DNA of 64,000 nucleotides from Chloroflexota bacterium (GTDB lineage Bacteria; Chloroflexota; Dehalococcoidia; FW602-bin16), in NCBI GenBank assembly GCA_004297765.1, contig SCTZ01000222.1:1-64000 (forward strand), written 5' to 3'. Shown here piece by piece: positions 1 through 64,000 of the stretch. Position 1 is the stretch's first letter. Every line of letters begins with the position of its first letter. A program made the translations under genes and the position numbers. The notes beneath the pieces are model-generated. The model saw only the letters and a program-made list of their open reading frames with translations, made no database searches and was not told the DNA's origin.

Positions 1-262
1 GTCCTCCTGGATCGTGAGTGTCGTGCGGAAACACCATTCACTTTCCAGGATACACGCTGTTCGCCACTCCTTTCTTGCTTGCTCATCTGCCTCTCCAATT
101 TTAATCGGACAGCATTGGGGCAGGGGGCACGCCCTACCCCACCCCTGGCGGATACGGCGATCCGCCACTACGGATGTCGATTGGACTTGGCGGATGAACC
201 AATTAGCCCCTACTGCTAGACAGTATCGCCCATCCGGGCTGCAGCGTCAACAGTGACGGCCG
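1..262. other. Intergenic start of window, no supported gene
   Basis: No reading frame here has convincing coding character; the 80-codon frame at 14-256 has no recognisable motif and no clear ribosome binding site. The stretch holds one palindromic repeat at about 145-173 (CTGGCGGAT ... ATCCGCCACTACGG), related to the pair near 48.2-48.4 kb. Confidence 0.5.
145..173. repeat. Intergenic palindrome, GGCGGA...TCCGCC family
   Basis: GGCGGAT and ATCCGCC form a short hairpin, with CACTACGG following. The same right flank (CCGCCACTACGG) recurs at about 48400 and its inverse (CCGTAGTGGCGG) at about 48220. This supports a dispersed intergenic repeat family; there is no U-tract to make it a classic terminator. 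Confidence 0.5.
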
Positions 263-1795
263 CTACAACCTGCCACTGCGAACCACTCCATCGACCAGGG
301 TGGCTACCACGGGGATGTCCTTGATGAGGTCGGGCGCGACCTCCAGCGGATTGGCGTCGAGCACGACCAGATCGGCGGCTTTGCCTGGAGTGATGCTACC
401 CTTAGCGGTCTCCTCGAAGGCCGCGTAGGCCGCGTCGATGGTGAAGCCGCGGAGAGCCTCGTAGGGTGTGAGGCTCTGCGCGGACACCGTGTGGTTGACC
501 GCGCCATGCATGCTGAGTAGGGGATTCAACGGGCCGATATAGCTGTCACTGCCACCAACCAGGGTAACGCCCGCATCCACGATATCCCTCAGCCGGTACA
601 TCTGGCGGAGACGCGTTTCCCCCAGGCGGCGGAGGAAGGTGCGCTCCTGGTTGCGATAGCCGAGCAAGGCAGTCTGTACCGCGACACAGAGTCCGAGCCT
701 GGCCGAGCGATGGATCTGCTCCGGGGTGGCCAGCGAGTAGTGCTCGATCCTGTGTCGATGATCTGAGCGCGGCTGCACCTTCACTGCCCGCTCGTAGGCC
801 CGCAGCAACTGATCGATGGCCCGATCGCCGATGGCGTGCATGCTAATCTGCAGCCCGGCCGCGTGGGCGCGCAGGACGAAGTCTTCTAGCTCCTGGTCCG
901 AGAAGTACAGCACCCCGGACGTCTCCAGCTCGTCGGCATAGGGCGCGGACAGAGCGGCCGTATGCGAGGCCACACTCCCGTCGACCAGCAGACAGCCCCC
1001 AATACGCGGCAGCCCCAGCTGCAGCACGCGATCCACGTCCCGCGTCTGGTAGTAGACCACCGTTTTGACAGGGATCTTGTCGCCGACCTCCATCAGCACC
1101 TGTACGTCGCGGTCGCCGCGAGCCCAGTGCCCCTCCAGGGCATGGACCGTGGTGATGCCCACTCGCAAGCATTCTTCCGAGACTATGCGCATGGCCTGCA
1201 GGCGGGTCTGGTCATCGACCAGAGTCAGCTTTTGGCCGGCCATCCTGCGGGCCTCGGCTCGCAGCAGCCCCGTTGGCAGTCCGGTGCCGGGGTCGCGAAT
1301 GATGCCCAGCGTGTCGACGGGTAGATCGAGATAGGTCAGCGTCAGGCTGTTGACCACCACCGAGTGCCCGTCTCGTTGAGCCATGTAGACCAGCTTGTCC
1401 GGAATAACCTCGTCGATCTCCTCCCGAGTGGGCGGACGACGCTCCGCCAGCGCATCAGGATCCAGCCCGCTGGCGCGGACGATGTGGGGCTGACGAGCGG
1501 ACTCGCGGAGCAGGACGGATAGCACATCCGCCACGCTTGTGCAATCCTGCAGACGCGGGCCCAGGCGGGATAAGCCGGTGGACATGAAGTGAATATGGGT
1601 GTCGATGAAACCGGGCAACAGAACCTTTCCACCCAGCTCGACTACCCCCGTGCTCGGTCGCCGCTTCTGTTGAGCATCCACGGCCGATCCCACGAAGACG
1701 CAGCGGCCATCTTCGATCAAGACGGCCTCGGCCACCGGTCGACCGGGGTCCATGGTGATGACCTGTCCCCCTGTTAACAGCAGGCTGGTATTCAC
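263..1795 (-). CDS. Amidohydrolase family protein (YtcJ-like metal-dependent hydrolase)
   Basis: A 510-aa amidohydrolase of the YtcJ/COG1574 type, predicted cytoplasmic, hydrolysing an unknown amide or cyclic substrate. It shows the N-terminal beta-sandwich start (LLLTGGQVITMDPG), the metal-binding motif GFIDTHIHF near residue 63, MHAIGDRAID mid-protein, RIEHYSLATPEQ, and a late GGSDSYIGPLNPL with the metal-ligand Asp, followed by the C-terminal GSITPGKAADLVVLD. Length is normal for the family. Start is a GTG with GGAG a few bases upstream. It lies 13 bp downstream of the TolB-like lipoprotein gene, so the two are probably co-transcribed. Substrate cannot be predicted; these enzymes are often mis-annotated as formamidases or cytosine deaminases. 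Confidence 0.88.
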   Translation of the reverse strand: MNTSLLLTGGQVITMDPGRPVAEAVLIEDGRCVFVGSAVDAQQKRRPSTGVVELGGKVLLPGFIDTHIHFMSTGLSRLGPRLQDCTSVADVLSVLLRESARQPHIVRASGLDPDALAERRPPTREEIDEVIPDKLVYMAQRDGHSVVVNSLTLTYLDLPVDTLGIIRDPGTGLPTGLLRAEARRMAGQKLTLVDDQTRLQAMRIVSEECLRVGITTVHALEGHWARGDRDVQVLMEVGDKIPVKTVVYYQTRDVDRVLQLGLPRIGGCLLVDGSVASHTAALSAPYADELETSGVLYFSDQELEDFVLRAHAAGLQISMHAIGDRAIDQLLRAYERAVKVQPRSDHRHRIEHYSLATPEQIHRSARLGLCVAVQTALLGYRNQERTFLRRLGETRLRQMYRLRDIVDAGVTLVGGSDSYIGPLNPLLSMHGAVNHTVSAQSLTPYEALRGFTIDAAYAAFEETAKGSITPGKAADLVVLDANPLEVAPDLIKDIPVVATLVDGVVRSGRL

Positions 1796-1808
1796 ACTTC
1801 TGCTCCGT

Positions 1809-2819
1809 TCAACGGCTCCAGGACAATCCCCCGACTGAATCGACGCTCTGCCCGGGCATCAAGGGGACGGCCCCCGTTCCGCGCGCGCTGCCGGTCGGCG
1901 GCATGCTGAAGGTCACTGAGACCTCGAACTGGCTCCCACGGACCGACAGAAAGGCTATGTACTCGCCGTTCGGAGACCAGGCGGGAGAGCGAGATGTTCC
2001 ATCGTCCGTCAGCCGTATCTGGTTGCCGCCGCTCGGGTCCATGGCCCAGATGTCGTGCCTGTCCGCGTCGCGCGCAACGAAGGCGATGCGACGTCCATCG
2101 GGCGAGAACTGCGGATCGTAAGCGCCATCCTTGACATTGGTTAGCGGCTGCCAGCGGCCGGTGTCCAATGTGTAGAGCCAGATTTGCTCCTGGTCGCTCC
2201 GGAACCCGGCGATTGCCAACTGCTTTCCATCGGGCGACCAACTGTAGCCGTCGATGCCACCCCGCCAATCGATCACGGCGAGCCGACGCGTCCCACCGCC
2301 CGACGTATTCATGGACCACAGGGCTAGATCGATGGTGGTGGCGTCAGTGAGATAGCTAATGAGCTTACCGTCGGGCGACCAGGCAGGCTTGAAGACCCAG
2401 ACATCGGCGCGCGCCGCTCGATAGCGGGTCAACTGCTCGGGACTCCCCGCATCCAATCGCAGCGTATAGAGATCGGAGCTCATCTCGCCGCGCGTCACGT
2501 AGGCGATGCGACTGCCATCCGGAGACCAGGCTGGCTGAGAATCGGTTTCACCGTCCGTCAGGAATCGCACGCTCCCGTTCTGCCACAACCCGATGCGGCC
2601 GGCCTGTGCGAAGACGATCCGCCCGTACGGCTTGAGCCCCGCCGGTGGAGTCGAACCGGGCGTCGGCGTGGGCTGTGTCGCCCTGAGGAGCGTGGAGCTC
2701 GCCGTGGGCGTTGCGGCGAGAAGATCGCCGAACGGCAGTTGTCCGCCGAAGCATCCAGGCAAGAGCACTACCAGAGCCAGTAGAGCCATGCCCAGGCTAA
2801 CACGGAAGCTCTCTGTCAA
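1809..2819 (-). CDS. TolB-like WD40/PD40 beta-propeller lipoprotein
   Basis: A 336-aa exported protein with an N-terminal hydrophobic stretch ending in a lipobox (LLPGC, Cys about residue 22), a Pro/Thr-rich linker, then about six PD40 blades of the form PAWSPDGSRIAYV / PQFSPDGRRIAFVARD / PAWSPNGEYIAFLS. This is the TolB C-terminal propeller fold, usually a binding scaffold rather than an enzyme. The probable location is the outer face of the cytoplasmic membrane. The annotated start is TTG; an internal ATG (MALLALVVLLPGC, about 2789) also leaves the signal sequence intact and may be the true start. It precedes the amidohydrolase by 13 bp, suggesting a binding-protein/enzyme pair. Function otherwise unknown. 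Confidence 0.8.
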   Translation of the reverse strand: MTESFRVSLGMALLALVVLLPGCFGGQLPFGDLLAATPTASSTLLRATQPTPTPGSTPPAGLKPYGRIVFAQAGRIGLWQNGSVRFLTDGETDSQPAWSPDGSRIAYVTRGEMSSDLYTLRLDAGSPEQLTRYRAARADVWVFKPAWSPDGKLISYLTDATTIDLALWSMNTSGGGTRRLAVIDWRGGIDGYSWSPDGKQLAIAGFRSDQEQIWLYTLDTGRWQPLTNVKDGAYDPQFSPDGRRIAFVARDADRHDIWAMDPSGGNQIRLTDDGTSRSPAWSPNGEYIAFLSVRGSQFEVSVTFSMPPTGSARGTGAVPLMPGQSVDSVGGLSWSR

Positions 2820-2948
2820 TGCTCACGCCCCATACGACCCTACTTTGCACAGAATCAGAGGAACCTGCGTGGAAGTAATCCAACGCCAACCCACCATCGG
2901 ATGAGACCTAGCCGTAAATCACGAACGGTGCAGACCGTGAAGCCGAGT

Positions 2949-2983
2949 CCTGGGAGCGCGGGTATCCTGCCCGCACTCCCAGG
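2949..2983. repeat. Palindromic intergenic repeat, CCTGGGAG...CTCCCAGG family
   Basis: CCTGGGAG-C-GCGGG ... CCCGC-A-CTCCCAGG forms a long hairpin in the gap between the lipoprotein gene and pyrD. Related copies occur at 42281-42343 and 48118-48150, with a degenerate copy at about 45843. No poly-T follows, so it is called a repeat rather than a terminator. Confidence 0.7.
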
Positions 2984-3014
2984 TAGCACTGTCTCTCACG
3001 ATCATAACCAGGTC

Positions 3015-4013
3015 TCACCTAGTTGAGGTCTGTTCGGGGGAACCCCCTGCCCCCCGTCTCAATGGCGCACCGGGCAGGGCCGCGCCCACGATCTCGCCGA
3101 TGGACACCGCCCTTTGCTCGCGCAGAAACGAGCGCAAGCCGGAGACGATCTCCAGAGCCACCTGCGGCCGGGAGAAGGTCGCGGTGCCCACCTGCACGGC
3201 CGTGGCTCCGGCCATAATGAACTCCAGGGCATCTCCGGAGGTCGCGATGCCACCGCAGCCGATCAATGGAACACGCACCGCGCGGGCGACCTGATAGACC
3301 ATGCGCAGGGCCACGGGCTTGATGGCGGGTCCGGAGAGTCCTCCAGTGGCCGTGGCAAGGGAGGGACGACGCCGACAGATGTCAATGCTCAGGCCCAGCA
3401 GAGTATTGATGAGGGTGAGTGCGTCCGCGCCCGCCTCTACTACGGCCTCCGCGATCTCCACCACGTTGCCAACGTTTGGCGTCAGCTTGACGATCACGGG
3501 CAGGTCCGTGTAGTCTTTCACTGCACGCGTGACGCTGGCCGCGGAACTCGGGTCGCGCCCGAACTCCATGCCGCCAGCGCTGACGTTGGGACAACTGATG
3601 TTAATCTCCAGGCCGGCCACACCGGGGACCCCGTCCAGACGCTCGGCTACGGCCGCGTATTGCTCGACGGTCTCGCCGGCCACGTTCACAATCACGGGCA
3701 CCGTCCACTGGGCCCAGATCGGGGCCTTCTCGCGAACCACGGCCCGCACGCCGATGTTCTGGAGTCCGATGGAGTTCAACATGCCGGCGGGCGTCTCGAC
3801 GGTGCGATGCTGCGCGTTGCCACGCCGCGGCCGCAGGGTCACGCCCTTGGAGACAATGGCCCCCAGTCGCTGGATATCGATAAGCTTGGCGTATTCGGTG
3901 CCATAGCCGAAGGTGCCCGAGGCCACCATGACGGGGTTGTTCAGACGCAACCCTCGCTTGTGTTGAGGGGCCAGTTCTACGTGCAGATCGATGTCGTCGC
4001 GATCGTAGGTCAT
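3015..4013 (-). CDS. pyrD: Dihydroorotate dehydrogenase B, catalytic subunit PyrD
   Basis: A 332-aa class 1B dihydroorotate dehydrogenase, FMN-binding TIM barrel, oxidising dihydroorotate to orotate in pyrimidine synthesis. Seen: N-terminal LNNPVMVASGTFGYGTEY, the active-site loop LEINISCPNVSAGG with the catalytic Cys typical of class 1 enzymes, KLTPNVGN, INTLLG, the C-terminal phosphate-binding PLIGCGGIATSGDALEFIMAGA and VQVGTA. The Cys (not Ser) and the adjacent pyrK fit the NAD-linked heterotetrameric B type. The ATG overlaps the pyrK stop as ATGA, indicating translational coupling. Length is slightly above the usual ~310 aa because of an N-terminal extension and a polar tail. High confidence in family and role. 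Confidence 0.95.
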   Translation of the reverse strand: MTYDRDDIDLHVELAPQHKRGLRLNNPVMVASGTFGYGTEYAKLIDIQRLGAIVSKGVTLRPRRGNAQHRTVETPAGMLNSIGLQNIGVRAVVREKAPIWAQWTVPVIVNVAGETVEQYAAVAERLDGVPGVAGLEINISCPNVSAGGMEFGRDPSSAASVTRAVKDYTDLPVIVKLTPNVGNVVEIAEAVVEAGADALTLINTLLGLSIDICRRRPSLATATGGLSGPAIKPVALRMVYQVARAVRVPLIGCGGIATSGDALEFIMAGATAVQVGTATFSRPQVALEIVSGLRSFLREQRAVSIGEIVGAALPGAPLRRGAGGSPEQTSTR

Positions 4014-4819
4014 AGCACCAACTCCCTCAGCTCGAAGACCGGCCCTTCATAGCAGACACGATGGGTGCCTCCCCGCCGCGTCTGGACGGCGCACGACAAG
4101 CATGCCCCCACGCCACAGGCCATGTGCTCTTCTAAACAGACCTGGACGCTCTTCTCCAGGGTAGGCTCGTTGAGCAGGGCGGACATGGTGCCGTACATCG
4201 GCATAGGCCCGCAGGCAAAGATCTGATCGGCCCAATCGAGATGGGGCGGTAGTAGCTCGGTGACCAGCCCCTTGTGGCCGCTGGAGCCATCATCCGTGGC
4301 CACCAGCAGCTCCACCTCCGGGGGAATCAACTCCTGTGGGAAGAGCGATTCCCGGGTCGGCGCGCCGAGCAGCAGCGTCACGGACAGGTTCTTGGCCACG
4401 GCCTCGTCGGCCAAGGCCACCAGTGGCGCGACGCCCATGTTGCCGGCCACCAGCAGCAGGTTGTGCGCGCGTGGATGGATCGAGAAGCCGTTTCCGAGCG
4501 GACCGAGCACGTCCACACTATCGCCCCGCTCCCGGGTGCAGAGCCAGCGCGAGCCGCGCCCCTGAGCGCGTATCATCAAGGCAAACTCGTCGCGCGGACC
4601 GTCGCCCTCCGCGCGGGCGTCGGATCTCGGCGCGAGTCGGTGAAGGCTAAAGGGACGCCGCAGAAGCGGATCTACCGTCTCGTCATCGGGGCCGCAGCGA
4701 ACCATGTAGAACTGCCCGGGTTTGGCCCGCGGGAAGCCGGATGTGGGCTGAAAGTGCATTACGTGCACCCCGGGTGTGATCGCCGCGTTTGACGACACGC
4801 GGCACAGGCCAAGCTTCAA
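4010..4819 (-). CDS. pyrK: Dihydroorotate dehydrogenase B, electron-transfer subunit PyrK
   Basis: A 269-aa PyrK: FAD/NAD-binding ferredoxin-reductase fold with a C-terminal [2Fe-2S] cluster that passes electrons from PyrD to NAD+. Seen: FAD-binding PLLRRPFSLHR, the GSRWLC and LLVAGNMGVAPLVALADEA nucleotide-binding region, and the cluster loop CLEEHMACGVGACLSCAVQ...CYEGPVF, which supplies four Cys. Start is TTG, preceded by GGAGGAAG at good spacing. It is the first gene of a two-gene operon with pyrD, read from a promoter at 4870-4898. The gene order pyrK-pyrD with overlap is typical of Gram-positive and Chloroflexota genomes. Confidence 0.95.
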   Translation of the reverse strand: MKLGLCRVSSNAAITPGVHVMHFQPTSGFPRAKPGQFYMVRCGPDDETVDPLLRRPFSLHRLAPRSDARAEGDGPRDEFALMIRAQGRGSRWLCTRERGDSVDVLGPLGNGFSIHPRAHNLLLVAGNMGVAPLVALADEAVAKNLSVTLLLGAPTRESLFPQELIPPEVELLVATDDGSSGHKGLVTELLPPHLDWADQIFACGPMPMYGTMSALLNEPTLEKSVQVCLEEHMACGVGACLSCAVQTRRGGTHRVCYEGPVFELRELVL

Positions 4820-4869
4820 AGAGACTTCCTCCGAAGGGATCGCTGGATCGAGAGGATTGGACCTAGCCT

Positions 4870-4898
4870 ATTATACTCCATTTGTGCGCCATTGTCCG
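4870..4898 (-). promoter_or_regulatory. Sigma70-type promoter for pyrK-pyrD
   Basis: On the minus strand a -35 CGGACA (4898-4893, 4/6) and a perfect -10 TATAAT (4875-4870) are separated by 17 bp, about 50 bp upstream of the pyrK TTG start. Confidence 0.6.
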
Positions 4899-4959
4899 TC
4901 GGCAAGGCAGAGGCGCCCCGGCGGCTGTACCGAATCCTTCCCGACGCTAGCTCCAATGC

Positions 4960-4989
4960 TTGACGCCAGAAGAAACCCTCCGCCATACT
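4960..4989 (+). promoter_or_regulatory. Probable sigma70-type promoter for the encapsulin gene
   Basis: -35 TTGACG (4960-4965) and -10 CATACT (4984-4989) with an 18-bp spacer, about 100 bp upstream of the encapsulin start and divergent from the pyrK promoter. Confidence 0.5.
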
Positions 4990-5092
4990 TAAGCTAGGTG
5001 GTTTGTGTGCAGTAAGCTCGCTCGCCGGCGGATTCACTTGCATGACGTGGTCGTGACGGGTCGGGCGGGAGAAATCCATGCGGGAGGCAGAG

Positions 5093-6019
5093 ATGGCGGA
5101 TTTTACTATGCGCGCCGCGGCGCCCCTGTCGGCCGAGCAATGGGGTAGCATCGAGCAGATCGTCCTTGACGTAGCGCGACGGGTTCTGGTGGGACGACGT
5201 TTCATACCGATCTTCGGACCTCTAGGTCCGGGCGTTCAGACGGTCGCCGATGACGAGTTCACAGGCACCGGGCAGGGTGTCGTCTCCGGCTTCGGCGACG
5301 AGCCAGGCGCCATCGTGCAATCCCAGGCTCGGCGCTACGTAGCCCTACCCATTATCTACAAAGACTTTCGAGTCTACTGGCGTGACGTAGAGACCAGCCA
5401 GCAGTTCGGAGTTCCTTTGGAGGTCAGCACAGCCGCGGCCGCGGCGGCCTTCACAGCCCAGGCCGAGGACAGTCTGATCTTCAACGGCAACGAGGCTCTG
5501 GGCCAGCACGGGCTGCTCGACGCCCCGGGGCGGACGACGGTGCCTATGAGCGATTGGGGAACCATGGGCAACGCCTTCCGCGACGTCGTGGGCGCCAGCG
5601 AGGCGCTCCTACGGGCCGGCTTCTTTGGACCCTATGCGCTAGTGGTCAGTCCACTCCTATACGCCAGCATGAACCGAGTCTACGAGAACACCGGCGTGCT
5701 GGAGATCGAGCAGGTCAGGAAGCTGATGACAGCCGGGGTTTACCAGACGGCCGTCGTGCCTGAGCCGACCGCGGTGGTCATTTCGGCCAGCGCGGAGAAC
5801 CTGGATCTGGCCCTGGGGCAGGACTACACCGTTGCTTTCCTTGAGACGCGCGAAATGAACCACTACTTCCGCGTCTTCGAGACGCTGGCGCTGCGCACCA
5901 AGAGACACGGTGCCATCTGCACGCTGGAGGGTGGTCCACCCCGCCCAGCTGCCGCCGGCGCTCGCGGCCGCCGCGGTCGGCGACCACGCGCGGGCGAGGG
6001 TGAACAAGAAGGCGTCTAA
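5093..6019 (+). CDS. Encapsulin shell protein (family 1, HK97 fold)
   Basis: A 308-aa family 1 encapsulin, which self-assembles into an icosahedral protein compartment. Recognised from APLSAEQWGSIEQ at the N-terminus, GRRFIPIFGPLGPG, LPIIYKDFRVYWRDVE in the E-loop region, AEDSLIFNG, GPYALVVSPLLYASMNRVYENTGVLEIEQVRKL in the A-domain, and LALGQDYTVAFL...YFRVFETLALR near the C-terminus. The shell fold ends around residue 280 and is followed by about 28 extra residues rich in Arg, Gly, Pro and Ala. Start at ATG 5093 is preferred over 5078 because GGGAGG sits 5 bp upstream. No ferritin-like, DyP peroxidase or other classical cargo is adjacent: neighbours are pyrK (divergent) and an M23 peptidase (convergent). 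Cargo must be encoded elsewhere if it exists. Confidence 0.9.
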   Translation: MADFTMRAAAPLSAEQWGSIEQIVLDVARRVLVGRRFIPIFGPLGPGVQTVADDEFTGTGQGVVSGFGDEPGAIVQSQARRYVALPIIYKDFRVYWRDVETSQQFGVPLEVSTAAAAAAFTAQAEDSLIFNGNEALGQHGLLDAPGRTTVPMSDWGTMGNAFRDVVGASEALLRAGFFGPYALVVSPLLYASMNRVYENTGVLEIEQVRKLMTAGVYQTAVVPEPTAVVISASAENLDLALGQDYTVAFLETREMNHYFRVFETLALRTKRHGAICTLEGGPPRPAAAGARGRRGRRPRAGEGEQEGV

Positions 6020-6062
6020 TACTACAACGTTACTTCTGGCTTGCTGCTTTGCCCTCTTCCCT

Positions 6063-6159
6063 GTCATTCCGAGGCGCGCACGCCGAGGAATCCGCGCCCC
6101 TTGCCATTCGTACGGCAGAGGGTCCGGATTCTTCCTCGTCTCAGGCGAGTCAGAATGAC
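6063..6159. repeat. Palindromic intergenic element with GTCATTC/GAATGAC ends
   Basis: About 97 bp bounded by GTCATTC and GAATGAC, with inner arms GAGGAATCC and GGATTCTTCCTC. It lies between the convergent encapsulin and M23 peptidase genes. Similar elements are at 7145-7222 and, as a half-copy, at 33250-33278. Confidence 0.65.
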
Positions 6160-6192
6160 AAAGATAAGCACTCAAACAGAAAGTGATATTGG

Positions 6193-6936
6193 TCACGGTA
6201 GGACCGAGAGTGGATCGGTCAGTCTGCCAGACTGGCGGACCTCGAAGTGGAGGTGCGGGCCGGTGGCGATGCCGGTGGAGCCCACGTAGCCGACCAGCTG
6301 TCCCTGCTCGAGATAGTCGCCGGCTTCTACGGCGAACCGCGAGAGGTGCGCATAGAGAGTGCTGGAGCCGTCCGGATGGCTGAGGATCACTAGGTTGCCG
6401 TAGCCGCTGTAGTCGAAGCCGGCGAACTGCACGTCCCCGCTCTTGGCGGCCACGACAGGTGTGCCCTGACCAGTGGAGATGTCGATCCCCTTGTGGCGGC
6501 CTTCCTCCATGAAGTACTGGCTAATTTGGCCGGAGACCGGCCAGACCAGGTCGATATCGAACCTCGTCCCACCTCGGGAGGAAGCCCCACTGCCCTTTCG
6601 CTCACTATCTGCCTCATCGTATGCTGTGGTGGGGGCATCCGTGGGCATGGGCGTGACAACAGGCGCGGACACTCCAAAGCCCCACCGTGGCACGAGCAAC
6701 TCCTGTCCAACCACGAGGCTATCGGGATCCGTGATGTCGTTAAGAGCGAGGATAGAACCGACGCTGACACCGTAACCGGCGGCGATGGCCTTCAGCGTAT
6801 CGTTTCGCTGCACAACGTAGGTGGCGACGGGGAGATCGATCTGCGCGGCGTGGGAAACGGTAGGCGCGGCGTAGATCAGGGTAGCTGCCAGCAGTAAGGC
6901 GCCACACAAGGCGCACACGAATCCTCTATTGAGCAA
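6193..6936 (-). CDS. LysM domain M23-family metallopeptidase
   Basis: A 247-aa exported murein hydrolase or its regulator. It has a signal-like hydrophobic N-terminus (residues 10-30, ending SHA-A), one LysM domain (about 38-85: TYVVQRNDTLKAIAAGYG ... LVVGQELLVP), a Pro/Ser-rich linker, and a C-terminal peptidase_M23 (LytM) domain with the zinc motifs HKGID and HLH (GPHLHFEV). Both zinc-ligand motifs are intact, so it may be an active endopeptidase acting on peptidoglycan cross-links. The start is TTG with AAGGAGG 8 bp upstream. It stands alone between two palindromic repeats. Confidence 0.9.
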   Translation of the reverse strand: MLNRGFVCALCGALLLAATLIYAAPTVSHAAQIDLPVATYVVQRNDTLKAIAAGYGVSVGSILALNDITDPDSLVVGQELLVPRWGFGVSAPVVTPMPTDAPTTAYDEADSERKGSGASSRGGTRFDIDLVWPVSGQISQYFMEEGRHKGIDISTGQGTPVVAAKSGDVQFAGFDYSGYGNLVILSHPDGSSTLYAHLSRFAVEAGDYLEQGQLVGYVGSTGIATGPHLHFEVRQSGRLTDPLSVLP

Positions 6937-7144
6937 ACCACTCTACCTCCTTCGGGTCCGCGGGCCATACCACGTCTGCGATGGAACAGGAGAAGCCTGA
7001 AAGTCCCTCGAAACGCACCTGCCTGGACAAAAGCCGCCGCCGGTGCCGCCTCGTGGGGTGCCGGAAGACAGCGAAAAGGCGTAGGCGAACTAGCGCTGTG
7101 CTACCGACGAATCGATAGTTGGCCATTCCAGCCGGGCCTTTGAG

Positions 7145-7222
7145 TGTCACCCTGAGCTGCAGCGAAGAATCTCCCCTCCGTCCAAGTAACGAGGAGACCC
7201 TTCGCTGCGGCTCAGGGTGACA
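7145..7222. repeat. Palindromic intergenic element, TGTCACCCTGAG...CTCAGGGTGACA
   Basis: Terminal inverted repeats TGTCACCCTGAG and CTCAGGGTGACA plus inner arms GCAGCGAAG and CTTCGCTGC enclose about 78 bp. It belongs to the same family as 6063-6159 and 33250-33278. It could form a long hairpin in RNA, but there is no poly-T at either end. Confidence 0.7.
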
Positions 7223-7377
7223 AATTATCCAGTTCAGGAGTCACAGAACACTAAGCGCGCGCCGAGCGGTCTAGCAAGACATTGGAATCCGCTAGCTGTC
7301 TTATATCACAAAAAGAGACTGCCGTGCAACAGAGAGGATTGTCATCTGTCGTAAGTTATGCAGGCTTGACCAGTCAC

Positions 7378-8562
7378 TTACCGCCCTTCCCCCTTGGCCC
7401 GCTGCGCCTGTTCCCATTTGGCCTTCTGGGCTACGCGCACCTCTTCGTTGGTGGGGACGTAGCGGGCAAGAAAGTCGTCGCGCAGGGCGGGGAACGTATC
7501 GGAGTCGAGAGCGGCGCGGATCTCCTCCATCAGCTTGACTAGGAAACGCAGGTTGTGGACGCTGGCTAGAGTGTAGCCCAGTAGCTCCTCGGTCTTGAAG
7601 AGATGGTGCAGGTAAGCCGCGGAGAAAGTCGTGCAAGTATAGCAATCGCAGGTCGGGTCGACCGGAGCGTCCATCCGGCGGAAGGAGGCGTTGCGAATGT
7701 TGCGACGGCCCGTGCGGGTGAACAGGGCCCCATTGCGGGCGATCCGGGTGGGCAAGACAGCGTCGAACATGTCCACGCCGCGCTCCACGCATTCGATCAG
7801 ATCCTCTGGCGAGCCTACACCCATCAGGTAGCGTGGCTTGTCGGTCGGCAGCCAGCGCAATGTCTCGGCGAGAATGGCGTAGGTGGTGGCCTTTGGCTCG
7901 CCCAGGCTGAGCCCGCCCACCGCGTAGCCGGGGAAATCCAGGGATGCGAGGAAGGAGGCGGACTCCCGCCGCAGCTCAGGATAGATCCCGCCCTGGACGA
8001 TCCCGAAGAGCCACTGGTCGTCACGGCGCTTTGCGGCCAGACAACGCGCGGACCAACGATGGGTCCGCTCCATAGCCTGGCGGGCGTACTCCTGGTCGCA
8101 GGGGTACGGTGCGCACTCGTCGAAGGCCATAATGATGTCGGCGCCCAGATCCTCCTCCACCCGCATAACCGTCTCCGGCGTGAAGAAATGCTCGCTGCCA
8201 TCGTGGTGAGAGCGGAAGACCACGCCCTCTTCGGTCACCTTGCGCAGATGGCCCAGGCTGAACACCTGAAAGCCACCGCTATCGGTAAGAATAGGACGTG
8301 GCCAGGACATGAAGCCGTGCAATCCGCCCAGGTCCTTGACGATGGCGGTGCCAGGACGCAGGTAGAGATGATAGGCGTTGGACAGCACGATGCTCGCCCC
8401 CAGCTCGGCGAGCTGGTGAGGCGTCACGGCCTTTACTGTGGCCTGAGTCCCCACGGGCATGAAGACGGGAGTCTCGATGTTCCCATGGGGCGTGGTCAAT
8501 CGGCCGCGCCGAGCCTCAGAGCCCGTGGCCGATCGCAGAAGCTGAAAGCTGAGATTTGCCAT
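7378..8562 (-). CDS. tgt: Queuine/preQ1 tRNA-guanine transglycosylase Tgt (canonical)
   Basis: A 394-aa bacterial Tgt that exchanges guanine-34 of GUN-anticodon tRNAs for preQ1 in queuosine synthesis. Signature elements are complete: MPVGTQATVKAV, LSNAYHLYLRPG, the substrate-pocket DSGGFQVFSL, GIVQGG, YAVGGLSLGE, the nucleophile region GVDMFDAVLPTRIARNG, and zinc ligands CDCYTC with VHNLRFL. Length is normal. The ATG at 8562 sits only 6 nt after a perfect TATAAT (8574-8569), so the mRNA is probably leaderless. It borders the accessory island, whose last left-arm gene (12641-13699) is a strongly diverged TGT paralogue; having both in one window is unusual. The presence of tgt suggests the host makes or salvages preQ1/queuine. 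Confidence 0.96.
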   Translation of the reverse strand: MANLSFQLLRSATGSEARRGRLTTPHGNIETPVFMPVGTQATVKAVTPHQLAELGASIVLSNAYHLYLRPGTAIVKDLGGLHGFMSWPRPILTDSGGFQVFSLGHLRKVTEEGVVFRSHHDGSEHFFTPETVMRVEEDLGADIIMAFDECAPYPCDQEYARQAMERTHRWSARCLAAKRRDDQWLFGIVQGGIYPELRRESASFLASLDFPGYAVGGLSLGEPKATTYAILAETLRWLPTDKPRYLMGVGSPEDLIECVERGVDMFDAVLPTRIARNGALFTRTGRRNIRNASFRRMDAPVDPTCDCYTCTTFSAAYLHHLFKTEELLGYTLASVHNLRFLVKLMEEIRAALDSDTFPALRDDFLARYVPTNEEVRVAQKAKWEQAQRAKGEGR

Positions 8563-8568
8563 CGCTGG

Positions 8569-8574
8569 ATTATA
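8569..8574 (-). promoter_or_regulatory. -10 element of tgt, leaderless geometry
   Basis: Minus-strand TATAAT is followed by six nucleotides and then the tgt ATG, placing the expected transcription start at or next to the start codon. No good -35 hexamer is seen. Confidence 0.5.
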
Positions 8575-8884
8575 TCACCTTGACGCCGGGCTTTCCTCAG
8601 TGCTACGATCGGCTGGCCGGCAGAGTCCGCTAGGTTCGAGCAAGGAACTCCGGTTCCGACCCTGAGATGGTGGCCATCGTGGTCTACGGCGCCTTCACGG
8701 CGCCGATCTACGACGAGCCTATCGCGCAACAGAAGGCTCTGCAGGCGCCGGAGAAGCATGTGCCGAAAAGCGATGAGCGACATAGGGTGGCGCAGGACAA
8801 CGATCCCCAAGGATCATCGTCCCGCGCTTGGTGTCAAAATGCGCCGACGACCAAGGTGAGCGCACCGCCAAAGTGCGTTCTTTC
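8575..8884. other. Divergent intergenic region, no supported gene
   Basis: This stretch lies between the divergent tgt and the first island gene. Short inverted repeats are visible (GGCGCCTTCACGGCGCC near 8690; ACGATCC...GGATCATCGT near 8800), but frames on both strands carry no recognisable motif. It marks the left edge of the accessory island. I see no integrase, tRNA gene or att-like direct repeat. Confidence 0.4.
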
Positions 8885-8914
8885 CTTACAACTGCCGAAT
8901 GAATGCGGTATACT
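8885..8914 (+). promoter_or_regulatory. Promoter of the left-arm island operon, leaderless geometry
   Basis: -35 CTTACA (8885-8890, 4/6) and -10 TATACT (8909-8914) with an 18-bp spacer. The -10 is followed by six nucleotides and then ATG 8921, the same geometry as tgt, so the transcript is probably leaderless. No Shine-Dalgarno sequence precedes this ATG. Confidence 0.55.
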
Positions 8915-8920
8915 CACTTC

Positions 8921-9415
8921 ATGGCTAGCTACCTGTTAATCCTTTCATGTTCCCAGCGAAAAAGCTCGGTCTCCGGGTTGATTCCAGCTGTTGACCGATA
9001 TGAAGGCGTAAACTTCCGGGTTGTCAGAAAGGCAATGCGTGAGGGCTACTGGCCGAACCGGTTGGACGCTCTGGTTCTATCGGCCAAGTTCGGCCTGATC
9101 GAGTTAGGTACGCCTATTGAGCACTACGATTCGAGGATGACACGAGCGCGCGCGTTGGAGATTCGATCACTAGTCATTCCTGCTATCCTTGAGCGAACGA
9201 GCACTGGACAGTACACTGAGGTTTTCCTCAATATGGGAAGAACGTACAGAATAGCACTTGAGGGATGGGACGCGAGCTTGGATCGATCCATTCGCGTGAC
9301 CTACGCTTCAGGCGGAATCGGACAGAAAGCAGGGGAGATGCGGCGTTGGCTGATCGAAAAAGCAGAGACCGCAAACAATTTGTCCAGCTCACACTTCCCT
9401 TCGATGAGGCAGTAA
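8921..9415 (+). CDS. Small CSxxK-motif protein, DUF6884/archaeosine-synthase-core-like
   Basis: A 164-aa cytoplasmic protein. The N-terminal LILSCSQRK (C10, K14), the central LVLSAKFGLIE (K56) and EHYDSRM (D70) match the pattern of DUF6884/DUF5591-type proteins (CSxxK ... LSAKYGL ... YD), a fold shared with the core domain of archaeosine synthase ArcS, which has a CSxxK motif and acts on preQ0 placed in tRNA by a TGT. Family knowledge is from memory; the residues are seen. It is the first gene of a plus-strand operon ending in a TGT-like protein, which strengthens a role in 7-deazaguanine chemistry, perhaps on DNA. Its 3' end overlaps the next gene by about 70 bp. The alternative start at 8903 lies upstream of the -10 and is rejected. 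Function inferred only. Confidence 0.65.
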   Translation: MASYLLILSCSQRKSSVSGLIPAVDRYEGVNFRVVRKAMREGYWPNRLDALVLSAKFGLIELGTPIEHYDSRMTRARALEIRSLVIPAILERTSTGQYTEVFLNMGRTYRIALEGWDASLDRSIRVTYASGGIGQKAGEMRRWLIEKAETANNLSSSHFPSMRQ

Positions 9416-10899
9416 GCTGCTCCCCGCACAAGCAGCAACCACTAGATGCTCAGCAGATCGCTAGAGAGATCGCTAAGCATCCCCACATCTTTGTTGCACT
9501 TGTACAAAACACCCTCACAGTGGCTCACAGCCTCCGCGACAACTACTTCAGAAATACCGCCGGGTTGGTTTCAAAACTACGCGAACAACTCGGTACAACC
9601 AATGGCGCTGAACCGGGCACACAGCCACTGTTTGCGATTGAGGCTGTCGACCCTAAGCTGGGTTGGGACGATCTGAGGGGAGAGGAGATTGCCTTCATCG
9701 ATGGCGGCATTGGTTCAGTGGAAATCCTGAGCCAAGTGCCGATGTTGCTCCGGGTAGGCACTTACAAGGTCAAGACTGGGGAGACGATTCTCAGTCAACG
9801 CGAAGAATTCGGTTTTTACCCGGTGATATTTGGCGACCTTGCTGGCGGCAGTAAGGAGCGAAAGGATTATCCCGACATTGTGCGAATTATCGCGGAATTG
9901 TTGGGAGTGCTCCACACACTGCATCGCTACCCAGAGCTGGATATCCTGGTTCTGCATGGTCCGCTCGTCTACCTGATGGGCCAGTATGCAGGCCATATTC
10001 CCTTTACCGAGGGGGATATGGACACATACTTGCGAAACTACAGCCTAGATCAGGACCTGAAGACAGAGTTTCAATCAGAAGCCGAGCACATTTATCCGCA
10101 AATGACCGGGCAATGGCGCTCATCGTACTGGTTGGGACGTCTGGAGGGGCAGTACGAGCCGATCTGTCTCATTCGGTTCCTCCTGTGGAAGATCCTGCAG
10201 TTGGCTACTGACGAGAGACGTCCGAAGAAGACGTTGATTTGCGGCGTAGCAGAGCGCGGCACGAGCTCAGAGTTCCTGCGACGTTTCGTATTTCAGAAAG
10301 CGTTCGAGCGCGACCGTGATTTCTTCAACGGCATCTTTGGGCGAAAGGACATTAATTCAGCCAAGGCTGCCGTAGATCGATTGGGGTACAACGATCCACT
10401 GTTACTCTCGATGCTGCTGAGGTCTGGAGAGTACTCTGAGCCTTTCGACATGGACAGCAAGTACCGAGAGTTTAGGGGAGCCATAGGTGGAACGGAAGTA
10501 GATGATGTCAGGGTGGACTACACCGTTTTTCGTCCGGACGGGTCATTCCCGTTTCCTCGGGTTAGCGGTTTCTACTTGCAGGTGTCTGACCACACCTTTC
10601 CCATCCGGATAGAGGTCTTCGGTGACCTGGCCTCTCGGCAGGTACGAGACGTAGCGCAGCGCATATACCTGTATTCGACGCTGCTCCCGGGCTATGCCTT
10701 TCCCGTCGGACTCGATATCGCTGACAAGTTCGCCAAGGTGCCCCAGTGGCTGACCGATGCCTACGGGAAGCTGATCAAGTACCATCTTCGAACGCAGTTG
10801 TACGAGGGTAGGATAACGGATGAGCAGATGCGCCGGATTCTCATTCAGGCTTTATACTTAACCCAGCGGGACTGGCTGTTTCGACCCATAGTTCGGTAA
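9346..10899 (+). CDS. NurA-domain nuclease-like protein (first copy)
   Basis: About 517 aa. NurA proteins are Mn-dependent 5'-3' nucleases that partner with HerA translocases. Seen: EEIAFIDGGIGSVEIL (D119) resembling NurA motif I, LDILVLHGPLVYLMGQY where many NurA proteins have a DG(S/P)L motif, LICGVAERGTSSEFLRRF resembling the basic motif after it, and a C-terminal GFYLQVSDHTFPIRIEVFGD typical of NurA. The His in LHGPL replaces the expected Asp, so catalysis is uncertain. The TTG start at 9346 is chosen because AGGGGAG lies 8 bp upstream; the longer frame from 9265 overlaps the preceding gene by 151 bp and has an unlikely Arg-rich N-terminus. HerA follows 17 bp later, as in archaeal nurA-herA pairs. 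Confidence 0.75.
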   Translation: MADRKSRDRKQFVQLTLPFDEAVSCSPHKQQPLDAQQIAREIAKHPHIFVALVQNTLTVAHSLRDNYFRNTAGLVSKLREQLGTTNGAEPGTQPLFAIEAVDPKLGWDDLRGEEIAFIDGGIGSVEILSQVPMLLRVGTYKVKTGETILSQREEFGFYPVIFGDLAGGSKERKDYPDIVRIIAELLGVLHTLHRYPELDILVLHGPLVYLMGQYAGHIPFTEGDMDTYLRNYSLDQDLKTEFQSEAEHIYPQMTGQWRSSYWLGRLEGQYEPICLIRFLLWKILQLATDERRPKKTLICGVAERGTSSEFLRRFVFQKAFERDRDFFNGIFGRKDINSAKAAVDRLGYNDPLLLSMLLRSGEYSEPFDMDSKYREFRGAIGGTEVDDVRVDYTVFRPDGSFPFPRVSGFYLQVSDHTFPIRIEVFGDLASRQVRDVAQRIYLYSTLLPGYAFPVGLDIADKFAKVPQWLTDAYGKLIKYHLRTQLYEGRITDEQMRRILIQALYLTQRDWLFRPIVR

Positions 10900-10916
10900 G
10901 GCAAGGAGTTACCGTC

Positions 10917-12638
10917 ATGAATAACCAGCGAACGATGGTAGGTACGGTGGTGGGCGAGTCTACCACACAGGAGTTCAGAATAGCAGTCACGCCTGGCGAA
11001 GTTCAAGTTCAGGACCTCATCGCCCTAGACGCACTGGTCGAGGACGAGGGCGGAGAGAAAATGGATATCCGCATTTGGGCCAAGATAGAGGCCATCGAGC
11101 GGATGAACCCACTTTTCCCCCTTGAGTCGGGGCAAGAGCTCGCGGATCTGCGAGTCAATCCGTTTGATACCGTAATCTCGATGTCACGCGAGATGATCAC
11201 GGCCCAATGCCGCATACTTGGATACGAGCAGAAGCAAGAGCATGGCAAGTACCGACCGCTGAAGAAGTTGCGTTATCCGCCTCAGCCGGCATCGTCAGCA
11301 TATCGCCCCGTCAAGGAGGAGTTGCAGCGGCTCATTATGGGCGAACTAGGTGAAGGTCACCGGGCGCATCGTCGACTAGATATTGGCTGGCTATCCGCTC
11401 GGCGGGATGTCGACCTGTTTATCGACGGACACCCTATAGTAGCGCGGCACGTTGCCATCCTGGCAATGACTGGCGCTGGAAAGAGTTGGACGGCGAAACG
11501 GATAGTGGAGCAACTGGCACAAAAGAAATATCCCATCGTGATTTTTGATCCGCACGGGGAGTATGCTAGCCTAGCCGAGGTGGCCAAACTGTCGGGACAG
11601 GTACGCAACTACTACGCCTTCGTTCGTGTGCTCGATGAGGACGCAAGCGATGTCGTAAGGCTTATTGGCGGACTCAGCGGTTCATCGTTGTCGCCTAGGA
11701 TGGAAGATCTGTTTGGCGACTTATTTGAATTCGCCCAGCATATACTGACAGATCCCGAACAACGGCAGGAACTGAGAGATTGGCTGCTACAGATTCGCGA
11801 TAACCAATATCTTTCTCAGTATGGACTTAATGATGATCTGTTCGGCATAGCGACCATAGGCGACTATGCCAGAGAACTGATCATCAGCGGAAATCAGCCC
11901 GTGCTCGCGCAATTGCAGAGTTGGGGGTACAACGGCGTTACAGGTCTGAACAGACGAGACGCAGAAACCCTGAAGGGAATAGCATGGCGTGCTCGCAAAG
12001 CTGCAGCTGCTTTGGCGCGCATGGCGTCTATAAACCGCCGGATCTCAAAGGGACAAGAGGCATTACCGACCGAAACTCGGCAGTTAGTGGATAAAGGACG
12101 GATCAGCGTAATCGGTTTGGCTGGGTATTCGTCCGATATCCGGGCAAGCATATACAGCCTTGTCATGGATAAACTATTCAATGACCGCGTCCAGGATTCG
12201 ATTCGATTGCCATTCCTGTTGGTTCTGGAAGAAGCACACAACTTCGTGCCAGACACCCCGCTGAGCGATCCGGAGAAACAGGCGTTACAAATCACGAGGC
12301 AGATTGCGCAAGAGGGCCGAAAGTTTGGCGTCGGCCTGGTCATGATAAGCCAACGTCCGTCGCGACTGGATCAGACCGCTCTTTCTCAGTGCAACTCCTT
12401 TGTGATCATGCGGTTAGTGAACCCAGCGGATCAGCAGTTTGTTCGACGAGTGATTGAGACCATCGGGGAACAAGAAGCAAGGCTACTACCTGACCTCGAT
12501 GTCGGGGAAGCCATCATTTCTGGGCAGAGTGTGCAGTTCCCATTACTAGTCCAGATCAAGCCACCTCAAGCGCGAAGCAAGAAGGAGGAAGAGGATCTGA
12601 TCCGTGATGTCCTGAACTATACGGCGGGTAAGAACTAA
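10917..12638 (+). CDS. HerA-like DNA translocase/helicase ATPase (first copy)
   Basis: A 573-aa FtsK/HerA-superfamily ATPase, expected to form a hexameric ring pumping duplex DNA to NurA. Seen: an N-terminal HAS-barrel (residues 1-110), Walker A MTGAGKS (184-190) in a DUF87-type core, IFDPHGEY (209-216), Walker B LLVLEEAHNF (434-443), a sensor/arginine region ISQRPSRLDQTALSQCN (477-492) and a C-terminal charged tail. All catalytic motifs are intact. A good AAGGAG precedes the ATG. It follows the NurA gene by 17 bp and the TGT-like gene begins 2 bp after its stop. By eye, codon use is more AT-rich than in the neighbouring housekeeping genes, consistent with horizontal transfer. Confidence 0.9.
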   Translation: MNNQRTMVGTVVGESTTQEFRIAVTPGEVQVQDLIALDALVEDEGGEKMDIRIWAKIEAIERMNPLFPLESGQELADLRVNPFDTVISMSREMITAQCRILGYEQKQEHGKYRPLKKLRYPPQPASSAYRPVKEELQRLIMGELGEGHRAHRRLDIGWLSARRDVDLFIDGHPIVARHVAILAMTGAGKSWTAKRIVEQLAQKKYPIVIFDPHGEYASLAEVAKLSGQVRNYYAFVRVLDEDASDVVRLIGGLSGSSLSPRMEDLFGDLFEFAQHILTDPEQRQELRDWLLQIRDNQYLSQYGLNDDLFGIATIGDYARELIISGNQPVLAQLQSWGYNGVTGLNRRDAETLKGIAWRARKAAAALARMASINRRISKGQEALPTETRQLVDKGRISVIGLAGYSSDIRASIYSLVMDKLFNDRVQDSIRLPFLLVLEEAHNFVPDTPLSDPEKQALQITRQIAQEGRKFGVGLVMISQRPSRLDQTALSQCNSFVIMRLVNPADQQFVRRVIETIGEQEARLLPDLDVGEAIISGQSVQFPLLVQIKPPQARSKKEEEDLIRDVLNYTAGKN

Positions 12639-12640
12639 CA

Positions 12641-13699
12641 GTGCTTGTCGTGGCGGGCCTCACGCTCAAGAACCTAAATCCCCGCGTTTGGGACCCGAAA
12701 TCGCCATACTACATTCCAGAACTCCGGGCCGTTATGGTTTCGTATGCAGATTTCCGCCGAATGCCCGCTCGAAGGAAGGCTGTGATGGAGAAGGGAATCC
12801 ATGCATCCCTGAACATATCTGCGGAAGTGAGCGTCTACCTGGACAACGGCTCCTTCGGCCTTTTGGGCACTGAAGACACGGTATCAAGACATGAACGCGA
12901 AATCCTGAGAAAGGAGTATGAGGAATTCGTTGGCAAGGGCAAACCCGATTGGTGCCCTATCCCGCAGGATTTCATTCCCACCCCCCAAATGACACCAGAT
13001 CGTCAGCGCCGGTGCTTCCTGCGCACAATGCGAGTCAATCGGGACTACTCACATGATGGTTATGTGCCGGTTGTTCACGTGGGCCAGTTCTTAACGAGAT
13101 ACCTTACCGCGATGCAAAGGCACGGGACGCTATCTTTGAAGCAGTCGATCGCGATCGGTGGAATCGTGCCAAACCTACTGCGCGCACCGAAAGCGATGCC
13201 CTACGTTGACATCTTGGCAGGACTCAAACGAGTCCGCGATACATTCGTCGACAGGAAGATACACATTTTCGGTGTCGGCGGAACGGCCACGCTTCACCTT
13301 GCGATCTTGCTGGGAATGGATTCCGCGGATTCAAGCGGATGGCGCAACCGTGCCGCTCGGGGACTCGTGCAATTGCCAGGCACCGGGGATCGCATGGTAG
13401 CCGATTTAGGCAGTTGGCGTGGACGAGCGCTCACCAAGGACGAACTGGAAGCGTTGCGTGCCTGCCCTTGTCCGGCTTGTGCGCAGTTCGGGTTGGATGG
13501 GCTGAAGGCGCGCGGCATGGACGGATTCTGCAACCGGGCGACGCATAATCTGTGGGTCTTGCTCACGGAGGCAAGAGATATAGAGTCCCATCTCTCAGAT
13601 GGTAGCTACGCCCTATGGCACGAGCGTCACCTAGATAATTCAACTTACTTGCCACTCATCCGGCTAGCTCTGGACCAACATGTGTCACCCCTCCCGTAG
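12641..13699 (+). CDS. Divergent TGT-family (DpdA-like) base-exchange protein
   Basis: A 352-aa protein that aligns by eye with the tRNA-guanine transglycosylase barrel. VYLDNGSFG (D68) matches the substrate-pocket DSGGF; SIAIGGIVPNL matches YAIGG; IHIFGVGGTATLHLAI (GVG 211-213) precedes GMDSADSSGWRNRAARG, in which D227/D230 match the DMFDxxxPTRxARNG nucleophile block; the zinc site is kept as CPCPAC (C275, C277, C280) and H302 in ATHNLWVLL. The segment between the Cys cluster and the His is shorter than in tRNA enzymes. DpdA proteins are TGT relatives that insert preQ0 into DNA, and this context (HerA-NurA, CSxxK protein, separate canonical tgt nearby) favours DNA over tRNA as substrate. The start is GTG, 2 bp after the HerA stop. 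Not a duplicate of tgt: identity is confined to motifs. Confidence 0.78.
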   Translation: MLVVAGLTLKNLNPRVWDPKSPYYIPELRAVMVSYADFRRMPARRKAVMEKGIHASLNISAEVSVYLDNGSFGLLGTEDTVSRHEREILRKEYEEFVGKGKPDWCPIPQDFIPTPQMTPDRQRRCFLRTMRVNRDYSHDGYVPVVHVGQFLTRYLTAMQRHGTLSLKQSIAIGGIVPNLLRAPKAMPYVDILAGLKRVRDTFVDRKIHIFGVGGTATLHLAILLGMDSADSSGWRNRAARGLVQLPGTGDRMVADLGSWRGRALTKDELEALRACPCPACAQFGLDGLKARGMDGFCNRATHNLWVLLTEARDIESHLSDGSYALWHERHLDNSTYLPLIRLALDQHVSPLP

Positions 13700-13753
13700 A
13701 GTTGCCATCCCCACGTCCCCAACGACGCCTCAGCCATCCGGCTCCTATTTGAA

Positions 13754-16700
13754 CTAAGCACTCAAGATGCCTTGGTCATGGTCGCCATCTACTCCCGATG
13801 ACACGTAACCGTCTGAACCCGACCCCGGACTTAAAACGGTCGCAGTTCCCCCCTGCTTCTGAACGAACCAGCGGTACGGAAAATGGCGTTGTACTACGGT
13901 GCTGTGCGATGAGATAATAACGCTACTGGCAAGCCCAAGACTCAAGATGCCACGACTTGTGTCCGTCAGTTGCAGCGCTAGAGCGTCACGCTTGTGTTCG
14001 TCGAGCGCTCCAAAGCCTTCGTCAATGATGATGGTGCCCGCCTGCCCATGTGCGACGCGCTTATGCAGCGCCAGGGCCAGCGCTAAAGCGACGCGGAACT
14101 GCTCACCTCCCGACAGGAATTCGAAAAACCTGGGCTGAGCTACAGGGTCGCTAGTATCTACGATATGGATGTCCTGAAGGTGAACGCCACGGCCCCGACG
14201 TGCGGCACCGAGACGTATACGTAGCGGGTCTCCCAGCAAGGACAGAACCTCGTTTACCTCCTGAGCGATTTGCTGCTGCGCTTGTTCAGCCACCTGAACT
14301 TGAATCGGTCCACCTTCCTTCAAGAGGTCGGCAAGCTCAGAGTACGTCTCTGACTCCTCCGATGCGTCATTGATCTGCCGCTCGTACGTAGCGGATTTGG
14401 CACGCCGGTCAGTCAACCCATTCAGGTCCTCCTCGAGGCGCCTCTTGATATCGTTCTGAGAGAGTTCTGCCTCGCGCGCTTCCTTTTCGCACGCGTGGGC
14501 ATCCTCGACAGGAATGCGGCACTTTAGATCAATTGCATCCATCGCTTGCAGTTTTTCCGTCAACTGGGCTTCGACCTGAGTCAACTGTCCACTCGCCCGT
14601 TCAAGTTCAGATAACCGCTCAGCTGATTCGCGTCGACTTTCCACACTCTGTCGTTCCGTCTCGTAAGCTTCGCGCGAGGCTAGGGCGGTAGCCCAAGCTG
14701 ATCCGAGTTTCGCGGCGATATCATCAGCCTCCCCGTCTGCCGTGACGGCCTCACGCTTTCTTGAATCTGCACTGGCTCGCCCCGTCTGTATCTTTTCCGC
14801 GAGGGCCGTCACTTCCGTCAACAGGACGCGGATAGCTTCTTGAGCGCATCTCGACTTCTGATCCAGCAATTCAATCCTTGGGCTCCACTTCTCTGCCCAC
14901 TTCTGCGCTGCAGCCGCTCGCTCCTGCAGGTCCTTGGGCTCTTCAGTCTCGCCAAGTGGCGGTGCATCGGCAGTCCGTCGGCCTCGTAGCGTCTTCAGGG
15001 TCGCGTTCATCTCCCGGACGCGTTGCCTCGCCCGATTGAGAGCGTCCGCTTCAGACTCTACGTTGTGCAAGCCATCGGCAACGCGGTCTCTTTCGTCGGC
15101 AACCCACCGTAGCGTGACTAGGTCGAGTTCTCCTTCGTATTCACTGTGATGCTTGATGATTTCAGAACGAAGGTTGTCGGATTTCCGAGTAACTTGATCG
15201 ACGTTGGCCTCTAATTCGCGCAGGCCTTGCCGAGCGGATACAACCCGCCGTTGCGCATGCTCTTGCGTCCTCTGTCCCGACCGAAGATGCTTTGCGGTTC
15301 TCTCTTCTGCTGCCTTAGAGTCTTCGTGCTGCCGTTTTGTCTCCTGCAGTTTCCACTGCAGCGACTGTAGCGTCGTGGTCTCCGTGGCAAGCATTGCCTT
15401 CACATGAGCATGTCTGTCCTCGTCCAGTTCCTGGCCGCAGACGGGGCATTCGCCTTCCCCTCCAGAAAGACGGCCGTGGCTCTGGATGCGACCCTTGAGC
15501 TGCGCTACTTGCTCGTTCAACTGTTCGACTTGCTTCCCCAAGACAACACGGTCCATATGCGCCTGCCGTGCGCTCTCGTTCCTCTGTTCAACCACGGGGC
15601 CTACGATGGCACGACGCCGCTCGGCGACAGAGATGCACGCTTTCGCTGATGCGGCCGCTGCGTTAGCTCGCTCGAAATCCTGCCGGTAGGTGGCGAGCAA
15701 TTCCAGCCGTACCAGCGCGTTTTCCCTTTTTCGCCACTCAGCCAACTCGGTGTCTTTGCCGTCAAGGAGTTCGACCTCTCGTGTCGTGCCTACTAGGCCG
15801 CATCGAGTCTCGGCTATTTCTGCTTCCAGAGAAAGGGCAATCGCCTGATTGCGCGTAGCTTCTACACTGCGACGCAAGGCGGGCAGTGCTTTTTCATTGA
15901 GTACACGGTAGTGTATCTCCGCCTTGGACAGTGCTGCTTGTTGAAGCCGACGGGCCTTCTCGTTGGTGTCGGCCTGGGCCAGCGCCTCTTGCGCTTCGAC
16001 GCGCGTCCGTCCAGCCTCCTTCCTGCACCTCCAATGCCGATCGAGCATGGCCGCTGCGCGATCCCATTGTGCCACCAAATCAGCGTCACGACGGATGGCT
16101 GCCGCGTCTCCTATCAACTGTACAAACCGCTTCCGTTGCGCAAGCAATGCCTGTCGGTTCGCTTCAAGGCCGTTCCAACGCTCCGCGCCCCGCGAAATTG
16201 CCGCAGCATGCTCAACCTGCTGCTGTGCCATCTCCACCTCGGTGCTCGCGGATTCAAGCCTACATTCCAGCGCGTCCAAGGCCTCGTCTGAAACATCGCC
16301 CAAGGCGCTCAATCCCCCCTGCGCCTCCTTTTGGCGATCACTGGCTCGCCCAGCGCACTTTTGGGCGCGCTGGGACAGCTCGGTGTATCGGCTTAGGTCG
16401 AGCAGGCTAGCAAACCGTTTGATCCTGTCCGTCGCTGTCCCGTACTCTGAACGTGATCCCCGCAGAAAAAACGCAGTTTGTCCTTGTCGCAGAAATATGG
16501 CCGAGTGGAAGAGATCAACGTCCGGGAGGCGCGGCTTCAGCCAAGTCCACGCTGCCGCGACGCCATCGCCCACGTTGATTGGCCGCCATGTGCCCACGTG
16601 CTGGTCCCATGATTCTACCTGTCCACCGAGGTTGCCTTTCCTTGCATCCAAATGGCAAGTCACTCGGTAGCGCTCCTGTCCCAACTGTACCACGACCTGC

Positions 16701-16915
16701 GCCATCGCCCGCTGGGACCCATGCTTTACGAGCAAATTCACCCCCTGATCGCCCCCTCGGTGTCTTCCATATAGCGCGTACTCGACACCGTCGAACAAAG
16801 CTGATTTTCCAGATCCGTTTTCGCCGCAGACTAGCCAGAGCGGTGATTCGGTGAATTCGACCGCGCTGTCTTCATGGCTAAGAAAGTTCTTCAGCCGGAT
16901 CGCCTCAATGATCAT
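13754..16915 (-). CDS. sbcC: Rad50/SbcC-like SMC ATPase
   Basis: A 1053-aa Rad50/SbcC protein that tethers and opens DNA ends for Mre11/SbcD. Seen: Walker A GENGSGKS (31-38), two long Glu/Arg/Gln-rich coiled-coil arms, a central zinc hook CPVC (490-493) in GEGECPVCGQEL, the ABC signature FLSGGEQFRVALALALAL in the C-terminal lobe and Walker B GTIIIDEGFGALDE. Length matches SbcC (~1050) rather than eukaryotic Rad50. ATG 16915 overlaps the sbcD stop as ATGA, so translation is coupled; the longer frame (to 16942) is not needed. Last gene of a minus-strand operon. It meets the TGT-like gene tail to tail with a 54-bp gap. The C-terminal tail after TVVQRHFPYRWFV is Gly/Ser/Asp-rich and poorly conserved. 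Confidence 0.93.
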   Translation of the reverse strand: MIIEAIRLKNFLSHEDSAVEFTESPLWLVCGENGSGKSALFDGVEYALYGRHRGGDQGVNLLVKHGSQRAMAQVVVQLGQERYRVTCHLDARKGNLGGQVESWDQHVGTWRPINVGDGVAAAWTWLKPRLPDVDLFHSAIFLRQGQTAFFLRGSRSEYGTATDRIKRFASLLDLSRYTELSQRAQKCAGRASDRQKEAQGGLSALGDVSDEALDALECRLESASTEVEMAQQQVEHAAAISRGAERWNGLEANRQALLAQRKRFVQLIGDAAAIRRDADLVAQWDRAAAMLDRHWRCRKEAGRTRVEAQEALAQADTNEKARRLQQAALSKAEIHYRVLNEKALPALRRSVEATRNQAIALSLEAEIAETRCGLVGTTREVELLDGKDTELAEWRKRENALVRLELLATYRQDFERANAAAASAKACISVAERRRAIVGPVVEQRNESARQAHMDRVVLGKQVEQLNEQVAQLKGRIQSHGRLSGGEGECPVCGQELDEDRHAHVKAMLATETTTLQSLQWKLQETKRQHEDSKAAEERTAKHLRSGQRTQEHAQRRVVSARQGLRELEANVDQVTRKSDNLRSEIIKHHSEYEGELDLVTLRWVADERDRVADGLHNVESEADALNRARQRVREMNATLKTLRGRRTADAPPLGETEEPKDLQERAAAAQKWAEKWSPRIELLDQKSRCAQEAIRVLLTEVTALAEKIQTGRASADSRKREAVTADGEADDIAAKLGSAWATALASREAYETERQSVESRRESAERLSELERASGQLTQVEAQLTEKLQAMDAIDLKCRIPVEDAHACEKEAREAELSQNDIKRRLEEDLNGLTDRRAKSATYERQINDASEESETYSELADLLKEGGPIQVQVAEQAQQQIAQEVNEVLSLLGDPLRIRLGAARRGRGVHLQDIHIVDTSDPVAQPRFFEFLSGGEQFRVALALALALHKRVAHGQAGTIIIDEGFGALDEHKRDALALQLTDTSRGILSLGLASSVIISSHSTVVQRHFPYRWFVQKQGGTATVLSPGSGSDGYVSSGVDGDHDQGILSA

Positions 16916-18102
16916 TGTCGAGCCTCGCTTGTCTCGCTCCACAACGTTTCAAACGCGGACGCCAGGCGGGTAAGCTTTGCAGGTTGCTCACTATACGCAC
17001 TCTGCAAGTATCTCGTGACGGTACCGGGCACGTCTCCGGGATCTAGCCACGCTTCGTATTGCGGGGCAAGTGGCTCGGCATCGAACGCCCAACGAATAAG
17101 CAGGCGGGGTGCTGACCGGCGGATTTGCGCCTCCACTGCTCCACGCGATGCGACGGGCACTCCGGCAATCTCGAGTTCACCTAGCGGATCTATAGCAGTA
17201 ACGGTGGAGCAGAAGTTATCCACGGCATCGACGCCGTCCAGCGTCTGCCGGACAAAAGGAGTGCAGGTAGACAGCGCTAGGGGCTCTACTGTCGCCACTC
17301 CTCCAGGCGAGGTCGGCACCTCCACCAGCAATACCTGCGGAGTGTAATCTCTCTCCCCTAGGTCCCAGCGGTCCGGCGCGCCAGAATACCATGTAGGCTT
17401 GCCCGCACCAGCTATTTCTTGGGTCAGATGCAGATGGCCCATGGCATTATAACTTGTGAACTGCGGGAGGCGGGACGGTTGTAGCCACAACTCCCGGTCG
17501 TAACCGGTCTCGAACGCCAGATCAGGCCTTAACTGGGCCCCTGTTAGCAGCATATGCCCTGTGAAAACGGAGGGTATCCCCGGGGTCGCTTTGCGATACA
17601 GTTGCTCCACGTAGTACGCCAGCAGTCCAGATAACCCGGCCATCTGCTCCTCGGGTTCCGCCTCGACCTCACGTGGCTGCTCCCGGAGCCATCGCGGCCC
17701 AATATATGGGAGCGCAACAATTTGGAGCCTCTGGTCGAATACTCGATAGATACCAGGCAAGTCTGCGACCATCAACGGCCATTGCGAACCACCTGCCATC
17801 TCGCTCACGAGGAGGCGCATCAGTTGGAACAGATCGAGCGGGTCGTGATTGCCCCGCAACAAGAAGACGACCCGGCCTCGCTGCAGGTGGGTCCTCAGCT
17901 GCTCCAGAAACCGCCTTGCAACCTGGGCATGGTTTCCCTCTACGCGATCGGCAAAGACATCACCGGCTACTAGCAGAATATCGACGTTGTGCTGGTCACA
18001 AAGGCTCAGCACCTCAGCCAATACACGTTGTTCGTCTTTCTGCCGTGACTTGCCACGCCAGACGCTCCCTAAATGCAGATCAGAAGTATGCATCAGCTTC
18101 AT
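16912..18102 (-). CDS. sbcD: Mre11/SbcD-like exonuclease subunit
   Basis: A 396-aa Mre11/SbcD metallophosphoesterase, the nuclease partner of SbcC/Rad50. The phosphoesterase motifs are all present: HTSDLHLG (D8, H10), LLVAGDVFAD, LLRGNHDPLD, VFTGHML and MGHLHLTQEI. The C-terminal capping and Rad50-binding segment follows. Length is normal. The ATG at 18102 is preceded by AGGTGAG. It starts 42 bp after the HerA-like gene and overlaps sbcC by 4 bp. Order HerA-Mre11-Rad50 with NurA upstream copies the archaeal herA-mre11-rad50-nurA gene neighbourhood, which is uncommon in bacteria. Confidence 0.93.
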   Translation of the reverse strand: MKLMHTSDLHLGSVWRGKSRQKDEQRVLAEVLSLCDQHNVDILLVAGDVFADRVEGNHAQVARRFLEQLRTHLQRGRVVFLLRGNHDPLDLFQLMRLLVSEMAGGSQWPLMVADLPGIYRVFDQRLQIVALPYIGPRWLREQPREVEAEPEEQMAGLSGLLAYYVEQLYRKATPGIPSVFTGHMLLTGAQLRPDLAFETGYDRELWLQPSRLPQFTSYNAMGHLHLTQEIAGAGKPTWYSGAPDRWDLGERDYTPQVLLVEVPTSPGGVATVEPLALSTCTPFVRQTLDGVDAVDNFCSTVTAIDPLGELEIAGVPVASRGAVEAQIRRSAPRLLIRWAFDAEPLAPQYEAWLDPGDVPGTVTRYLQSAYSEQPAKLTRLASAFETLWSETSEARQ

Positions 18103-18144
18103 CGCTCACCTACCGATTTCCTCCGACCGACGGCCATTGGGCAT

Positions 18145-20070
18145 TCACCCTTCCGGCAAATTCAGAGGGAAGTCGTACTGTGTGGTCCCATGATTGTCTT
18201 CATCCGTGAACGCGGATTGCAGATCGGCAGCTGACAGCGACTGGCGGTCAGCCTCCGCTTCCTTCATAGCCCACGCGGGGAACGGTACGACTATGTTCAT
18301 CCAGCCACGACTCATTAATACCATCTTCTCCTCAGGACGAAGCGTGAGGGCACGCGCCTTCTGCGGCCGACTCAGCAAGTTGCTCCACGTCGGCGTCTCC
18401 AGTTCAACTGGGCTGCTAGCGCCCACTGCCTTTATCTCGCTGTTGCCAAAGATCGTTTCAGAAATCCTGCTCGCATGCTGTTGGGCGCCAAGGAGGATGA
18501 TGCCTTGGCTTCGCAACTGCGCTGCCACATGCTCGAAGAGTCGAGTGATTGGGTCCCGCGCTCCGCGAGGCGCGTACAGACCAAGCTCGTCCAGCACGAG
18601 AAAGTACACCTGCCCAGGGATGCGGGAACGCATTTGGTGCTCCTTCACCTGGTGCAACACCGCGGCCACGACGAACCTCCGAAGATCGTTGGGGAGGAGT
18701 GCTATGTCGATCACCAATGGATCGGTCGTTCCCTGAGCAAGGACCCGTAAGGGACGTCCCCACCCTGTCCCATGGTCGAAGATCGATTCTCCCTCGCGCT
18801 CTAAGATCAATCCCAATCGACTTAACAGAGCCCGACAGGTGGCGAAAGCGTGGATACGGTGGTCCCGTGCGGGATGGTCAGGGTCCCGAAGTGCGCCGCG
18901 GAGCCATGTAACCAACTCCGCGAATGATTGTGGCACACCGCCACCAGAGCGCAACTGGAGGCCAGCGGGGTGTTCGTGGTCGGCATTGCAGTCCTCAGCG
19001 ATTTCTCCCAGTACGTGGTCGAGCATGGCCATCATTGACTCGCTACTCTGAGTCTCCTCGGAGAATAGGAAGCTCCAGAGACCAAAACGAATCACGTCCG
19101 ATAGAGTCCAGTAATAGGTGTGAGTCTGCCGCTGAGGCTGGCAAGGTCGTAGCACACGTGCCACACCACGGTTTACTGGTCCGGACCCAACAGAGCAGGG
19201 CGCGAAGAACTGCGCGCCGGTGAAGGGTTGCGGCGAGACGCCCATGCGTTCCCATAATGCCCGTCCCTTGGCATCCAAGTGTCGGTTCCTAGCGTCGATG
19301 AACATCAGGTCGTTGCCTTTTACATTGAAGACGATAGGTCTGACACTGAAAGGCTCTCTCTCCGGATTACCGTCATCCCAACGGTGGGTCAAGTCGATGA
19401 GCGAACGCAGGATCACCAGCAAGAAGCTGGATTTGGTGCCGTGTCCTGCCTGGCCAGTGACATTCATGTGCCCGGCGCGATCCCCGCAAAGGTCGCGCAG
19501 GTCGATTCGAGCAACCCCTACCGTGCCCGCGCCGCCATTTCGCAGGAGTCCGATGGGCAGGCTCCAATCCTGCTGAGTCATGACATCGGTCATGCTTTCG
19601 TAGTCGTACGCCTTACCAGCCTCCGCCTCGCTGGATAGGAACACGGCGCTTTGCTCTACCGGCGGGGTCAAGAAGGGAGGATCGGTGCCAAGGATTGTTG
19701 CTTCTGCAAAGGTTACGCCTTCAAGAGCAAAGGGAGGCTCGTAATCCAGATCGCCGTCAAAGGCATCCATCTCCTCATCGATGCTCCGCCTGCGGCTGCG
19801 TCGGTACACTTCTTCCACCACACCATAGTAGGTGATCTGCCTGCCACCGACACTGCTATCCGCATGCACCAGTTGAGTCTTCTCCACCAGCGTCTCTTGC
19901 GGTACCCAGAAGAAGAATCGCCCCGAGGTGGACTCGAACCGGACGGGCGAGGCGACACGACCGATACATGGCGGAACTGTGCCTCCCGTCAACTCGCACG
20001 CGCTGTCTTCAAATTGCTCGCCGGGAATGGGCGGATCGGGAATCGCCTTATTCATCGATTCCTGAGTCAT
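18145..20070 (-). CDS. HerA/DUF87-like ATPase (second copy) with atypical P-loop
   Basis: A 641-aa HerA-type ATPase. N-terminal beta-rich region (about 40-130), then MNVTGQAGHGTKSSFLLVIL (P-loop at 206-215), an extended middle, Walker B YFLVLDELGLYAPRG, GIILLGAQQHASRISETIFGNSEIKAVG as sensor region, and VMLMSRGWMNIVVPFPAWAMKEA near the end. The P-loop reads GxxGxGTKSS, with a Thr between the last Gly and Lys, unlike the canonical GK(S/T) of the first HerA copy. I recall related bacterial ATPases with ATKTS at this position, so it may be a subfamily trait. The start at 20070 is fixed by GGAGGTG 6 bp upstream. It lies between the second NurA (50 bp) and Mre11 (42 bp), giving a probable translocase role in the end-processing complex. 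Confidence 0.82.
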   Translation of the reverse strand: MTQESMNKAIPDPPIPGEQFEDSACELTGGTVPPCIGRVASPVRFESTSGRFFFWVPQETLVEKTQLVHADSSVGGRQITYYGVVEEVYRRSRRRSIDEEMDAFDGDLDYEPPFALEGVTFAEATILGTDPPFLTPPVEQSAVFLSSEAEAGKAYDYESMTDVMTQQDWSLPIGLLRNGGAGTVGVARIDLRDLCGDRAGHMNVTGQAGHGTKSSFLLVILRSLIDLTHRWDDGNPEREPFSVRPIVFNVKGNDLMFIDARNRHLDAKGRALWERMGVSPQPFTGAQFFAPCSVGSGPVNRGVARVLRPCQPQRQTHTYYWTLSDVIRFGLWSFLFSEETQSSESMMAMLDHVLGEIAEDCNADHEHPAGLQLRSGGGVPQSFAELVTWLRGALRDPDHPARDHRIHAFATCRALLSRLGLILEREGESIFDHGTGWGRPLRVLAQGTTDPLVIDIALLPNDLRRFVVAAVLHQVKEHQMRSRIPGQVYFLVLDELGLYAPRGARDPITRLFEHVAAQLRSQGIILLGAQQHASRISETIFGNSEIKAVGASSPVELETPTWSNLLSRPQKARALTLRPEEKMVLMSRGWMNIVVPFPAWAMKEAEADRQSLSAADLQSAFTDEDNHGTTQYDFPLNLPEG

Positions 20071-20120
20071 GCTATACACCTCCATGGGATGCCGCCGAGA
20101 ATGCCGTAGGTATGCGACCT

Positions 20121-21176
20121 TTACAGCGCTGTCAATCTATAGAATCTTTGCATAAGAATGCTCCCTGAGGTAAAGAGCGCCCCAAGAAGTTGTTCGGCCC
20201 GTACTATCGGGTGGAGTGAAACAGGCGCTCTCGCGTAACTACTATCTAGAGAGCGATAAGCGCAAAGCGTACGGCACAGGTGCGCCACATACTCAACATC
20301 AGGACTGCACGAGCTTGCCCGCGCTTCAAACCAATGCAATGGCAGCTCAATCCTCACCAGTCCCCAGTTCGGCATTGTGCTTTGTGCTCCCGAAAGGCGA
20401 AGATACCACGAGACCACCGGCAGCTTCGCCTTTGGCAGCGAGAACAGTGGGGTGCGCTCACCGGGCTCAAGATCATAGAGAAGTTGCAGTCCCCTGGCAT
20501 GGAGGTAGTTTCGAGAATGCGTTTTTACGACGCCCACCACAGGAGACCATTGTTGATCGAATCCACCCGCACGCGGTTCAAGTCTCCCATCGACTATGGT
20601 AGGCTCAAGACTCGCCCGAGCCAGCACAGCTTCCTCCAGAGAACCCATTTCCGTGTTCGACCGATTCTGCGCCGCTTTCCGCATCTCTTCGAAGTCGTAG
20701 CTCAGCCGTCCCTGCGGAGGCCATGCCGAGAGCAGACGAAACCCGTGCCGCTGAAGGGCTGTTGCGAAATCCTCTACCTCGTCCCACGGAAAGGGCTCGA
20801 CCACCATGGAAACCACGCGATCGACGGCTGTGAACTCGCGGCGGCACGTCCCGTCTACCACACGAACTGATACGGCGCCGATCTCCGCGAGCCGAACTGG
20901 TACAGGAAATCCACCAGGCGCACGTAGCCAAGCTATGGTTTGACCCACATCCTTGCCGTCGATAAACCGGCGGGGGCACTCCGGCCAAGTACGCGGACCC
21001 CAGCCCACTGGTGTCTCGATCGGTTGCGCCGTCCAGGCGTTCGCGTCCATCTCGTAGTCGAGGAACACGTCTCCCGCCTCGTTTACGTCCTCCGTGGGAG
21101 CGTCCAACAAAGACGGTTGTGGGGCATATGGCGCTACCCTCCGGGCCGCATAGTCCCGCAGGAACTCTAGTCCCAT
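20121..21176 (-). CDS. NurA-domain nuclease (second copy)
   Basis: About 351 aa. NurA motifs: RRFIDGKDVGQTIAW (Asp about residue 73), a central acidic and hydrophobic block, TIVDGRLEPR (DGxL motif with the Asp intact), VVGVVKTHSRNYL (the basic motif following it) and a C-terminal VSWYLRLSG...NWGLVRIELP block. This copy therefore keeps the metal-binding Asp that is His in the first copy. ATG 21176 has GAGGG 7 bp upstream; the GTG one codon earlier is an alternative. It follows the ImmA-type gene within 10 bp and precedes the second HerA gene, so it is part of the seven-gene operon. Confidence 0.8.
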   Translation of the reverse strand: MGLEFLRDYAARRVAPYAPQPSLLDAPTEDVNEAGDVFLDYEMDANAWTAQPIETPVGWGPRTWPECPRRFIDGKDVGQTIAWLRAPGGFPVPVRLAEIGAVSVRVVDGTCRREFTAVDRVVSMVVEPFPWDEVEDFATALQRHGFRLLSAWPPQGRLSYDFEEMRKAAQNRSNTEMGSLEEAVLARASLEPTIVDGRLEPRAGGFDQQWSPVVGVVKTHSRNYLHARGLQLLYDLEPGERTPLFSLPKAKLPVVSWYLRLSGAQSTMPNWGLVRIELPLHWFEARASSCSPDVEYVAHLCRTLCAYRSLDSSYARAPVSLHPIVRAEQLLGALFTSGSILMQRFYRLTAL

Positions 21177-21186
21177 CACTGTTCCC

Positions 21187-21897
21187 TCATGGCAATCCCA
21201 GATCAGCCAGACGCCGCCGTATCGCCTGCTGGCTTACAAGGAACTCCGATGCGAGACGACGTGCCAGCACCTCCCTCCTAGCGCCGCATAGGTCGGTGTA
21301 CCGGTTCGTTAGTGCCCGACAGGTCTTCTCGGGCATAAGCACCCCGGCCGCAAATCGATTGGCCTCGTCTTCAAATCGCTCTACATCCGTGCTATCGATC
21401 GGCTTCGCCGCGTAGTCGATAGTGATCCGCCCGACACCAGCGACCGCGTGCGTGCTATCGTCCGGCGGAGCCAACTCCTCATCGAATTCCAGGTTATCGT
21501 CCCCCCTATTGGCCGAACCTGCTTCGATCAATGGCATGAAATGAAGCAGGAAATGCCCCAGTTCGTGTGCAACAGTAAAGCGGCGACGCACCAGCGGGTC
21601 TCCTTGATTGACGAGGATCCATCCGCCAGCGGTGTTCGCATAAAGGAAGCCGGCAAGCGATACCGTCGAATCTCCGGACGTGACCATATCCCGCCCTGCC
21701 CGAGCCGCAAGATAAGTCGCAGCAGTGTGTCGGGTCAGGCATGACACTTCGTTAACGACCAGTGGCTGGGCCGCTATCAGTAGACGCAATGGGCTTATGG
21801 TGACTTCCGTTCCCTCTGTTTTCAATCCAGCCGCTGCGTAGGCTGCAGCAATAGCCATCGCCACGTTGTCCGCGCTTGGTGTAGCTGTCTCACTCAT
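21187..21897 (-). CDS. ImmA/IrrE-family zinc metallopeptidase
   Basis: A 236-aa ImmA/IrrE (Peptidase_M78) protein. The zinc motif HEXXH is present as FTVAHELGHFLLHF, followed by a downstream ERFEDEANRFAAGVLMPEK segment typical of the family, whose Glu is the probable third ligand. Known members cut transcriptional repressors in response to DNA damage: ImmA of ICEBs1 cuts ImmR, and PprI/IrrE of Deinococcus cuts DdrO. No helix-turn-helix is fused here. It overlaps the preceding unknown gene by 8 bp and is followed by NurA-HerA-Mre11-Rad50, so a role as the damage or infection switch of this operon is a reasonable inference. Its substrate is unknown; the upstream unknown protein is one candidate. 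Confidence 0.85.
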   Translation of the reverse strand: MSETATPSADNVAMAIAAAYAAAGLKTEGTEVTISPLRLLIAAQPLVVNEVSCLTRHTAATYLAARAGRDMVTSGDSTVSLAGFLYANTAGGWILVNQGDPLVRRRFTVAHELGHFLLHFMPLIEAGSANRGDDNLEFDEELAPPDDSTHAVAGVGRITIDYAAKPIDSTDVERFEDEANRFAAGVLMPEKTCRALTNRYTDLCGARREVLARRLASEFLVSQQAIRRRLADLGLP

Positions 21898-22483
21898 TAC
21901 GCACCTCTCTTCGGCTACGTCGCCGAGGGCGCGAACGAGCGCGTGCCGCTGCTAGTTGCACTTCGCCTCGTTGGCGCGCAATTGCAAGCATCAGCGCCGC
22001 TCGCCGGAAGAGTTCCCAATACCGAGCGCTCGCCATCACCTGGAGTCGTGTTGCCAGGGAGAGGATCGTGGCCGAGGTAACCGGTGTAGGCAGAAGCTCC
22101 ATGCTTGCTAGGAGTGTCCGATTGACCACCAAGTCCGCCGGCAGCAAAGGCTGCCCGATAGCATGCTCCGCCTGAAGTCTAGCGGCTACATCCCCTATGG
22201 TGATCGGTGCCGGGACCTCGTCCGAGCCTACGAGCGCGCTTGGCAGATGCCGAAGCATGAGCTCACGTATGAGCCTAGATTGCTCGCTCACCGGCTGGAG
22301 TCCTGCATCTGCGTGCAAAACGGCGTTTACATCTGCGATCTGCCGATCAAGTTCCGCATCGGAAATCGCCTCGGTCAGTACTTTGGCCACCGCCTCGAAA
22401 TCCCCTCTATCGAAGGCTTGCACATACTCGTACAGCGAAAGTTCTCGGCGACGCTCATCATTTACATCGCGGTTGCCGTGCAT
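21890..22483 (-). CDS. Unknown helical protein between sigma factor and ImmA-type peptidase
   Basis: A 197-aa soluble, predicted mostly helical protein that I do not recognise. It begins MHGNRDVNDERRRELSLYEY, has an acidic N-terminal half, a middle with AITIGDVAARLQAEHAIGQPLLPADLVVNRTLLASMELLP-like segments, and an Arg-rich C-terminus (RARSRPRRRSRREVRNE) that could bind nucleic acid. There is no membrane segment and no zinc-binding HxxxCxxC anti-sigma motif. Its ATG directly abuts the sigma-factor stop (TAAATG) and its end overlaps the ImmA-type gene by 8 bp. This position is typical of an anti-sigma factor or a sigma-associated regulator, so it is a candidate partner of the sigma factor and substrate of the peptidase. 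That is inference from position only. Confidence 0.55.
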   Translation of the reverse strand: MHGNRDVNDERRRELSLYEYVQAFDRGDFEAVAKVLTEAISDAELDRQIADVNAVLHADAGLQPVSEQSRLIRELMLRHLPSALVGSDEVPAPITIGDVAARLQAEHAIGQPLLPADLVVNRTLLASMELLPTPVTSATILSLATRLQVMASARYWELFRRAALMLAIARQRGEVQLAAARARSRPRRRSRREVRNE

Positions 22484-23122
22484 TTACTGATCCTCTTTGC
22501 CAGCCCGCTCGGCGCGGTGGTATTCGGACGAAAGCCGGGCGATAGCCCGGCTAAGACGGACCCTTGCCGCGCCTGGTTTGATGCCCAGCGCGGCCGCGAG
22601 CTCGTCTCCCCGGAGGTTGTGTACAAACCTGTAGGTCAGCACGATCTGGTCGCTGGGTGACACGAGGTCTAGGAGCTCCTGGACGTGCTCCCATTCCAAC
22701 GTGGCCATGTCGTACATTCTCGTAAGGCTCTCCCCGTACGTCTCCCCGTCGGCAGCATCTGCGACTGAATCCAGAGTGTGGTATGAGTGTCGTCGCTGCT
22801 CCTGCATGTCGTGCCTGCGGTACTCGCGCAGGATGTTGGTGGCGATCCCGAGTAGCCAAGCATGGACAGATCGTGAGGGATCGAAGTGCTCCGCTCGGTC
22901 CAATGCACGGGCTACTGCCTCCTGGAGCACTTCCTCGGCCAAGGCAGTAATATCCTCCCGCTTTCTCGGCAGTCTCAGTTGCTCGCCCATTCGCCATATC
23001 AAGACCTCGATGCCACGTCGCAAATCGTCGCAGACGAGCTCGATACCCTCGCATAGGGTCTTCATCTCAACCGTTCGCACTGACGCCCGCGACTGCATTT
23101 CGGGCATGTCGTTCGGTTTCAC
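22484..23122 (-). CDS. ECF-like sigma-70 family RNA polymerase sigma factor
   Basis: About 212 aa from the preferred start. Region 2 is seen as LAEEVLQEAVARALDRAEHFDPSRSVHAWLLGIATNILREYRRHD, and region 4 as LVSPSDQIVLTYRFVHNLRGDELAAALGIKPGAARVRLSRAIARL. Regions 1 and 3 are missing, as in ECF sigma factors. The start is uncertain: the frame extends to a TTG at 23224, but GTG 23122 has AAGGTGA just upstream and ATG 23107 is also possible; a TATAGT lies near 23180 on this strand. It is the first gene of the seven-gene end-processing operon, so it may direct transcription of that operon or of other genes when released. Confidence 0.8.
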   Translation of the reverse strand: MKPNDMPEMQSRASVRTVEMKTLCEGIELVCDDLRRGIEVLIWRMGEQLRLPRKREDITALAEEVLQEAVARALDRAEHFDPSRSVHAWLLGIATNILREYRRHDMQEQRRHSYHTLDSVADAADGETYGESLTRMYDMATLEWEHVQELLDLVSPSDQIVLTYRFVHNLRGDELAAALGIKPGAARVRLSRAIARLSSEYHRAERAGKEDQ

Positions 23123-23561
23123 TACTTCACCTTTTCCCAAGCCCGGGACTATGGCAACTCTGCATTCAATCTTCTCACTATAGTATTGGTAGTTGCTCCC
23201 CGTTTTGTTACAGGTGGATATCAATTACATTGTGTGCTGGCCGACTCGCCGGTTTCTTGGATGGGCAGGATGCCCAGGCAAGGCGATGCGAAGGTAACGG
23301 ACGACTGGCAAGTTGGACTGACGAGAACTTGCCTGTGCCCTTTCAGCCATTATCGCCTCATTCGACCAAAGCTGCAAGAAGGCGCAGTCCTGGCCGATAT
23401 CCCGAGCACCTGGTGTGATCTTGTCAATTCTGTGGATAACTGCCTGTTCAACTCGCCCCCTCTTAGATAGAATGAAACCTGCTAGATGATCCACCTCGTA
23501 GGTCGTCGCAGCTTCCAGGTCAGACATTCACCCCGCGGGTGCTGAACAGGAGTACCAACCG
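23123..23561. other. Divergent intergenic region between the island sigma factor and dnaE
   Basis: No supported gene; short frames on both strands lack motifs. It contains one perfect DnaA-box-type 9-mer (TTATCCACA on the minus strand, 23431-23439) and a weak -10-like TAGAAT at 23468-23473 for dnaE. It marks the right edge of the accessory island; no tRNA, integrase or clear direct repeat is visible. Confidence 0.45.
23431..23439 (-). promoter_or_regulatory. Single DnaA-box-like site upstream of dnaE
   Basis: The 9-mer TTATCCACA on the minus strand is the consensus DnaA box. It stands alone about 120 bp upstream of dnaE, so it is not an origin. DnaA regulation of dnaE is possible, but a single 9-mer can arise by chance. 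Confidence 0.3.
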
Positions 23562-26500
23562 TTGCCCGATTTTGTCCATTTGCACGTACATACGGAGTTC
23601 AGCCTGCTGGATGGGATGGGGAAACTGGGGGCGCTCATAGAGCGCGCTAGGGAGCTAGGGATGCCGTCTCTGGCCATCACCGACCACGGGGCCATGTACG
23701 GCGTCATCGACTTTTATCTGAAAGCCAAGGCCGTGGGCATTAAGCCCATCATTGGCTGCGAGTTCTACGTGGCCAACGGTAGCCGGCACGATCGCAACCC
23801 GGCCGACCGAGCCATTCATCATTTGGTGCTGCTCGCCCGAAACCAGGTGGGCTACCGCAATCTGCTCCAACTGACCACCAAGGCCAACCTGGAGGGTTTC
23901 TATTACAAGCCGCGGGTCGATCGGGAGATCCTAGCACAACATAGCGAGGGGCTTGTGGCTCTCTCTGCCTGCAACGCCGGTCAGATCCAGCGCCTGCTGC
24001 TACAGGACCGCATCGAGGAAGCGCGAGAGACCGCCCGCTGGCACGCCGAAACCTTCGACCGCTACTATCTGGAGATCCAGCGCCATAACATCCCCGAGCT
24101 CGACGTCATCAATCCGCGCCTTATCGCTCTATCTCGAGAGATGGGGCTGCCGCTGGTGGCCACCAACGACGTCCACTACGTTCGCCGCGAGCACAGCTAC
24201 GCCCATGACGTGCTCCTCTGCATCGGGTCCAATGCCACTGTCAACGACGAGAAACGAATGCGGATGAGCGACAACTCCTATTATCTGAAGAGCGGCGACG
24301 AGATGGCCGAGCTATTTCACGATCTGCCGGAAGCTCTGAGCACCAGCCTGGAGGTCGCGGATCTGTGCGACCTGAATCTATCATTCGATCGCCTGCATCT
24401 GCCGGAGATCGAGCTACCCGAGGGCATGACCCCGGACACTTACCTCGAGAAGCTCTGCCGCGATGGTCTGGCCCGGCGCTACGAGAACCCGGATGAAACG
24501 GTCTGGCGTCGCCTGGACTACGAGCTGGACGTGATCCGGCAAACGCAGTTCGCCAAGTACTTCCTGGTGGTCTGGGACTTCGTCTCCTTCGCGCGCGGTC
24601 GTGACATCCCCCTGGGCGTGCGCGGCAGCGCGGCGGCTAGCATCGTGCTCTACTGCCTGGGTATCACCGACATCGAGCCCATCGCGGCCGGTCTGGTCTT
24701 CGAGCGCTTCTTGAACATCGAGCGCAAGGAGATGCCCGACGTGGACGTGGACTTCGCCGACGAGCGCCGGGGCGAGGTCATCGAGTACGTCAAGAACAAG
24801 TACGGACCAGACCACGTGGCCCAGATCATCACCTTCGGAACGCTGGGCGCCAAGGCGGCCGTGCGCGACGTCGGGCGGGCCCTGGGCATGACTTTCGCCG
24901 ACGTGGATCGTGTGGCCCGGCTCGTTCCCACCGCGCTCCACATGACCTTGGACAAAGCCCTGCAGGAGACTCAGGAGCTGCGCGACCTTTGCGAGGCGGA
25001 CAAAACCGTGCAGCACCTGGTGGAGACGGCCAAACAACTTGAGGGCATCTCGCGCCACGCCAGCACACACGCGGCCGGCGTGGTCATCTCCCGCGAGCCG
25101 CTGATGCTGAACGCTCCGCTCCAGCGCCCCAGCAAGGGAGACGAGCAGGGCATCGCGATGGTCCAGTACGACATGGGCTGCGTGGGCAAGATCGGCCTTC
25201 TGAAGATGGACTTCCTCGGGCTGATCAACTTGACCATCCTGGGCCAGACCAAAGAAATTATCAAGCAGCGGCGCGGTTTCCCGCTGGACCTAAACCAGAT
25301 TCCGCTGGACGATGCCCGCACCTTCGAGCTACTCTCGCAGGGCGAGACCACAGGCGTGTTCCAACTCGAAGGCGCGGGCATGCGCAAGTATATCCGCGAG
25401 CTGCGCCCCGGCTCGGTCCAGGAGCTGATGGCCATGATCGCCCTCTACCGGCCGGGACCTCTGGCGCACATCCCGCGCTATATCGACGCGAAGCACGGAC
25501 GCGAGGAGATCAAATACGTTCATCCCCTGCTGGAACCGATCCTGAAGGAGACCTACGGGGTCATCGTCTACCAGGATCAGGTGCTATTCATCGTGCGGGA
25601 AGTGGCGGGCTTTAGCCTCGGCCAGGCCGACATCTTCCGCAAGGCCATGAGCAAGAAGATCGCGGAGCAGATGCGGGCTCAGCGGGAGCAGTTCATCGAG
25701 GGCGCCAAGACCAAGGGGTTGACCGAGCGGATTGCCAACGAGATCTTCGACCTGATCGAGCCCTTCGCGGGGTATGCCTTCAACAAGGCCCATAGCGCCT
25801 GCTATGCCATGATCGCCTACCAGACCGCCTACCTGAAGGCCAACTACCCCGTGGAGTACATGACGGCCGAGCTGAACGCCCACGCGGGCGCGCAGGACAA
25901 GATGTCCATCGACGTCACCGAATGCCGGCGACTGGGCATCGAGGTGCGGCGGCCGGACGTCTCCGCATCCGACGTGCAGTTCTCGATCGAGGACCTGGAG
26001 AGCCCGTCCAAGGAAGGGATTGACGGAGCCATACGCTTCGGTCTGGCCGCCATCAAGAACGTCGGAACCGCGGCCGCCGAGGCACTGGTGGCCGCGCGCA
26101 AGAGCGAAGGTCCCTTCAAGTCGATCGAGGACTTCTGTCGCCGCGTGGACTTCAAGGCCATCAACAAGAGGGCCCTGGAAAGCCTGATCAAAGCGGGCGC
26201 CCTGGACTCTCTGGGAAACCGGGGTGCCCTGCTGAAGAACATCGACCGCCTGACCTCGCTGGGTCAGCAGCACCAGCGTCTGCGCGACAGCGGACAGGCC
26301 ACCATGTTCGATCTGTTCGGCGCCGAGGTGCCGGTGCCGTTGCCCAGCCTGGATCTGTCGGGCGACGACGTCAGCCAGAGAGAGCGCATGGCCTGGGAGC
26401 GCGAGCTGATCGGGCAGTCCCTCTCGGAGCAGCCGCTTGCCGCGGCTATGGTGGAGCTGTCGAAGTACACCACCGCCTTCTGCGCCGAGCTCACCGAAGA

Positions 26501-27221
26501 GCATGACGGTCAGAGCGTAACAGTAGCGGGAACGATCATGACCGCCCGATTGGGCTACACCAAGGCCGGGAAGCCGTATTTCAGCATTTCCCTGGAGGAC
26601 CTGAACGGCAGCCTGGAAGTGACCGTATGGTCCGAGCTTTTGGAGCGGACGCGCGAGATCTGGCAAGAAGACAGCATCGTAGTAGTCCAGGGCAAGGTGA
26701 AGGTGCGCGATGGCCGCGTCGGCCTGATCTGCGACGGGGTGGCGCCGTACGCCCCCGGCATGTCGGGCGAAGAAGTGCGCCAGTCCCTGATCACGGCGCC
26801 TACCCTGGCCAACGGGCGGAACTACGGCAACCGCGGCAGGTACAACGGATCTCGGGGCAAGCGCGATGAAGCGCCGGCCGTCTCGACATCCTCCGCCAGC
26901 GGCAAATCGAGCCCATCACCTGAGAAGAGGGTCCCCGCTGCTCCTCCGCCCGTGGCTGAGCCAGCGCCCCCGCCCGGAGTGCTGATAATCACCGTGGAAG
27001 GGCTCGCGGACGAGGAGTTGGCCCGACACAAGCTCGCCCAGTTACACAGCATCCTCAAATCCAATCGCGGCAACTGCCCCATACGGCTGGTGGTAAATAC
27101 CACGCTCGGACCGGTCCAGTTGGACATCCGCGGTCTCTACGCCGCCTACACGCCGGAGCTATCCAGCCAGTTGGTGAAGGTGGTGGGCGAGGGGCGCGTG
27201 GCGTTGCGGGAGACGGCTTAG
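23562..27221 (+). CDS. dnaE: DNA polymerase III subunit alpha DnaE
   Basis: A 1219-aa replicative polymerase catalytic subunit. In order: N-terminal PHP domain (FVHLHVHTEFSLLDG, residues 4-18), the polymerase palm with the catalytic Asp pair in MPDVDVDFADERR (about 391-403), GVRGSAAAS, PRSTHAAGVV-type segment RHASTHAAGVVIS, MALYRPGP-like IALYRPGPLAHIPRY, tandem HhH (IKNVGTAAAEALVAA), an OB domain (VTVAGTIMTARLGYTKAGKPYFSISLED) and a C-terminal tau-binding-like domain after a Ser/Pro-rich linker. The start is TTG with AGGAG some 10 bp upstream. Length is slightly above the usual ~1160 because of the linker. Several PHP metal ligands appear intact, so proofreading by PHP is possible. Housekeeping gene flanking the island. 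Confidence 0.96.
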   Translation: MPDFVHLHVHTEFSLLDGMGKLGALIERARELGMPSLAITDHGAMYGVIDFYLKAKAVGIKPIIGCEFYVANGSRHDRNPADRAIHHLVLLARNQVGYRNLLQLTTKANLEGFYYKPRVDREILAQHSEGLVALSACNAGQIQRLLLQDRIEEARETARWHAETFDRYYLEIQRHNIPELDVINPRLIALSREMGLPLVATNDVHYVRREHSYAHDVLLCIGSNATVNDEKRMRMSDNSYYLKSGDEMAELFHDLPEALSTSLEVADLCDLNLSFDRLHLPEIELPEGMTPDTYLEKLCRDGLARRYENPDETVWRRLDYELDVIRQTQFAKYFLVVWDFVSFARGRDIPLGVRGSAAASIVLYCLGITDIEPIAAGLVFERFLNIERKEMPDVDVDFADERRGEVIEYVKNKYGPDHVAQIITFGTLGAKAAVRDVGRALGMTFADVDRVARLVPTALHMTLDKALQETQELRDLCEADKTVQHLVETAKQLEGISRHASTHAAGVVISREPLMLNAPLQRPSKGDEQGIAMVQYDMGCVGKIGLLKMDFLGLINLTILGQTKEIIKQRRGFPLDLNQIPLDDARTFELLSQGETTGVFQLEGAGMRKYIRELRPGSVQELMAMIALYRPGPLAHIPRYIDAKHGREEIKYVHPLLEPILKETYGVIVYQDQVLFIVREVAGFSLGQADIFRKAMSKKIAEQMRAQREQFIEGAKTKGLTERIANEIFDLIEPFAGYAFNKAHSACYAMIAYQTAYLKANYPVEYMTAELNAHAGAQDKMSIDVTECRRLGIEVRRPDVSASDVQFSIEDLESPSKEGIDGAIRFGLAAIKNVGTAAAEALVAARKSEGPFKSIEDFCRRVDFKAINKRALESLIKAGALDSLGNRGALLKNIDRLTSLGQQHQRLRDSGQATMFDLFGAEVPVPLPSLDLSGDDVSQRERMAWERELIGQSLSEQPLAAAMVELSKYTTAFCAELTEEHDGQSVTVAGTIMTARLGYTKAGKPYFSISLEDLNGSLEVTVWSELLERTREIWQEDSIVVVQGKVKVRDGRVGLICDGVAPYAPGMSGEEVRQSLITAPTLANGRNYGNRGRYNGSRGKRDEAPAVSTSSASGKSSPSPEKRVPAAPPPVAEPAPPPGVLIITVEGLADEELARHKLAQLHSILKSNRGNCPIRLVVNTTLGPVQLDIRGLYAAYTPELSSQLVKVVGEGRVALRETA

Positions 27222-27252
27222 CGCCAGTGGGAGCTACTGCAAGTTATCGTGC

Positions 27253-27281
27253 TTGCCGATAGCCCTTCGGCGTGCTATGAT
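27253..27281 (+). promoter_or_regulatory. Sigma70-type promoter upstream of the first MFS gene
   Basis: -35 TTGCCG (27253-27258) and -10 TATGAT (27276-27281) with a 17-bp spacer, leaving a leader of about 160 nt before the MFS start at 27451. No equivalent is seen before the second MFS copy, so the two genes may share it. Confidence 0.55.
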
Positions 27282-27450
27282 GTAGGATAAGCAGCCGTGA
27301 TCGCGCCTGAGCCCGGGCGACAGCCGGATCGGGACCACGCGCTGAGCACGAACGACCTTTTCAGAACAACCCCCTTGCCATAGAAATTCATCCTACCCCG
27401 GCTACCCCAGGACTGCGCGGCCGCGCCATAGCTTCGCGTGGAGAATACAC

Positions 27451-28794
27451 ATGAGCGTCGTTGTTCTTCCCAGCCAGGCGGCTAGACTGTTTCGCGTGCG
27501 CTGGCCGATCTGGGGTATCCTCGCCACCGGACTAATGCTGACCACGCTCCAGCGCGTCGCGCCGGGCGCGGTGGCCGACCAGGTTATGGCCGATTTCGGC
27601 ATCTCTGGCGCCGTCTTCGGCGGGCTGGCCTCCCTTTACTTCTACATCTACGCCCTGATGCAGATGCCTTCGGGTATTCTGGCCGATCGCATCGGCGCTC
27701 GGAGGATCGTGACCGCCGGAAGTCTGGTGGGCGCGGTTGGGTCGCTCGTCTTCGCTTTCGCACCCAATCTGCTGACGGCCTACCTGGGGCGGTTTCTCGT
27801 CGGTCTTGGACTCTCGATAATCTTCGTCAACGTCGTAAGGGTGCAGACCGAATGGTTCCGAGGGCGAGAGTTTGGTAGCATGTCTGGTGCTCTAACGTGC
27901 ATGGGCCAGGTCGGCGCCCTGCTGGGGACAGCCCCGCTGGCCATGCTGGCCACCGGAATCGGCTGGCGCTCATCCTTCGCGCTAATCGGATTCCTGGGAG
28001 CGGCGATTGCCCTGCTGAGCTGGGTGTTGGTCCGCAACCGGCCCGGGGATATGGGGCTACCGAGCATCCGCGAAGTGGAGATCCTGGAGCGAGGAGAAGC
28101 CATCAAGCAGGACCATCCCGCAGCCCCTCAGCCCCCTATCCTGAGCGCCCTGCGCATGGTTTTGGGCCACAAGCACGTCTGGCCGCCCTTCCTGTGCGGC
28201 TTTGGCTTCTACGGATCGTTCGTCACGTTTGCCGGCGTGTGGGGTGTGTCATACTTCATGCACACTTATGGCCTGCAACGCACCCAGGCAGCTATATATA
28301 CGCTCGTCACCACTCTCGGGATGGTAATCGGCAGCTTCAGTGTTGGACTCCTATCTGATAAGATCTTCCACCGCCGCAAGCTCCCCTTCATCCTATTCGG
28401 AATGCTCTATGGTGTTACGTGGATGACCCTCTCGCTCTGGAATGGCGGGCGCCCGCCAGTGATCTTGATCCTGCCGATCTGCCTCTTGTTGGGATTCTTC
28501 TGCGGCGGTCAGATACTGATGATACCAATCGTAAAGGAGACTACGCCTCGACAGATCGTGGGCACGGCCGTGGGTCTAGCCAACATGGGCGCCATCGTCG
28601 GCGGTGCGTTCTTGCAGCCGCTGTTCGGCTGGGCGCTAGATCTGCGTTGGAACGGACTCGTCCGAGAAGGAGCGCGGATATATCCTCTCCCATCGTACCA
28701 GCTCGCCTTCTTCATCGGGGCCGTGTTCGTGGCCATCGGTATTCTCGGCACACTTCTGGCCAAGGAGACCTACTGCCGGGATATCGTCGGGTGA
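27451..28794 (+). CDS. MFS transporter (first tandem copy)
   Basis: A 447-aa major facilitator superfamily protein with about 12 hydrophobic segments in the cytoplasmic membrane. The loop 2-3 signature is GILADRIGARRIVTAG, followed by RFLVGLGLSIIFVNVVRVQTEWFRGREFGSMSGA, the pattern of anion:cation/hexuronate-type or nitrate/oxalate-type MFS carriers. A cytoplasmic loop (about 205-235) is charged. C-terminal half shows GFFCGGQILMIPIVKETTPRQIVGTAVGLANMGAIVGG. Substrate cannot be read from sequence, though an organic acid is plausible. Starts at ATG 27451, about 170 bp downstream of a promoter. A second copy follows 150 bp later. Confidence 0.88.
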   Translation: MSVVVLPSQAARLFRVRWPIWGILATGLMLTTLQRVAPGAVADQVMADFGISGAVFGGLASLYFYIYALMQMPSGILADRIGARRIVTAGSLVGAVGSLVFAFAPNLLTAYLGRFLVGLGLSIIFVNVVRVQTEWFRGREFGSMSGALTCMGQVGALLGTAPLAMLATGIGWRSSFALIGFLGAAIALLSWVLVRNRPGDMGLPSIREVEILERGEAIKQDHPAAPQPPILSALRMVLGHKHVWPPFLCGFGFYGSFVTFAGVWGVSYFMHTYGLQRTQAAIYTLVTTLGMVIGSFSVGLLSDKIFHRRKLPFILFGMLYGVTWMTLSLWNGGRPPVILILPICLLLGFFCGGQILMIPIVKETTPRQIVGTAVGLANMGAIVGGAFLQPLFGWALDLRWNGLVREGARIYPLPSYQLAFFIGAVFVAIGILGTLLAKETYCRDIVG

Positions 28795-28951
28795 AAGGCG
28801 CTGAGACGGCATTGCCGCCTGAGCCGCACAGGCGATTATCGCTGAGCACTGGCGGTCCATTCCAGACCAAAGCCCTGGTCATCGCTGTTCGTCCTGCCCC
28901 GGCCACTCCAGGACAACGCGGCCGCGCCATAGCTTCGCATGGAGAATGCAT

Positions 28952-30295
28952 ATGAGCGTTGTAGTACTCCCAAGCAAGGCGGCTAAATTGTTGCGGGTGC
29001 GCTGGCCGATCTGGGGCATCCTCACCATCGCAATGATGCTGACCATGCTCCAGCGCGTCGCGCCGGGCGCGGTGGCCGACCAGATCATGGCCGATTTCGG
29101 CATTTCTGGCGCTGTCTTCGGTGGGCTGACATCCCTCTTCTTCTACGTCTATGCCCTGATGCAGATGCCTTCGGGTATTCTGGCCGATCGCATCGGCGCT
29201 CGGAAGATCGTGACCGTGGGAAGCCTGGGGGGTGCGGTTGGGGTACTCGTCTTCGCTTTCGCGCCCAATCTGTTGATAGCCTACCTGGGACGATTTCTCG
29301 TCGGTCTCGGACTCTCGGTCATCTACGTCAATGTCGTGCGGGTGCAGACCGAATGGTTCCGAGGCCGAGAGTTCGCCAGTGTATCTGGTGCTTTGACCTT
29401 CATCGTCCAGTGCGGCGCTCTGCTGGGGACGGCTCCGCTGGCCATGCTGGCCACCGGAATCGGCTGGCGCTCATCCTTCGTGCTGATCGGATTCCTGGGA
29501 GCGGCGATCGCCCTGCTGAGCTGGGTGTTGGTCCGCAACCGGCCCGCGGACATGGGACTACCGAGCATCCACGAAGTGGAGACCCTGGAGCGAGGAGAAG
29601 CTATCAAGCGGGACCATCCTGCAGCCCCTCAGCCCCCTATCCTGAGCGCCCTGCGCATGGTTTTGGGCCACAAGCACGTCTGGCCGCCCTTCCTGTGCGG
29701 CTTTGGCTTCTACGGATCGTTCGTTACGTTTGCAGGCGTGTGGGGTGTGCCGTACTTCATGCACACCTACGGCATGCAACGCACCCAGGCGGCCACGTAT
29801 ACGCTCCTCATCACTCTCGGTATGATGGTCGGCAGCTTCAGCGTTGGGCTTCAATCCGACAGGATCTTCCACCGCCGTAAGCTTCCCTTCATTCTGTACG
29901 GAGTTCTCTACGGTGTGATGTGGCTGGTCCTCTCGCTCTGGAATGGCGGACGTCCGCCCATAACCTTGCTCCTGCCGATCTGCTTGTTGTTGGGATTCTT
30001 CTGCGGCGGACAGGTACTCATGCTACCAATCGTAAAGGAGACCACGCCTCGACAAATCGTCGGCACGGCCCTGGGCGTGGCCAACATCGGAACCATCGTG
30101 GGCGGTGCGCTCCTGCAGCCGCTGTTCGGCTGGGCGCTCGATCTGCGCTGGGACGGACTCGTCCGGGAAGGAGCGCGCATCTACCCTCTCGCTGCGTACC
30201 AACTCGCCTTCTTCATTGGAGCCATATTCGTGGCCATCGGCATTCTCGGTACCCTCCTGGTCAAGGAGACCCACTGCCGGGACATCGTTGGGTGA
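28952..30295 (+). CDS. MFS transporter (second tandem copy)
   Basis: A 447-aa paralogue of the preceding gene, same length and near-identical through most helices. Differences cluster in helix regions (for example LTIAMMLTMLQ against LATGLMLTTLQ, and FIVQCGALLGTAPLAM against CMGQVGALLGTAPLAM). This could tune substrate range. The start is set at ATG 28952 (MSVVVLPS), matching copy one; an ATG two codons earlier is possible. The upstream 60 bp is also duplicated, but the sigma70 promoter of copy one is not, so co-transcription with copy one is likely. Substrate unknown. Confidence 0.88.
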   Translation: MSVVVLPSKAAKLLRVRWPIWGILTIAMMLTMLQRVAPGAVADQIMADFGISGAVFGGLTSLFFYVYALMQMPSGILADRIGARKIVTVGSLGGAVGVLVFAFAPNLLIAYLGRFLVGLGLSVIYVNVVRVQTEWFRGREFASVSGALTFIVQCGALLGTAPLAMLATGIGWRSSFVLIGFLGAAIALLSWVLVRNRPADMGLPSIHEVETLERGEAIKRDHPAAPQPPILSALRMVLGHKHVWPPFLCGFGFYGSFVTFAGVWGVPYFMHTYGMQRTQAATYTLLITLGMMVGSFSVGLQSDRIFHRRKLPFILYGVLYGVMWLVLSLWNGGRPPITLLLPICLLLGFFCGGQVLMLPIVKETTPRQIVGTALGVANIGTIVGGALLQPLFGWALDLRWDGLVREGARIYPLAAYQLAFFIGAIFVAIGILGTLLVKETHCRDIVG

Positions 30296-30362
30296 GGGAA
30301 GCTGCGCATCGACTGGGAGAAGCACGACCGTCGTCCTACGCGAGACAGCCGCGCCCGCACAA

Positions 30363-30391
30363 TTGACAGGCGGATGCCGGTATGATAAGGT
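30363..30391 (+). promoter_or_regulatory. Possible promoter of the aroH-aroF T-box transcript
   Basis: A perfect -35 TTGACA (30363-30368) lies about 80 bp upstream of the T-box stem I. The -10 at 17-bp spacing is weak (TAAGGT, 30386-30391). Confidence 0.35.
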
Positions 30392-30445
30392 ATGCCACAA
30401 GGTGGGCAATAGCCGACAGATAAGCATATAACCCAAAGACGTCGA

Positions 30446-30718
30446 AAGAGAACAAGTAGGGGCGGCCCGGTTACACACAGAGAGCGGGCGGTTGGTGCGA
30501 GACCCGCAGGATGGCCGTTGACCGAAATACGCTCTGGAGTCGCAGGCTGAAAGACTCGCGAGTAGGCCGCGCCGGGAGCGCCCGTTATAGCGCCGGGGTA
30601 TCATGGACAAAGACGATCCCGAGTACCCGCCGAGGCATGGGCAGCGATGCCGTGCGAAGTAGGGTGGTAACACGAAGGCCACGCGACCTCTCGTCCCTAT
30701 GATGGGCGAGGGGTTTTT
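30446..30718 (+). promoter_or_regulatory. T-box leader with predicted Tyr (UAC) specifier, upstream of aroH-aroF
   Basis: A tRNA-sensing T-box. Lower stem I pairs AGAG (30447-30450) with CTCT (30532-30535). The specifier loop carries AGTA on the 5' side (30455-30458) and GAAATACG on the 3' side (30524-30531), placing UAC (30528-30530, Tyr) in the position that holds UGG in the trp leader. AG bulge (CAGAGAG) and GNUG (GGTGCGAG) elements of the stem I apex are present. The T-box sequence AGGGTGGTAACACG is at 30661-30674, followed by a terminator. Uncharged tRNA-Tyr would favour the antiterminator and expression of chorismate mutase and DAHP synthase. The specifier call is by hand folding; the T-box itself is secure. 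Confidence 0.85.
30687..30718 (+). terminator. T-box-controlled intrinsic terminator
   Basis: CCTCTCGTCCC and GGGCGAGGGG form the stem with loop TATGAT, followed by TTTTT at 30714-30718. The 5' arm is alternatively captured by the T-box antiterminator. Confidence 0.85.
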
Positions 30719-30742
30719 CATTTCTGGGCATGAGGTGAATAT

Positions 30743-31117
30743 ATGTGGTGTCGCGGGATCAGAGGGGCGACCACTGTCGAGACGAATACCAGGGACGAGA
30801 TCCTCAGCGCAACGCGCGAGCTCCTGCAGAATTTGGTCGAGGCCAACGATTTCGCCCTGGACGACGTGGCCAGCGCGTATTTTACGACCACGCCGGACGT
30901 GAACGCCGAGTTTCCCGCTGTCGCCGCGCGCCAACTGGGTTGGAATCAGGTTCCACTACTATGCGGCCACGAGATGCAGGTGCCGGATAGCCTGGGACGA
31001 TGCATTCGCGTACTATTGCACGTGAACACAGAGAAGAAGGCCGGCGAGATCACCCATATCTACCTGAGAGGGGCGGTCGGTCTGCGTGATCCAAACAAAG
31101 TGCCCTCGATCGAGTAG
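30743..31117 (+). CDS. aroH: Chorismate mutase, AroH type
   Basis: A 124-aa monofunctional chorismate mutase of the AroH (B. subtilis) fold, converting chorismate to prephenate for Phe and Tyr synthesis. Seen: [18 protein letters not shown] at the N-terminus with the active-site Arg, [61 protein letters not shown] (active-site Cys and Arg) and [11 protein letters not shown] with the C-terminal Arg. Length is typical (~120). The ATG follows AGGTG. It is the first gene behind a Tyr-specifier T-box and is followed, after a G-rich hairpin repeat, by DAHP synthase. Confidence 0.93.
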
Positions 31118-31123
31118 GGGCCA

Positions 31124-31164
31124 GGGGTTAGGGGTTGGGGGCTGGGGGACCAACCCCTAACCCC
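31124..31164 (+). repeat. G-rich hairpin repeat between aroH and aroF
   Basis: GGGGTTAGGGGTTGG (31124-31138) and CCAACCCCTAACCCC (31150-31164) form a perfect 15-bp stem with an 11-nt G-rich loop. Four G-runs of four or five at 31124-31148 also satisfy a G-quadruplex pattern. Related copies are at 37995-38062 and 48043-48069. Confidence 0.75.
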
Positions 31165-31202
31165 TAACCCTCAACCCCCAAACCCATCCGGAGGACAGAG
31201 CC

Positions 31203-32237
31203 ATGATCGTCATAATGAAGTCTGAAGCGGGGACCAGGGAAATCGACGCGGTCCTCCAGCGCCTGAATGAGATGGGACTGTCGGGCCATCTATCGCGCGG
31301 GGTGGAGCGAACCATCATCGGCGTGGTGGGGCAGACCTTCCCGGAGCTGAAAGAGATGCTCAATGCGCTAGAGTACGTGGAAGACGTGGTCCCGATCAGC
31401 AAGCCGTTCAAGCTGGCCAGCCGCGAGTTCCAGCCGGAGGACACCATCATACAAGTGGGGAATGTGCGCATCGGCGGCCCCGAAATAGTTGTGATGGCTG
31501 GTCCCTGCGCCATCGAGTCTGAGGATCAGCTCATGGATACCGCCCGCGCGGTCAAGGCGGCTGGAGCCACGATTCTGCGAGCGGGGGCCTTCAAGCCCAG
31601 CACGTCACCCTACAACTTCCGCGGGCTGGGCAAGGAAGGTCTCGAGTTGCTGGCCGAAGCGCGGAAGCAGACCGGGCTGCCCGTCATCACCGAGGTCCTT
31701 ACCCCCGCAGATGTGGAACTGGTGGCCCAATACGCCGACATCCTGCAGATCGGCACGCGCAACATGCAGAACTTCGTCCTGCTGGAGGAAGCCGGCCGCA
31801 CCAACAAACCTGTCATGCTGAAGCGCGGCATGTCGGCCACTCTTCAGGAGTGGCTGCTATCGGCTGAATACATCCTGGCTCGTGGCAATGGGCAGGTCAT
31901 GTTGTGTGAGCGCGGCATTCGGACCTTCGAGACCTACACACGCAATACTATGGACGTGGCCGCCATCCCGGCCATCGCCAAGCTTAGTCACCTGCCCATC
32001 ATCGCCGATCCCAGCCACGCCGCCGGACGCTGGAGCCTCGTGAGCCCACTGGCCCTGGCCTCGATCGCCGCGGGTGCGGACGGACTCATCATCGAAGTGC
32101 ATCCTTCGCCGGACCATGCTCTAAAGGACGGCGCGCAGTCGTTAAACTTCGAGAATTTCGGGCGCCTGCTGCCGCAGGCCGAGAGCGTGGCCGCGGCGGT
32201 GGGACGGCGGCTGGCCAAGCCAACGGTAACTATCTAG
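31203..32237 (+). CDS. aroF: 3-deoxy-7-phosphoheptulonate (DAHP) synthase, class I-beta
   Basis: A 344-aa DAHP synthase condensing PEP and erythrose 4-phosphate, first step of the shikimate pathway. Residues 1-75 form the ferredoxin-like N-terminal regulatory domain ([21 protein letters not shown]), as in Thermotoga DAHP synthase, and the rest is the TIM barrel: [45 protein letters not shown]-like [47 protein letters not shown] and [15 protein letters not shown]. The usual KPRTS motif reads KPSTS here (Ser at residue 133), a change at a substrate-binding position. The second gene of the T-box operon, with the ATG 85 bp after aroH across the G-rich repeat. Confidence 0.93.
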
Positions 32238-32289
32238 CCGACAGATGGCCCCTATCGTGGGAGCATAGGCGTCTCGTTAGGAAGTGTGC

Positions 32290-33042
32290 GTGTACGAGGT
32301 CCAAACGCCCGTCTTTCAGGGTCCGCTCGACTTACTGCTACATCTCGTCGAGAAGCGCCAGTTGGAGATCACCAAGGTCTCCCTCCTGGAGGTGACGGAG
32401 CAATACCTGGAGCACCTCCAGCGTCTGGAGAACCTCAGTCTGGACGCCATCTCCGACTTTCTGGTGGTGGCCGCCAAGCTGATGTTCATCAAGTCGCTGA
32501 GCCTCCTGCCTCGTCCGCGCACGGTCAGCGAAGAGGAGGAAGATCCGGGCGAGGAGCTGGCACGCCAGCTTCTAGAGTACCAACGGGTCAAGGCCGCCGC
32601 CGAGCAGCTCAAGGCTCTCCACGAGCGAGGGCAGCGCAGCTACCAGCGTTCGGTTCCGCCCGAGCGCCCGCAGTTGCCACCTGGTCCTATCGAGGTCCGC
32701 CCCCTCGACCTGATGCGGGCCATGCAGCGTGTGCTCGGACGAATCACCGAGCCGCCAGCGGCCACTGTCCAGCTACGGACCTACACCATCGGCGAGCAGA
32801 TGGTGGCCATCGAGTCCGCCGTGGCGCGGAATGGGAGAGTGAACTTCTCTCGGCTCGTAGAGGTTTACCAGGAGCGCCAGGCCGTGATCGTGACCTTCAT
32901 GGCCCTGCTGGAGCTGATCAAAGCTCGCCGCGTGAGCGCCTGGCAGAACGAAATATTCGGCGACATCCTGCTCACACCGTATCATCCCAGCGAGGCCGAT
33001 GGCTCATCGGACAACGCGGCAGTTCTCGCAACCGAGAGCTAA
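32290..33042 (+). CDS. scpA: Segregation and condensation protein A, ScpA
   Basis: A 250-aa kleisin that bridges the SMC heads in the SMC-ScpAB condensin. The N-terminus YEVQTPVFQGPLDLLLHLVEKRQLEI and YLEHLQRLENLSLDAISDFLVVAAKLMFIKSLSLLP are diagnostic, and the C-terminal winged helix (VNFSRLVEVYQERQAVIVTFMALLELIKARRVSAWQNEIFGDILL) is complete. GTG 32290 is preferred because AGGAAG lies 5 bp upstream; GTG 32284 is possible. scpB is not adjacent. It starts 52 bp after aroF and may be co-transcribed with it. Confidence 0.94.
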   Translation: MYEVQTPVFQGPLDLLLHLVEKRQLEITKVSLLEVTEQYLEHLQRLENLSLDAISDFLVVAAKLMFIKSLSLLPRPRTVSEEEEDPGEELARQLLEYQRVKAAAEQLKALHERGQRSYQRSVPPERPQLPPGPIEVRPLDLMRAMQRVLGRITEPPAATVQLRTYTIGEQMVAIESAVARNGRVNFSRLVEVYQERQAVIVTFMALLELIKARRVSAWQNEIFGDILLTPYHPSEADGSSDNAAVLATES

Positions 33043-33429
33043 TGTTGTGCAACTAATGAACTGATGCGTATCTGCCGAATCCGACCGATCAATCCGATCG
33101 GACCGATCCAACCGATTCGCACTTCTCTTTGCCTCTCAGGTCACGAGTGACAGAGCTAGTAGTCGACCACAGTGGGCTGTAAAGCTCTCATTGTGCCAAC
33201 TGACGCTCGACGTGTGAACAGCCGCCCGACGCCCGAACAGGCGTACGATTGTCATCCTGAGCCGCAGCGAAGGATCTCGTCGTTGGAGGGGCGAAGAGCG
33301 CCCGGGTCGCGAGAAAAACCTTACTGGAACGACAAACGATGAACCGTTATGCGCTGATGCTAAGACCAAACCGTGCCAGAGAGAAGCCCATCGCTGAGCC
33401 CCTCTCCCACAGCAGGACAGAATCTCTGC
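33043..33429. other. Intergenic region with degenerate CCGATC repeats and a GTCATCCTGAG half-repeat
   Basis: No gene supported. At about 33076-33118 the hexamer-like CCGATC/CCGATT recurs several times in tandem. At 33250-33278 there is a half-copy of the GTCATCCTGAG...GCGAAGGATCT family seen at 7145-7222. The rest shows nothing. Confidence 0.45.
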
Positions 33430-36069
33430 CTAGCGCGAGCGGTCGCCTATCTTGCGGAGTTGTTCTACCGCTTCCTGAGCCCACGGCTCCGCCTGCGCGG
33501 TCGCGGCGCTCGGCGGCGCCCCCACGTCGAACAGCACGACCCCGACGTGCATCTGGCTCATATTGCTCGGGTCCACCGCCGCCACTATGTAGGTGTAGCG
33601 CCCGTTTGGCACCACGTTCCCCCCGCTGTCCTTCCCGTCCCAACTGTAGCTGACCGCTCCGAACGGATTGATCGCCCAGGGGAAGACCTTCACCTGGCTA
33701 CCCTGTGCATCGACAATCACCGCCGTAGTGAACCCTCCTCTCGCCAGAGACAGGCTGAACCCGAGGGAAGCATTCCCCGCCTCTGGATAGTACGGCCTTG
33801 GAGTAACCGTCATGTTGGAGATGACCGGACTGATGTTGACGAGATCCGAGCCGACGGCCAGGGCGTTGCCTCCTGCATCCAGACAGACGGCATAGTAGGC
33901 ATAGAGCCCCTCTCCCAGCGTGGTACCTCCCGCGTTCTTGCCATCCCAGGGCACGCTCTGGGTACCCGCCGAGCGTGCCCCCAAGCCCCAGTACTTCAGG
34001 ACACCGGCCCCGTTGATGTCGAAGATGGCGGCCACAGTGTTGCTACATGGGGCCGTGAGGTCAAAGCTCAGAGTCGTCCCGGACTTCAGCGGGTTGAAGG
34101 GTTTGGGCGAGGCGTGCACGTTGCGAACGGTTACGGTGGGTGCCGGCGTTGGGGTGGGTGTCCGCGTGGCTGTCTTCGTCGGCGTAGACGTGGCCGTAGG
34201 GATAGGCGATTGGGCGGCTGCATAATGCACAACGAAACCGTCCCACGGTGTATTTCCCACTGCCCATCCCTCGGTTGCAGAGACCATAAACACTGACCTG
34301 AGCGGATTGGCTGTCGGACTGGGCACGGTCTGCCAGGTGCCGTCCGTGTAGTGAAGGATCGTGCCACTGGTTCCTACCGCCCAGCCCTCGCTCGGTGAGA
34401 GCATGAAGACAGACCAAAGCCAGCCGCTGGTCGTACTGGTTATAGTCTGCCAAACGCCGCCGCTGTAGTGGAGGATCGTGCTAAAGTCTCCTACAGCCCA
34501 TCCCTCGCTGGCCGAGACCATGAACACGGAGAAGAGGTGGTTGCCGGTAGGACTGGTCGCGAGCTGCCAGGCGTTGTCAGTGTAACGGAGGATCGTGCCA
34601 TTGAATCCGACGGCCCAGCCCTCGCTCGCAGAGACCATGAATACGGAATCGAGCCAGTTGCTCGTCGGACTGGGCGCAGTCTGCCACGCACCGCTTGTGT
34701 AGCGAAGGATCGTGCCAAAGTTTCCTACAGCCCATCCCTCGCTGGCCGAAACCATAAACACGGAGAAGAGGTGGTTGCCGGTAGGACTGGTCGCGAGCTG
34801 CCAGGCGTTGTCAGTGTAACGGAGGATCGTGCCATTGAATCCGACGGCCCAGCCCTCGCTCGCAGAGACCATAAACAGGCCATACAGTGGGTTGCTCGTT
34901 GGACTAGCGGCGGGATGCCAGGCATCGCCTATGTAGTGGAGGATCGCGCCATCAGATCCAACCGCCCAGCCTTCACTTGCCGAAACCATAGACACGTCAT
35001 TGAGTTGTCTGCTCGCTGTACTTGTCAACGTCCGCCAGTAGCCGCCAGTATAGTGGAGCATCGCACCGCTGTATCCGACCGCCCAGCCTTCGCCCGACGA
35101 GGACATTGACACGGAATAGAGGGATGTACCTAAGGGGCTGACATATTGCCAGGCGCCGCCAGTGTAGCGGAGGATCGCGCCGTTGCTTCCCACGGCCCAG
35201 CCCTCATTCGCCGAGAGCATGGTCAAGCCATACAAGCCTTCACCTGAGGGGCTAGATACGCTTTGCCAGACGCCACCCGCGTAGTGGAGGATTGTGCCAC
35301 GCTCTCCCACGGCCCAACCCTCGCTAGCCGACACCATGACGATGGAATGTAGCCAGTTGCTGCTGGGACTGTCCACGGCTTGCCAGGTGCCGCCGGTGTA
35401 GTGGAGGATCCTGTTATCATACCCTGAGTATCCACCAACTGCCCATCCCTCGCTCGCCGAGACCATGGAGACGGAACGGAGCCAGCTGCTGCTAGGGTTG
35501 GCCGCAATCTGCCAGGTGCCACCCGTGTAATGGAGGATGACGGCGGCCCCGACAGCCCAACCCTCGCTGGCAGAAAGCATGCTAACGGAGTAGAGGACGT
35601 TGTTCGTCGGACTGGCTGCAGTCTGCCAGACACCGCCCGTATAGTGAAGGATCGTGCCCTTCGCTCCCACTGCCCATCCCTCGCTGGCCGACAACATGAA
35701 GATGGAAAAGAGCCAGTTGCTCGTCGGACTGGGCGCGGCCTGCCAGGCGCCGCCGGTGAAATAGAGAATAGTGCCACTGGCTCCTACCGCCCAACCCTCG
35801 CTCGCCGAGACCATCGCAACAGATTGGAGCGTGTTCTGGCAGGCCAGCCCAACGCTGGGATCGCATCGCCAACTTGGCGTTTGGGCAGCCGCGAGTGCGG
35901 AGAGAGGCGCACCAGCAGATTGGGGTGCAGTCCGTTCCTGTGCAAGCGCCCCCTGGCTGTGCTCACTCCTTGCCGCGGGCTCACTGAGCGCAGCGGCGGC
36001 GATTCCAACTGAACCGAGGAGGCTCAGAAGAAAGAACAAGCATAGCACCAAGCGCAAGGATTGCTTCAT
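33430..36069 (-). CDS. Secreted beta-propeller protein with 14 SEGWAVG repeats and FlgD-like C-terminus
   Basis: About 879 aa. An N-terminal signal peptide (KQSLRLVLCLFFLLSLLGSVGIAAAA) marks export. Residues ~70-660 are 14 repeats of about 39-42 aa with core MVSASEGWAVGxxGTILHYTGGxWQ, resembling YCF48/BNR-type propeller blades, enough for two 7-bladed propellers. A Thr/Pro-rich linker (TATSTPTKTATRTPTPTPAP) follows, then two Ig-like/FlgD-like domains (SVPWDGKNAGGTTLGEGLYAYY; SYSWDGKDSGGNVVPNGRYTY). Two repeats are near-identical over more than 100 bp at 234-bp spacing (34527 and 34761), showing recent internal duplication. ATG 36069 has AAAGGAGC 7 bp upstream; the longer frame to 36138 is rejected because it buries the signal peptide. 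Probably a surface or extracellular binding protein; ligand unknown. Confidence 0.8.
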   Translation of the reverse strand: MKQSLRLVLCLFFLLSLLGSVGIAAAALSEPAARSEHSQGALAQERTAPQSAGAPLSALAAAQTPSWRCDPSVGLACQNTLQSVAMVSASEGWAVGASGTILYFTGGAWQAAPSPTSNWLFSIFMLSASEGWAVGAKGTILHYTGGVWQTAASPTNNVLYSVSMLSASEGWAVGAAVILHYTGGTWQIAANPSSSWLRSVSMVSASEGWAVGGYSGYDNRILHYTGGTWQAVDSPSSNWLHSIVMVSASEGWAVGERGTILHYAGGVWQSVSSPSGEGLYGLTMLSANEGWAVGSNGAILRYTGGAWQYVSPLGTSLYSVSMSSSGEGWAVGYSGAMLHYTGGYWRTLTSTASRQLNDVSMVSASEGWAVGSDGAILHYIGDAWHPAASPTSNPLYGLFMVSASEGWAVGFNGTILRYTDNAWQLATSPTGNHLFSVFMVSASEGWAVGNFGTILRYTSGAWQTAPSPTSNWLDSVFMVSASEGWAVGFNGTILRYTDNAWQLATSPTGNHLFSVFMVSASEGWAVGDFSTILHYSGGVWQTITSTTSGWLWSVFMLSPSEGWAVGTSGTILHYTDGTWQTVPSPTANPLRSVFMVSATEGWAVGNTPWDGFVVHYAAAQSPIPTATSTPTKTATRTPTPTPAPTVTVRNVHASPKPFNPLKSGTTLSFDLTAPCSNTVAAIFDINGAGVLKYWGLGARSAGTQSVPWDGKNAGGTTLGEGLYAYYAVCLDAGGNALAVGSDLVNISPVISNMTVTPRPYYPEAGNASLGFSLSLARGGFTTAVIVDAQGSQVKVFPWAINPFGAVSYSWDGKDSGGNVVPNGRYTYIVAAVDPSNMSQMHVGVVLFDVGAPPSAATAQAEPWAQEAVEQLRKIGDRSR

Positions 36070-36159
36070 GAATCGCTCCTTTGTCCACCGACGATAGCCA
36101 GGAAGTCCTAGGCCAGCAGAGTTACTATATGATAGCACGTTTGGTTGGCGCGATCAACC

Positions 36160-36188
36160 TTGACAACACCCCCTCCACCAGCTATACT
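36160..36188 (+). promoter_or_regulatory. Sigma70 promoter of the trp operon
   Basis: Perfect -35 TTGACA (36160-36165), 17-bp spacer, -10 TATACT (36183-36188). The predicted start near 36195 gives a leader of about 345 nt containing the T-box. Confidence 0.8.
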
Positions 36189-36214
36189 GGCACCAATAGC
36201 ATACAGACATCGAC

Positions 36215-36525
36215 TGCGAGCAAGACTAGTAGGACTCTAGCGAGGTTCAGAGAGCCGGGGAAGGTGCGAGCCGGTGCCTGCGCAGAGGGCTGAATGGACT
36301 TGGGAGTTGCAAACCGAAAGGTTTTATAAACAGACCGAGTAGGCTTTGCCGGAGTTACCACCGTTATCAGGGTGTAGAGTATCGGCCGCCCGCCGTTTCG
36401 GACGCGACCTGTACTCGTGTAGAGATGATGGCTGACCGGGCCGATCCGGCCCACGGCTGACCATCGACAAGGGTGGCACCACGAAGTTGACCTCTCGTCC
36501 CTTTGAGGATGAGAGGTTTTTGTTT
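36215..36525 (+). promoter_or_regulatory. T-box leader with Trp (UGG) specifier, upstream of trpE
   Basis: A tRNA-Trp-sensing T-box. Lower stem I pairs CAAG (36221-36224) with CTTG (36299-36302). The specifier loop has AGTA (36228-36231) on the 5' side and GAATGGA (36292-36298) on the 3' side, with the specifier UGG at 36295-36297. The apical CAGAGAG (AG bulge) and AAGGTGCGAG (GNUG) elements are clear. A GNRA hairpin (AAACC-GAAA-GGTTT) at 36311-36324 follows, then the T-box AGGGTGGCACCACG (36470-36483) and the terminator. The UGG codon matches the downstream trp genes, confirming the assignment. Uncharged tRNA-Trp should turn the operon on. Confidence 0.92.
36491..36525 (+). terminator. T-box-controlled terminator of the trp leader
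   Basis: CCTCTC and GAGAGG form the stem, with inner TCC/GGA pairing, followed by TTTTTGTTTTT. It competes with the T-box antiterminator. Confidence 0.85.
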
Positions 36526-36539
36526 TTGGGGGAGACAGC

Positions 36540-38012
36540 ATGTTTCAACCCTCTTTGACCGAGTTCAAACGCCTGGCCGAGCGCGGCAACCTGGTGCCCG
36601 TCTATCGCGAGATCGTGGCGGATATGGAAACGCCCGTCTCCGCCTTCCTCAAGATCGCGCGCGGCGGCTATTCATTCCTGCTGGAAAGCGTCGAGGGCGG
36701 CGAGCGTCTGGCCCGCTATAGCTTCATCGGCACCGAGCCCTACAAGGTCGTCCGGGCGGCGCCTGACGGGGGGCGCGATCCGCTGTCCCTGGTGCAGGAG
36801 GAGCTGGACCGCTACACCTACGTGGAGCTGCCCGGCCTGCCCCGCTTCGTCGGCGGGGCGGTGGGATACCTGAGCTATGAGACCGTGCGCTACTTTGAAG
36901 AGCTGCCCGCGGCACAGGCCGATCCCCTGGGGCTGCCCGAGGCCGTGATCATGTTTACCAATACCCTGCTGGTGTTCGACCACCTGCGGCACAAGATCAA
37001 GGTCCTGACCCACGCCCACGTAGAGAACGGCGACGCGGAGGCGGCCTACGAGCGGGCCCAGGAGCGTATCGACCAGTTGGTCTCCCGCCTTAGGCAGCCC
37101 GTCTGCGGAATGCTCCCGAACGGCTCGCTCTCGCCCCAGCCCTGGCAAAACGTCGACGCCGGCGCTACGGGCATGGCTGAGGCGAACATGACTCCGGAGC
37201 AGTTCTGCTCCATCGTGGAGCGCGCCAAGGAGTATATCCTGGCGGGCGATATCATCCAGGTGGTCCTCTCCCAGCGCCTGGCCCGATCGCTGACCGCGCA
37301 CCCGTTCACCGTGTATCGGGCTCTGCGCACCATCAATCCGTCGCCCTACATGTACTACCTGCACCTGGACGATTGCCATGTGGTGGGGACCTCGCCGGAG
37401 CTGCTGGTGCAGGTGGACAACGGGATCGTCTCCACCCATCCCATCGCCGGCACGCGACCGCGCGGGAAGTCCGTGGACGAGGATCAGGCCCTGGAGCTTG
37501 AGCTGCGGGCCGATGAGAAGGAGCGGGCCGAGCACATCATGCTTCTGGACCTGGGACGCAACGACATCGGCCGCGTCAGCGAGCCTGGCACAGTGCGCGT
37601 CACCCAGCAGATGGAGGTCGAGCGCTACTCTCACGTGATGCATCTGATCTCCCACGTGGAAGGCCGGCTGAAGGCGGGGCTGACACAGTACGACGCACTG
37701 CGGGCCTGCTTCCCGGCCGGCACCGTCTCCGGGGCGCCGAAGATCCGCGCCATGGAGATCATCGCCGAGCTGGAGCCGGATCGCCGCGGTCCGTATGCCG
37801 GAGCGGTCGGCTACTTCAGCTACTCGGGCAACCTGGACACAGCCATCACCATCCGCACCATGGTCGTGAAGGACGGCGTGGCCTACGTCCAATCTGGAGG
37901 CGGCATCGTGGCCGACAGCGTCCCCGAGAAGGAGTACGGCGAAGCCATGAACAAAGCCCGCGCCCTGCTAAGAGCCATCGACGAAGCTAGTACGTTGGGG
38001 GCTGGGGGTTAG
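36540..38012 (+). CDS. trpE: Anthranilate synthase component I, TrpE
   Basis: A 490-aa chorismate-utilising enzyme making anthranilate with the TrpG amidotransferase. Seen: LLESVEGGERLARYSFIGTEP with the Trp-feedback LLES-type motif, VGYLSYETVRYFE, IIQVVLSQRLARSLTAHPF, SPYMYYLHLDD, GTSPELLVQV, IAGTRPRGKSVDED, LLDLGRNDIGRV, SHVMHLISHVEG, CFPAGTVSGAPKIRAMEII and GGGIVADSVPEKEYGEAMNKARAL. Length typical. ATG follows GGGGGAG. The last residues (LGAGG then TAG) are encoded inside a G-rich hairpin repeat, which appears to have supplied the stop codon. First gene of the T-box-controlled operon; no trpG is found in the cluster. Confidence 0.96.
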   Translation: MFQPSLTEFKRLAERGNLVPVYREIVADMETPVSAFLKIARGGYSFLLESVEGGERLARYSFIGTEPYKVVRAAPDGGRDPLSLVQEELDRYTYVELPGLPRFVGGAVGYLSYETVRYFEELPAAQADPLGLPEAVIMFTNTLLVFDHLRHKIKVLTHAHVENGDAEAAYERAQERIDQLVSRLRQPVCGMLPNGSLSPQPWQNVDAGATGMAEANMTPEQFCSIVERAKEYILAGDIIQVVLSQRLARSLTAHPFTVYRALRTINPSPYMYYLHLDDCHVVGTSPELLVQVDNGIVSTHPIAGTRPRGKSVDEDQALELELRADEKERAEHIMLLDLGRNDIGRVSEPGTVRVTQQMEVERYSHVMHLISHVEGRLKAGLTQYDALRACFPAGTVSGAPKIRAMEIIAELEPDRRGPYAGAVGYFSYSGNLDTAITIRTMVVKDGVAYVQSGGGIVADSVPEKEYGEAMNKARALLRAIDEASTLGAGG

Positions 38013-38062
38013 GGGTTAGGGGTTGGTGGGACGATCCCCCAACCCCCAGCCCCTAACCCCCA
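37995..38062 (+). repeat. G-rich hairpin repeat at the trpE-trpD junction
   Basis: GTTGGGGGCTGGGGGTTAGG on the left and CCCCCAACCCCCAGCCCC with TAACCCCC on the right form a long stem; the left half has five or more G-runs. It overlaps the last codons of trpE and ends 19 bp before trpD. Same family as 31124-31164. Confidence 0.75.
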
Positions 38063-38080
38063 AGAGCCGGAGGAGGCAGA

Positions 38081-39100
38081 ATGAACGTCAAACAAGCCAT
38101 CGCGACCGTGATAGAGGGGCAGTCGCTCAGCATGGACGAGGCCGCGCAGGTGATGGACGAGATCATGAGCGGTGAGGCGACCCCAGCGCAGATCGGCGCT
38201 CTGATGGTCGGACTGCGCATGAGGGGAGAGACGGCCGAAGAGGTAGCTGGCTTTGCCCGTACCATGCGCGCCAAGGCCACGCCGGTGCAGGTCTCCGCGC
38301 CGGTGGTGGACACGGCCGGCACCGGGGGAGACGGCGCCGGCACCTTCAACATTTCGACGGCCGCCTGCATCGTGGCCGCCGCGGCGGGCGTGCCGGTGGC
38401 CAAACATGGCAATAGGGCGTTCAGCAGCCGTTGCGGCAGCGCCGACGTGCTGGAGTCGTTGGGCGTGCGCATCGATCTGAAGCCGGAGCAGGTGGCCAGT
38501 TGCATCGAGCGGATCGGCATCGGCTTCATGTTCGCGCCCCTTTTCCATCCGGCTCTGCGCCACGCCATGGGACCGCGCCAGGAGCTTGGCATCCGCAGCA
38601 TCTTCAACATCCTCGGCCCACTGTCCAATCCGGCCGGCGCGCCGTACCAGGTGATGGGGGTGGCCAACGCCCAGCTAGCACCATTGATGGCCGACGTGCT
38701 CCGCCATCTGGGCTGCAGCCGCGCTCTGGTCGTCCACGGCGATGGGCTGGACGAGGTCTCCGTCTCCGGTCCCACCACCGTCTACCACGTGGAGGAGCAG
38801 ACCATTCGCTCCTACCAGATCTCCCCTGAGCAGTACGGGCTGGCCCGTGCGCCGGTGGAGAGCGTGCGGGGCGGAACGGCCGAAGAGAACGCCCGGATTG
38901 TGCGCTCGGTCCTGTCCGGCGATCCGGGTCCCAGGCGTGACGTGGTACTGCTCAACGCCGCCGCTGCCCTGATAGCCGGGGGTGCGGCAGCCGAGTTTGC
39001 CGATGGAATCCGCGTCGCCGCCCAGACCATCGACAGCGGCGCGGCCCGCGGGAAGCTAGATGCACTCGTGCGGACTTCGCAAGAGTTGGCGGCCGTGTAA
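38081..39100 (+). CDS. trpD: Anthranilate phosphoribosyltransferase, TrpD
   Basis: A 339-aa enzyme transferring phosphoribose from PRPP to anthranilate. Seen: an N-terminal helical domain (MNVKQAIATVIEGQSLSMDEAAQVMDEIMSGE), the PRPP-binding VDTAGTGGDGAGTFNISTAA, the KHGNRAFSSRCGSADVLESLGV anthranilate site, FMFAPLFHPALRHAMGPRQELGIRSIFNILGPLSNPAG and GDGLDEVS. The second PRPP/metal site residues (DE of LDEVS) are intact. The ATG is 68 bp after trpE, with GGAGG upstream. Usual length and position in the trp operon. Confidence 0.96.
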   Translation: MNVKQAIATVIEGQSLSMDEAAQVMDEIMSGEATPAQIGALMVGLRMRGETAEEVAGFARTMRAKATPVQVSAPVVDTAGTGGDGAGTFNISTAACIVAAAAGVPVAKHGNRAFSSRCGSADVLESLGVRIDLKPEQVASCIERIGIGFMFAPLFHPALRHAMGPRQELGIRSIFNILGPLSNPAGAPYQVMGVANAQLAPLMADVLRHLGCSRALVVHGDGLDEVSVSGPTTVYHVEEQTIRSYQISPEQYGLARAPVESVRGGTAEENARIVRSVLSGDPGPRRDVVLLNAAAALIAGGAAAEFADGIRVAAQTIDSGAARGKLDALVRTSQELAAV

Positions 39101-39111
39101 CGAGGGATTCG

Positions 39112-39912
39112 ATGACGACATACCTGGACCGCATCGTCGCCGATAAGAGAGATGAGCTTCGTGAGCGCCGGGTCGAGATGCCGCTGGCGCGGTTGGAGGA
39201 AATGGCGGAAGTCGCTCCACCGCCTCTGCCGTTTGCGGCCACCTTGCGGGGACGGGGCGTTCGGATTATTGCCGAGATCAAACGGGCCTCGCCGTCCAAA
39301 GGTGCGCTGAATCTGGCGCTGGACCCGCCCCAGCTGGCTCTGCAATACGCTCGCCATGGGGCCGCGGCCATCTCGGTTTTGACGGAGTCGCGCTACTTCA
39401 AGGGCAGCATCGAGTTCTTGCCCGCCATCGGAGAGGCGCTGCGCGCGGCCGCGGCCCGCGTGCCGCTTCTGCGCAAGGACTTCATCTTCGACAGCTATCA
39501 GGTCGTGGAAGCCCGCGCCTATGGCGCCGACGCGCTCCTGCTCATCGCGGCCATACTGACGGATGCAGAGCTCCACGAGCTGGGCGCCTTGGCGCGGCAG
39601 CTCGGGATGGATTGTCTGGTCGAGGTGCACGACCGAGCGGAGATGGAGCGGGTCCTGGCGGCCGGCGCCACCGTGATCGGGATCAACAATCGCGACCTGC
39701 GCACCTTCGCCGTCGACCTCGCGACCACGCTGGAGCTGTGTTCCTTCGTCCCACCCGTGGCCACGGTGGTCAGCGAGAGCGGGATCCGAACTGCGGCGGA
39801 TCTGGTGCTGCTCCACCAGCATGGCGTCCAGGCGGCCTTGATCGGGGAGACGCTGGTAACGGCCTCGGACGCCACGGCCGTGTTGCGGGAGCTCGTTCAG
39901 GCCTGCTGGTAG
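39112..39912 (+). CDS. trpC: Indole-3-glycerol phosphate synthase, TrpC
   Basis: A 266-aa TIM-barrel enzyme closing CdRP to indole-3-glycerol phosphate. Seen: the N-terminal YLDRIVADKRDELRERR, IIAEIKRASPSKGALN (catalytic Glu/Lys), ISVLTESRYFKGSIEFL, VPLLRKDFIFDSYQV, ALLLIAAIL, CLVEVHDRAEMERVLAAGATVIGINNRDLRTFAVD, VVSESGIRTAADLV and ALIGETLV. All catalytic residues expected for IGPS are visible. The ATG lies 11 bp after trpD, so co-transcribed. Monofunctional: no TrpF fused; trpF is separate, 150 bp downstream. Confidence 0.96.
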   Translation: MTTYLDRIVADKRDELRERRVEMPLARLEEMAEVAPPPLPFAATLRGRGVRIIAEIKRASPSKGALNLALDPPQLALQYARHGAAAISVLTESRYFKGSIEFLPAIGEALRAAAARVPLLRKDFIFDSYQVVEARAYGADALLLIAAILTDAELHELGALARQLGMDCLVEVHDRAEMERVLAAGATVIGINNRDLRTFAVDLATTLELCSFVPPVATVVSESGIRTAADLVLLHQHGVQAALIGETLVTASDATAVLRELVQACW

Positions 39913-40000
39913 TGCGATATAGCGCGTCTCATGCGTGAAGTCCTGGCCTAGGCGGCGCTCCATTGCTAATTGGAGACTAAACGCCACCGTGTACGTAGTG

Positions 40001-40006
40001 TATAAT
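40001..40006 (+). promoter_or_regulatory. Possible internal -10 element upstream of trpF
   Basis: TATAAT stands in the 150-bp gap between trpC and trpF, 57 bp upstream of the trpF start. No convincing -35 is seen, so an internal promoter is only suggested. Confidence 0.3.
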
Positions 40007-40062
40007 GACGCCACTTACGTCGGCGTCGCACCCCACTACGTGAAAAAAGGGGGACCACCGTC

Positions 40063-40794
40063 GTGGTCAGGACCAAGATCTGTGGAATCAGTCGTGTTCG
40101 CCATGCCATGGCCGCCTGGGAAGCTGGAGTCGACCTGATAGGGCTGGTATTCGCCCCGAGCCGCCGGAAGATCACCCTGGAGCAGGGCGCCAGGATCGTC
40201 ACCATTGTGAAGGACCGCATCCCCATGCCCGACCAAAAGTATCCGTTTCAGATGATCGGGCTGGAACCCGCCCGCCCGATGACGCGGCCATGGGAGACCA
40301 TGCCATCGACGCCGGCCTTTGTCGGCGTCTTCGTCAATCAAAGCTACGACGAGATCATGCGGACCGTAGAGAGCTGCCGTCTGGATTACGTCCAGTTGCA
40401 CGGGGACGAAACACCGGAGTTCTGCCGGCAGCTCGGTGTGCCTGTCATCAAGGCAGTGCGTCCCGTAGAACCGCAGGATGCGGCAGAGTGCAAGGAGTAC
40501 GTGTCCGCGGGGGCTCTGCTACTATTCGACACGTACGCGGCGGACAGCTACGGCGGAACCGGTGTGCTGGGCAACTGGGCGCTGGCCGCCGAGCTAGCGC
40601 AGCTCTACCCGCTCATTCTGGCAGGCGGCTTGGATCCGGAGAACGTGGCGGCCGCCATCCGCATCGTGCAGCCCTGGGGCGTCGACGTCTCTAGCGGGGT
40701 GGAGACCTTCGGATCCAAAGACCTGGAGAAGATCAGATCCTTTCTCCAGGCGGTGCATAGCACCGCTGGACCCGCCCATGATCGTCTGCCGTAG
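40063..40794 (+). CDS. trpF: Phosphoribosylanthranilate isomerase, TrpF
   Basis: A 243-aa (beta/alpha)8 isomerase acting between TrpD and TrpC. N-terminal TKICGISRVRHAMAAWEAGVDLIGLVF carries the catalytic Cys, VGVFVNQSYDEIM and YVQLHGDETPEFC follow, then LFDTYAADSYGGTGVLGNWALAAEL carries the catalytic Asp, and LILAGGLDPENVAAAIR and GVDVSSGVET complete the phosphate site. An insert after GLVFAPSRRKI (about 45-75) makes it longer than the usual ~205 aa. Start is GTG. Separated from trpC by 150 bp that include a TATAAT. Confidence 0.94.
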   Translation: MVRTKICGISRVRHAMAAWEAGVDLIGLVFAPSRRKITLEQGARIVTIVKDRIPMPDQKYPFQMIGLEPARPMTRPWETMPSTPAFVGVFVNQSYDEIMRTVESCRLDYVQLHGDETPEFCRQLGVPVIKAVRPVEPQDAAECKEYVSAGALLLFDTYAADSYGGTGVLGNWALAAELAQLYPLILAGGLDPENVAAAIRIVQPWGVDVSSGVETFGSKDLEKIRSFLQAVHSTAGPAHDRLP

Positions 40795-40971
40795 GCTCTT
40801 CCCCTCCACCTCCCAAAGTGGAGCGTGGTGAGGATCTGCCCCGCCGTGCGGGGCAGATCCTCACCACGCATACCAACCGGGGAGGGGGGAATCGCCATGT
40901 CCGCCCCGGGTATCGGGGAACGCCAGTCGGACCCCATGTCCCTGGCGTCGCAAGAAAGATGAGGTCAGCCA

Positions 40972-42234
40972 ATGTCGGGATCGAGATCGGAAACAAGCAG
41001 AGAGGATATCAGGGCGAGGCAGGCGATCGGCGCACTCGAATCTGAGCAGTTGCCGGATGCTCGCGGACGGTTCGGGCCGTTCGGCGGCAAATACGTGCCA
41101 GAGACCCTGATGCCGGCCCTGGCCGAGTTGGACCAGGTCTACCGCCAGATGTGCCGCGACGAGGCTTTCCAGCGGCAATTCGATGATCTCTGCGCCAACT
41201 ACGTCGGCCGTCCTACCCCGCTCTACTACGCTCCCAAGCTGACCGAGCACCTGGGCGGCGCCCGCGTATACATCAAGCGCGAAGACCTGGCTCACACGGG
41301 AGCCCACAAGATCAACAACGCCCTCGGCCAGGGCTTGCTGGCCCAGCGCATGGGCAAGCGTCGGATCATCGCGGAGACCGGCGCCGGACAACACGGCGTC
41401 GCCACGGCCACCGTCTGCGCCGCTCTCGGCATAGACTGCGTGGTCTACATGGGCGAGGAGGATATCCGCCGGCAATCGCTCAATGTCTTTCGCATGAAGC
41501 TTCTGGGCACTGAGGTCCGCCCTGTCTCCAGTGGCAGTCGCACGCTGAAGGACGCCATCAACGAGGCCATCCGCGACTGGGTCACCAACGTGCAGACCAC
41601 CCACTACATCATCGGCAGCGTGGTCGGGCCACATCCCTACCCTCTGATCGTGCGCGACTTCCAGTCGATCATCGGCCGCGAGGCGCGCCAGCAGATGCTG
41701 GAGAGCACGGGACACTTGCCGGACCACGTCGTGGCCTGCGTCGGTGGCGGCAGCAACGCCATGGGGATGTTCCACGCTTTCGTGCCCGACAAGGACGTCC
41801 GACTGATCGGCGTAGAGGCGGGCGGACTGGGCCTGGCAACAGACCAGCACGCGGCGAGCTTATGCGCCGGACAGGTGGGTGTCTTGCACGGCGCTAAGTC
41901 CTATTTGCTGCAGGACGAATGGGGACAGATCCGCGAGACGCACAGCGTCTCGGCCGGGCTGGACTACCCCGGCGTAGGTCCCGAGCACAGCTATCTCAAG
42001 GAGACGGGGCGAGCAGAGTACGCCTCCATCACGGACGAGGAGGCCTTAGAGGGCTTCTCCCTGCTGTGCCGCACCGAGGGCATCATCCCGGCCCTGGAGT
42101 CGGCCCACGCCGTGGCCTACGCGGCCAAACTGGCTCCAACCCTGGGAAAGAAAGAATCGGTGCTGATCTGCCTCAGCGGGCGAGGCGACAAAGATATGAG
42201 CACCGTGGCCGAGGCCATGGGGATCGCGCTGTGA
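40972..42234 (+). CDS. trpB: Tryptophan synthase beta subunit, TrpB
   Basis: A 420-aa PLP enzyme joining indole and serine. Seen: [30 protein letters not shown], the PLP lysine in [50 protein letters not shown] phosphate loop, [23 protein letters not shown] and [12 protein letters not shown]. This is the canonical TrpB1 type that works with TrpA. The N-terminus has about 25 extra residues. TrpA follows 1 kb later, with a CPBP protease gene inserted between them. Confidence 0.97.
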
Positions 42235-42280
42235 GAAGGCGCGATGCACATTGTCGCGGAGCGGCGCAGGTGCGTCTTTG

Positions 42281-42343
42281 CTGGGAGCGCGGGCATTCTG
42301 CCCGCGCGAGCGCTCGCGCCGGCAGGATGCCCGCGCTCCCAGG
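42281..42343. repeat. Palindromic intergenic repeat, CTGGGAGCGCGGGC family
   Basis: CTGGGAGCGCGGGCATTCTG and CAGGATGCCCGCGCTCCCAG form a near-perfect 20-bp stem around a GC-rich palindromic centre (GCGCGAGCGCTCGCGC). It is the most complete copy of the family seen at 2949 and 48118. Confidence 0.8.
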
Positions 42344-42433
42344 AGGCCCATCTCCTTTCCACAATAGTGTGCATCACACGTTGAGAGCTGTTGCACTGCA
42401 ACATTTGGTGGAGATTCCGAGGCGCGTCAACTC

Positions 42434-43180
42434 GTGAACGACAGCACCGAACGTAAGCTACCCACAGTGCCCTGGACCATCGGCGATATAATTCGGGCCG
42501 TCATCCTGCTGGCCTTCGGGATCATCGTCCTGAATGTGTCGCTGCTGGCCGTCGTGGCTGTTCAATCCTGGCTGGGAAACGCAGCCATGTTTTCCGAGCT
42601 ACAGCGGTCCCCCCTGGTGATCGGCCCGACGCTGATCGGCGGAGAGGCGCTGTTCTTTCTGGCGGCATGGCTGTTCAGCGTCCGTAAGTACGGCGGGGAC
42701 TGGAAGTTGCTGGGCTATCGCGTCTTCCCGTCGAGCCGGGGTCTCTCCCTGGCGATCGTGGTCGTCGTTTTCTGCCTGGCTGTGAACGTCGTCTACGGAC
42801 TGATTCTCAACGCGCTGGGGCGCCAGGACTTGATCCCACGCCAGCCCGTGCTGGACCAACTGGGACGCGGACCGCTAGGGGTAGCCATCCTGTTCCTGGC
42901 CGCTTCCGTCGCGGCACCGCTGGCAGAGGAGACGTTCTTTCGTGGATTCCTCTTTCCAGGTCTGGCCCGCCGTCTTGGGACTATCCTGGCGGCCGTCATT
43001 TGCGCCGCGGCCTTTGCCGCCGCCCATTTCGAGATAGGCGCCCTGGCGCCCATCTTCGTCCTGGGACTGGCCCTGACCTGGCTCTACTACGAGACGCGCT
43101 CTCTGTGGCCGTCCATCCTCGTCCACGCAAGCTACAATACGCTGGCGGTCCTCGCGACGCTGCTCGTCCAGCAGGGATAA
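42434..43180 (+). CDS. CPBP family intramembrane metalloprotease
   Basis: A 248-aa membrane protein of the CPBP (CAAX protease/bacteriocin-processing, ABI) family with about 7-8 hydrophobic segments. Motifs EETFFRGFLFPGLAR (EExxxR, motif 1), AAAFAAAHFEIGALAPIFVLGLALTWLYYET (FxxxH motif 2) and SILVHASYNTLAVL (HxxxN-type motif 3) are intact, so it may be an active glutamyl-type intramembrane protease. Start is GTG. It lies between trpB and trpA on the same strand with 200-bp and 55-bp gaps, so it is probably carried by the trp transcript although a role in tryptophan synthesis is not expected. Substrate unknown. Confidence 0.88.
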   Translation: MNDSTERKLPTVPWTIGDIIRAVILLAFGIIVLNVSLLAVVAVQSWLGNAAMFSELQRSPLVIGPTLIGGEALFFLAAWLFSVRKYGGDWKLLGYRVFPSSRGLSLAIVVVVFCLAVNVVYGLILNALGRQDLIPRQPVLDQLGRGPLGVAILFLAASVAAPLAEETFFRGFLFPGLARRLGTILAAVICAAAFAAAHFEIGALAPIFVLGLALTWLYYETRSLWPSILVHASYNTLAVLATLLVQQG

Positions 43181-43235
43181 CGGGGGGACGGAGGGGCGGG
43201 GACGAAAAGGGGAAGAGGGGAAAAGGCAAAAGGGA

Positions 43236-44030
43236 ATGAAAACAATGAGCAGAATCGAAGCGAAATTCGCCGCGCTACGCGGCAAGAAGAGACTGGGTCT
43301 GATCGCCTACCTGACGGTGGGGTATCCCGACGTCGAGACGACGCTGGCCATGGTGCCGGCCCTGGCGGAGGCCGGCGTGGACGTGTTCGAGCTGGGCGTG
43401 CCATTCAGCGATCCTCTGGCTGATGGCGCCACCATCCAGCACGCCAGCCACGTCGCCCTGGAGCGCGGGGTCACACCGGGAACCTGCCTGGAAGTAGCCG
43501 GCGAGCTGCGGAGGCACGGCCTACAGCAGCCGCTCATACTCATGGGCTACTACAATCCGATCCTGCGCTACGGTGTGGAGCGTTTCTGCGATGCGTCGCG
43601 GCGCGCGGGGGTGGACGGCTTCATCGTGCCGGACCTTCCGCCCGAGGAAGCCACCGACCTGCACGTGGCGTGCAAGCCACGCGGGCTGGCCCTGGTTCCA
43701 CTGCTGGCCCCGACGGCCTCTGAGGAGCGCATCCAGACCGTCGTAGGAACCGCCAGCGGCTTTGTCTACTGCGTTAGCCTCACCGGGGTGACCGGAGCAC
43801 GGCGCGACCTGTCGCCTGAGCTCTTCAGTTTCCTAGACCGCGTTCGGACCCAGACCACGCTACCTCTGGCCGTGGGATTCGGCATCTCCACGCGGGAGCA
43901 CCTCGACGCCCTGACCGGTCGAGCGGACGCAGCGATCATCGGCAGCGCCCTGATTGACCTTGTGGGCAAGCTTCCTGACGGCGAGCGCATCGCCGGCTTG
44001 CAGAAATACGTGGCGAGCCTGCGCGATTAG
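43236..44030 (+). CDS. trpA: Tryptophan synthase alpha subunit, TrpA
   Basis: A 264-aa TIM-barrel lyase releasing indole from indole-3-glycerol phosphate. Seen: IAYLTVGYPDVETTLAMVPALAEAGVDVFELGVPFSDPLADGATIQHASHVAL with catalytic Glu and Asp, LILMGYYNPILRYG, VDGFIVPDLPPEEA, LVPLLAPTASEERI, VYCVSLTGVTGARRDL, PLAVGFGISTREH and AIIGSALIDLV. Length typical. ATG at 43236 (KTMSRIEAKF) or the internal ATG at 43245. Last gene of the trp operon; no terminator recognised after it. Confidence 0.96.
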   Translation: MKTMSRIEAKFAALRGKKRLGLIAYLTVGYPDVETTLAMVPALAEAGVDVFELGVPFSDPLADGATIQHASHVALERGVTPGTCLEVAGELRRHGLQQPLILMGYYNPILRYGVERFCDASRRAGVDGFIVPDLPPEEATDLHVACKPRGLALVPLLAPTASEERIQTVVGTASGFVYCVSLTGVTGARRDLSPELFSFLDRVRTQTTLPLAVGFGISTREHLDALTGRADAAIIGSALIDLVGKLPDGERIAGLQKYVASLRD

Positions 44031-44084
44031 GGCGCCAGGCTCGCCATATGCTCGTCGCCGTATGGCCCGTGCCGGAACGGCGAG

Positions 44085-44360
44085 TTAGCGATGAGTCTCG
44101 CTGGGAACCAGCAGCCTGTAGAACAGGCCGGCCGTCAAGAGGGTCGGAGCCCAAAGGCCCACGAAAATGCTCTCCCACTTGCGACCTGAGAAGAACAGGG
44201 CCGCCGACACGGCGATACTGCCCCCGACGATCATCGGGATCGTCCACGGTGTCATGCGCCCGGTCATCTCCAGGGTCCTTTGAACCGGCTCGGATTCAAC
44301 TGTGCTTCGCGCCATGCGTCGCACGTTCTCCATGCTCGGGCTCTCCATAACGTTCAACAC
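44085..44360 (-). CDS. Small two-helix membrane protein of unknown function
   Basis: A 91-aa protein. After a polar N-terminus (MESPSMENVRRMARSTVES) there are two hydrophobic segments, about residues 38-58 (TPWTIPMIVGGSIAVSAALFF) and 65-82 (ESIFVGLWAPTLLTAGLFY), separated by SGRKW, followed by a short polar tail. The hairpin topology suggests an integral membrane protein with both ends in the cytoplasm. I do not recognise a family. It is convergent with trpA and divergent from apgM, so it is a single-gene unit. Confidence 0.6.
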   Translation of the reverse strand: MLNVMESPSMENVRRMARSTVESEPVQRTLEMTGRMTPWTIPMIVGGSIAVSAALFFSGRKWESIFVGLWAPTLLTAGLFYRLLVPSETHR

Positions 44361-44548
44361 TCCTTCACACTCGGTTATCCCACGATCCCGCCGGACCTGT
44401 GATCCGTCGGAATCGTACCAGCTACCTATCCCAGCACAGAGCGTGCCTATGATGCCAGAAGAGAACGATCATCCTACAACTAGGATGAAAGCCATGTTTT
44501 GCTGTAATATGGTCTTGACACGCCTCGATCATCAAAAAGGAGCGCTCC

Positions 44549-45760
44549 ATGATCAGTCAGGAGATCATCCGCGAACTTGCTGTCGAAGCTTCCACCAAGA
44601 TCGTCATGCTGGTGATGGACGGTCTGGGCGGCCTGCCCAAACCGGACACCGGGCTGACGGAGCTGGAGACGGCCCGCACGCCCAACCTGGACCGTCTGGC
44701 CTACGAAGGCAGCGTCGGATTCCATACACCCGTGGGACGCGGCATCACGCCCGGCAGCGGGCCGGGGCATCTCAGCCTCTTCGGCTACGATCCCGTGCGC
44801 TGGCAGATCGGCCGCGGTGTGCTGGAGGCCCTGGGCATCGACTTCGACCTCCAGCCCGCCGACGTGGCCGCACGGGGTAATTTCTGTACTGTGGACGCAA
44901 ATGGCGTCATCACCGATCGGCGGGCCGGGCGCATCGCCACCGACAAGATGGAGAAGATCGTCCAGCGGCTGCAAGAAAACATCCCGGAGATCGATGGGGT
45001 CCAGATCTTCGTCCGCCCGGTGCGGGAGCATCGTTTCGTGCTGGTGCTGCGCGGCAGCGGGCTATCGCCCGAGCTGACGGATACCGATCCACAGCGCGAA
45101 GGCGTCCAGGTCCCCCCGGTCGAGCCGCAAAGCCCGGCTGCGCACCAGGCGGCCCGGGTGGCCAACGAGTTCGTCGCCCGCGCGCGCGCTCTGATGAAGG
45201 ATCAGCCCCAGGCCAACATGCTCATGCTGCGGGGCTTCGCCTCGCATCCGCATCCGCCCAGCGTCACGGAGGTCTACAAGCTGAAGGCGGCCGCTATCGC
45301 CGTCTACCCCATGTACCGCGGACTAGCCCGGCTGGTCGGCATGGACGTGGTGCCCACGGGCAGCACCATCGTGGACGAGTTCAGCACCCTGGCCCAGCTT
45401 TACCACCAGTACGACTTCTTCTTCATCCACTACAAGCGCACCGACAGCACCGGCGAGGATGGGAACTTTGACGCAAAGGTGGCCGCCATCGAGGAGCTCG
45501 ATCGGGCCTTGCCTGACCTCACAGCCCTCAAGCCCGACGTCCTGGTAGTGACCGGGGATCACTCCACGCCAGCCATGCTCAAGGCCCACAGTTGGCATCC
45601 GGTGCCCGCGCTGATCCATTCCCGCTGGTGCCGCGCCGATCGCGTCCAGAAGTTCGGGGAGTCCTCCTGCCGTGCCGGCAGTCTGGGCATCCTGGGTCCC
45701 ACCGAGCTGATGACCCTCGCCCTGGCCAACGCGGAGCGGTTGACCAAGTTCGGAGCATGA
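44549..45760 (+). CDS. apgM: Archaeal-type cofactor-independent phosphoglycerate mutase, ApgM
   Basis: A 403-aa 2,3-bisphosphoglycerate-independent phosphoglycerate mutase of the archaeal/aPGAM alkaline-phosphatase superfamily. Seen: KIVMLVMDGLGGLPKPDTGLTELETARTPNLDRLA, the nucleophile Ser in GRGITPGSGPGHLSLFGYDP, RGNFCTVD, IFVRPVREHRFVLVLRG, FFFIHYKRTDSTGEDGNFDAKVAAIEELD and DVLVVTGDHSTP. It interconverts 3- and 2-phosphoglycerate in glycolysis and gluconeogenesis, using Mn or Co. Length typical (~400). ATG 44549 has AAAGGAGC upstream. Single-gene unit. The archaeal form is found in several bacterial phyla including Chloroflexota. Confidence 0.94.
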   Translation: MISQEIIRELAVEASTKIVMLVMDGLGGLPKPDTGLTELETARTPNLDRLAYEGSVGFHTPVGRGITPGSGPGHLSLFGYDPVRWQIGRGVLEALGIDFDLQPADVAARGNFCTVDANGVITDRRAGRIATDKMEKIVQRLQENIPEIDGVQIFVRPVREHRFVLVLRGSGLSPELTDTDPQREGVQVPPVEPQSPAAHQAARVANEFVARARALMKDQPQANMLMLRGFASHPHPPSVTEVYKLKAAAIAVYPMYRGLARLVGMDVVPTGSTIVDEFSTLAQLYHQYDFFFIHYKRTDSTGEDGNFDAKVAAIEELDRALPDLTALKPDVLVVTGDHSTPAMLKAHSWHPVPALIHSRWCRADRVQKFGESSCRAGSLGILGPTELMTLALANAERLTKFGA

Positions 45761-46082
45761 GACGCGGTCGACTGTGATCAAAGTCGCATTCCATGAGGCG
45801 GCGATCTGGTAAGGTTCGTGAAAGCGCGATAGCCCCTGCCTAGGAGCGCGGGCGTCCCGCCCAATACGACATAGATAGGCCAAGAGCAGCATGGAGCCCC
45901 CCGGAGGTGGCGATGGGTCAATCCCCTCTCCCTTTGCGAAGGGAGAGGGGATGGTGTGCCGGCTACCCTTCGGTCAGTTGGTACGCGTACCGGTCAGCCC
46001 ATCGGCCCTGGACCGTCGGTCATCAAAGTCCGGTAGCCGCGCTAACCGCCCCCAGAAACAGCACGTGCAAGGAGAACTGCCC
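45761..46082. other. Intergenic region with two repeat remnants
   Basis: It holds a degenerate GGAGCGCGGGCGTCCCGCCC copy at about 45843-45862 and a perfect hairpin CCCCTCTCCCTT-TGCG-AAGGGAGAGGGG at 45923-45950. No gene supported; the frame extending upstream of the TrmO-FmdE gene runs through this repeat and is not used. Confidence 0.5.
45923..45950. repeat. CCCTCTCCCTT hairpin repeat
   Basis: Perfect 12-bp stem CCCCTCTCCCTT/AAGGGAGAGGGG with loop TGCG. Near-identical copy at 56870-56895 and a variant at 53256-53277. Confidence 0.75.
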
Positions 46083-47141
46083 ATGGACGCAGGTCAATCC
46101 ACTATCACCCTTCAACCGATCGGCGTCGTTCACTCATCGATCAAGGACACGGAAAGCATGCCACTGGAGGGTGCTCCTGCCGTTTTGGAGATCCGCCCGG
46201 AGTACGCCGCGGGGCTGGCCGAGATCGCATCGAACTCGCACCTAGTCGTCCTGGGCTGGTTTCACCTTGCTGAGCGCGACACGCTGACGGCGACGGGGCC
46301 GCTCTCCGAGGCACAGAGACATCCCGAGCGCGGCGTCTTCGGGCTGCGCTCGGGAGCCCGGCCTAACCCGATCGCCATGAAGGTGGTGCGTCTTCAGGGG
46401 GTGGATGGGACCTCGCTGCATGTGGAGGGGCTGGACTTCGTAGACGGGACAGCGCTCCTGGACGTCAAGCGCTACTCGCCTACCTGGGATTCCGTCTTCT
46501 CCGCACGCACCAGCCGAGAGACGCGCTACCGCGAGGGGCGAGCCCCGCTGGAGCAACTGCAGGAGTTGGCCGCGGAGGCGGCCAACTTCCACGGCGAGCA
46601 CTGTCAGGGCGTAGCGCTGGCCGCGCGGATCGTACAGCACGCCATGCGCACCTGGCAAATGCCGCAGAAATCGCCGGACCTGCGCGTATGGATCGGCGAA
46701 GACCCCTGTGTCTTCGACGCTCTGCAGGCGCTGCTCGGCCTGACCGTGGGCAGTAAGCGTCTGAAGATCCCCGGCGGTCGTACATACCGCCTGGTCTACC
46801 AAGACGAGGCGCTGATCTACTATCCCCGCGAGATCGGGGACCGCTCACCCGCCGAAATCCTGGAGGCGCCCCTCGATCAGCTCTTCTCGGTGCGACACGA
46901 GACGGATTACACCCCCTTCGAGAAGACGGCCGAGGAGCGGCAGCGCGGAACGACTCTGCCGCGAGAGCAGGAGGAGACACTGGTGGCGCGCGTCCAGGAC
47001 TCACTGGTGAACGGCAAGCTGCCCTGCCCGGTCGCCTTCAAGCTCGCCGCCGAGCTGGGTATCCACGTCAGCCAGGTGGGTCGCGCGGCGGATCTGATCA
47101 AGGCCAAGATCTCGCACTGCCAGTTGGGTTGTTTCAAGTAG
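46083..47141 (+). CDS. TrmO-like (YaeB) domain fused to an FmdE-like domain
   Basis: A 352-aa two-domain protein. Residues ~10-140 match TrmO/YaeB, the SAM-dependent N6-methyltransferase of t6A37 in tRNA: ITLQPIGVVHSSIKD, LVVLGWFHLAERDTL, RGVFGLRSGARPNPIAMKVVRL and LDVKRYSPTWDSV. Residues ~155-260 match the FmdE family (NFHGEHCQGVALAARIVQHAM, WIGEDPCVFDALQALLGLTVGSKRLKI), with Cys and His in the spots used for metal binding. A C-terminal helical segment ends in HVSQVGRAADLIKAKISHCQLGCFK. The combination suggests either a two-function enzyme or a TrmO-like domain recruited to metal or molybdenum enzyme chemistry. ATG 46083 is preferred (AAGGAGAA upstream). Alone in its unit. The domain calls are fairly secure; the joint function is not. 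Confidence 0.75.
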   Translation: MDAGQSTITLQPIGVVHSSIKDTESMPLEGAPAVLEIRPEYAAGLAEIASNSHLVVLGWFHLAERDTLTATGPLSEAQRHPERGVFGLRSGARPNPIAMKVVRLQGVDGTSLHVEGLDFVDGTALLDVKRYSPTWDSVFSARTSRETRYREGRAPLEQLQELAAEAANFHGEHCQGVALAARIVQHAMRTWQMPQKSPDLRVWIGEDPCVFDALQALLGLTVGSKRLKIPGGRTYRLVYQDEALIYYPREIGDRSPAEILEAPLDQLFSVRHETDYTPFEKTAEERQRGTTLPREQEETLVARVQDSLVNGKLPCPVAFKLAAELGIHVSQVGRAADLIKAKISHCQLGCFK

Positions 47142-47235
47142 AAGTCGTATCAGATCCTGGTGATCCCCATGCCAGGGAGGCAGGGCACACGAACTTCGCC
47201 CTCGCGGCGCCCCAAGGGGCGCCATTAGGATCGAG

Positions 47236-47288
47236 GTTGTCCTGTGGGATTCTGGTCGCCTCTGGCGACCAGAATCCCACAGGACAAC
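47236..47288. repeat. Perfect 25-bp inverted repeat with 3-nt loop
   Basis: GTTGTCCTGTGGGATTCTGG followed by TCGCC (47236-47260) is matched exactly by the inverse at 47264-47288, with loop TCT. A smaller palindrome GGCGCCCCAAGGGGCGCC lies just upstream at 47207-47224. No poly-T follows. It lies between the convergent TrmO-FmdE and hsp20 genes, where it may act in RNA stability or be a repeat remnant. Confidence 0.8.
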
Positions 47289-47427
47289 TCTCCTCCCTTG
47301 GGGTGGGGCAGCCCTCAAAGGATGCCGCGATTGAGGAACGACGCACTAACGAGTAACAGCGGGGACCGCCCTCTTGCAGGGCGGCCCCCGTACACGCCGA
47401 ATGGCGGTCTCTTTCTCGTGCGGACGA

Positions 47428-47889
47428 TTAGTGGGTCGGCTCGCCGGCCTTGACTTTGATCGTCCTAGCCTTGGCGTGCTCCGCCTTGGGCAAAGTCAGG
47501 ACCAGGACGCCGTTCTGATAGACGGCCTCGGTCCTGTCGAAGGCCACGTCTGTCGGGAACGCGATCTCGCGTTTGTAGGATCCCACCGGCCGTTCCCGTA
47601 CCAGCGCTGTCGCTCCCTCACGCTGCTCGGCTTTGAACTCGGCGCTGATAGTCAGCTCGTTGTTCTGTCCGGTGATCTGCACGTCGTCCGGGTTCACCCC
47701 CGGCAGTGACGCGGACAGATAGTAGTTGTCCTGGTCGGACCAGATGTCCATCGGGAACTTCAACGCGCCGCCACTGCTGTTCGCGTGCGATATCCACCAG
47801 GGAGACGTAAAGCTATCATCGAACAGTCGATCCATCGCGTTCCGAAGAGAAACAAACGGAGCATCCTCTCGTCGTACGATCGCCACCAT
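47428..47889 (-). CDS. Small heat-shock protein Hsp20 (alpha-crystallin)
   Basis: A 153-aa small heat-shock chaperone that binds unfolding proteins without ATP. N-terminal VRREDAPFVSLRNAMDRLFDDSF, then the alpha-crystallin domain (about 45-140): FPMDIWSDQDNYYLSASLPGVNPDDVQITGQNNELTISAE, GSYKREIAFPTDVAFDRTEAVYQNGVLVLTLPKAE, and the C-terminal TIKVKAG in place of the usual IxI motif. ATG 47889 has AGGAGGT upstream. I looked for CIRCE and HAIR operators upstream and found none. Single gene. Confidence 0.92.
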   Translation of the reverse strand: MVAIVRREDAPFVSLRNAMDRLFDDSFTSPWWISHANSSGGALKFPMDIWSDQDNYYLSASLPGVNPDDVQITGQNNELTISAEFKAEQREGATALVRERPVGSYKREIAFPTDVAFDRTEAVYQNGVLVLTLPKAEHAKARTIKVKAGEPTH

Positions 47890-48042
47890 TGCTGCATACC
47901 TCCTGCTGTTCTGTATCTATCGGGCTACCTCTTAGCCTCACCTATCTGATATTGTTATACTCCGGCGAGCATTAGAACGCTGCTAGAATCGAGTTAGCGC
48001 TGTGTATGAGTGAAGGGGTCCGTTCTAAGACTGCTCTAACAA

Positions 48043-48069
48043 TGGGGGTTAGGGGGTTGGGGGGTTGGT
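48043..48069 (+). repeat. G-rich repeat, third copy
   Basis: GGGGGTTAGGGGGTTGGGGG followed by GTTGG, matching the G-rich arm of the elements at 31124 and 37995 but without the complementary C-rich arm. G-quadruplex pattern. Confidence 0.6.
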
Positions 48070-48117
48070 GCGGCAGGGTCTTGTGAGCATGATGAGCATC
48101 ACGCATTACACGGACCG

Positions 48118-48150
48118 CCTGGGAGCGCGGGCATCCTGCCCGCACGAGCC
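48118..48150. repeat. CCTGGGAGCGCGGGC repeat copy
   Basis: CCTGGGAGCGCGGGCATCCT followed by GCCCGCACGAGCC; a partial copy of the palindrome at 2949-2983 and 42281-42343. Confidence 0.65.
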
Positions 48151-48219
48151 TTGATTGACCTGGGGCCATCCAACGCGTAATGCAGATTATCCAGCGGTTA
48201 TCAGCCACTCATGCTATCC

Positions 48220-48411
48220 CCCGTAGTGGCGGACGGCTCTGTCCGCCTGGGGTGGGGTAGGGTGGGCGGTAGGGCCGTGGGTGCCATCGTTCGTCCACAG
48301 AGACATCTGCTCGCCTCCACAATCTGCCGTTCGGCGATCCAAAGTGCAAGCGTTAACGTTGAAACTACGGTTGGCCCCGCCCCCAGGCGGACAGAGCCGT
48401 CCGCCACTACG
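48220..48411. repeat. Inverted pair of CCGTAGTGGCGGACGG elements
   Basis: CCGTAGTGGCGGACGGCTCT at 48221 and its inverse AGAGCCGTCCGCCACTACGG at 48392-48411 enclose about 190 bp. Each half is itself palindromic (GGCGGACGGCTCTGTCCGCC). The arrangement resembles a small non-autonomous element; no transposase is present. Confidence 0.65.
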
Positions 48412-48494
48412 GGAGCTAAATAGATAGCTCGATTCCTAGGACTCTCGCTCTCTTTGCGAACCGCCGTGATCTGCGAAATCCCCTAATCCGCGGT

Positions 48495-49652
48495 TCAGGC
48501 TCCGGGCGTGGGGATCGGGGCCGCCACGGTGGGCGTCCGGCCAGGCGTCGCGGTTGGAAGCGGCGTTGTGGTCGGCAGCGGGGTTGTTGTCGGAGATGGT
48601 GTGGCGGTGGCCGTGTTCTCCGAGGGCACCTGGATTGTCTCCACCGGCGTCGAAGGAGCGGGAGCAAGGCTGGGGCGCACTTCCCACACCAGCCCCACCA
48701 GCAGCCCGAATAGAACAAGTCCCATGGCGGCGATGGGAACCACGGAGAGATGGCCGCGCCGCCGATTGGCTGGATCGACGCCGCGGTCTCCCGACTGTAG
48801 ATCGCCCTCGGATGGGGCAGAGGACGCACGCATGCTGATCACCAGGGTGGTGATGTTGTCCCGACCTCCAGCCTCGTTGGCCTGCTGCACGAGCTCAGCG
48901 CAAGTCCCCTGAGGCTCCCGCTGCCCCGTCAGGATTTCCCCGATACGAGCATCGTCCAGCGCGTCGGTGAGACCGTCGGTACAGAGAAGAAGAAGATCAT
49001 CGGGCTGAAGCTCGTGGCGCGTCAACTCGACCTCGACGCTCGGTCCGCCCAGGGCCTGCGTGAGCACGTTGCGCATGGGATGGCGAGCGGCCGCCTCGTC
49101 GTCAAGAAGCTGCTGGGCGACCTGTTCCTGAACCCAGGTGTGATCCCGCGTCAGACGCCGGAGCTGACCGTCGCGCAGCAGATAGGCCCGGCTGTCGCCC
49201 ACGTGCGCGAGATACAGCTCGTTCCCACGCACCACGGCACACACGCAGGTCGTGCCCATGCCCACCTGCTCTGGGGTGGCTTCGGCCTGGAGACGAATCC
49301 GGAGGCTTGCCGCTTCGATCGCCGCCCGCAGCGCCTGCTCCAGGGATGAGTCGTCACGCCTGTAAGCGCCCAGGATCGTCTCGACCGCCAGACGCGACGC
49401 GACTTCGCCAGCCACGTGGCCGCCCATTCCATCGGCAACGATATACAGGGAGCCTCTGGCATCCGCTTCCGCGGCGTCCGTGGGCTCGCGAAAGCCAAAC
49501 GCGTCTTCGTTGTGTCGGCGCACACGTCCAGCATCCGTCTGCGCGCCAACTCTGGTCTGAAGGGTCTGCAAGGTCGCGAATCCTCTATCGCCGGCGACAC
49601 TGTGATCGGCTGGCATGCTGACCCGGCTCGCTGTCGTTCGGCAAACGGACAC
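48495..49652 (-). CDS. PP2C-family protein serine/threonine phosphatase with C-terminal membrane anchor
   Basis: A 385-aa membrane-anchored PP2C (PrpC/Stp-like). Residues ~28-260 are the phosphatase domain: VGAQTDAGRVRRHNEDAFGF, LYIVADGMGGHVAGEVAS (metal-binding DGMGG), YLAHVGDSRAYLLRDGQLRRLTRDH, LLLCTDGLTDAL and GGRDNITTLVI. A transmembrane helix (about 302-324, VVPIAAMGLVLFGLLVGLVWEV) is followed by an extracellular Pro/Thr-rich tail of ~60 residues. All metal-binding Asp motifs are intact. It presumably reverses Ser/Thr-kinase signalling, but no Hanks-type kinase is in the window. The start is GTG 49652 or ATG 49616; neither has a strong ribosome site. Confidence 0.9.
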   Translation of the reverse strand: MSVCRTTASRVSMPADHSVAGDRGFATLQTLQTRVGAQTDAGRVRRHNEDAFGFREPTDAAEADARGSLYIVADGMGGHVAGEVASRLAVETILGAYRRDDSSLEQALRAAIEAASLRIRLQAEATPEQVGMGTTCVCAVVRGNELYLAHVGDSRAYLLRDGQLRRLTRDHTWVQEQVAQQLLDDEAAARHPMRNVLTQALGGPSVEVELTRHELQPDDLLLLCTDGLTDALDDARIGEILTGQREPQGTCAELVQQANEAGGRDNITTLVISMRASSAPSEGDLQSGDRGVDPANRRRGHLSVVPIAAMGLVLFGLLVGLVWEVRPSLAPAPSTPVETIQVPSENTATATPSPTTTPLPTTTPLPTATPGRTPTVAAPIPTPGA

Positions 49653-49746
49653 TCTCTATGTCCGCGGCACATCGGGCCAGACCAATTGTAACAGTTCAGC
49701 GCTGGGAAACAAAGGTCAGCGCCCGGTGCCCAGCGCTCATCCTTCC

Positions 49747-49846
49747 CGTAGGGGCGGCATTTATGACGCCCAACCAGGGCGCGATTATGAAAGTCACGTC
49801 GTCGAAAAGCGATAGGCCGCTGGGCGCAATCAATTGCGCCCCTACG
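49747..49846. repeat. About 100-bp element with CGTAGGGGCG/CGCCCCTACG ends
   Basis: Ten-bp terminal inverted repeats CGTAGGGGCG (49748) and CGCCCCTACG, with an inner palindrome GGGCGCAATCAATTGCGCCC at the right end. It lies between the PP2C and sigma-factor genes. A MITE-like or REP-like remnant; no flanking target duplication was identified. Confidence 0.55.
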
Positions 49847-49866
49847 AGGTAGACGATGAACCGGCA

Positions 49867-51456
49867 TCAGTACAGGTAGTCTTTGAGCTTATCGTACAGC
49901 CCGGATTCGCGCAGCTTGGCCAGGGCCTCGCATTCGATCTGCCGGATGCGCTCACGGGTCAGACCGAATTCCCTGCCTACCTCTTCCAGCGTCAAGCCTG
50001 GCCCGTCGTCCAGCCCGAAGCGCAACTCGAGGGCTCGCCGCTCACGCAGAGAGAGATTCATCAACGCGTCTTCTACGTAGTCGCGCAGCATCTCGGCCGA
50101 GATTGCGTCGGGGGGCAGCGGTGTGACGCGATCCTCCAAATACTCGGCCAGCGGATTATCGTCCTGGTCCCCAAAGGGGGACTCCAGCGAGATCGGACGC
50201 CGAACGGCCCGCAGGGTATGCTCCACGCGCTCGGCCCCGCGGGCCACCTTGGTGCGCAGATTGGGAGGCAGTGTGCCCATCCCACGCAGGATGCCGGAGT
50301 CGAGAATGGCCCGTCGCCGGCACTCGATATCGGCGCGTTCCTCAATCGGACGCGCGGTGTCCTGACAGCGGGCCGCGGCCATGGCCGCCAGATCGCGTTC
50401 GACGGTCTCACCCAACACCCCGGCCATCAGCGCCGTCTCGGCCGCCTGGGGTTCACGGCCGAGTAGCTGCAACAGCTCGTGCGTCACGTGATACAGACGA
50501 TTGATCGTTTCGACCATGTGGACCGGAATGCGAACCAGGCGAGAGTGATCGGCGATACCCCGCGTGATAGACTGGCGGATCCACCAGGTGGCGTACGTGC
50601 TGAACTTGTAGCCACGGTGGTGGTCGAACTTCTCCACGGCCCGCATCAGACCGACGTTCCCTTCCTGAACCAGATCCAGAAGCATCAGCCCGCGCCCGAG
50701 GTGTTTCTTGGCGATGCTCACCACCAGGCGGAGGTTAGCCTCCACCAGCTTGGAGCTGGATATCCCCGCGCGCGTGCGTACGTTTTCGTAGAAGGTCCCG
50801 ATGGTGCCCCGGCACGGCTCGAGCGCCTCGCGCACGGTGTCCCGCTGCGGCCAGCCCTCCGAGACTGGCTGAGACAGCAGATCGAGCAGCACATCGGGCA
50901 ACAGGCGACTGCTGATCGATAGCTCGCCAAGACGCTCGAGCGCCTGGGCGTGCGTGCATGAGGCGCTCCGGGCAAGACGCTCGATCAGCTCGTCCGGAAC
51001 CTGATAATCGAGAGAGCGATGGAACTCCGCGTGTCGTAGCAGATCGCTCAGCCGCGTTTCGGGGCCCAGTCCCAGATAATCCGCGACCACGGGCAGAAGA
51101 TCCGCCTGCCGAGCCACCCAGCCGTATGCCGCCAGCGCCAACTCGATCGGGTTCGCGGCCGCGTCGCGCACCTGCGCTCGGAGCTGATCTAGCGCCCGAC
51201 CCTCCTCGATTTGACGCGCCAGCTCTTGCTCCTCCTGCCTCTTCAAGAGCGGGGTCCGCCCAATGTCGTGCAAGTACAGGCTGACGACATCGTTTACGTC
51301 GTCTGCCTCTTTTGGCTCATCGTCCGCCGCGGCATAGGCGTGGGAGGAAACGTCGTCGTCCTCCCAGCCACGGCTGCCCGACCACGACCAGGGAGGAAGA
51401 CCGTCGTTCCCGGCGGTCTCGACAGCGCTGGCATGCGTCGGCTTCCGTGTCATCAT
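49867..51456 (-). CDS. RpoD-type (group 1/2) sigma-70 factor
   Basis: A 529-aa sigma factor of primary type. Region 1.2 near [31 protein letters not shown], region 2 [65 protein letters not shown], region 3 [31 protein letters not shown], and region 4 [53 protein letters not shown] spacer of about 140 residues between 1.2 and 2 is longer than in many group 2 factors. Either the housekeeping sigma or a close alternative; without seeing the rest of the genome I leave the symbol blank. Start MMTRK at 51456 or one codon later. Confidence 0.92.
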
Positions 51457-51811
51457 CTTGCTCTCTCCTCAACTTGGTTGGCTCTGCGCGGTAATCAGGA
51501 CCGCGACCCGCGAAGTGGATCGCGTGTGATGGTGCGGAACGACCAATCCTCTTGGGTCTGGTGGCAAGCGGGGAACTGGCTGTCGTCTGATCTTGTGAGT
51601 AGCCACGGCTCCACGCCGCCTGGACGACCTGGACCGGATAGAGACGCAGCGGTCCCCCGTTCATCTGGGCAAGTGAGTCTCTCTGCAAGAACCGTGCCAA
51701 GGCGTGAGCCGCATTGCCGACAGTGCGCTAGCAACACCCGATCCGCACCATAGGGAATTCATCCCGCCCAATATCGGGTCAACAATTCCATTCACTCAGG
51801 TCTTTCTCGAT
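51457..51811. other. Divergent region between sigma factor and hem operon, no gene supported
   Basis: Frames here lack motifs. No repeat family member is seen. The stretch presumably carries the promoter for the sigma factor on the minus strand, but no convincing -35/-10 pair was found. Confidence 0.4.
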
Positions 51812-51840
51812 TGGCAAGGTACCAGTCCTTTGATATAATG
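51812..51840 (+). promoter_or_regulatory. Consensus sigma70 promoter of the hem operon
   Basis: -35 TTGGCA (51812-51817), 17-bp spacer, perfect -10 TATAAT (51835-51840). The transcription start should be near 51847, leaving an ~80-nt leader. Confidence 0.85.
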
Positions 51841-51855
51841 GAAGCCGAGCGGCAG

Positions 51856-51909
51856 CTATGAGGGCGCTTGTGGCCTGGCTGGTTTGGCCACGGTGAGCTT
51901 GTCTCATAG
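51856..51909 (+). promoter_or_regulatory. Structured 5' leader of hemA (nested hairpin)
   Basis: CTATGAG (51856-51862) pairs with CTCATAG (51903-51909), enclosing GTGGCC (51870-51875) with GGCCAC (51886-51891). The ribosome site and ATG 51929 follow 20 nt later. There is no terminator, so if regulatory it would act on translation or stability. No known riboswitch class is recognised. Confidence 0.5.
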
Positions 51910-51928
51910 TTTCTGGTAGGTAGCAGTG

Positions 51929-53224
51929 ATGTCAAAGGCGCTGATCCTTCTGGGTGCCAGCCACAAGGTGGCTCCCATCGAGATCCGCGAAAAGCTGGCC
52001 ATACCCAAAACACGGGTTCCGAACGCACTCCATGACCTCCTGGCACACCAGGATGTGCACGAGGCCCTGGTGCTCTCCACCTGTAACAGAACGGAGATCT
52101 ACGTGGTTGCCAACCCTTTGAACGGTGGCAGCCAGATGCGGCAGGTCTTCAGTACTGTGGCCGGTATTGCTTCCGAGCAGCTAACCCCCTGTCTCTACGA
52201 GAAGCTCGAGCGCGACGCTGTGAGCCACATGTTCTCTGTGGCGGCGGGGCTCGATTCCATGGTGCTGGGCGAGGTGCAGATTCTGGGGCAGATCCGCGAG
52301 GCGTTCGGCACCGCGCAGCAATTGGGGACGGTTGGCAAGCAGATCGATACCATGGTACGCAAGGCGCTGGAGGCGGGCAAGCGTGCTCGCAACGAGACCG
52401 AGATTAGCACTCAGGCCGCGTCGGTCAGCTACGCCGCGGTCGAGTTGGCCCGCAAGATCTTCGGCGACGTCACCCGCTCCACCACCCTGGTGGTCGGGGC
52501 GGGCGAGATGGCCGAACTGGTGGCCCGGACACTAGTCGATAACGGCGTTAGGAAGACCATCTTCACCAACCGCACCTTCAGCAAGTCCGTGGAGTTCGCG
52601 GAGGTCTTCCACGGCTCGGCGGTGCCGTTCGAGGAGCTGGATCGCCAGTTAAGCGTGGCGGACATCGTCATCTCGTCGACCGAGGCGCCACACTTCATCA
52701 TCACGCCTGAGGCGGTGAAGCGCGCCCTGCATACGCGCCGTGGTCGCCCTCTGTTCTTCATCGACCTGGCCGTGCCGCGCGACATCGATCCCGCCGTCCA
52801 CAAGCTGGAGGGCGCCTATCTGTACAACATCGACGACCTGCAGGCCGTGGTCGAGGCGAACCTGAAGGAACGGGCCGCCGAGGTGCACAAAGTTCTGTCC
52901 ATCATCGACGAAGAGGTGGAGAAGTTCTTCGCCTGGCGCAACTCCCTGGTCGTGCAGCCCACCATCGCGGCCCTGCGCGAGCACGCCGAGGCCATTCGCC
53001 AGGCTGAGCTGGCCAAGGTCGCTCCAAAGCTGAAGAAGCTGTCCGACGACGAGCGCAACGCCGTCAACGCGGCCACGCTAGCCATTATCAACAAGCTCCT
53101 ACACCCCACCATGAACGCCCTCAAGACCGGCGCGAACAACGGTCGCGCCCAGGATTACGCGAACACGGTCCAGGAGTTGTTCGCCCTGGACCTCACGAAC
53201 AATAATAACCATAATAAGGAGTAG
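51929..53224 (+). CDS. hemA: Glutamyl-tRNA reductase, HemA
   Basis: A 431-aa NADPH-dependent reductase making glutamate-1-semialdehyde from Glu-tRNA, the first step of C5-pathway tetrapyrrole synthesis. Seen: ILLGASHKVAPIEIREKLAIP, the catalytic Cys in VLSTCNRTEIYVV, SMVLGEVQILGQIREAF, VSYAAVELARKIFGD, VVGAGEMAELVARTL (Rossmann), FTNRTFSKS, ISSTEAPHFII, FFIDLAVPRDIDPAVHKL and YNIDDLQAVVEANLKERA, then the dimerisation helices. Length typical. The ATG is preceded by a GTG codon that could also start. First gene of hemA-C-cobA/D-B-L, read from a strong promoter. Confidence 0.96.
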   Translation: MSKALILLGASHKVAPIEIREKLAIPKTRVPNALHDLLAHQDVHEALVLSTCNRTEIYVVANPLNGGSQMRQVFSTVAGIASEQLTPCLYEKLERDAVSHMFSVAAGLDSMVLGEVQILGQIREAFGTAQQLGTVGKQIDTMVRKALEAGKRARNETEISTQAASVSYAAVELARKIFGDVTRSTTLVVGAGEMAELVARTLVDNGVRKTIFTNRTFSKSVEFAEVFHGSAVPFEELDRQLSVADIVISSTEAPHFIITPEAVKRALHTRRGRPLFFIDLAVPRDIDPAVHKLEGAYLYNIDDLQAVVEANLKERAAEVHKVLSIIDEEVEKFFAWRNSLVVQPTIAALREHAEAIRQAELAKVAPKLKKLSDDERNAVNAATLAIINKLLHPTMNALKTGANNGRAQDYANTVQELFALDLTNNNNHNKE

Positions 53225-53255
53225 CTGCCCGCAGTGGACCTGCTCCCTCACCCTA

Positions 53256-53277
53256 CCCTCTCCCACAGGGGAGAGGG
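53256..53277. repeat. CCCTCTCCC hairpin repeat
   Basis: CCCTCTCCC and GGGAGAGGG with a short loop (ACAG), a variant of the repeats at 45923 and 56870. It lies in the 115-bp hemA-hemC gap. Confidence 0.65.
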
Positions 53278-53339
53278 AACTGGCTCTAACCAGGGAGAGA
53301 TAGAGCGTAGGAGCTACCGGCAGACTAGAAGGCAGTAAC

Positions 53340-54263
53340 GTGCGAAAATTCACCGTCGGGTCACGAGAGAGCGCCCTGGCCATGTGGCAGACGCGCTGGG
53401 TGGTAGCCACCTTGAAAGCGCTCTTTCCTGATGCCGAGTTCGACGTCATCAACATTAAGACCCAGGGCGATAAGATCCTGGACGTTCCTCTAGCCAAGAT
53501 CGGCGATAAGGGACTCTTCGTCAAGGAGCTGGAGAAGGCGCTCAGCGACGGCCAGATCGACTTCGCCGTCCACAGCATGAAAGACATGCCCACGGCCCTG
53601 CCGGAGGATCTGACCATCGGGGCCATCACAGAGCGGGAGGATCCGCACGACGTGCTGATCTCACGCCTGGGAGTGGGGCTGGAGCAACTCCCGCAAGGCG
53701 CCCGCCTTGGCACCAGCAGCCTGCGGCGCTCGGCCCAGCTCCGCCACTTCCGTCCGGACCTTCGCCTACTGGATCTGCGCGGCAACCTGGACACGCGACT
53801 GCGCAAAGCGGACACCGAAGAGTTCGACGGCGTCATCGTGGCCGCGGCCGGCGTACATCGTCTGGAGCACGCCGCACGCATCACACAGTACATTCCGTAC
53901 ACTATCTGCCTGCCGGCGGTTGGCCAGGGTGCCCTGGCCGTGGAGTCTCGCCGCGACGATCGTAAGATCCAGCCACTGCTGGATCGTTTGAACCACGAGC
54001 CCACCCGCCTCTGCGTCGGCGCGGAGCGGGCCCTCATGAACGCACTGGAGGGCGGGTGCCAGATACCAATCGGCGCGCACGCCGAGCTGCAGGGGACCAC
54101 GCTCGTTCTCGACGGTGTGGTCGCCAGTCTGGACGGCTCTACCCTGGTGCGCGCACAGGACAGCGGCGCCCCCAGCGAAGCGCTAGAGATCGGTCAGCGT
54201 CTGGCCGCGCGCCTTATCGAGATGGGCGCGGGCGAGATCTTGAGGGAAGTGAGAGGCGAGTGA
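53340..54263 (+). CDS. hemC: Porphobilinogen deaminase (hydroxymethylbilane synthase), HemC
   Basis: A 307-aa enzyme polymerising four porphobilinogens. Seen: VGSRESALAMWQTRWV, VINIKTQGDKILDVPLAKIGDKGLFVKELEKAL, VDFAVHSMKDMPT-type IDFAVHSMKDMPTALPEDL, the Arg-rich GTSSLRRSAQLRHFRPDL, LRGNLDTRLRK, and the dipyrromethane cofactor Cys in LEGGCQIPIGAHA. All substrate-binding Arg are visible. The start is GTG. Its stop overlaps the cobA-hemD start as GTGA. Confidence 0.96.
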   Translation: MRKFTVGSRESALAMWQTRWVVATLKALFPDAEFDVINIKTQGDKILDVPLAKIGDKGLFVKELEKALSDGQIDFAVHSMKDMPTALPEDLTIGAITEREDPHDVLISRLGVGLEQLPQGARLGTSSLRRSAQLRHFRPDLRLLDLRGNLDTRLRKADTEEFDGVIVAAAGVHRLEHAARITQYIPYTICLPAVGQGALAVESRRDDRKIQPLLDRLNHEPTRLCVGAERALMNALEGGCQIPIGAHAELQGTTLVLDGVVASLDGSTLVRAQDSGAPSEALEIGQRLAARLIEMGAGEILREVRGE

Positions 54264-55813
54264 GTCCAAATGGTATCGCCTACCTGATCGGCTCTGGTCC
54301 GGGAGATCCCGGGCTGATCACCGTGAAGGGGCTGGATTGTCTGAGGCGCGCTGACGTGATTTTGTACGACCGCTTGATCGCCTCCAGCCTGCTGGACGAG
54401 GCCCCCGCGCGCGCCGAGCGCATCTTCGTGGGGAAGGAGTCCGGTAGGCATATAATGCCCCAGCACGAGATCAGCGCCCTGTTGGTGCGCCTGGTCGCGG
54501 AGGGCAAGGTCGTGGCGCGGCTGAAGGGCGGCGATCCTGTGCTGTTTGGCCGAGGCGGCGAGGAGGCCGAGGCTTTGGCCGAGGCTGGGTTGCCGTTCGA
54601 GATCGTGCCCGGCGTGACCTCGGCCATTGGGGCGCCCACCTATGCCGGCATCCCTCTCACGCATCGCAGCTTCGCCTCCACCCTGGCCATCGTCACCGGG
54701 CACGAGGACCCCTCCAAGCCCGGCACGCGCATCGACTGGCGGGCCCTGACCGATATTGGCACGCTGGTCGTTCTGATGGGACACAAGAAGCTGCCCAGTA
54801 TCGTGGCGCAACTCCTGGAGCACGGACGCACTCCGGAGACACCCATCGCCCTGGTACAGTGGGGCACTCACAATCGGCAGCGGGTGCTGGTCTCCACGCT
54901 GTCCGACGTGATAGAAGAAGTCCGCCGAGTCAACCTCGGCTCCCCCATGGTGGCCGTGGTCGGCGAGGTGGTCAACCTGCGCGAGAAGCTGCGCTGGTTC
55001 GATAATCGTCCGCTCTTCGGCAAGCGCGTCCTCGTGACCCGCGCCAAGGAGCAGGCGGGAACGCTCTCCGCCTTACTTGAGCGGCACGGCGCCGAGCCCG
55101 TCGAGTTTCCGGTGATCCAGATGGTTCCGCCCGACGACCTGACACCTCTGGACACGGCCATGCTGGGAGCGGCCCGCTACGACTGGGTCGTCTTCACCAG
55201 CGTCAACGGGGTCAAGGCCGTCATAGACCGACTGTACGTCCTACAGAAGGACGTGCGCGTCTTCGGCTCGTCGCAACTGTGCGCCATCGGTCCGGCCACG
55301 GCCAATGAGCTGGGCCGCCACGGGCTGCGCCCCGACCTCATGCCGAAGGAGTACGTTGCCGAGTCGATCCTGGAGAGCATAGGCGACGTGGCCGGCCAGC
55401 ACGTGCTTTTGCCGCGCGCGGACATCGCGCGCGAGGCCCTGGCCGTCGAGCTGGCTAAGCGCGGCGCCCAAGTGGACGAAGTCGTGGCTTACCGCACGAT
55501 CCCCAGCGGCGCGGCGGGTGACACCATCCGCGCCATGCTGGTCCAGGGGGAGCTGGATATCATCACCTTCACCAGTTCCTCCACCGTGCGCAACTTTATG
55601 GCTGCGCTGGAGGGCGGTAAGACAGACAACGAGCCTGGCCAGGGATCGGCCGCGCTTGGGCCGCTCCTGGCCGGCGTCAAGATCGCGTGTATCGGGCCGA
55701 TCACCGCGCAAACCATAGCCGAGTACGGACTGACTGTCCATATTCAAGCGCGTGAATATACGATTCCAGGATTGGTCGACGCCATCCTGGAGGCAGAGAA
55801 GGAGACACGATGA
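54260..55813 (+). CDS. Fused uroporphyrinogen-III C-methyltransferase / uroporphyrinogen-III synthase (CobA-HemD)
   Basis: A 517-aa bifunctional protein. Residues 1-250 are Cob[99 protein letters not shown] and [11 protein letters not shown]. Residues ~265-510 are Hem[110 protein letters not shown] and [12 protein letters not shown]. One product closes uroporphyrinogen III and methylates it to precorrin-2, the siroheme/B12 branch. The GTG at 54260 overlaps hemC (GTGA) and GAGAGG lies upstream; the longer frame is a shadow of hemC. Overlaps hemB by 4 bp. Confidence 0.95.
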
Positions 55814-56835
55814 CGCTCCTCGGTTCCCGACCAACCACATCGACCTCGCCCCGAGTGACCGGTTTTCCGGCCTCTCGGCTACGCCGTCTGCGCGGCACCG
55901 AGGCCATGCGCCAAATGGTGCGCGAGACCAGGCTGGAGGCCGATGACTTCATCTATCCTCTGTTCGTCACACACGGACAGGACGTACGCCAAGAGATCAG
56001 CAGCATGCCGGGTAACTACCAGTTCTCCATCGACCAACTGCTCGCGGAGGTCGAAGAGACCGCCAAGCTGGCCATTCCGGCTGTGCTGCTCTTCGGTCTC
56101 CCCGCCAGCAAAGACGAGGTTGGCAGCGAGGCCTACGCCCAGGACGGCATCGTGCAGCAGGCCGTGCGCGCCATCAAGGCGGCCGTGCCTCAGATGCTCG
56201 TGGTCACGGACGTGTGCTTGTGCGAGTACACCAGCCACGGCCACTGCGGGATCATCGAGGGAGGAACTGTCCTGAACGATCCAACGCTGGAGCTGCTGGT
56301 GAAGACGGCCATCTCCCATGCCGAGGCCGGCGCCGACATCATCGCCCCGTCAGACATGATGGACGGTCGGATAGGAGCCATCCGGCGTGGACTCGACGAG
56401 AGCGGCTTCTCGCAGGTGCCCATCATGGCCTACAGCGCCAAGTACGCCTCCAGCTTTTACGGGCCGTTCCGCGAGGCGGCCGAGTCGGCCCCGCAGTTCG
56501 GGGATCGGCGCGGCTACCAGATGGACCCGGCCAACGGGCGCGAGGCCATGCGGGAGATCGCGCTGGATGTCGAGGAGGGCGCCGATATCGTCATGGTCAA
56601 GCCGGCCCTGTCCTATCTCGATATCATCCGCCGCGCGCGCGACGAGTTCGCGCTGCCCATCGCCGCGTACAACGTGAGTGGAGAATACAGCCTGGTCAAA
56701 GCCGCCGCAAAGATGGGCTGGGTGGACGAGCAGCGCATGACGCTGGAGATTCTTACCAGTATCAAACGGGCGGGGGCGGACATTATCATCACCTATCATG
56801 CCAAGGATGCCGCACGGTGGCTCAGGGAAGGGTAA
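55810..56835 (+). CDS. hemB: Delta-aminolevulinic acid dehydratase (porphobilinogen synthase), HemB
   Basis: A 341-aa enzyme condensing two ALA to porphobilinogen. Seen: [47 protein letters not shown] (zinc-site Cys are [11 protein letters not shown], so a Zn-dependent type), [36 protein letters not shown], Schiff-base Lys in [37 protein letters not shown] and [13 protein letters not shown]. Length typical. ATGA overlap with the upstream gene indicates coupled translation. Followed by a palindromic repeat and hemL. Confidence 0.97.
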
Positions 56836-56869
56836 GCCCGAAGAGTCTTGGACTCACGGACAGACCATT

Positions 56870-56895
56870 CCCTCTCCCTTCGCGAAGGGAGAGGG
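56870..56895. repeat. CCCTCTCCCTT hairpin repeat
   Basis: Perfect 11-bp stem CCCTCTCCCTT/AAGGGAGAGGG with loop CGCG, a copy of 45923-45950, in the hemB-hemL gap. Confidence 0.75.
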
Positions 56896-57071
56896 TGAGG
56901 GTCGTCCTGTCGTCTACTGCTTCCCGCGTGCCGCGCGGGGCCCTGACCCCAGCCCCCTCCCAGAGGGAGCAGGCGCGAGCCTTCTTCCCTCGATAGGCCT
57001 TCTCGAAGGCACGAGCTGTCCACCACTTAGCCAGGTTGGACGGGGCACAAACTGCCGTTAGGAGATCGACA

Positions 57072-58367
57072 GTGAAATACGATAGATCCATCGACCTGTT
57101 CAACCAGGCCAAGAAGCTGATCCCCGGCGGAGTGGATAGCCCCGTGCGGGCCTTCCGCGCAGTCGGCGGACAGCCGCTGTTCATCGAGCGGGCTGCGGGC
57201 GCCCGGATGTGGGACGTGGACGGACAATCCTTCATCGACTACGTCGCCAGTTGGGGACCACTGATCCTCGGCCACGCGCACCCACGCCTGGTGGCGGCGA
57301 TCCAGCGGGCCGCGGAGCGCGGCACCAGCTACGGCGCGCCCACCGAGCTCGAGACGGAGCTAGCGGAGCTGGTGATCGAGGCCCTGCCCAGCGTGGAAAT
57401 GGTACGCTTCGTCAACAGTGGAACCGAGGCCACCATGTCCGCTCTGCGGCTGGCGCGCGCCTATACCAAACGCGACAAGATCCTCAAGTTCGACGGTTGC
57501 TACCACGGGCACTCCGACATGCTGCTGGCCTCGGCCGGCTCTGGCGTGATTACGCTGGGCGTGCCGGACAGCGTGGGCGTCCCGGTCAGTGCCGTGCAGA
57601 ACACCCTCACGGCGCCCTACAACGACCTGGCGGCCGCCGAGCGCGTCTTCCAGGCCAACCCGGAGCAGATCGCCGCGGTGATAGTCGAGCCGATCGCCGG
57701 GAACATGGGCGTGGTGCCGCCACGCCCCGATTTCCTCCCCGGCCTGCGCGACCTGACGAAACGGCACGGCGCCCTGCTGGTCTTCGACGAGGTCATCACT
57801 GGCTTCCGCGTCTCCTATGGCGGCGCTCAGGCCCTCTACGGAGTAATGCCCGATCTGACCTGCCTTGGCAAGATCATCGGCGGCGGGTTGCCCGTGGGAG
57901 CCTATGGCGGCCGCGCCGACCTGATGAGCCTGATCGCACCCTCTGGCCCGGTCTACCAGGCCGGCACCCTCTCGGGCAACCCACTGGCAATGACCGCGGG
58001 CATCGAGACCCTCAAGCTCCTGCGCGAGGAGGGCACCTACCCCGAGCTGGACCGCAAATCACTGCTCCTGGCCGAGGGCTTAGCCCGCGCAGCGAAAGAG
58101 GCCGGCGTATCGCTCTATCAGCCCCGCGTCGGCTCCATGCAATGCGCCTTCTTCACGGACCAGACCGTGACCGATTACGCCAGCGCCAAGACATCCGACA
58201 CTGCCCGCTTCGGCCGCTACCACCACGCCATGCTGGAGCGCGGCATCTACCTGGCCCCGTCCCAGTTCGAAGCCACCTTCGTCTCGACGGCCCATACGGA
58301 CGAGGATATCGCCGTGACAGTGGAGGCGGCAAGAGAGGCGTTTCGAGTAGCTGCGGCGCGTGAGTAG
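57072..58367 (+). CDS. hemL: Glutamate-1-semialdehyde 2,1-aminomutase, HemL
   Basis: A 431-aa PLP enzyme converting glutamate-1-semialdehyde to 5-aminolevulinate. Seen: [119 protein letters not shown], and the PLP Lys in [27 protein letters not shown] 57072 is chosen because AGGAGAT lies 7 bp upstream; the TTG-start extension (57036) is not needed. Closes the five-gene hem cluster together with the upstream C5-pathway enzyme HemA. Confidence 0.96.
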
Positions 58368-58378
58368 GTCAAGGCAAT

Positions 58379-61300
58379 CTACGGCGTGATCGTGAATGGG
58401 ATCTTGCCCATGTTGTCATTCTCATCGGACTCGGGCAGCCGTCCATCCGCATCAACCTTAATGATCAGCGCGTAGTCACCCGCTGGCAGAGTCGGTACGC
58501 GCACTCGTAGTGTCTCGGAATAGCTCTGCCCGGGCTCGACCGCCATGCTGTGCGGCCTAGCGCCCGCGAGGGTATCGTCGTCGCTCCATGCGCCATCAGT
58601 GGAGAAATACAGGCGATCCATCCATGTTGGCCTCGCCTCTCCGCTGCCCCGATTGTCCACCGTCCAGGTCACCGTGATGAACTGACCAGCCTGGGCCGTG
58701 ATGTGCGTGCTGCTCAGCGCGGTGGGCACCAGGTTGGACATCTGAAGGACGATTGGAACTCCCAAAGCGGTGTTGTTGTCGTCACTGGCCTCCGCCAGCC
58801 GACCATCGGCATCGGCCCGGACAATGACGTAGTAGTTGCCTGTCGCCAGTGTGCTCTGCAGGCGAGGAGCCACCGTCATCGAGTAGCCGGACCCTGCCGG
58901 GACGGCCGACGAGCGGGCCTGGTTACCCAGTAGCGTATCATCGTCACTGTACATACTATCGGTCGACAGATACACTCGATCTATCCAGGTCGGCAGCGCT
59001 TCCCCATCGCCCTGGTTCTGCACCGACCATGTTAGCGTGATCGGCTGCCCGATGACCCCGACGGGCGGCGAAATTAGCTCCGTCGGGGTCAGGTCCGGCG
59101 CCACTACTCTCATGGTCCTGACGGCCGAGTTGTTGGCTGTGTTTGTCTCGATCTCGGCCAGCCTACCATCAGCATCCGTCGACAGGATGACGAAGTATGT
59201 TCCGGGGGCCACGTTCAGCAGCCGCTGGCTACTGCCGCCGGAGTAGCTATCCCCGGTCGGCAAAGCAGCACGATGTCCCTGGTTGCCCAGAGTCACGTCG
59301 TCCGAGCTGGGGTTGGCGTCGGCGGAGACGTAGACCCGATCTATCCATGTCGGCTGCGCGATTCGAGTCCCCTGATTCTGCACCGTCCACGTGATCGACA
59401 CCGGCTGCCCAGCAATCACCACGGACGGCACATCGAATTGCGTCGTCGCGAGATCCGGACCGGCTACAGTGACTGTCGTCGAAGAGGTGCTGCAGAAGCG
59501 TCGACGATCGCAGCCTTGAACCACCACCGTCTGACTGGTACCCGGCTTGCGCTCTTTCGCCAGAAACAATAGGCGATCACCCGCTACGTCAAAGCTCCCG
59601 TCGTTGTCCAGATCCCAGACAAAGGTCACGGGATCGCCATCGGCATCTGAGCCTGTAGCGTTCAGGACCACCGTGCCGCGCAGCTCGACCAGGTACGGTC
59701 CGTTCGCAGAGACGGTCGGAGGGACATCGGGCGGTGGAGTGAACTGCAGGGTTACAAGCCCCATCTGATTACCGATGAGGTAGACATAGCCATTAGAGAC
59801 GACCATGTGCTCTGCCACTTCCGGCAGATCATAGCGACCCGCCAGGCGTGGTCGGTCTGGCTCCAGGACGTCGACAACGCTTAGATTCCGCGCGCCGTCG
59901 GTCACGAAGACGTACCGGTCAATAGCGGAGACGTTCCAGGCTTCCCCCTGGGTGCTGTAGGAGCCCGATTCCTTTGGGTTGGCCGGGTCCGACACGTCGA
60001 TGATGCGGAGACCCCCGCCGCCAGCAGCCACGAACGCATAACTGCCGAACACGGCCACGTCGTGGGCGTCTCTACCGTATGAGCCCACCTCGTTCGGGCG
60101 GATCGGGTCGCTGACGTCGACAATCCTCAAACCCTGCTCGCGGTCCGCTACGAAAGCGTAGTTGCCCGACACGACCACCCGGACCGCCTCTCCGGGCGTA
60201 TCGTAGGAGCCGGCCGGGGCTGGGTGAGCAGGATCGGAGATATCCACGACGCTAAGGCCCATGGCGCCATCGGCTACGTAAGCATAATGATCGGCCAGGG
60301 CCACGCCCCGCGCATCGCCCCTGACGTAGGAGCCAACCTCGGTCGGATTGGTCGGGTCAGAGACGTCCATCACCCGCAGTCCGGGGTTGTCGTCGGCCAC
60401 GTAGGCGTAGCTGCCGGACACGGCTATGTCCCAGGCATACCCCACGCGCCCCGGCATGTCATCGCGGTCGATCGGTCTCGGGTGGGTCGGATCGGAGACG
60501 TCGACAGTCCACAGGATCCCGTCTTGATCGGTCACGTAGGCTTTGGCTCCAGAGATAACCACGCGCACGGCCTCATCGGGTGTCGCGAAGGAGCCTACCA
60601 GAGCCGGGCAGGTGGGGTCGGAGACATCCACGATGCTGAGGCCCTGGGCACCATCGGCTACGTACGCGTATTGACCGGCCAGGGCCACACCCCGCGCGTT
60701 GCCCCTGACGTACGAGCCCACCTCGGTTGGCTGGGTCGGGTCGGAGATGTCCATCACCCGCAATCCGGAGGCGCCATCGGCCATATAGGCATAGCTACCG
60801 GACACGGCCACACTCCAACCGATCGCCGGCCGGTATCCGGAACTGGCTGCCATGAGACGAACCGGATCAGAGATATCGACGGCACGCAAGCCCATTGAGA
60901 GCCGGCTAGCCATGTAGGCGTAACTTCCGGACAAGGCCAGTCCCTGCACTTCCCCCGGCATTCCATAGGAGCTGAGCTCTTTCGGGCGGGCCGTGTCAGA
61001 TACGTCGAAGATCCGCAGTCCCGCGCTACCGTCGGCCAGAAAGGCGTAATTGCCCGCGCTGGCGATGCCCACGCCATTGCCTGGCACGTCGTAGAAACTG
61101 GCCACGGTCGGGTGGGTGGGGTTCGAAACGTCGACCACGCGCAGACCCAGCGTACCAGCAGCCACGTAGGCGTGGGTGCCGGAGATCGAGACGTCCCAGG
61201 CGTAGCCCAGCGCGTCAAGAGAGCCGGACTGGGTTGGGTGAGCGGGGTTGGAGATGTCGATTACCGCCAATCCGCTGCCCATCGTGGCGACATAGGCGAA

Positions 61301-61966
61301 GCCCCAGGAGACGGCAACGGCGCGCGCGTACCCGACTGGTAGGGAGGATAGCAGGGTCGGACGGCTCGCATTTGAGACGTCGATGACGTGCAGTCCCTCA
61401 AAGCCGTCAGTCACGAAGGCGTAGTTACCAGAAAGAGCCACGTCCCAGGCGTACCCTTGCGTATCATAGGATCCGGCGTAGATCGGGTGAGCCGGGTCAG
61501 AGACGTCGAGCACTTGCAGGCCGGCGGTGCTAGCGCTCACGTAGGCGCGGCCGCCCTGAACGACCACGCCCAGGGCTTCTCCCGGCGTCTGATACGAGCC
61601 CACCTCGGCCGGACGGGCCGGATCGGAAACGTCGATGACCCGCAGACCGGCGGGCCCGTCGGCTACGTAGGCGTAGCGATCGGAGACAGTCAGACCTTCG
61701 ATGGGACGCGGCAAGAGCCCGGTTTGTCCTAACATCGCGGGGGCAGTCGGGGCGGTGAGATCCAGAATCACGAGCCGCGCTCCCATTCCCACATACGCCC
61801 TGTTCCCGTTGACAGCCACGGCCGCCACAGTGCCACCGATCTGATCCACGAACGTGACGTTCTTCGAATCGGCGCTAACAGGCGTCGCGTGCTCTGGCAC
61901 CAGAAGGATCAGTAAAGACAAGAGGAGGGGCAAGGCTATCAGAAACGGTCGCAGGCTACCGCGCAT
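58379..61966 (-). CDS. Large secreted LVIVD-repeat propeller protein with PKD and CARDB domains
   Basis: A 1195-aa exported protein. The signal peptide (RGSLRPFLIALPLLLSLLILLVPEHATPVSA) is followed by about 16 LVIVD-type repeats of ~42 aa (residues 40-770; core GxxYAYVADGxxGLRVIDVSDPxxPxxVGSY), enough for two or more propellers. Next is a PKD-like domain (about 790-850: VSANGPYLVELRGTVVLNATGSDADGDPVTFVWDLDNDGSF) and three CARDB domains (about 860-1190; ITWTVQNQG / LTWSVQNQG / VTWTVDNRG with WIDRVYLSxD). No anchor or sortase motif is seen at the C-terminus. Probably a cell-surface or secreted adhesin or scaffold. It ends 12 bp after convergent hemL, which is transcribed in the opposite direction. 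It shares export and modular style with the protein at 33430-36069, but not its repeat sequence. Confidence 0.85.
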   Translation of the reverse strand: MRGSLRPFLIALPLLLSLLILLVPEHATPVSADSKNVTFVDQIGGTVAAVAVNGNRAYVGMGARLVILDLTAPTAPAMLGQTGLLPRPIEGLTVSDRYAYVADGPAGLRVIDVSDPARPAEVGSYQTPGEALGVVVQGGRAYVSASTAGLQVLDVSDPAHPIYAGSYDTQGYAWDVALSGNYAFVTDGFEGLHVIDVSNASRPTLLSSLPVGYARAVAVSWGFAYVATMGSGLAVIDISNPAHPTQSGSLDALGYAWDVSISGTHAYVAAGTLGLRVVDVSNPTHPTVASFYDVPGNGVGIASAGNYAFLADGSAGLRIFDVSDTARPKELSSYGMPGEVQGLALSGSYAYMASRLSMGLRAVDISDPVRLMAASSGYRPAIGWSVAVSGSYAYMADGASGLRVMDISDPTQPTEVGSYVRGNARGVALAGQYAYVADGAQGLSIVDVSDPTCPALVGSFATPDEAVRVVISGAKAYVTDQDGILWTVDVSDPTHPRPIDRDDMPGRVGYAWDIAVSGSYAYVADDNPGLRVMDVSDPTNPTEVGSYVRGDARGVALADHYAYVADGAMGLSVVDISDPAHPAPAGSYDTPGEAVRVVVSGNYAFVADREQGLRIVDVSDPIRPNEVGSYGRDAHDVAVFGSYAFVAAGGGGLRIIDVSDPANPKESGSYSTQGEAWNVSAIDRYVFVTDGARNLSVVDVLEPDRPRLAGRYDLPEVAEHMVVSNGYVYLIGNQMGLVTLQFTPPPDVPPTVSANGPYLVELRGTVVLNATGSDADGDPVTFVWDLDNDGSFDVAGDRLLFLAKERKPGTSQTVVVQGCDRRRFCSTSSTTVTVAGPDLATTQFDVPSVVIAGQPVSITWTVQNQGTRIAQPTWIDRVYVSADANPSSDDVTLGNQGHRAALPTGDSYSGGSSQRLLNVAPGTYFVILSTDADGRLAEIETNTANNSAVRTMRVVAPDLTPTELISPPVGVIGQPITLTWSVQNQGDGEALPTWIDRVYLSTDSMYSDDDTLLGNQARSSAVPAGSGYSMTVAPRLQSTLATGNYYVIVRADADGRLAEASDDNNTALGVPIVLQMSNLVPTALSSTHITAQAGQFITVTWTVDNRGSGEARPTWMDRLYFSTDGAWSDDDTLAGARPHSMAVEPGQSYSETLRVRVPTLPAGDYALIIKVDADGRLPESDENDNMGKIPFTITP

Positions 61967-62156
61967 GTCAGTTCTCCCTCGTGGGGCTCGAGCGCAAAAA
62001 ATCCCGCGTGCATCCGCCGTCCTACCACGCCCACCCTGGGCACGGTGACCCGAACGACGTCCACGTGGGATCTGTGTCTCCGAGGACTTTGGACGGGATC
62101 ATCGTATCACTGGGATACTTCCCTGTCAATGACATAAAGATCGGCCGGTTGATTTC

Positions 62157-62264
62157 TCTGCCGAACTCCTCCGCGCAACGCTCTGGACGGCCGACCAGAA
62201 GCTGCTGCGCGCCCTCGACGGCCGACTGCCCTTCGTCCGCTGGATCGCGGATTATGGGGTCTGA
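62157..62264 (+). pseudogene. C-terminal remnant of a VapC-type PIN toxin
   Basis: One frame reads SAELLRATLWTADQKLLRAL then DGRLPFVRWIADYGV and a stop. LWTADQKLLRAL followed by LPFVRWIxDY is the typical C-terminal end of PIN-domain toxins, including the conserved Asp of TADQ. An in-frame stop lies nine codons upstream and no start or N-terminal half is present, so this is a fragment, not the intact vapC nearby (which is on the other strand and ends differently). Confidence 0.6.
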
Positions 62265-62281
62265 GAAAGTGAGACCGTAGG

Positions 62282-62385
62282 GGCGTCTGGAGCACGAAGC
62301 ACGCGAAAAGGGTACGCGAGCGCTGCCCCCGTCGTTTTCGCGCTTTTTTCGCGCGGGCTTTCGTGAGCTTCGCGATCCAGACGGC
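62282..62385. repeat. Palindromic element left of vapBC
   Basis: Left arm GGCGTCTGGAGCACGAAGCA with CGCGAAA and right arm TTTCGTGAGCTTCGCGATCC with AGACGGCC form an imperfect ~28-bp terminal palindrome. It shares its ends with the element at 63183-63308, so the two flank the toxin-antitoxin pair. Confidence 0.6.
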
Positions 62386-62451
62386 CCCGCTAACGCGGAT
62401 TAACGTGTCGGGTCGAGTAGATCGGATACCGTCCGAAGGGCACGCCGGATG

Positions 62452-62838
62452 TTACCAGACCACCTGCACGCCGTATCGGGCCATCATCTGATCGGCAGTC
62501 AATAGCATCATCTTCTCCACCAACGCCTGGGCAGCCAACACGCGGTCGAAGGGGTCACGGTGGAGCAGGGCCAACCGTGACACGTGGAGAGCATGATCGC
62601 TCTGGATTGGGAGGTTCCTGAATCCATTGGCGGTGACTTGCTGGGGAATGAGCTCCACCGGGTCGTCTTCGAACTTGATCCGGCCCAACTTTGCCTTGAT
62701 GGCAATTTCCCATGCCGACGCCGCACTGAACCAGATCTCGTTGTTAGGATCCTGGATAATTGCACTCACACGGGGAGACAAGCGGGGATCGTCCACGATC
62801 CACCAGAGAAAGGTGTGGGTGTCCAACAGGTAGCGCAC
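62452..62838 (-). CDS. vapC: VapC-family PIN-domain toxin
   Basis: A 128-aa PIN nuclease of the COG3744 type. Conserved acidic residues: YLLDTHTFLWWI (D6), SAASAWEIAIKAKLGR (E about 43), HRDPFDRVLAAQA (D about 96-99) and LLTADQMM (D about 117). All expected metal ligands are present, so it should be active, as a tRNA- or RNA-cleaving ribonuclease. It starts 2 bp after the antitoxin stop. Normal length. Confidence 0.93.
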   Translation of the reverse strand: MRYLLDTHTFLWWIVDDPRLSPRVSAIIQDPNNEIWFSAASAWEIAIKAKLGRIKFEDDPVELIPQQVTANGFRNLPIQSDHALHVSRLALLHRDPFDRVLAAQALVEKMMLLTADQMMARYGVQVVW

Positions 62839-62840
62839 GA

Positions 62841-63068
62841 TTACTCCTCGAAGCTGTCAAGAATATCAGCAGGCAGAGGCTCCTCGAGGTCCGCGCCAAG
62901 ATGGACCCGGCCACGGGCCAGGCCCGGCACCCGTTCGTCGTATATAGGCACCAGTCTGGCGACTGGTTTGCCCGCGCGTGTAATGATCACGTCTTCGCCT
63001 TTCAATGCTTGAGCAACGAGTTGTGATAGATCACTCTTGGCTTTGTGCATATTGACTCTTGTTGCCAT
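62841..63068 (-). CDS. vapB: Phd/YefM-type VapB antitoxin
   Basis: A 75-aa antitoxin: MHKAKSDLSQLVAQALKGEDVIITRAGKPVARLVPI is the Phd/YefM N-terminal DNA-binding fold, and the acidic/hydrophobic C-terminus (VPGLARGRVHLGADLEEPLP...DSFEE) should wrap the toxin. The ATG has AGGAGGT upstream. It is read from a promoter that contains a palindromic operator (63086-63114), consistent with conditional autoregulation. Confidence 0.92.
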   Translation of the reverse strand: MATRVNMHKAKSDLSQLVAQALKGEDVIITRAGKPVARLVPIYDERVPGLARGRVHLGADLEEPLPADILDSFEE

Positions 63069-63085
63069 AGCACACCTCCTGGGGC

Positions 63086-63114
63086 AAGTGTAGCTAATAT
63101 ACTTAGCTAAGTCA
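63086..63114 (-). promoter_or_regulatory. vapBC promoter with palindromic operator in the spacer
   Basis: Minus strand -35 TTGACT (63114-63109), 17-bp spacer, -10 TACACT (63091-63086). The perfect inverted repeat TAGCTAA-N5-TTAGCTA (63090-63108) fills the spacer, so binding of VapB/VapBC there would block RNA polymerase. Confidence 0.8.
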
Positions 63115-63390
63115 AGCAGTTACTGTACAAGATCGCCCGCGAGCTGATGCACTTGTTTCCAGATCAGCTGCTTGGAGCGCACGGCCGTCTGGATCACGAA
63201 GCTCACGAAAGGGGACACGAAAAGCGCGAAAACGAAGGAGCCGGCGTCCGCATACCCTTTTCGTGTCTGTTTCGTGCCTCCTTTCGCGCGTTTCGCGCTC
63301 CAAACGGCTTCGCGATTCGAATGGCTTCGATCATCCAAACGCCCCTCGCGACTCAGACGGCCTTTCGAGCTTCACGTGCTCTAGACCGCG
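63115..63390. other. Intergenic region right of vapBC
   Basis: Apart from the palindromic element at 63183-63308 there is no supported gene. Short frames are by-products of the repeat. The stretch ends at the -10 element of the glycoside hydrolase gene. Confidence 0.45.
63183..63308. repeat. Palindromic element right of vapBC
   Basis: Left arm GGCCGTCTGGATCACGAAGC with TCACGAAAGG and right arm CCTTTTCGTG ... TTTCGCGCTCCAAACGGC form an imperfect hairpin of about 125 bp. The arm matches the right arm of the element at 62282-62385. Confidence 0.6.
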
Positions 63391-63396
63391 TATAAT
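63391..63396 (+). promoter_or_regulatory. -10 element of the terminal glycoside hydrolase gene
   Basis: Perfect TATAAT at 63391-63396, 23 bp upstream of the GTG start. No good -35 hexamer. Confidence 0.4.
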
Positions 63397-63418
63397 GAAG
63401 AGACGAAGGGAGGCTTCC

Positions 63419-64000
63419 GTGCCGGACGATTTCGTGCTGGGGGTCAACTACTGGCCGCGCCGCAAGGGGATGATGTGGTGGAGCGACTTCGACTACGCCG
63501 AGGTGGAGGCGGAGTTTGGCGAGATCCACGCGCTGGGACTGGGCCTCGTCCGCATCTTCCTGCTATGGGAGAATTTCCAGCCTCAACCGAACCGGCCGGA
63601 CGATGGGGCGCTGCGCGATCTGGAGGTGGTGCTGAACACCGCCGCGGCCTATGGGCTGAAGGTGCTGCCAACCTTCTTCACCGGCCATGCCTGCGGTGCG
63701 AACTGGATTCCGAGCTGGGCCCTGGGAGACGTGCAGCCGCAGCGCCACTGCCCACACATCACCGAGGGGCAGGAGACAACCCGCGGCATGCGAGATTTCT
63801 ATACTGACCCCGAGATGCTCGAGTCCCAGGTGCTCCTGGTCCGCCTGGTGACCGGCTACTTCGGCAAGCACCGCGCAATCTACGGCTGGGATCTGGGCAA
63901 CGAGCCCGGCAAGCTGGTGCGTCCGCGCACTCCGCAGGATGGGCTGCGCTGGCTCCAGTTGCTATACGAAGAGATCCGCCGCAACGACGCCCGCCATCCG
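63419..64000 (+). CDS. Glycoside hydrolase, clan GH-A-like TIM barrel (partial, cut by window end)
   Basis: The first ~194 residues of a glycosidase. FVLGVNYWPRRKGMMWWSDFDYAEVEAEFGEIHALGLGLVRIFLLWENFQPQP is the N-terminal pattern of GH-A beta-galactosidase/cellulase-like enzymes, and GWDLGNEPGKL carries the NEP motif whose Glu is the acid/base catalyst in clan GH-A. The nucleophile Glu lies beyond the window. The GTG start at 63419 has GGGAGG about 8 bp upstream. Family (GH5, GH39, GH42 or relative) cannot be set from this part. No signal peptide at the N-terminus, so probably cytoplasmic. Confidence 0.8.
   Translation, partial: MPDDFVLGVNYWPRRKGMMWWSDFDYAEVEAEFGEIHALGLGLVRIFLLWENFQPQPNRPDDGALRDLEVVLNTAAAYGLKVLPTFFTGHACGANWIPSWALGDVQPQRHCPHITEGQETTRGMRDFYTDPEMLESQVLLVRLVTGYFGKHRAIYGWDLGNEPGKLVRPRTPQDGLRWLQLLYEEIRRNDARHP

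Follow-up and report, generated by a model that had tools for sequence, protein, structure and literature searches.

The window analysed here, a stretch of 64,000 nucleotides from a Chloroflexota bacterium (contig SCTZ01000222.1, positions 1 to 64,000), contains four tightly packed open reading frames on the plus strand that encode a DUF6884 protein, a NurA family nuclease (NurA1), a HerA hexameric DNA translocase (HerA1), and a TGT-fold base-exchange enzyme (TGTL). An earlier note had described this arrangement from the sequence, and all four frames are present, with each family match (PF21818, PF09376, DUF87/HerA_C, and PF01702) above its Pfam cut-off. The DUF6884 gene (8921..9415) has in-frame ATG codons at 8903 and 8921, the latter of which fits the homologues. 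The NurA1 frame opens at 9265, inside the DUF6884 gene, and NurA1 itself spans about 9346..10899, the start being approximate (PF09376, E 6.6e-5), with its presumed active-site aspartate in an FIDGG motif; HerA1 follows at 10917..12638 (DUF87/HerA_C, E 6e-26; PADLOC HerA, 2.9e-67). HerA and NurA family genes thus lie side by side, in agreement with the translocase and nuclease proposed previously.

The TGT-fold enzyme

TGTL (12641..13699, plus strand; 352 amino acids) starts with a GTG codon 2 bases after the HerA stop codon and matches PF01702 with 29.6 bits against a gathering cut-off of 26.3 (E 5e-7). Its AlphaFold2 model (pLDDT 84.7) yielded only TGTs as top PDB matches in Foldseek, and matched archaeosine TGT 1iq8 with an E of 1.6e-11 (probability 1.00) and the DNA preQ0 insertase DpdA 7ui4 with an E of 1.8e-9. 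Residues D68, D230, C275, C277, C280, and H302 are invariant in 13 sequences and align with 1iq8, and D110 and H146 are likewise invariant. D68 (12842..12844) lies in an LDN motif and is the counterpart of the aspartate in the TDSGG motif of TGTs; D230 (13328..13330), in DSSGW, is the predicted nucleophile and aligns with the DS of 1iq8; and the zinc site, CxCxxC...H (13463..13546), aligns with CSCPVC...HNLW in 1iq8. These data uphold the TGT fold with catalytic aspartate and zinc ligands that the earlier note had read from the sequence, and since the leading structural matches are all TGTs, its proviso that the protein might not be a TGT falls away.

TGTL represents a new subfamily, forming a separate clade in a TGT tree in which long branches blur its deep placement. 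H146 lies in a PVxH motif, where DpdA of phage 9g has PCFH and tRNA TGT has IVQGG, and the DSSxW motif is common to TGTL and DpdA 9g. With 19.6 bits, the match to the DpdA equivalog NF041059 is far under the 200-bit cut-off, and TGTL was rejected as a DpdA proper on this basis, DpdA proper being a different fusion of ~700 amino acids in other cyanobacteria. It was also rejected as a duplicate of the canonical tRNA tgt beside it (7378-8562), given its distinct clade and relatives that are far from tgt; a Patulibacter match (L007) was an ordinary tgt.

The DUF6884 protein

The CSxxK protein described previously (CSQRK and LSAKFGL motifs) is real, but its family is DUF6884 (PF21818, E 1.9e-9), in the DpdC/YaaA superfamily, and not the archaeosine synthase (ArcS) core to which it had been likened; DUF5591, the ArcS domain, is matched only weakly and below the cut-off (17.2 bits versus 26; E 0.0047), and ArcS was rejected as its family. 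C10, K14, S54, and G58 are invariant in 11 cassette copies. DpdC has been assigned to the DUF6884 family (PMC11888242); PADLOC DpdC matches ranged from 1.4e-4 to 2.4e-3, the latter value being that of the window protein, and an hhalign comparison relates the cassette DUF6884 protein to the DpdC-like domain in DpdA (E 5e-9). Independently of the cassette, cyanobacterial DpdA has a DUF6884-type domain fused to its N-terminus (DpdC match, 1e-8), a queE-queD-folE-queC cluster (L062) has a DUF6884-type protein adjoining a DpdA2-like TGT, and in haloarchaeal plasmid clusters one adjoins a DpdA-type protein, together with a BrxC/D ATPase. The DUF6884 protein is putatively the enzyme of a second step on the inserted base.

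Could TGTL and the DUF6884 protein instead modify RNA (tRNA or phage RNA), with HerA-NurA as a separate, co-travelling defence module? The closest solved relative of TGTL by sequence is the tRNA enzyme 1iq8 and its best NCBIfam match is TIGR00432, as such a role would predict; however, a domain scan of its 352 residues found no PUA or other RNA-binding domain, its PVxH and DSSxW motifs are DpdA-like, the partners of DUF6884 proteins are those of DNA systems, and the link to DNA-translocating nucleases survives three module swaps (see below), which makes an RNA substrate highly unlikely.

The convergent genes

Seven minus-strand genes (13754-23224), convergent with TGTL, make up the body of a second form of the cassette (form B). 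The first is a sigma-70 family (ECF-like) factor (22484..23224; Sigma70_r2, 5.4e-8; r4_2, 8.3e-8), followed by a 197-amino-acid protein, p197 (21890..22483), for which family searches gave no match and which has a 35% identical counterpart in the same place in Calothrix; p197 is possibly a target of the next gene product, an ImmA/IrrE-type metallopeptidase (21187..21897; HELGH motif; PF06114, 1.5e-16), or an anti-sigma-like regulator. A second NurA (NurA2, 20121..21179), with an FIDGKDVG motif, is identified by its family profile, whose sole PDB match is the NurA 7f6d_H (E 2.2e-5); its match to PF09376 (E 0.0012) is under the cut-off and its AlphaFold2 prediction (pLDDT 32) provided no usable model. 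Profiles of NurA2 and NurA3 gave no significant match to that of NurA1. The remaining genes encode a second HerA (HerA2, 18145..20085), in the family of the HerA of PDB 7f6d (family profile versus 7f6d_B, E 2e-60), an SbcD/Mre11 nuclease (16912..18102; TIGR00619, 2.7e-27, above cut-off), and an SbcC/Rad50 ATPase with a zinc hook (13754..16942; TIGR00618, 5.9e-36), which has the same place beside TGTL in Calothrix and on an Aulosira plasmid. A terminator was looked for at the convergent junction in the window and none was seen. Because Nostocales join this set to DUF6884 and TGTL genes, the seven genes belong to the finding; the module extent given earlier (8921-13699) covers four real genes but stops too early.

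The form B proteins bring in the main rival to a defence function, namely a DNA repair module in which the DUF6884 protein (YaaA/YfjM-like) would bind abasic or mismatched bases, TGTL would remove or exchange damaged G, HerA-NurA and Mre11-Rad50 would resect, and ImmA and the sigma factor would induce the genes after damage. HerA2-NurA2 and the solved pair 7f6d are of one family, the archaeal resection set consists of HerA-NurA-Mre11-Rad50 (PMC2288612), YfjM, a DUF6884 protein, is among DNA-lesion interactors (PMC11701544), and form B includes both a sigma factor and a relative of IrrE/PprI, through which ssDNA is sensed and DNA damage genes are controlled (PMC10904395). Repair is nevertheless rather unlikely, given a very sporadic distribution with plasmid carriage, a nuclease module that is swapped while the base enzymes are retained, a phage that has TGTL alone, and VUT genes beside the cassette in QueC-less hosts, which are hard to fit with removal of damaged G.

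Cassette architectures and co-occurrence

Three cassette architectures (forms A, B, and C) were found in Chloroflexota and Cyanobacteria, all with a DUF6884 gene at one end, a TGTL-clade member at the other, and a HerA-NurA pair between. The middle is HerA-NurA alone in form A, sigma, p197, ImmA, NurA, HerA, SbcD, and SbcC in form B, and a different HerA with a putative nuclease, a candidate identified only by a DGS motif, in form C; the order DUF6884-[HerA/NurA module]-TGTL is thus kept, while the middle is swapped among three diverged modules. The window holds form A with the form B body alongside, and the Nostocales have the form B body set between these two end genes. Named strains that carry the cassette are Calothrix sp. 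PCC 7103, Chlorogloeopsis fritschii PCC 6912, and Aulosira laxa NIES-50.

The four-gene order of the window was found again in four genomes (G198, G094, G230, and G016), in which NurA1 copies that are 47-48% identical lie beside HerA1; HerA1 copies are 50-54% identical, in the same gene order. The genes therefore do co-occur elsewhere, which the earlier note had left as a way for its proposal to fail. DUF6884 and TGTL genes were linked in 13/13 cellular loci with enough flank, and in every intact cellular locus TGTL is also accompanied by HerA-NurA (the form C nuclease being a candidate). Defence genes are prone to clustering, and parts A and B of the window converge, which would fit unrelated defence genes brought together by chance in an island hot spot. 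However, all 13 usable loci, drawn from two phyla and including plasmids, have the same two end genes, and the background is no more than a few further DUF6884 genes in a multi-megabase genome; chance linkage is excluded and this explanation retains next to no probability. A literature search found no paper combining DpdA, HerA, and NurA, nor any describing this gene set, and the proposal of a candidate new module, i.e., a conserved, previously unlinked set of TGT/DpdA-like, CSxxK, HerA, and NurA proteins, is supported.

Hosts, base supply, and mobility

QueC is present in 8/12 cassette hosts, and three of the four QueC-less hosts have a gene of the VUT family of preQ0 transporters directly beside the cassette; in two of these hosts (G198 and G230) the genome has no other VUT. 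G094 has neither QueC nor VUT. As all hosts also have a canonical tgt, VUT could serve tRNA; in Calothrix sp. PCC 7103 this tgt is the sole TGT besides TGTL. Cassette carriers amount to 5/400 and 5/386 genomes of two phyla and to 1/393 genomes in the host's own class, GC is lower in the window, and complete copies were found on a 40-kb plasmid and on an apparently circular contig; the patchy distribution and the plasmid copies favour defence. In one genome (G323), an NgoMIV-type restriction enzyme and a methylase lie inside a decayed cassette, an observation in favour of a defence role. TGTL also occurs without HerA-NurA or DUF6884 on a phage contig (L015) that encodes capsid and terminase proteins; this was the only TGTL-bearing contig found in further virus scans.

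TGT chemistry could in principle remove as well as insert bases. TGTL and the DUF6884 protein might recognise or remove a phage base, leaving HerA-NurA to degrade the DNA in a type IV-like attack on 7-deazaguanine phages. Phages with DpdA and 7-deazaguanine DNA do exist (PMC6884629), but VUT carriage and the frequency of QueC among the hosts point to base supply, and an attack enzyme is not expected in a phage that carries the same TGTL; we regard this option as decidedly improbable.

A proposed modification-guided defence cassette

The cassette is a small, mobile gene group that looks like a hitherto undescribed system for marking self DNA and destroying unmarked DNA, and we put the probability of a mobile cassette for modification-guided DNA defence at about 0.58. 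The best reading is a 7-deazaguanine modification-restriction system, distinct from Dpd and from BREX-Related Capture (BRC), with HerA-NurA (with or without Mre11-Rad50) as the nuclease; its enzymes probably swap DNA guanine for a modified base. DNA modification is favoured by the membership of DpdC in the DUF6884 family, the DNA-type TGT partnerships, the VUT genes, and the phage TGTL that lacks HerA-NurA. TGTL would replace guanines of the host DNA with a 7-deazaguanine base, e.g., preQ0, supplied by the host QueC pathway or by VUT-type import, and the DUF6884 protein would further convert the inserted base (cf. DpdC, dPreQ0 to dADG) or check it. HerA-NurA would load on unmarked DNA, e.g., where an end enters, and would then translocate and degrade it; in form B, blocked ends would be opened or trimmed with the help of Mre11-Rad50 (SbcDC), and expression would be switched on by the sigma factor, p197, and ImmA, possibly upon sensing of ssDNA by ImmA in the manner of Deinococcus PprI. 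A phage TGTL without a nuclease is as expected of a phage that copies a protective mark. No DpdB, recognisable sequence-specific endonuclease, or unmodified-site sensor was found among the cassette genes.

Counting against this reading are these absences, the TGTL score far under the DpdA cut-off together with a tRNA enzyme as nearest solved sequence relative, the lack of QueC and VUT in G094 and the canonical tgt of all hosts, and the occurrence of HerA-NurA-Mre11-Rad50 as the archaeal break-resection set. The earlier note had named modification/restriction or repair, which were the right two alternatives; the evidence leans to modification-based defence. More tentatively, at somewhat short of even odds, the cassette would represent a class of 7-deazaguanine restriction-modification that is new: host DNA would be marked by the DpdA-like TGT together with the DpdC-like DUF6884 protein, unmarked DNA would be destroyed by an interchangeable HerA-NurA, either acting alone or joined by Mre11-Rad50 and controlled by ImmA and the sigma factor, and a phage would have taken up the marking enzyme to escape. 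If true, this would join DNA 7-deazaguanine marks and end-resection machines, two fields so far separate, would show that a self-marking system can employ as its effector HerA-NurA(-Mre11-Rad50), whose known role is in recombination, and would give a concrete role to DUF6884 proteins, a so far unexplained family.

Comparison with known systems

Dpd islands (dpdA-dpdK) share with the cassette a TGT-fold enzyme and a protein of the broad DUF6884/DpdC family, domains that cyanobacterial DpdA even fuses, as well as a link to preQ0 supply and a patchy, island-borne occurrence. Unlike Dpd islands, the cassette lacks DpdB (a ParB/DndB-like ATPase), both in the window and in its relatives, dpdD-dpdK were not seen when the window proteins were scanned with PADLOC and Pfam, which gave HerA, NurA, and SbcCD, TGTL scores far under the DpdA equivalog cut-off, and the nuclease, HerA-NurA (with or without SbcCD), is no part of Dpd. 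The earlier view that no known Dpd partner is present thus holds for DpdB and dpdD-dpdK but not quite for DpdC, since the four include a DpdC-like protein. BRC also combines a HerA/FtsK translocase with a TGT and a proposed 7-deazaguanine self-mark (PMC12839542); its parts are PglZ, DUF6079 (BrxC-like), STAND-NTPase, DUF4007, and GNAT, with no DpdB/DpdC homologue reported (PMC12839542). The cassette has none of these five and shares HerA and TGT only, while its NurA and DUF6884 are absent from the components of BRC (PMC12839542). The archaeal HerA-NurA-Mre11-Rad50 operon (PMC2288612) unites the same four protein families as the form B body, which in contrast is flanked by TGT and DUF6884 genes, includes ImmA, a sigma factor, and p197, and belongs to a cassette found on bacterial plasmids and islands. 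Finally, DpdA of Enterobacteria phage 9g, while lacking the CxCxxC...H zinc site that TGTL keeps and falling outside the separate TGTL clade, shares with TGTL the LDSGAF/LDNGAF, PxxH, GG(L/I)V, and DSSxW motifs, and a close copy of TGTL is itself found in a tailed-phage contig.

Results and Discussion

Four-gene cassette within a larger island

The four tightly packed plus-strand genes that the earlier note had claimed were confirmed as DUF6884 (8921-9415; PF21818, E 1.9e-9), NurA1 (about 9346-10899; PF09376, 6.6e-5), HerA1 (10917-12638; DUF87/HerA_C, 6e-26), and TGTL, a TGT-fold protein (12641-13699; PF01702, 5e-7), each above the curated Pfam cut-off. DUF6884 shares its 3' end with the NurA1 frame, a ribosome-binding-like GGCAAGGAG precedes HerA1, which follows NurA1, and the GTG start of TGTL lies two bases past the HerA1 stop. 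The region from 8 to 24 kb, bordered by canonical tgt on the left (7378-8562, minus strand) and dnaE on the right (from 23562, plus strand), looks like an inserted island because its G+C content is 54-59%, versus 60-67% in the remaining window. Just left of the island, 5078-6019 encodes an encapsulin-type shell protein (PF04454, 1.4e-67), and right of dnaE are two tandem, very similar transporter genes (27451-28794 and 28946-30295).

The island extends beyond the four genes reported previously; facing them convergently (13754-23224, minus strand) are genes for SbcC/Rad50, SbcD/Mre11, HerA2, NurA2, an ImmA/IrrE metallopeptidase, a 197-aa protein (p197), and a sigma factor. HerA2 of the window had no match in Pfam; its family profile matched HerA of PDB entry 7f6d (2e-60), and the NurA2 family profile had NurA of 7f6d as its sole match (2.2e-5). 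Both identities were thus assigned by profile match rather than by structure model.

Predicted fold and active site of TGTL

An AlphaFold2 model of TGTL built from 12 sequences (pLDDT 84.7) bore out the proposed TGT-family membership of the 12641-13699 protein, as the top structural matches of the predicted fold were TGTs, including archaeosine TGT 1iq8 (1.6e-11) and the DNA preQ0 insertase DpdA 7ui4 (1.8e-9), followed by many tRNA TGTs. TGTL shows no variation at D68, D110, D230, or the zinc ligands, and these residues align with 1iq8. Profile alignment placed the TGTL PVxH histidine opposite PCFH, and DSSGW opposite DSSSW, of phage 9g DpdA, an enzyme that inserts preQ0 into DNA, and archaeosine too, with Gat-QueC (PMC6884629); the window Tgt has IVQGG at the former position. 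This motif likeness is suggestive only.

Conservation, architectures, and distribution

A search for TGTL relatives, covering whole genomes, plasmids, phages, and virus contigs, showed that the four-gene order recurs outside the window. TGTL forms a well-supported clade. This order (form A) is found in the Chloroflexota genomes G198, G094, and G230, as well as in G016, which has a more distant DUF6884 (PF21818, 2.1e-19). Form B, found in Nostocales, has the order DUF6884-sigma-p197-ImmA-NurA2-HerA2-SbcD-SbcC-TGTL and occurs in full in Calothrix PCC 7103, on a 40-kb Aulosira laxa plasmid, and on a 44869-base contig of Chlorogloeopsis fritschii PCC 6912 (L003, L050), which is probably a circular plasmid because its two ends join inside sbcC; this contig also encodes a protein of 1407 aa that weakly matches NB-ARC. 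Form C, found in other cyanobacteria (G488, G606, G616), has the order DUF6884-HerA3-putative nuclease (DGS motif)-TGTL. In the window, form A and the form B body occur together. Across the three forms, the base enzymes DUF6884 and TGTL are thus constant, and it is the intervening DNA machine that is swapped.

DUF6884 was linked to TGTL in 13/13 cellular loci with upstream DNA available (i.e., the window, G016, G094, G198, G230, G323, G400, G401, the Aulosira plasmid, a decayed Calothrix FI2-JRJ7 copy, G488, G606, and G616; G402, split across contigs, and G521 and G800, whose contigs begin within TGTL, were left out of the count), and HerA was present in 11 of these, the remaining two being decayed copies. 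Cyanobacterial hosts tested carried 0-2 additional DUF6884 genes per genome.

The cassette was found in 5/400 Chloroflexota genomes (excluding the window's own) and 5/386 cyanobacteria; among 393 genomes of the window's class, only the window's genome carries it. This sporadic distribution, along with the plasmid copies, points to defence. A serious rival for form B is a role in DNA repair, as archaea use HerA-NurA-Mre11-Rad50 as their resection set (PMC2288612) and PprI/IrrE responds to ssDNA (PMC10904395).

Two further loci bear on the defence reading. In G323 (L025, 8216-11536), the middle of a decayed cassette holds a methylase and a restriction enzyme of NgoMIV type (8.3e-103), with what is left of NurA1 and TGTL on either side, as though a different system had taken over the site. 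One tailed-phage contig with terminase and major head protein genes (L015, IMGVR_UViG_3300016466_000585) carries a TGTL closest to that of G488, and HerA-NurA and DUF6884 are absent from this contig; because the phage keeps only the presumed marker enzyme, we infer that mark mimicry would fit. This TGTL adjoins type IV CRISPR genes (Cas11, Cas7, three Cas5, and two Cas8), and two genes for PAPS reductase (CysH) immediately precede it; the stretch spans 1699-8662 of the contig.

DUF6884 and base supply

DUF6884 has been described as related to YaaA, with the motifs CxxxK and LSAxxG, and its member YfjM was found among interactors of DNA lesions (PMC11701544); it has also been described as the domain of DpdC (PMC11888242). 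Three other settings, independent of one another, were found in which DUF6884 accompanies DNA-type TGTs: (i) a DUF6884/DpdC-like domain is fused to the TGT domain in cyanobacterial DpdA of about 700-737 aa (L054-L058); (ii) Chlorogloeopsis locus L062 (G401:C57, 7236-11588) has the order queE-queD-folE-queC-DpdA2-like TGT-DUF6884-ParB, which is probably a preQ0-in-DNA locus, and this organism also carries form B; and (iii) haloarchaeal plasmid clusters (L017, L018) have DUF6884 beside or within DpdA-type proteins, with BrxC/D ATPase. Most cassette DUF6884 proteins (L021-L023, L042-L044, L050-L052), but not the window copy, end in a conserved domain of about 90 residues (WYV...RVxPKWLVSQLTGLPxxxF) that matched no Pfam family. 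In the forms of about 250 aa, this C-terminal extension could bind DNA.

QueC is present in 8/12 hosts; G094, G198, G230, and G323, which lack it, would have to import the base. In three of these four, a gene of the VUT family, to which the preQ0 carrier YhhQ belongs (PMC5372724), is directly upstream of DUF6884, and two of these three genomes have no other VUT gene; G094 is the exception, with neither QueC nor VUT. Since canonical tgt is present in all 12 hosts, the carrier may serve tRNA as well. A further TGT variant, accompanied by large ATPase and helicase-like genes, was found in L048 (G206; 392 aa) and L049 (G214; 342 aa, PADLOC DpdA 1.4e-7; VUT transporter, 1.5e-53), probable Dpd-like loci.

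Proposed mechanism and comparison with known systems

The analysis shows which parts are present, their order, and their folds. Most likely, TGTL would mark DNA with a 7-deazaguanine, DUF6884 possibly acting after it, and HerA-NurA would destroy DNA lacking the mark. The cassette may work like the DNA 7-deazaguanine (Dpd) islands, but it is without their defining features DpdB and dpdD-K, and TGTL does not reach the DpdA equivalog score. HerA and a TGT are shared with BREX-Related Capture (BRC; PMC12839542), whereas the BREX parts of that system are all missing. Because all of these features are lacking, we place the cassette, relative to the literature outside subscription journals, as a variant of DNA 7-deazaguanine systems distinct from both Dpd and BRC.
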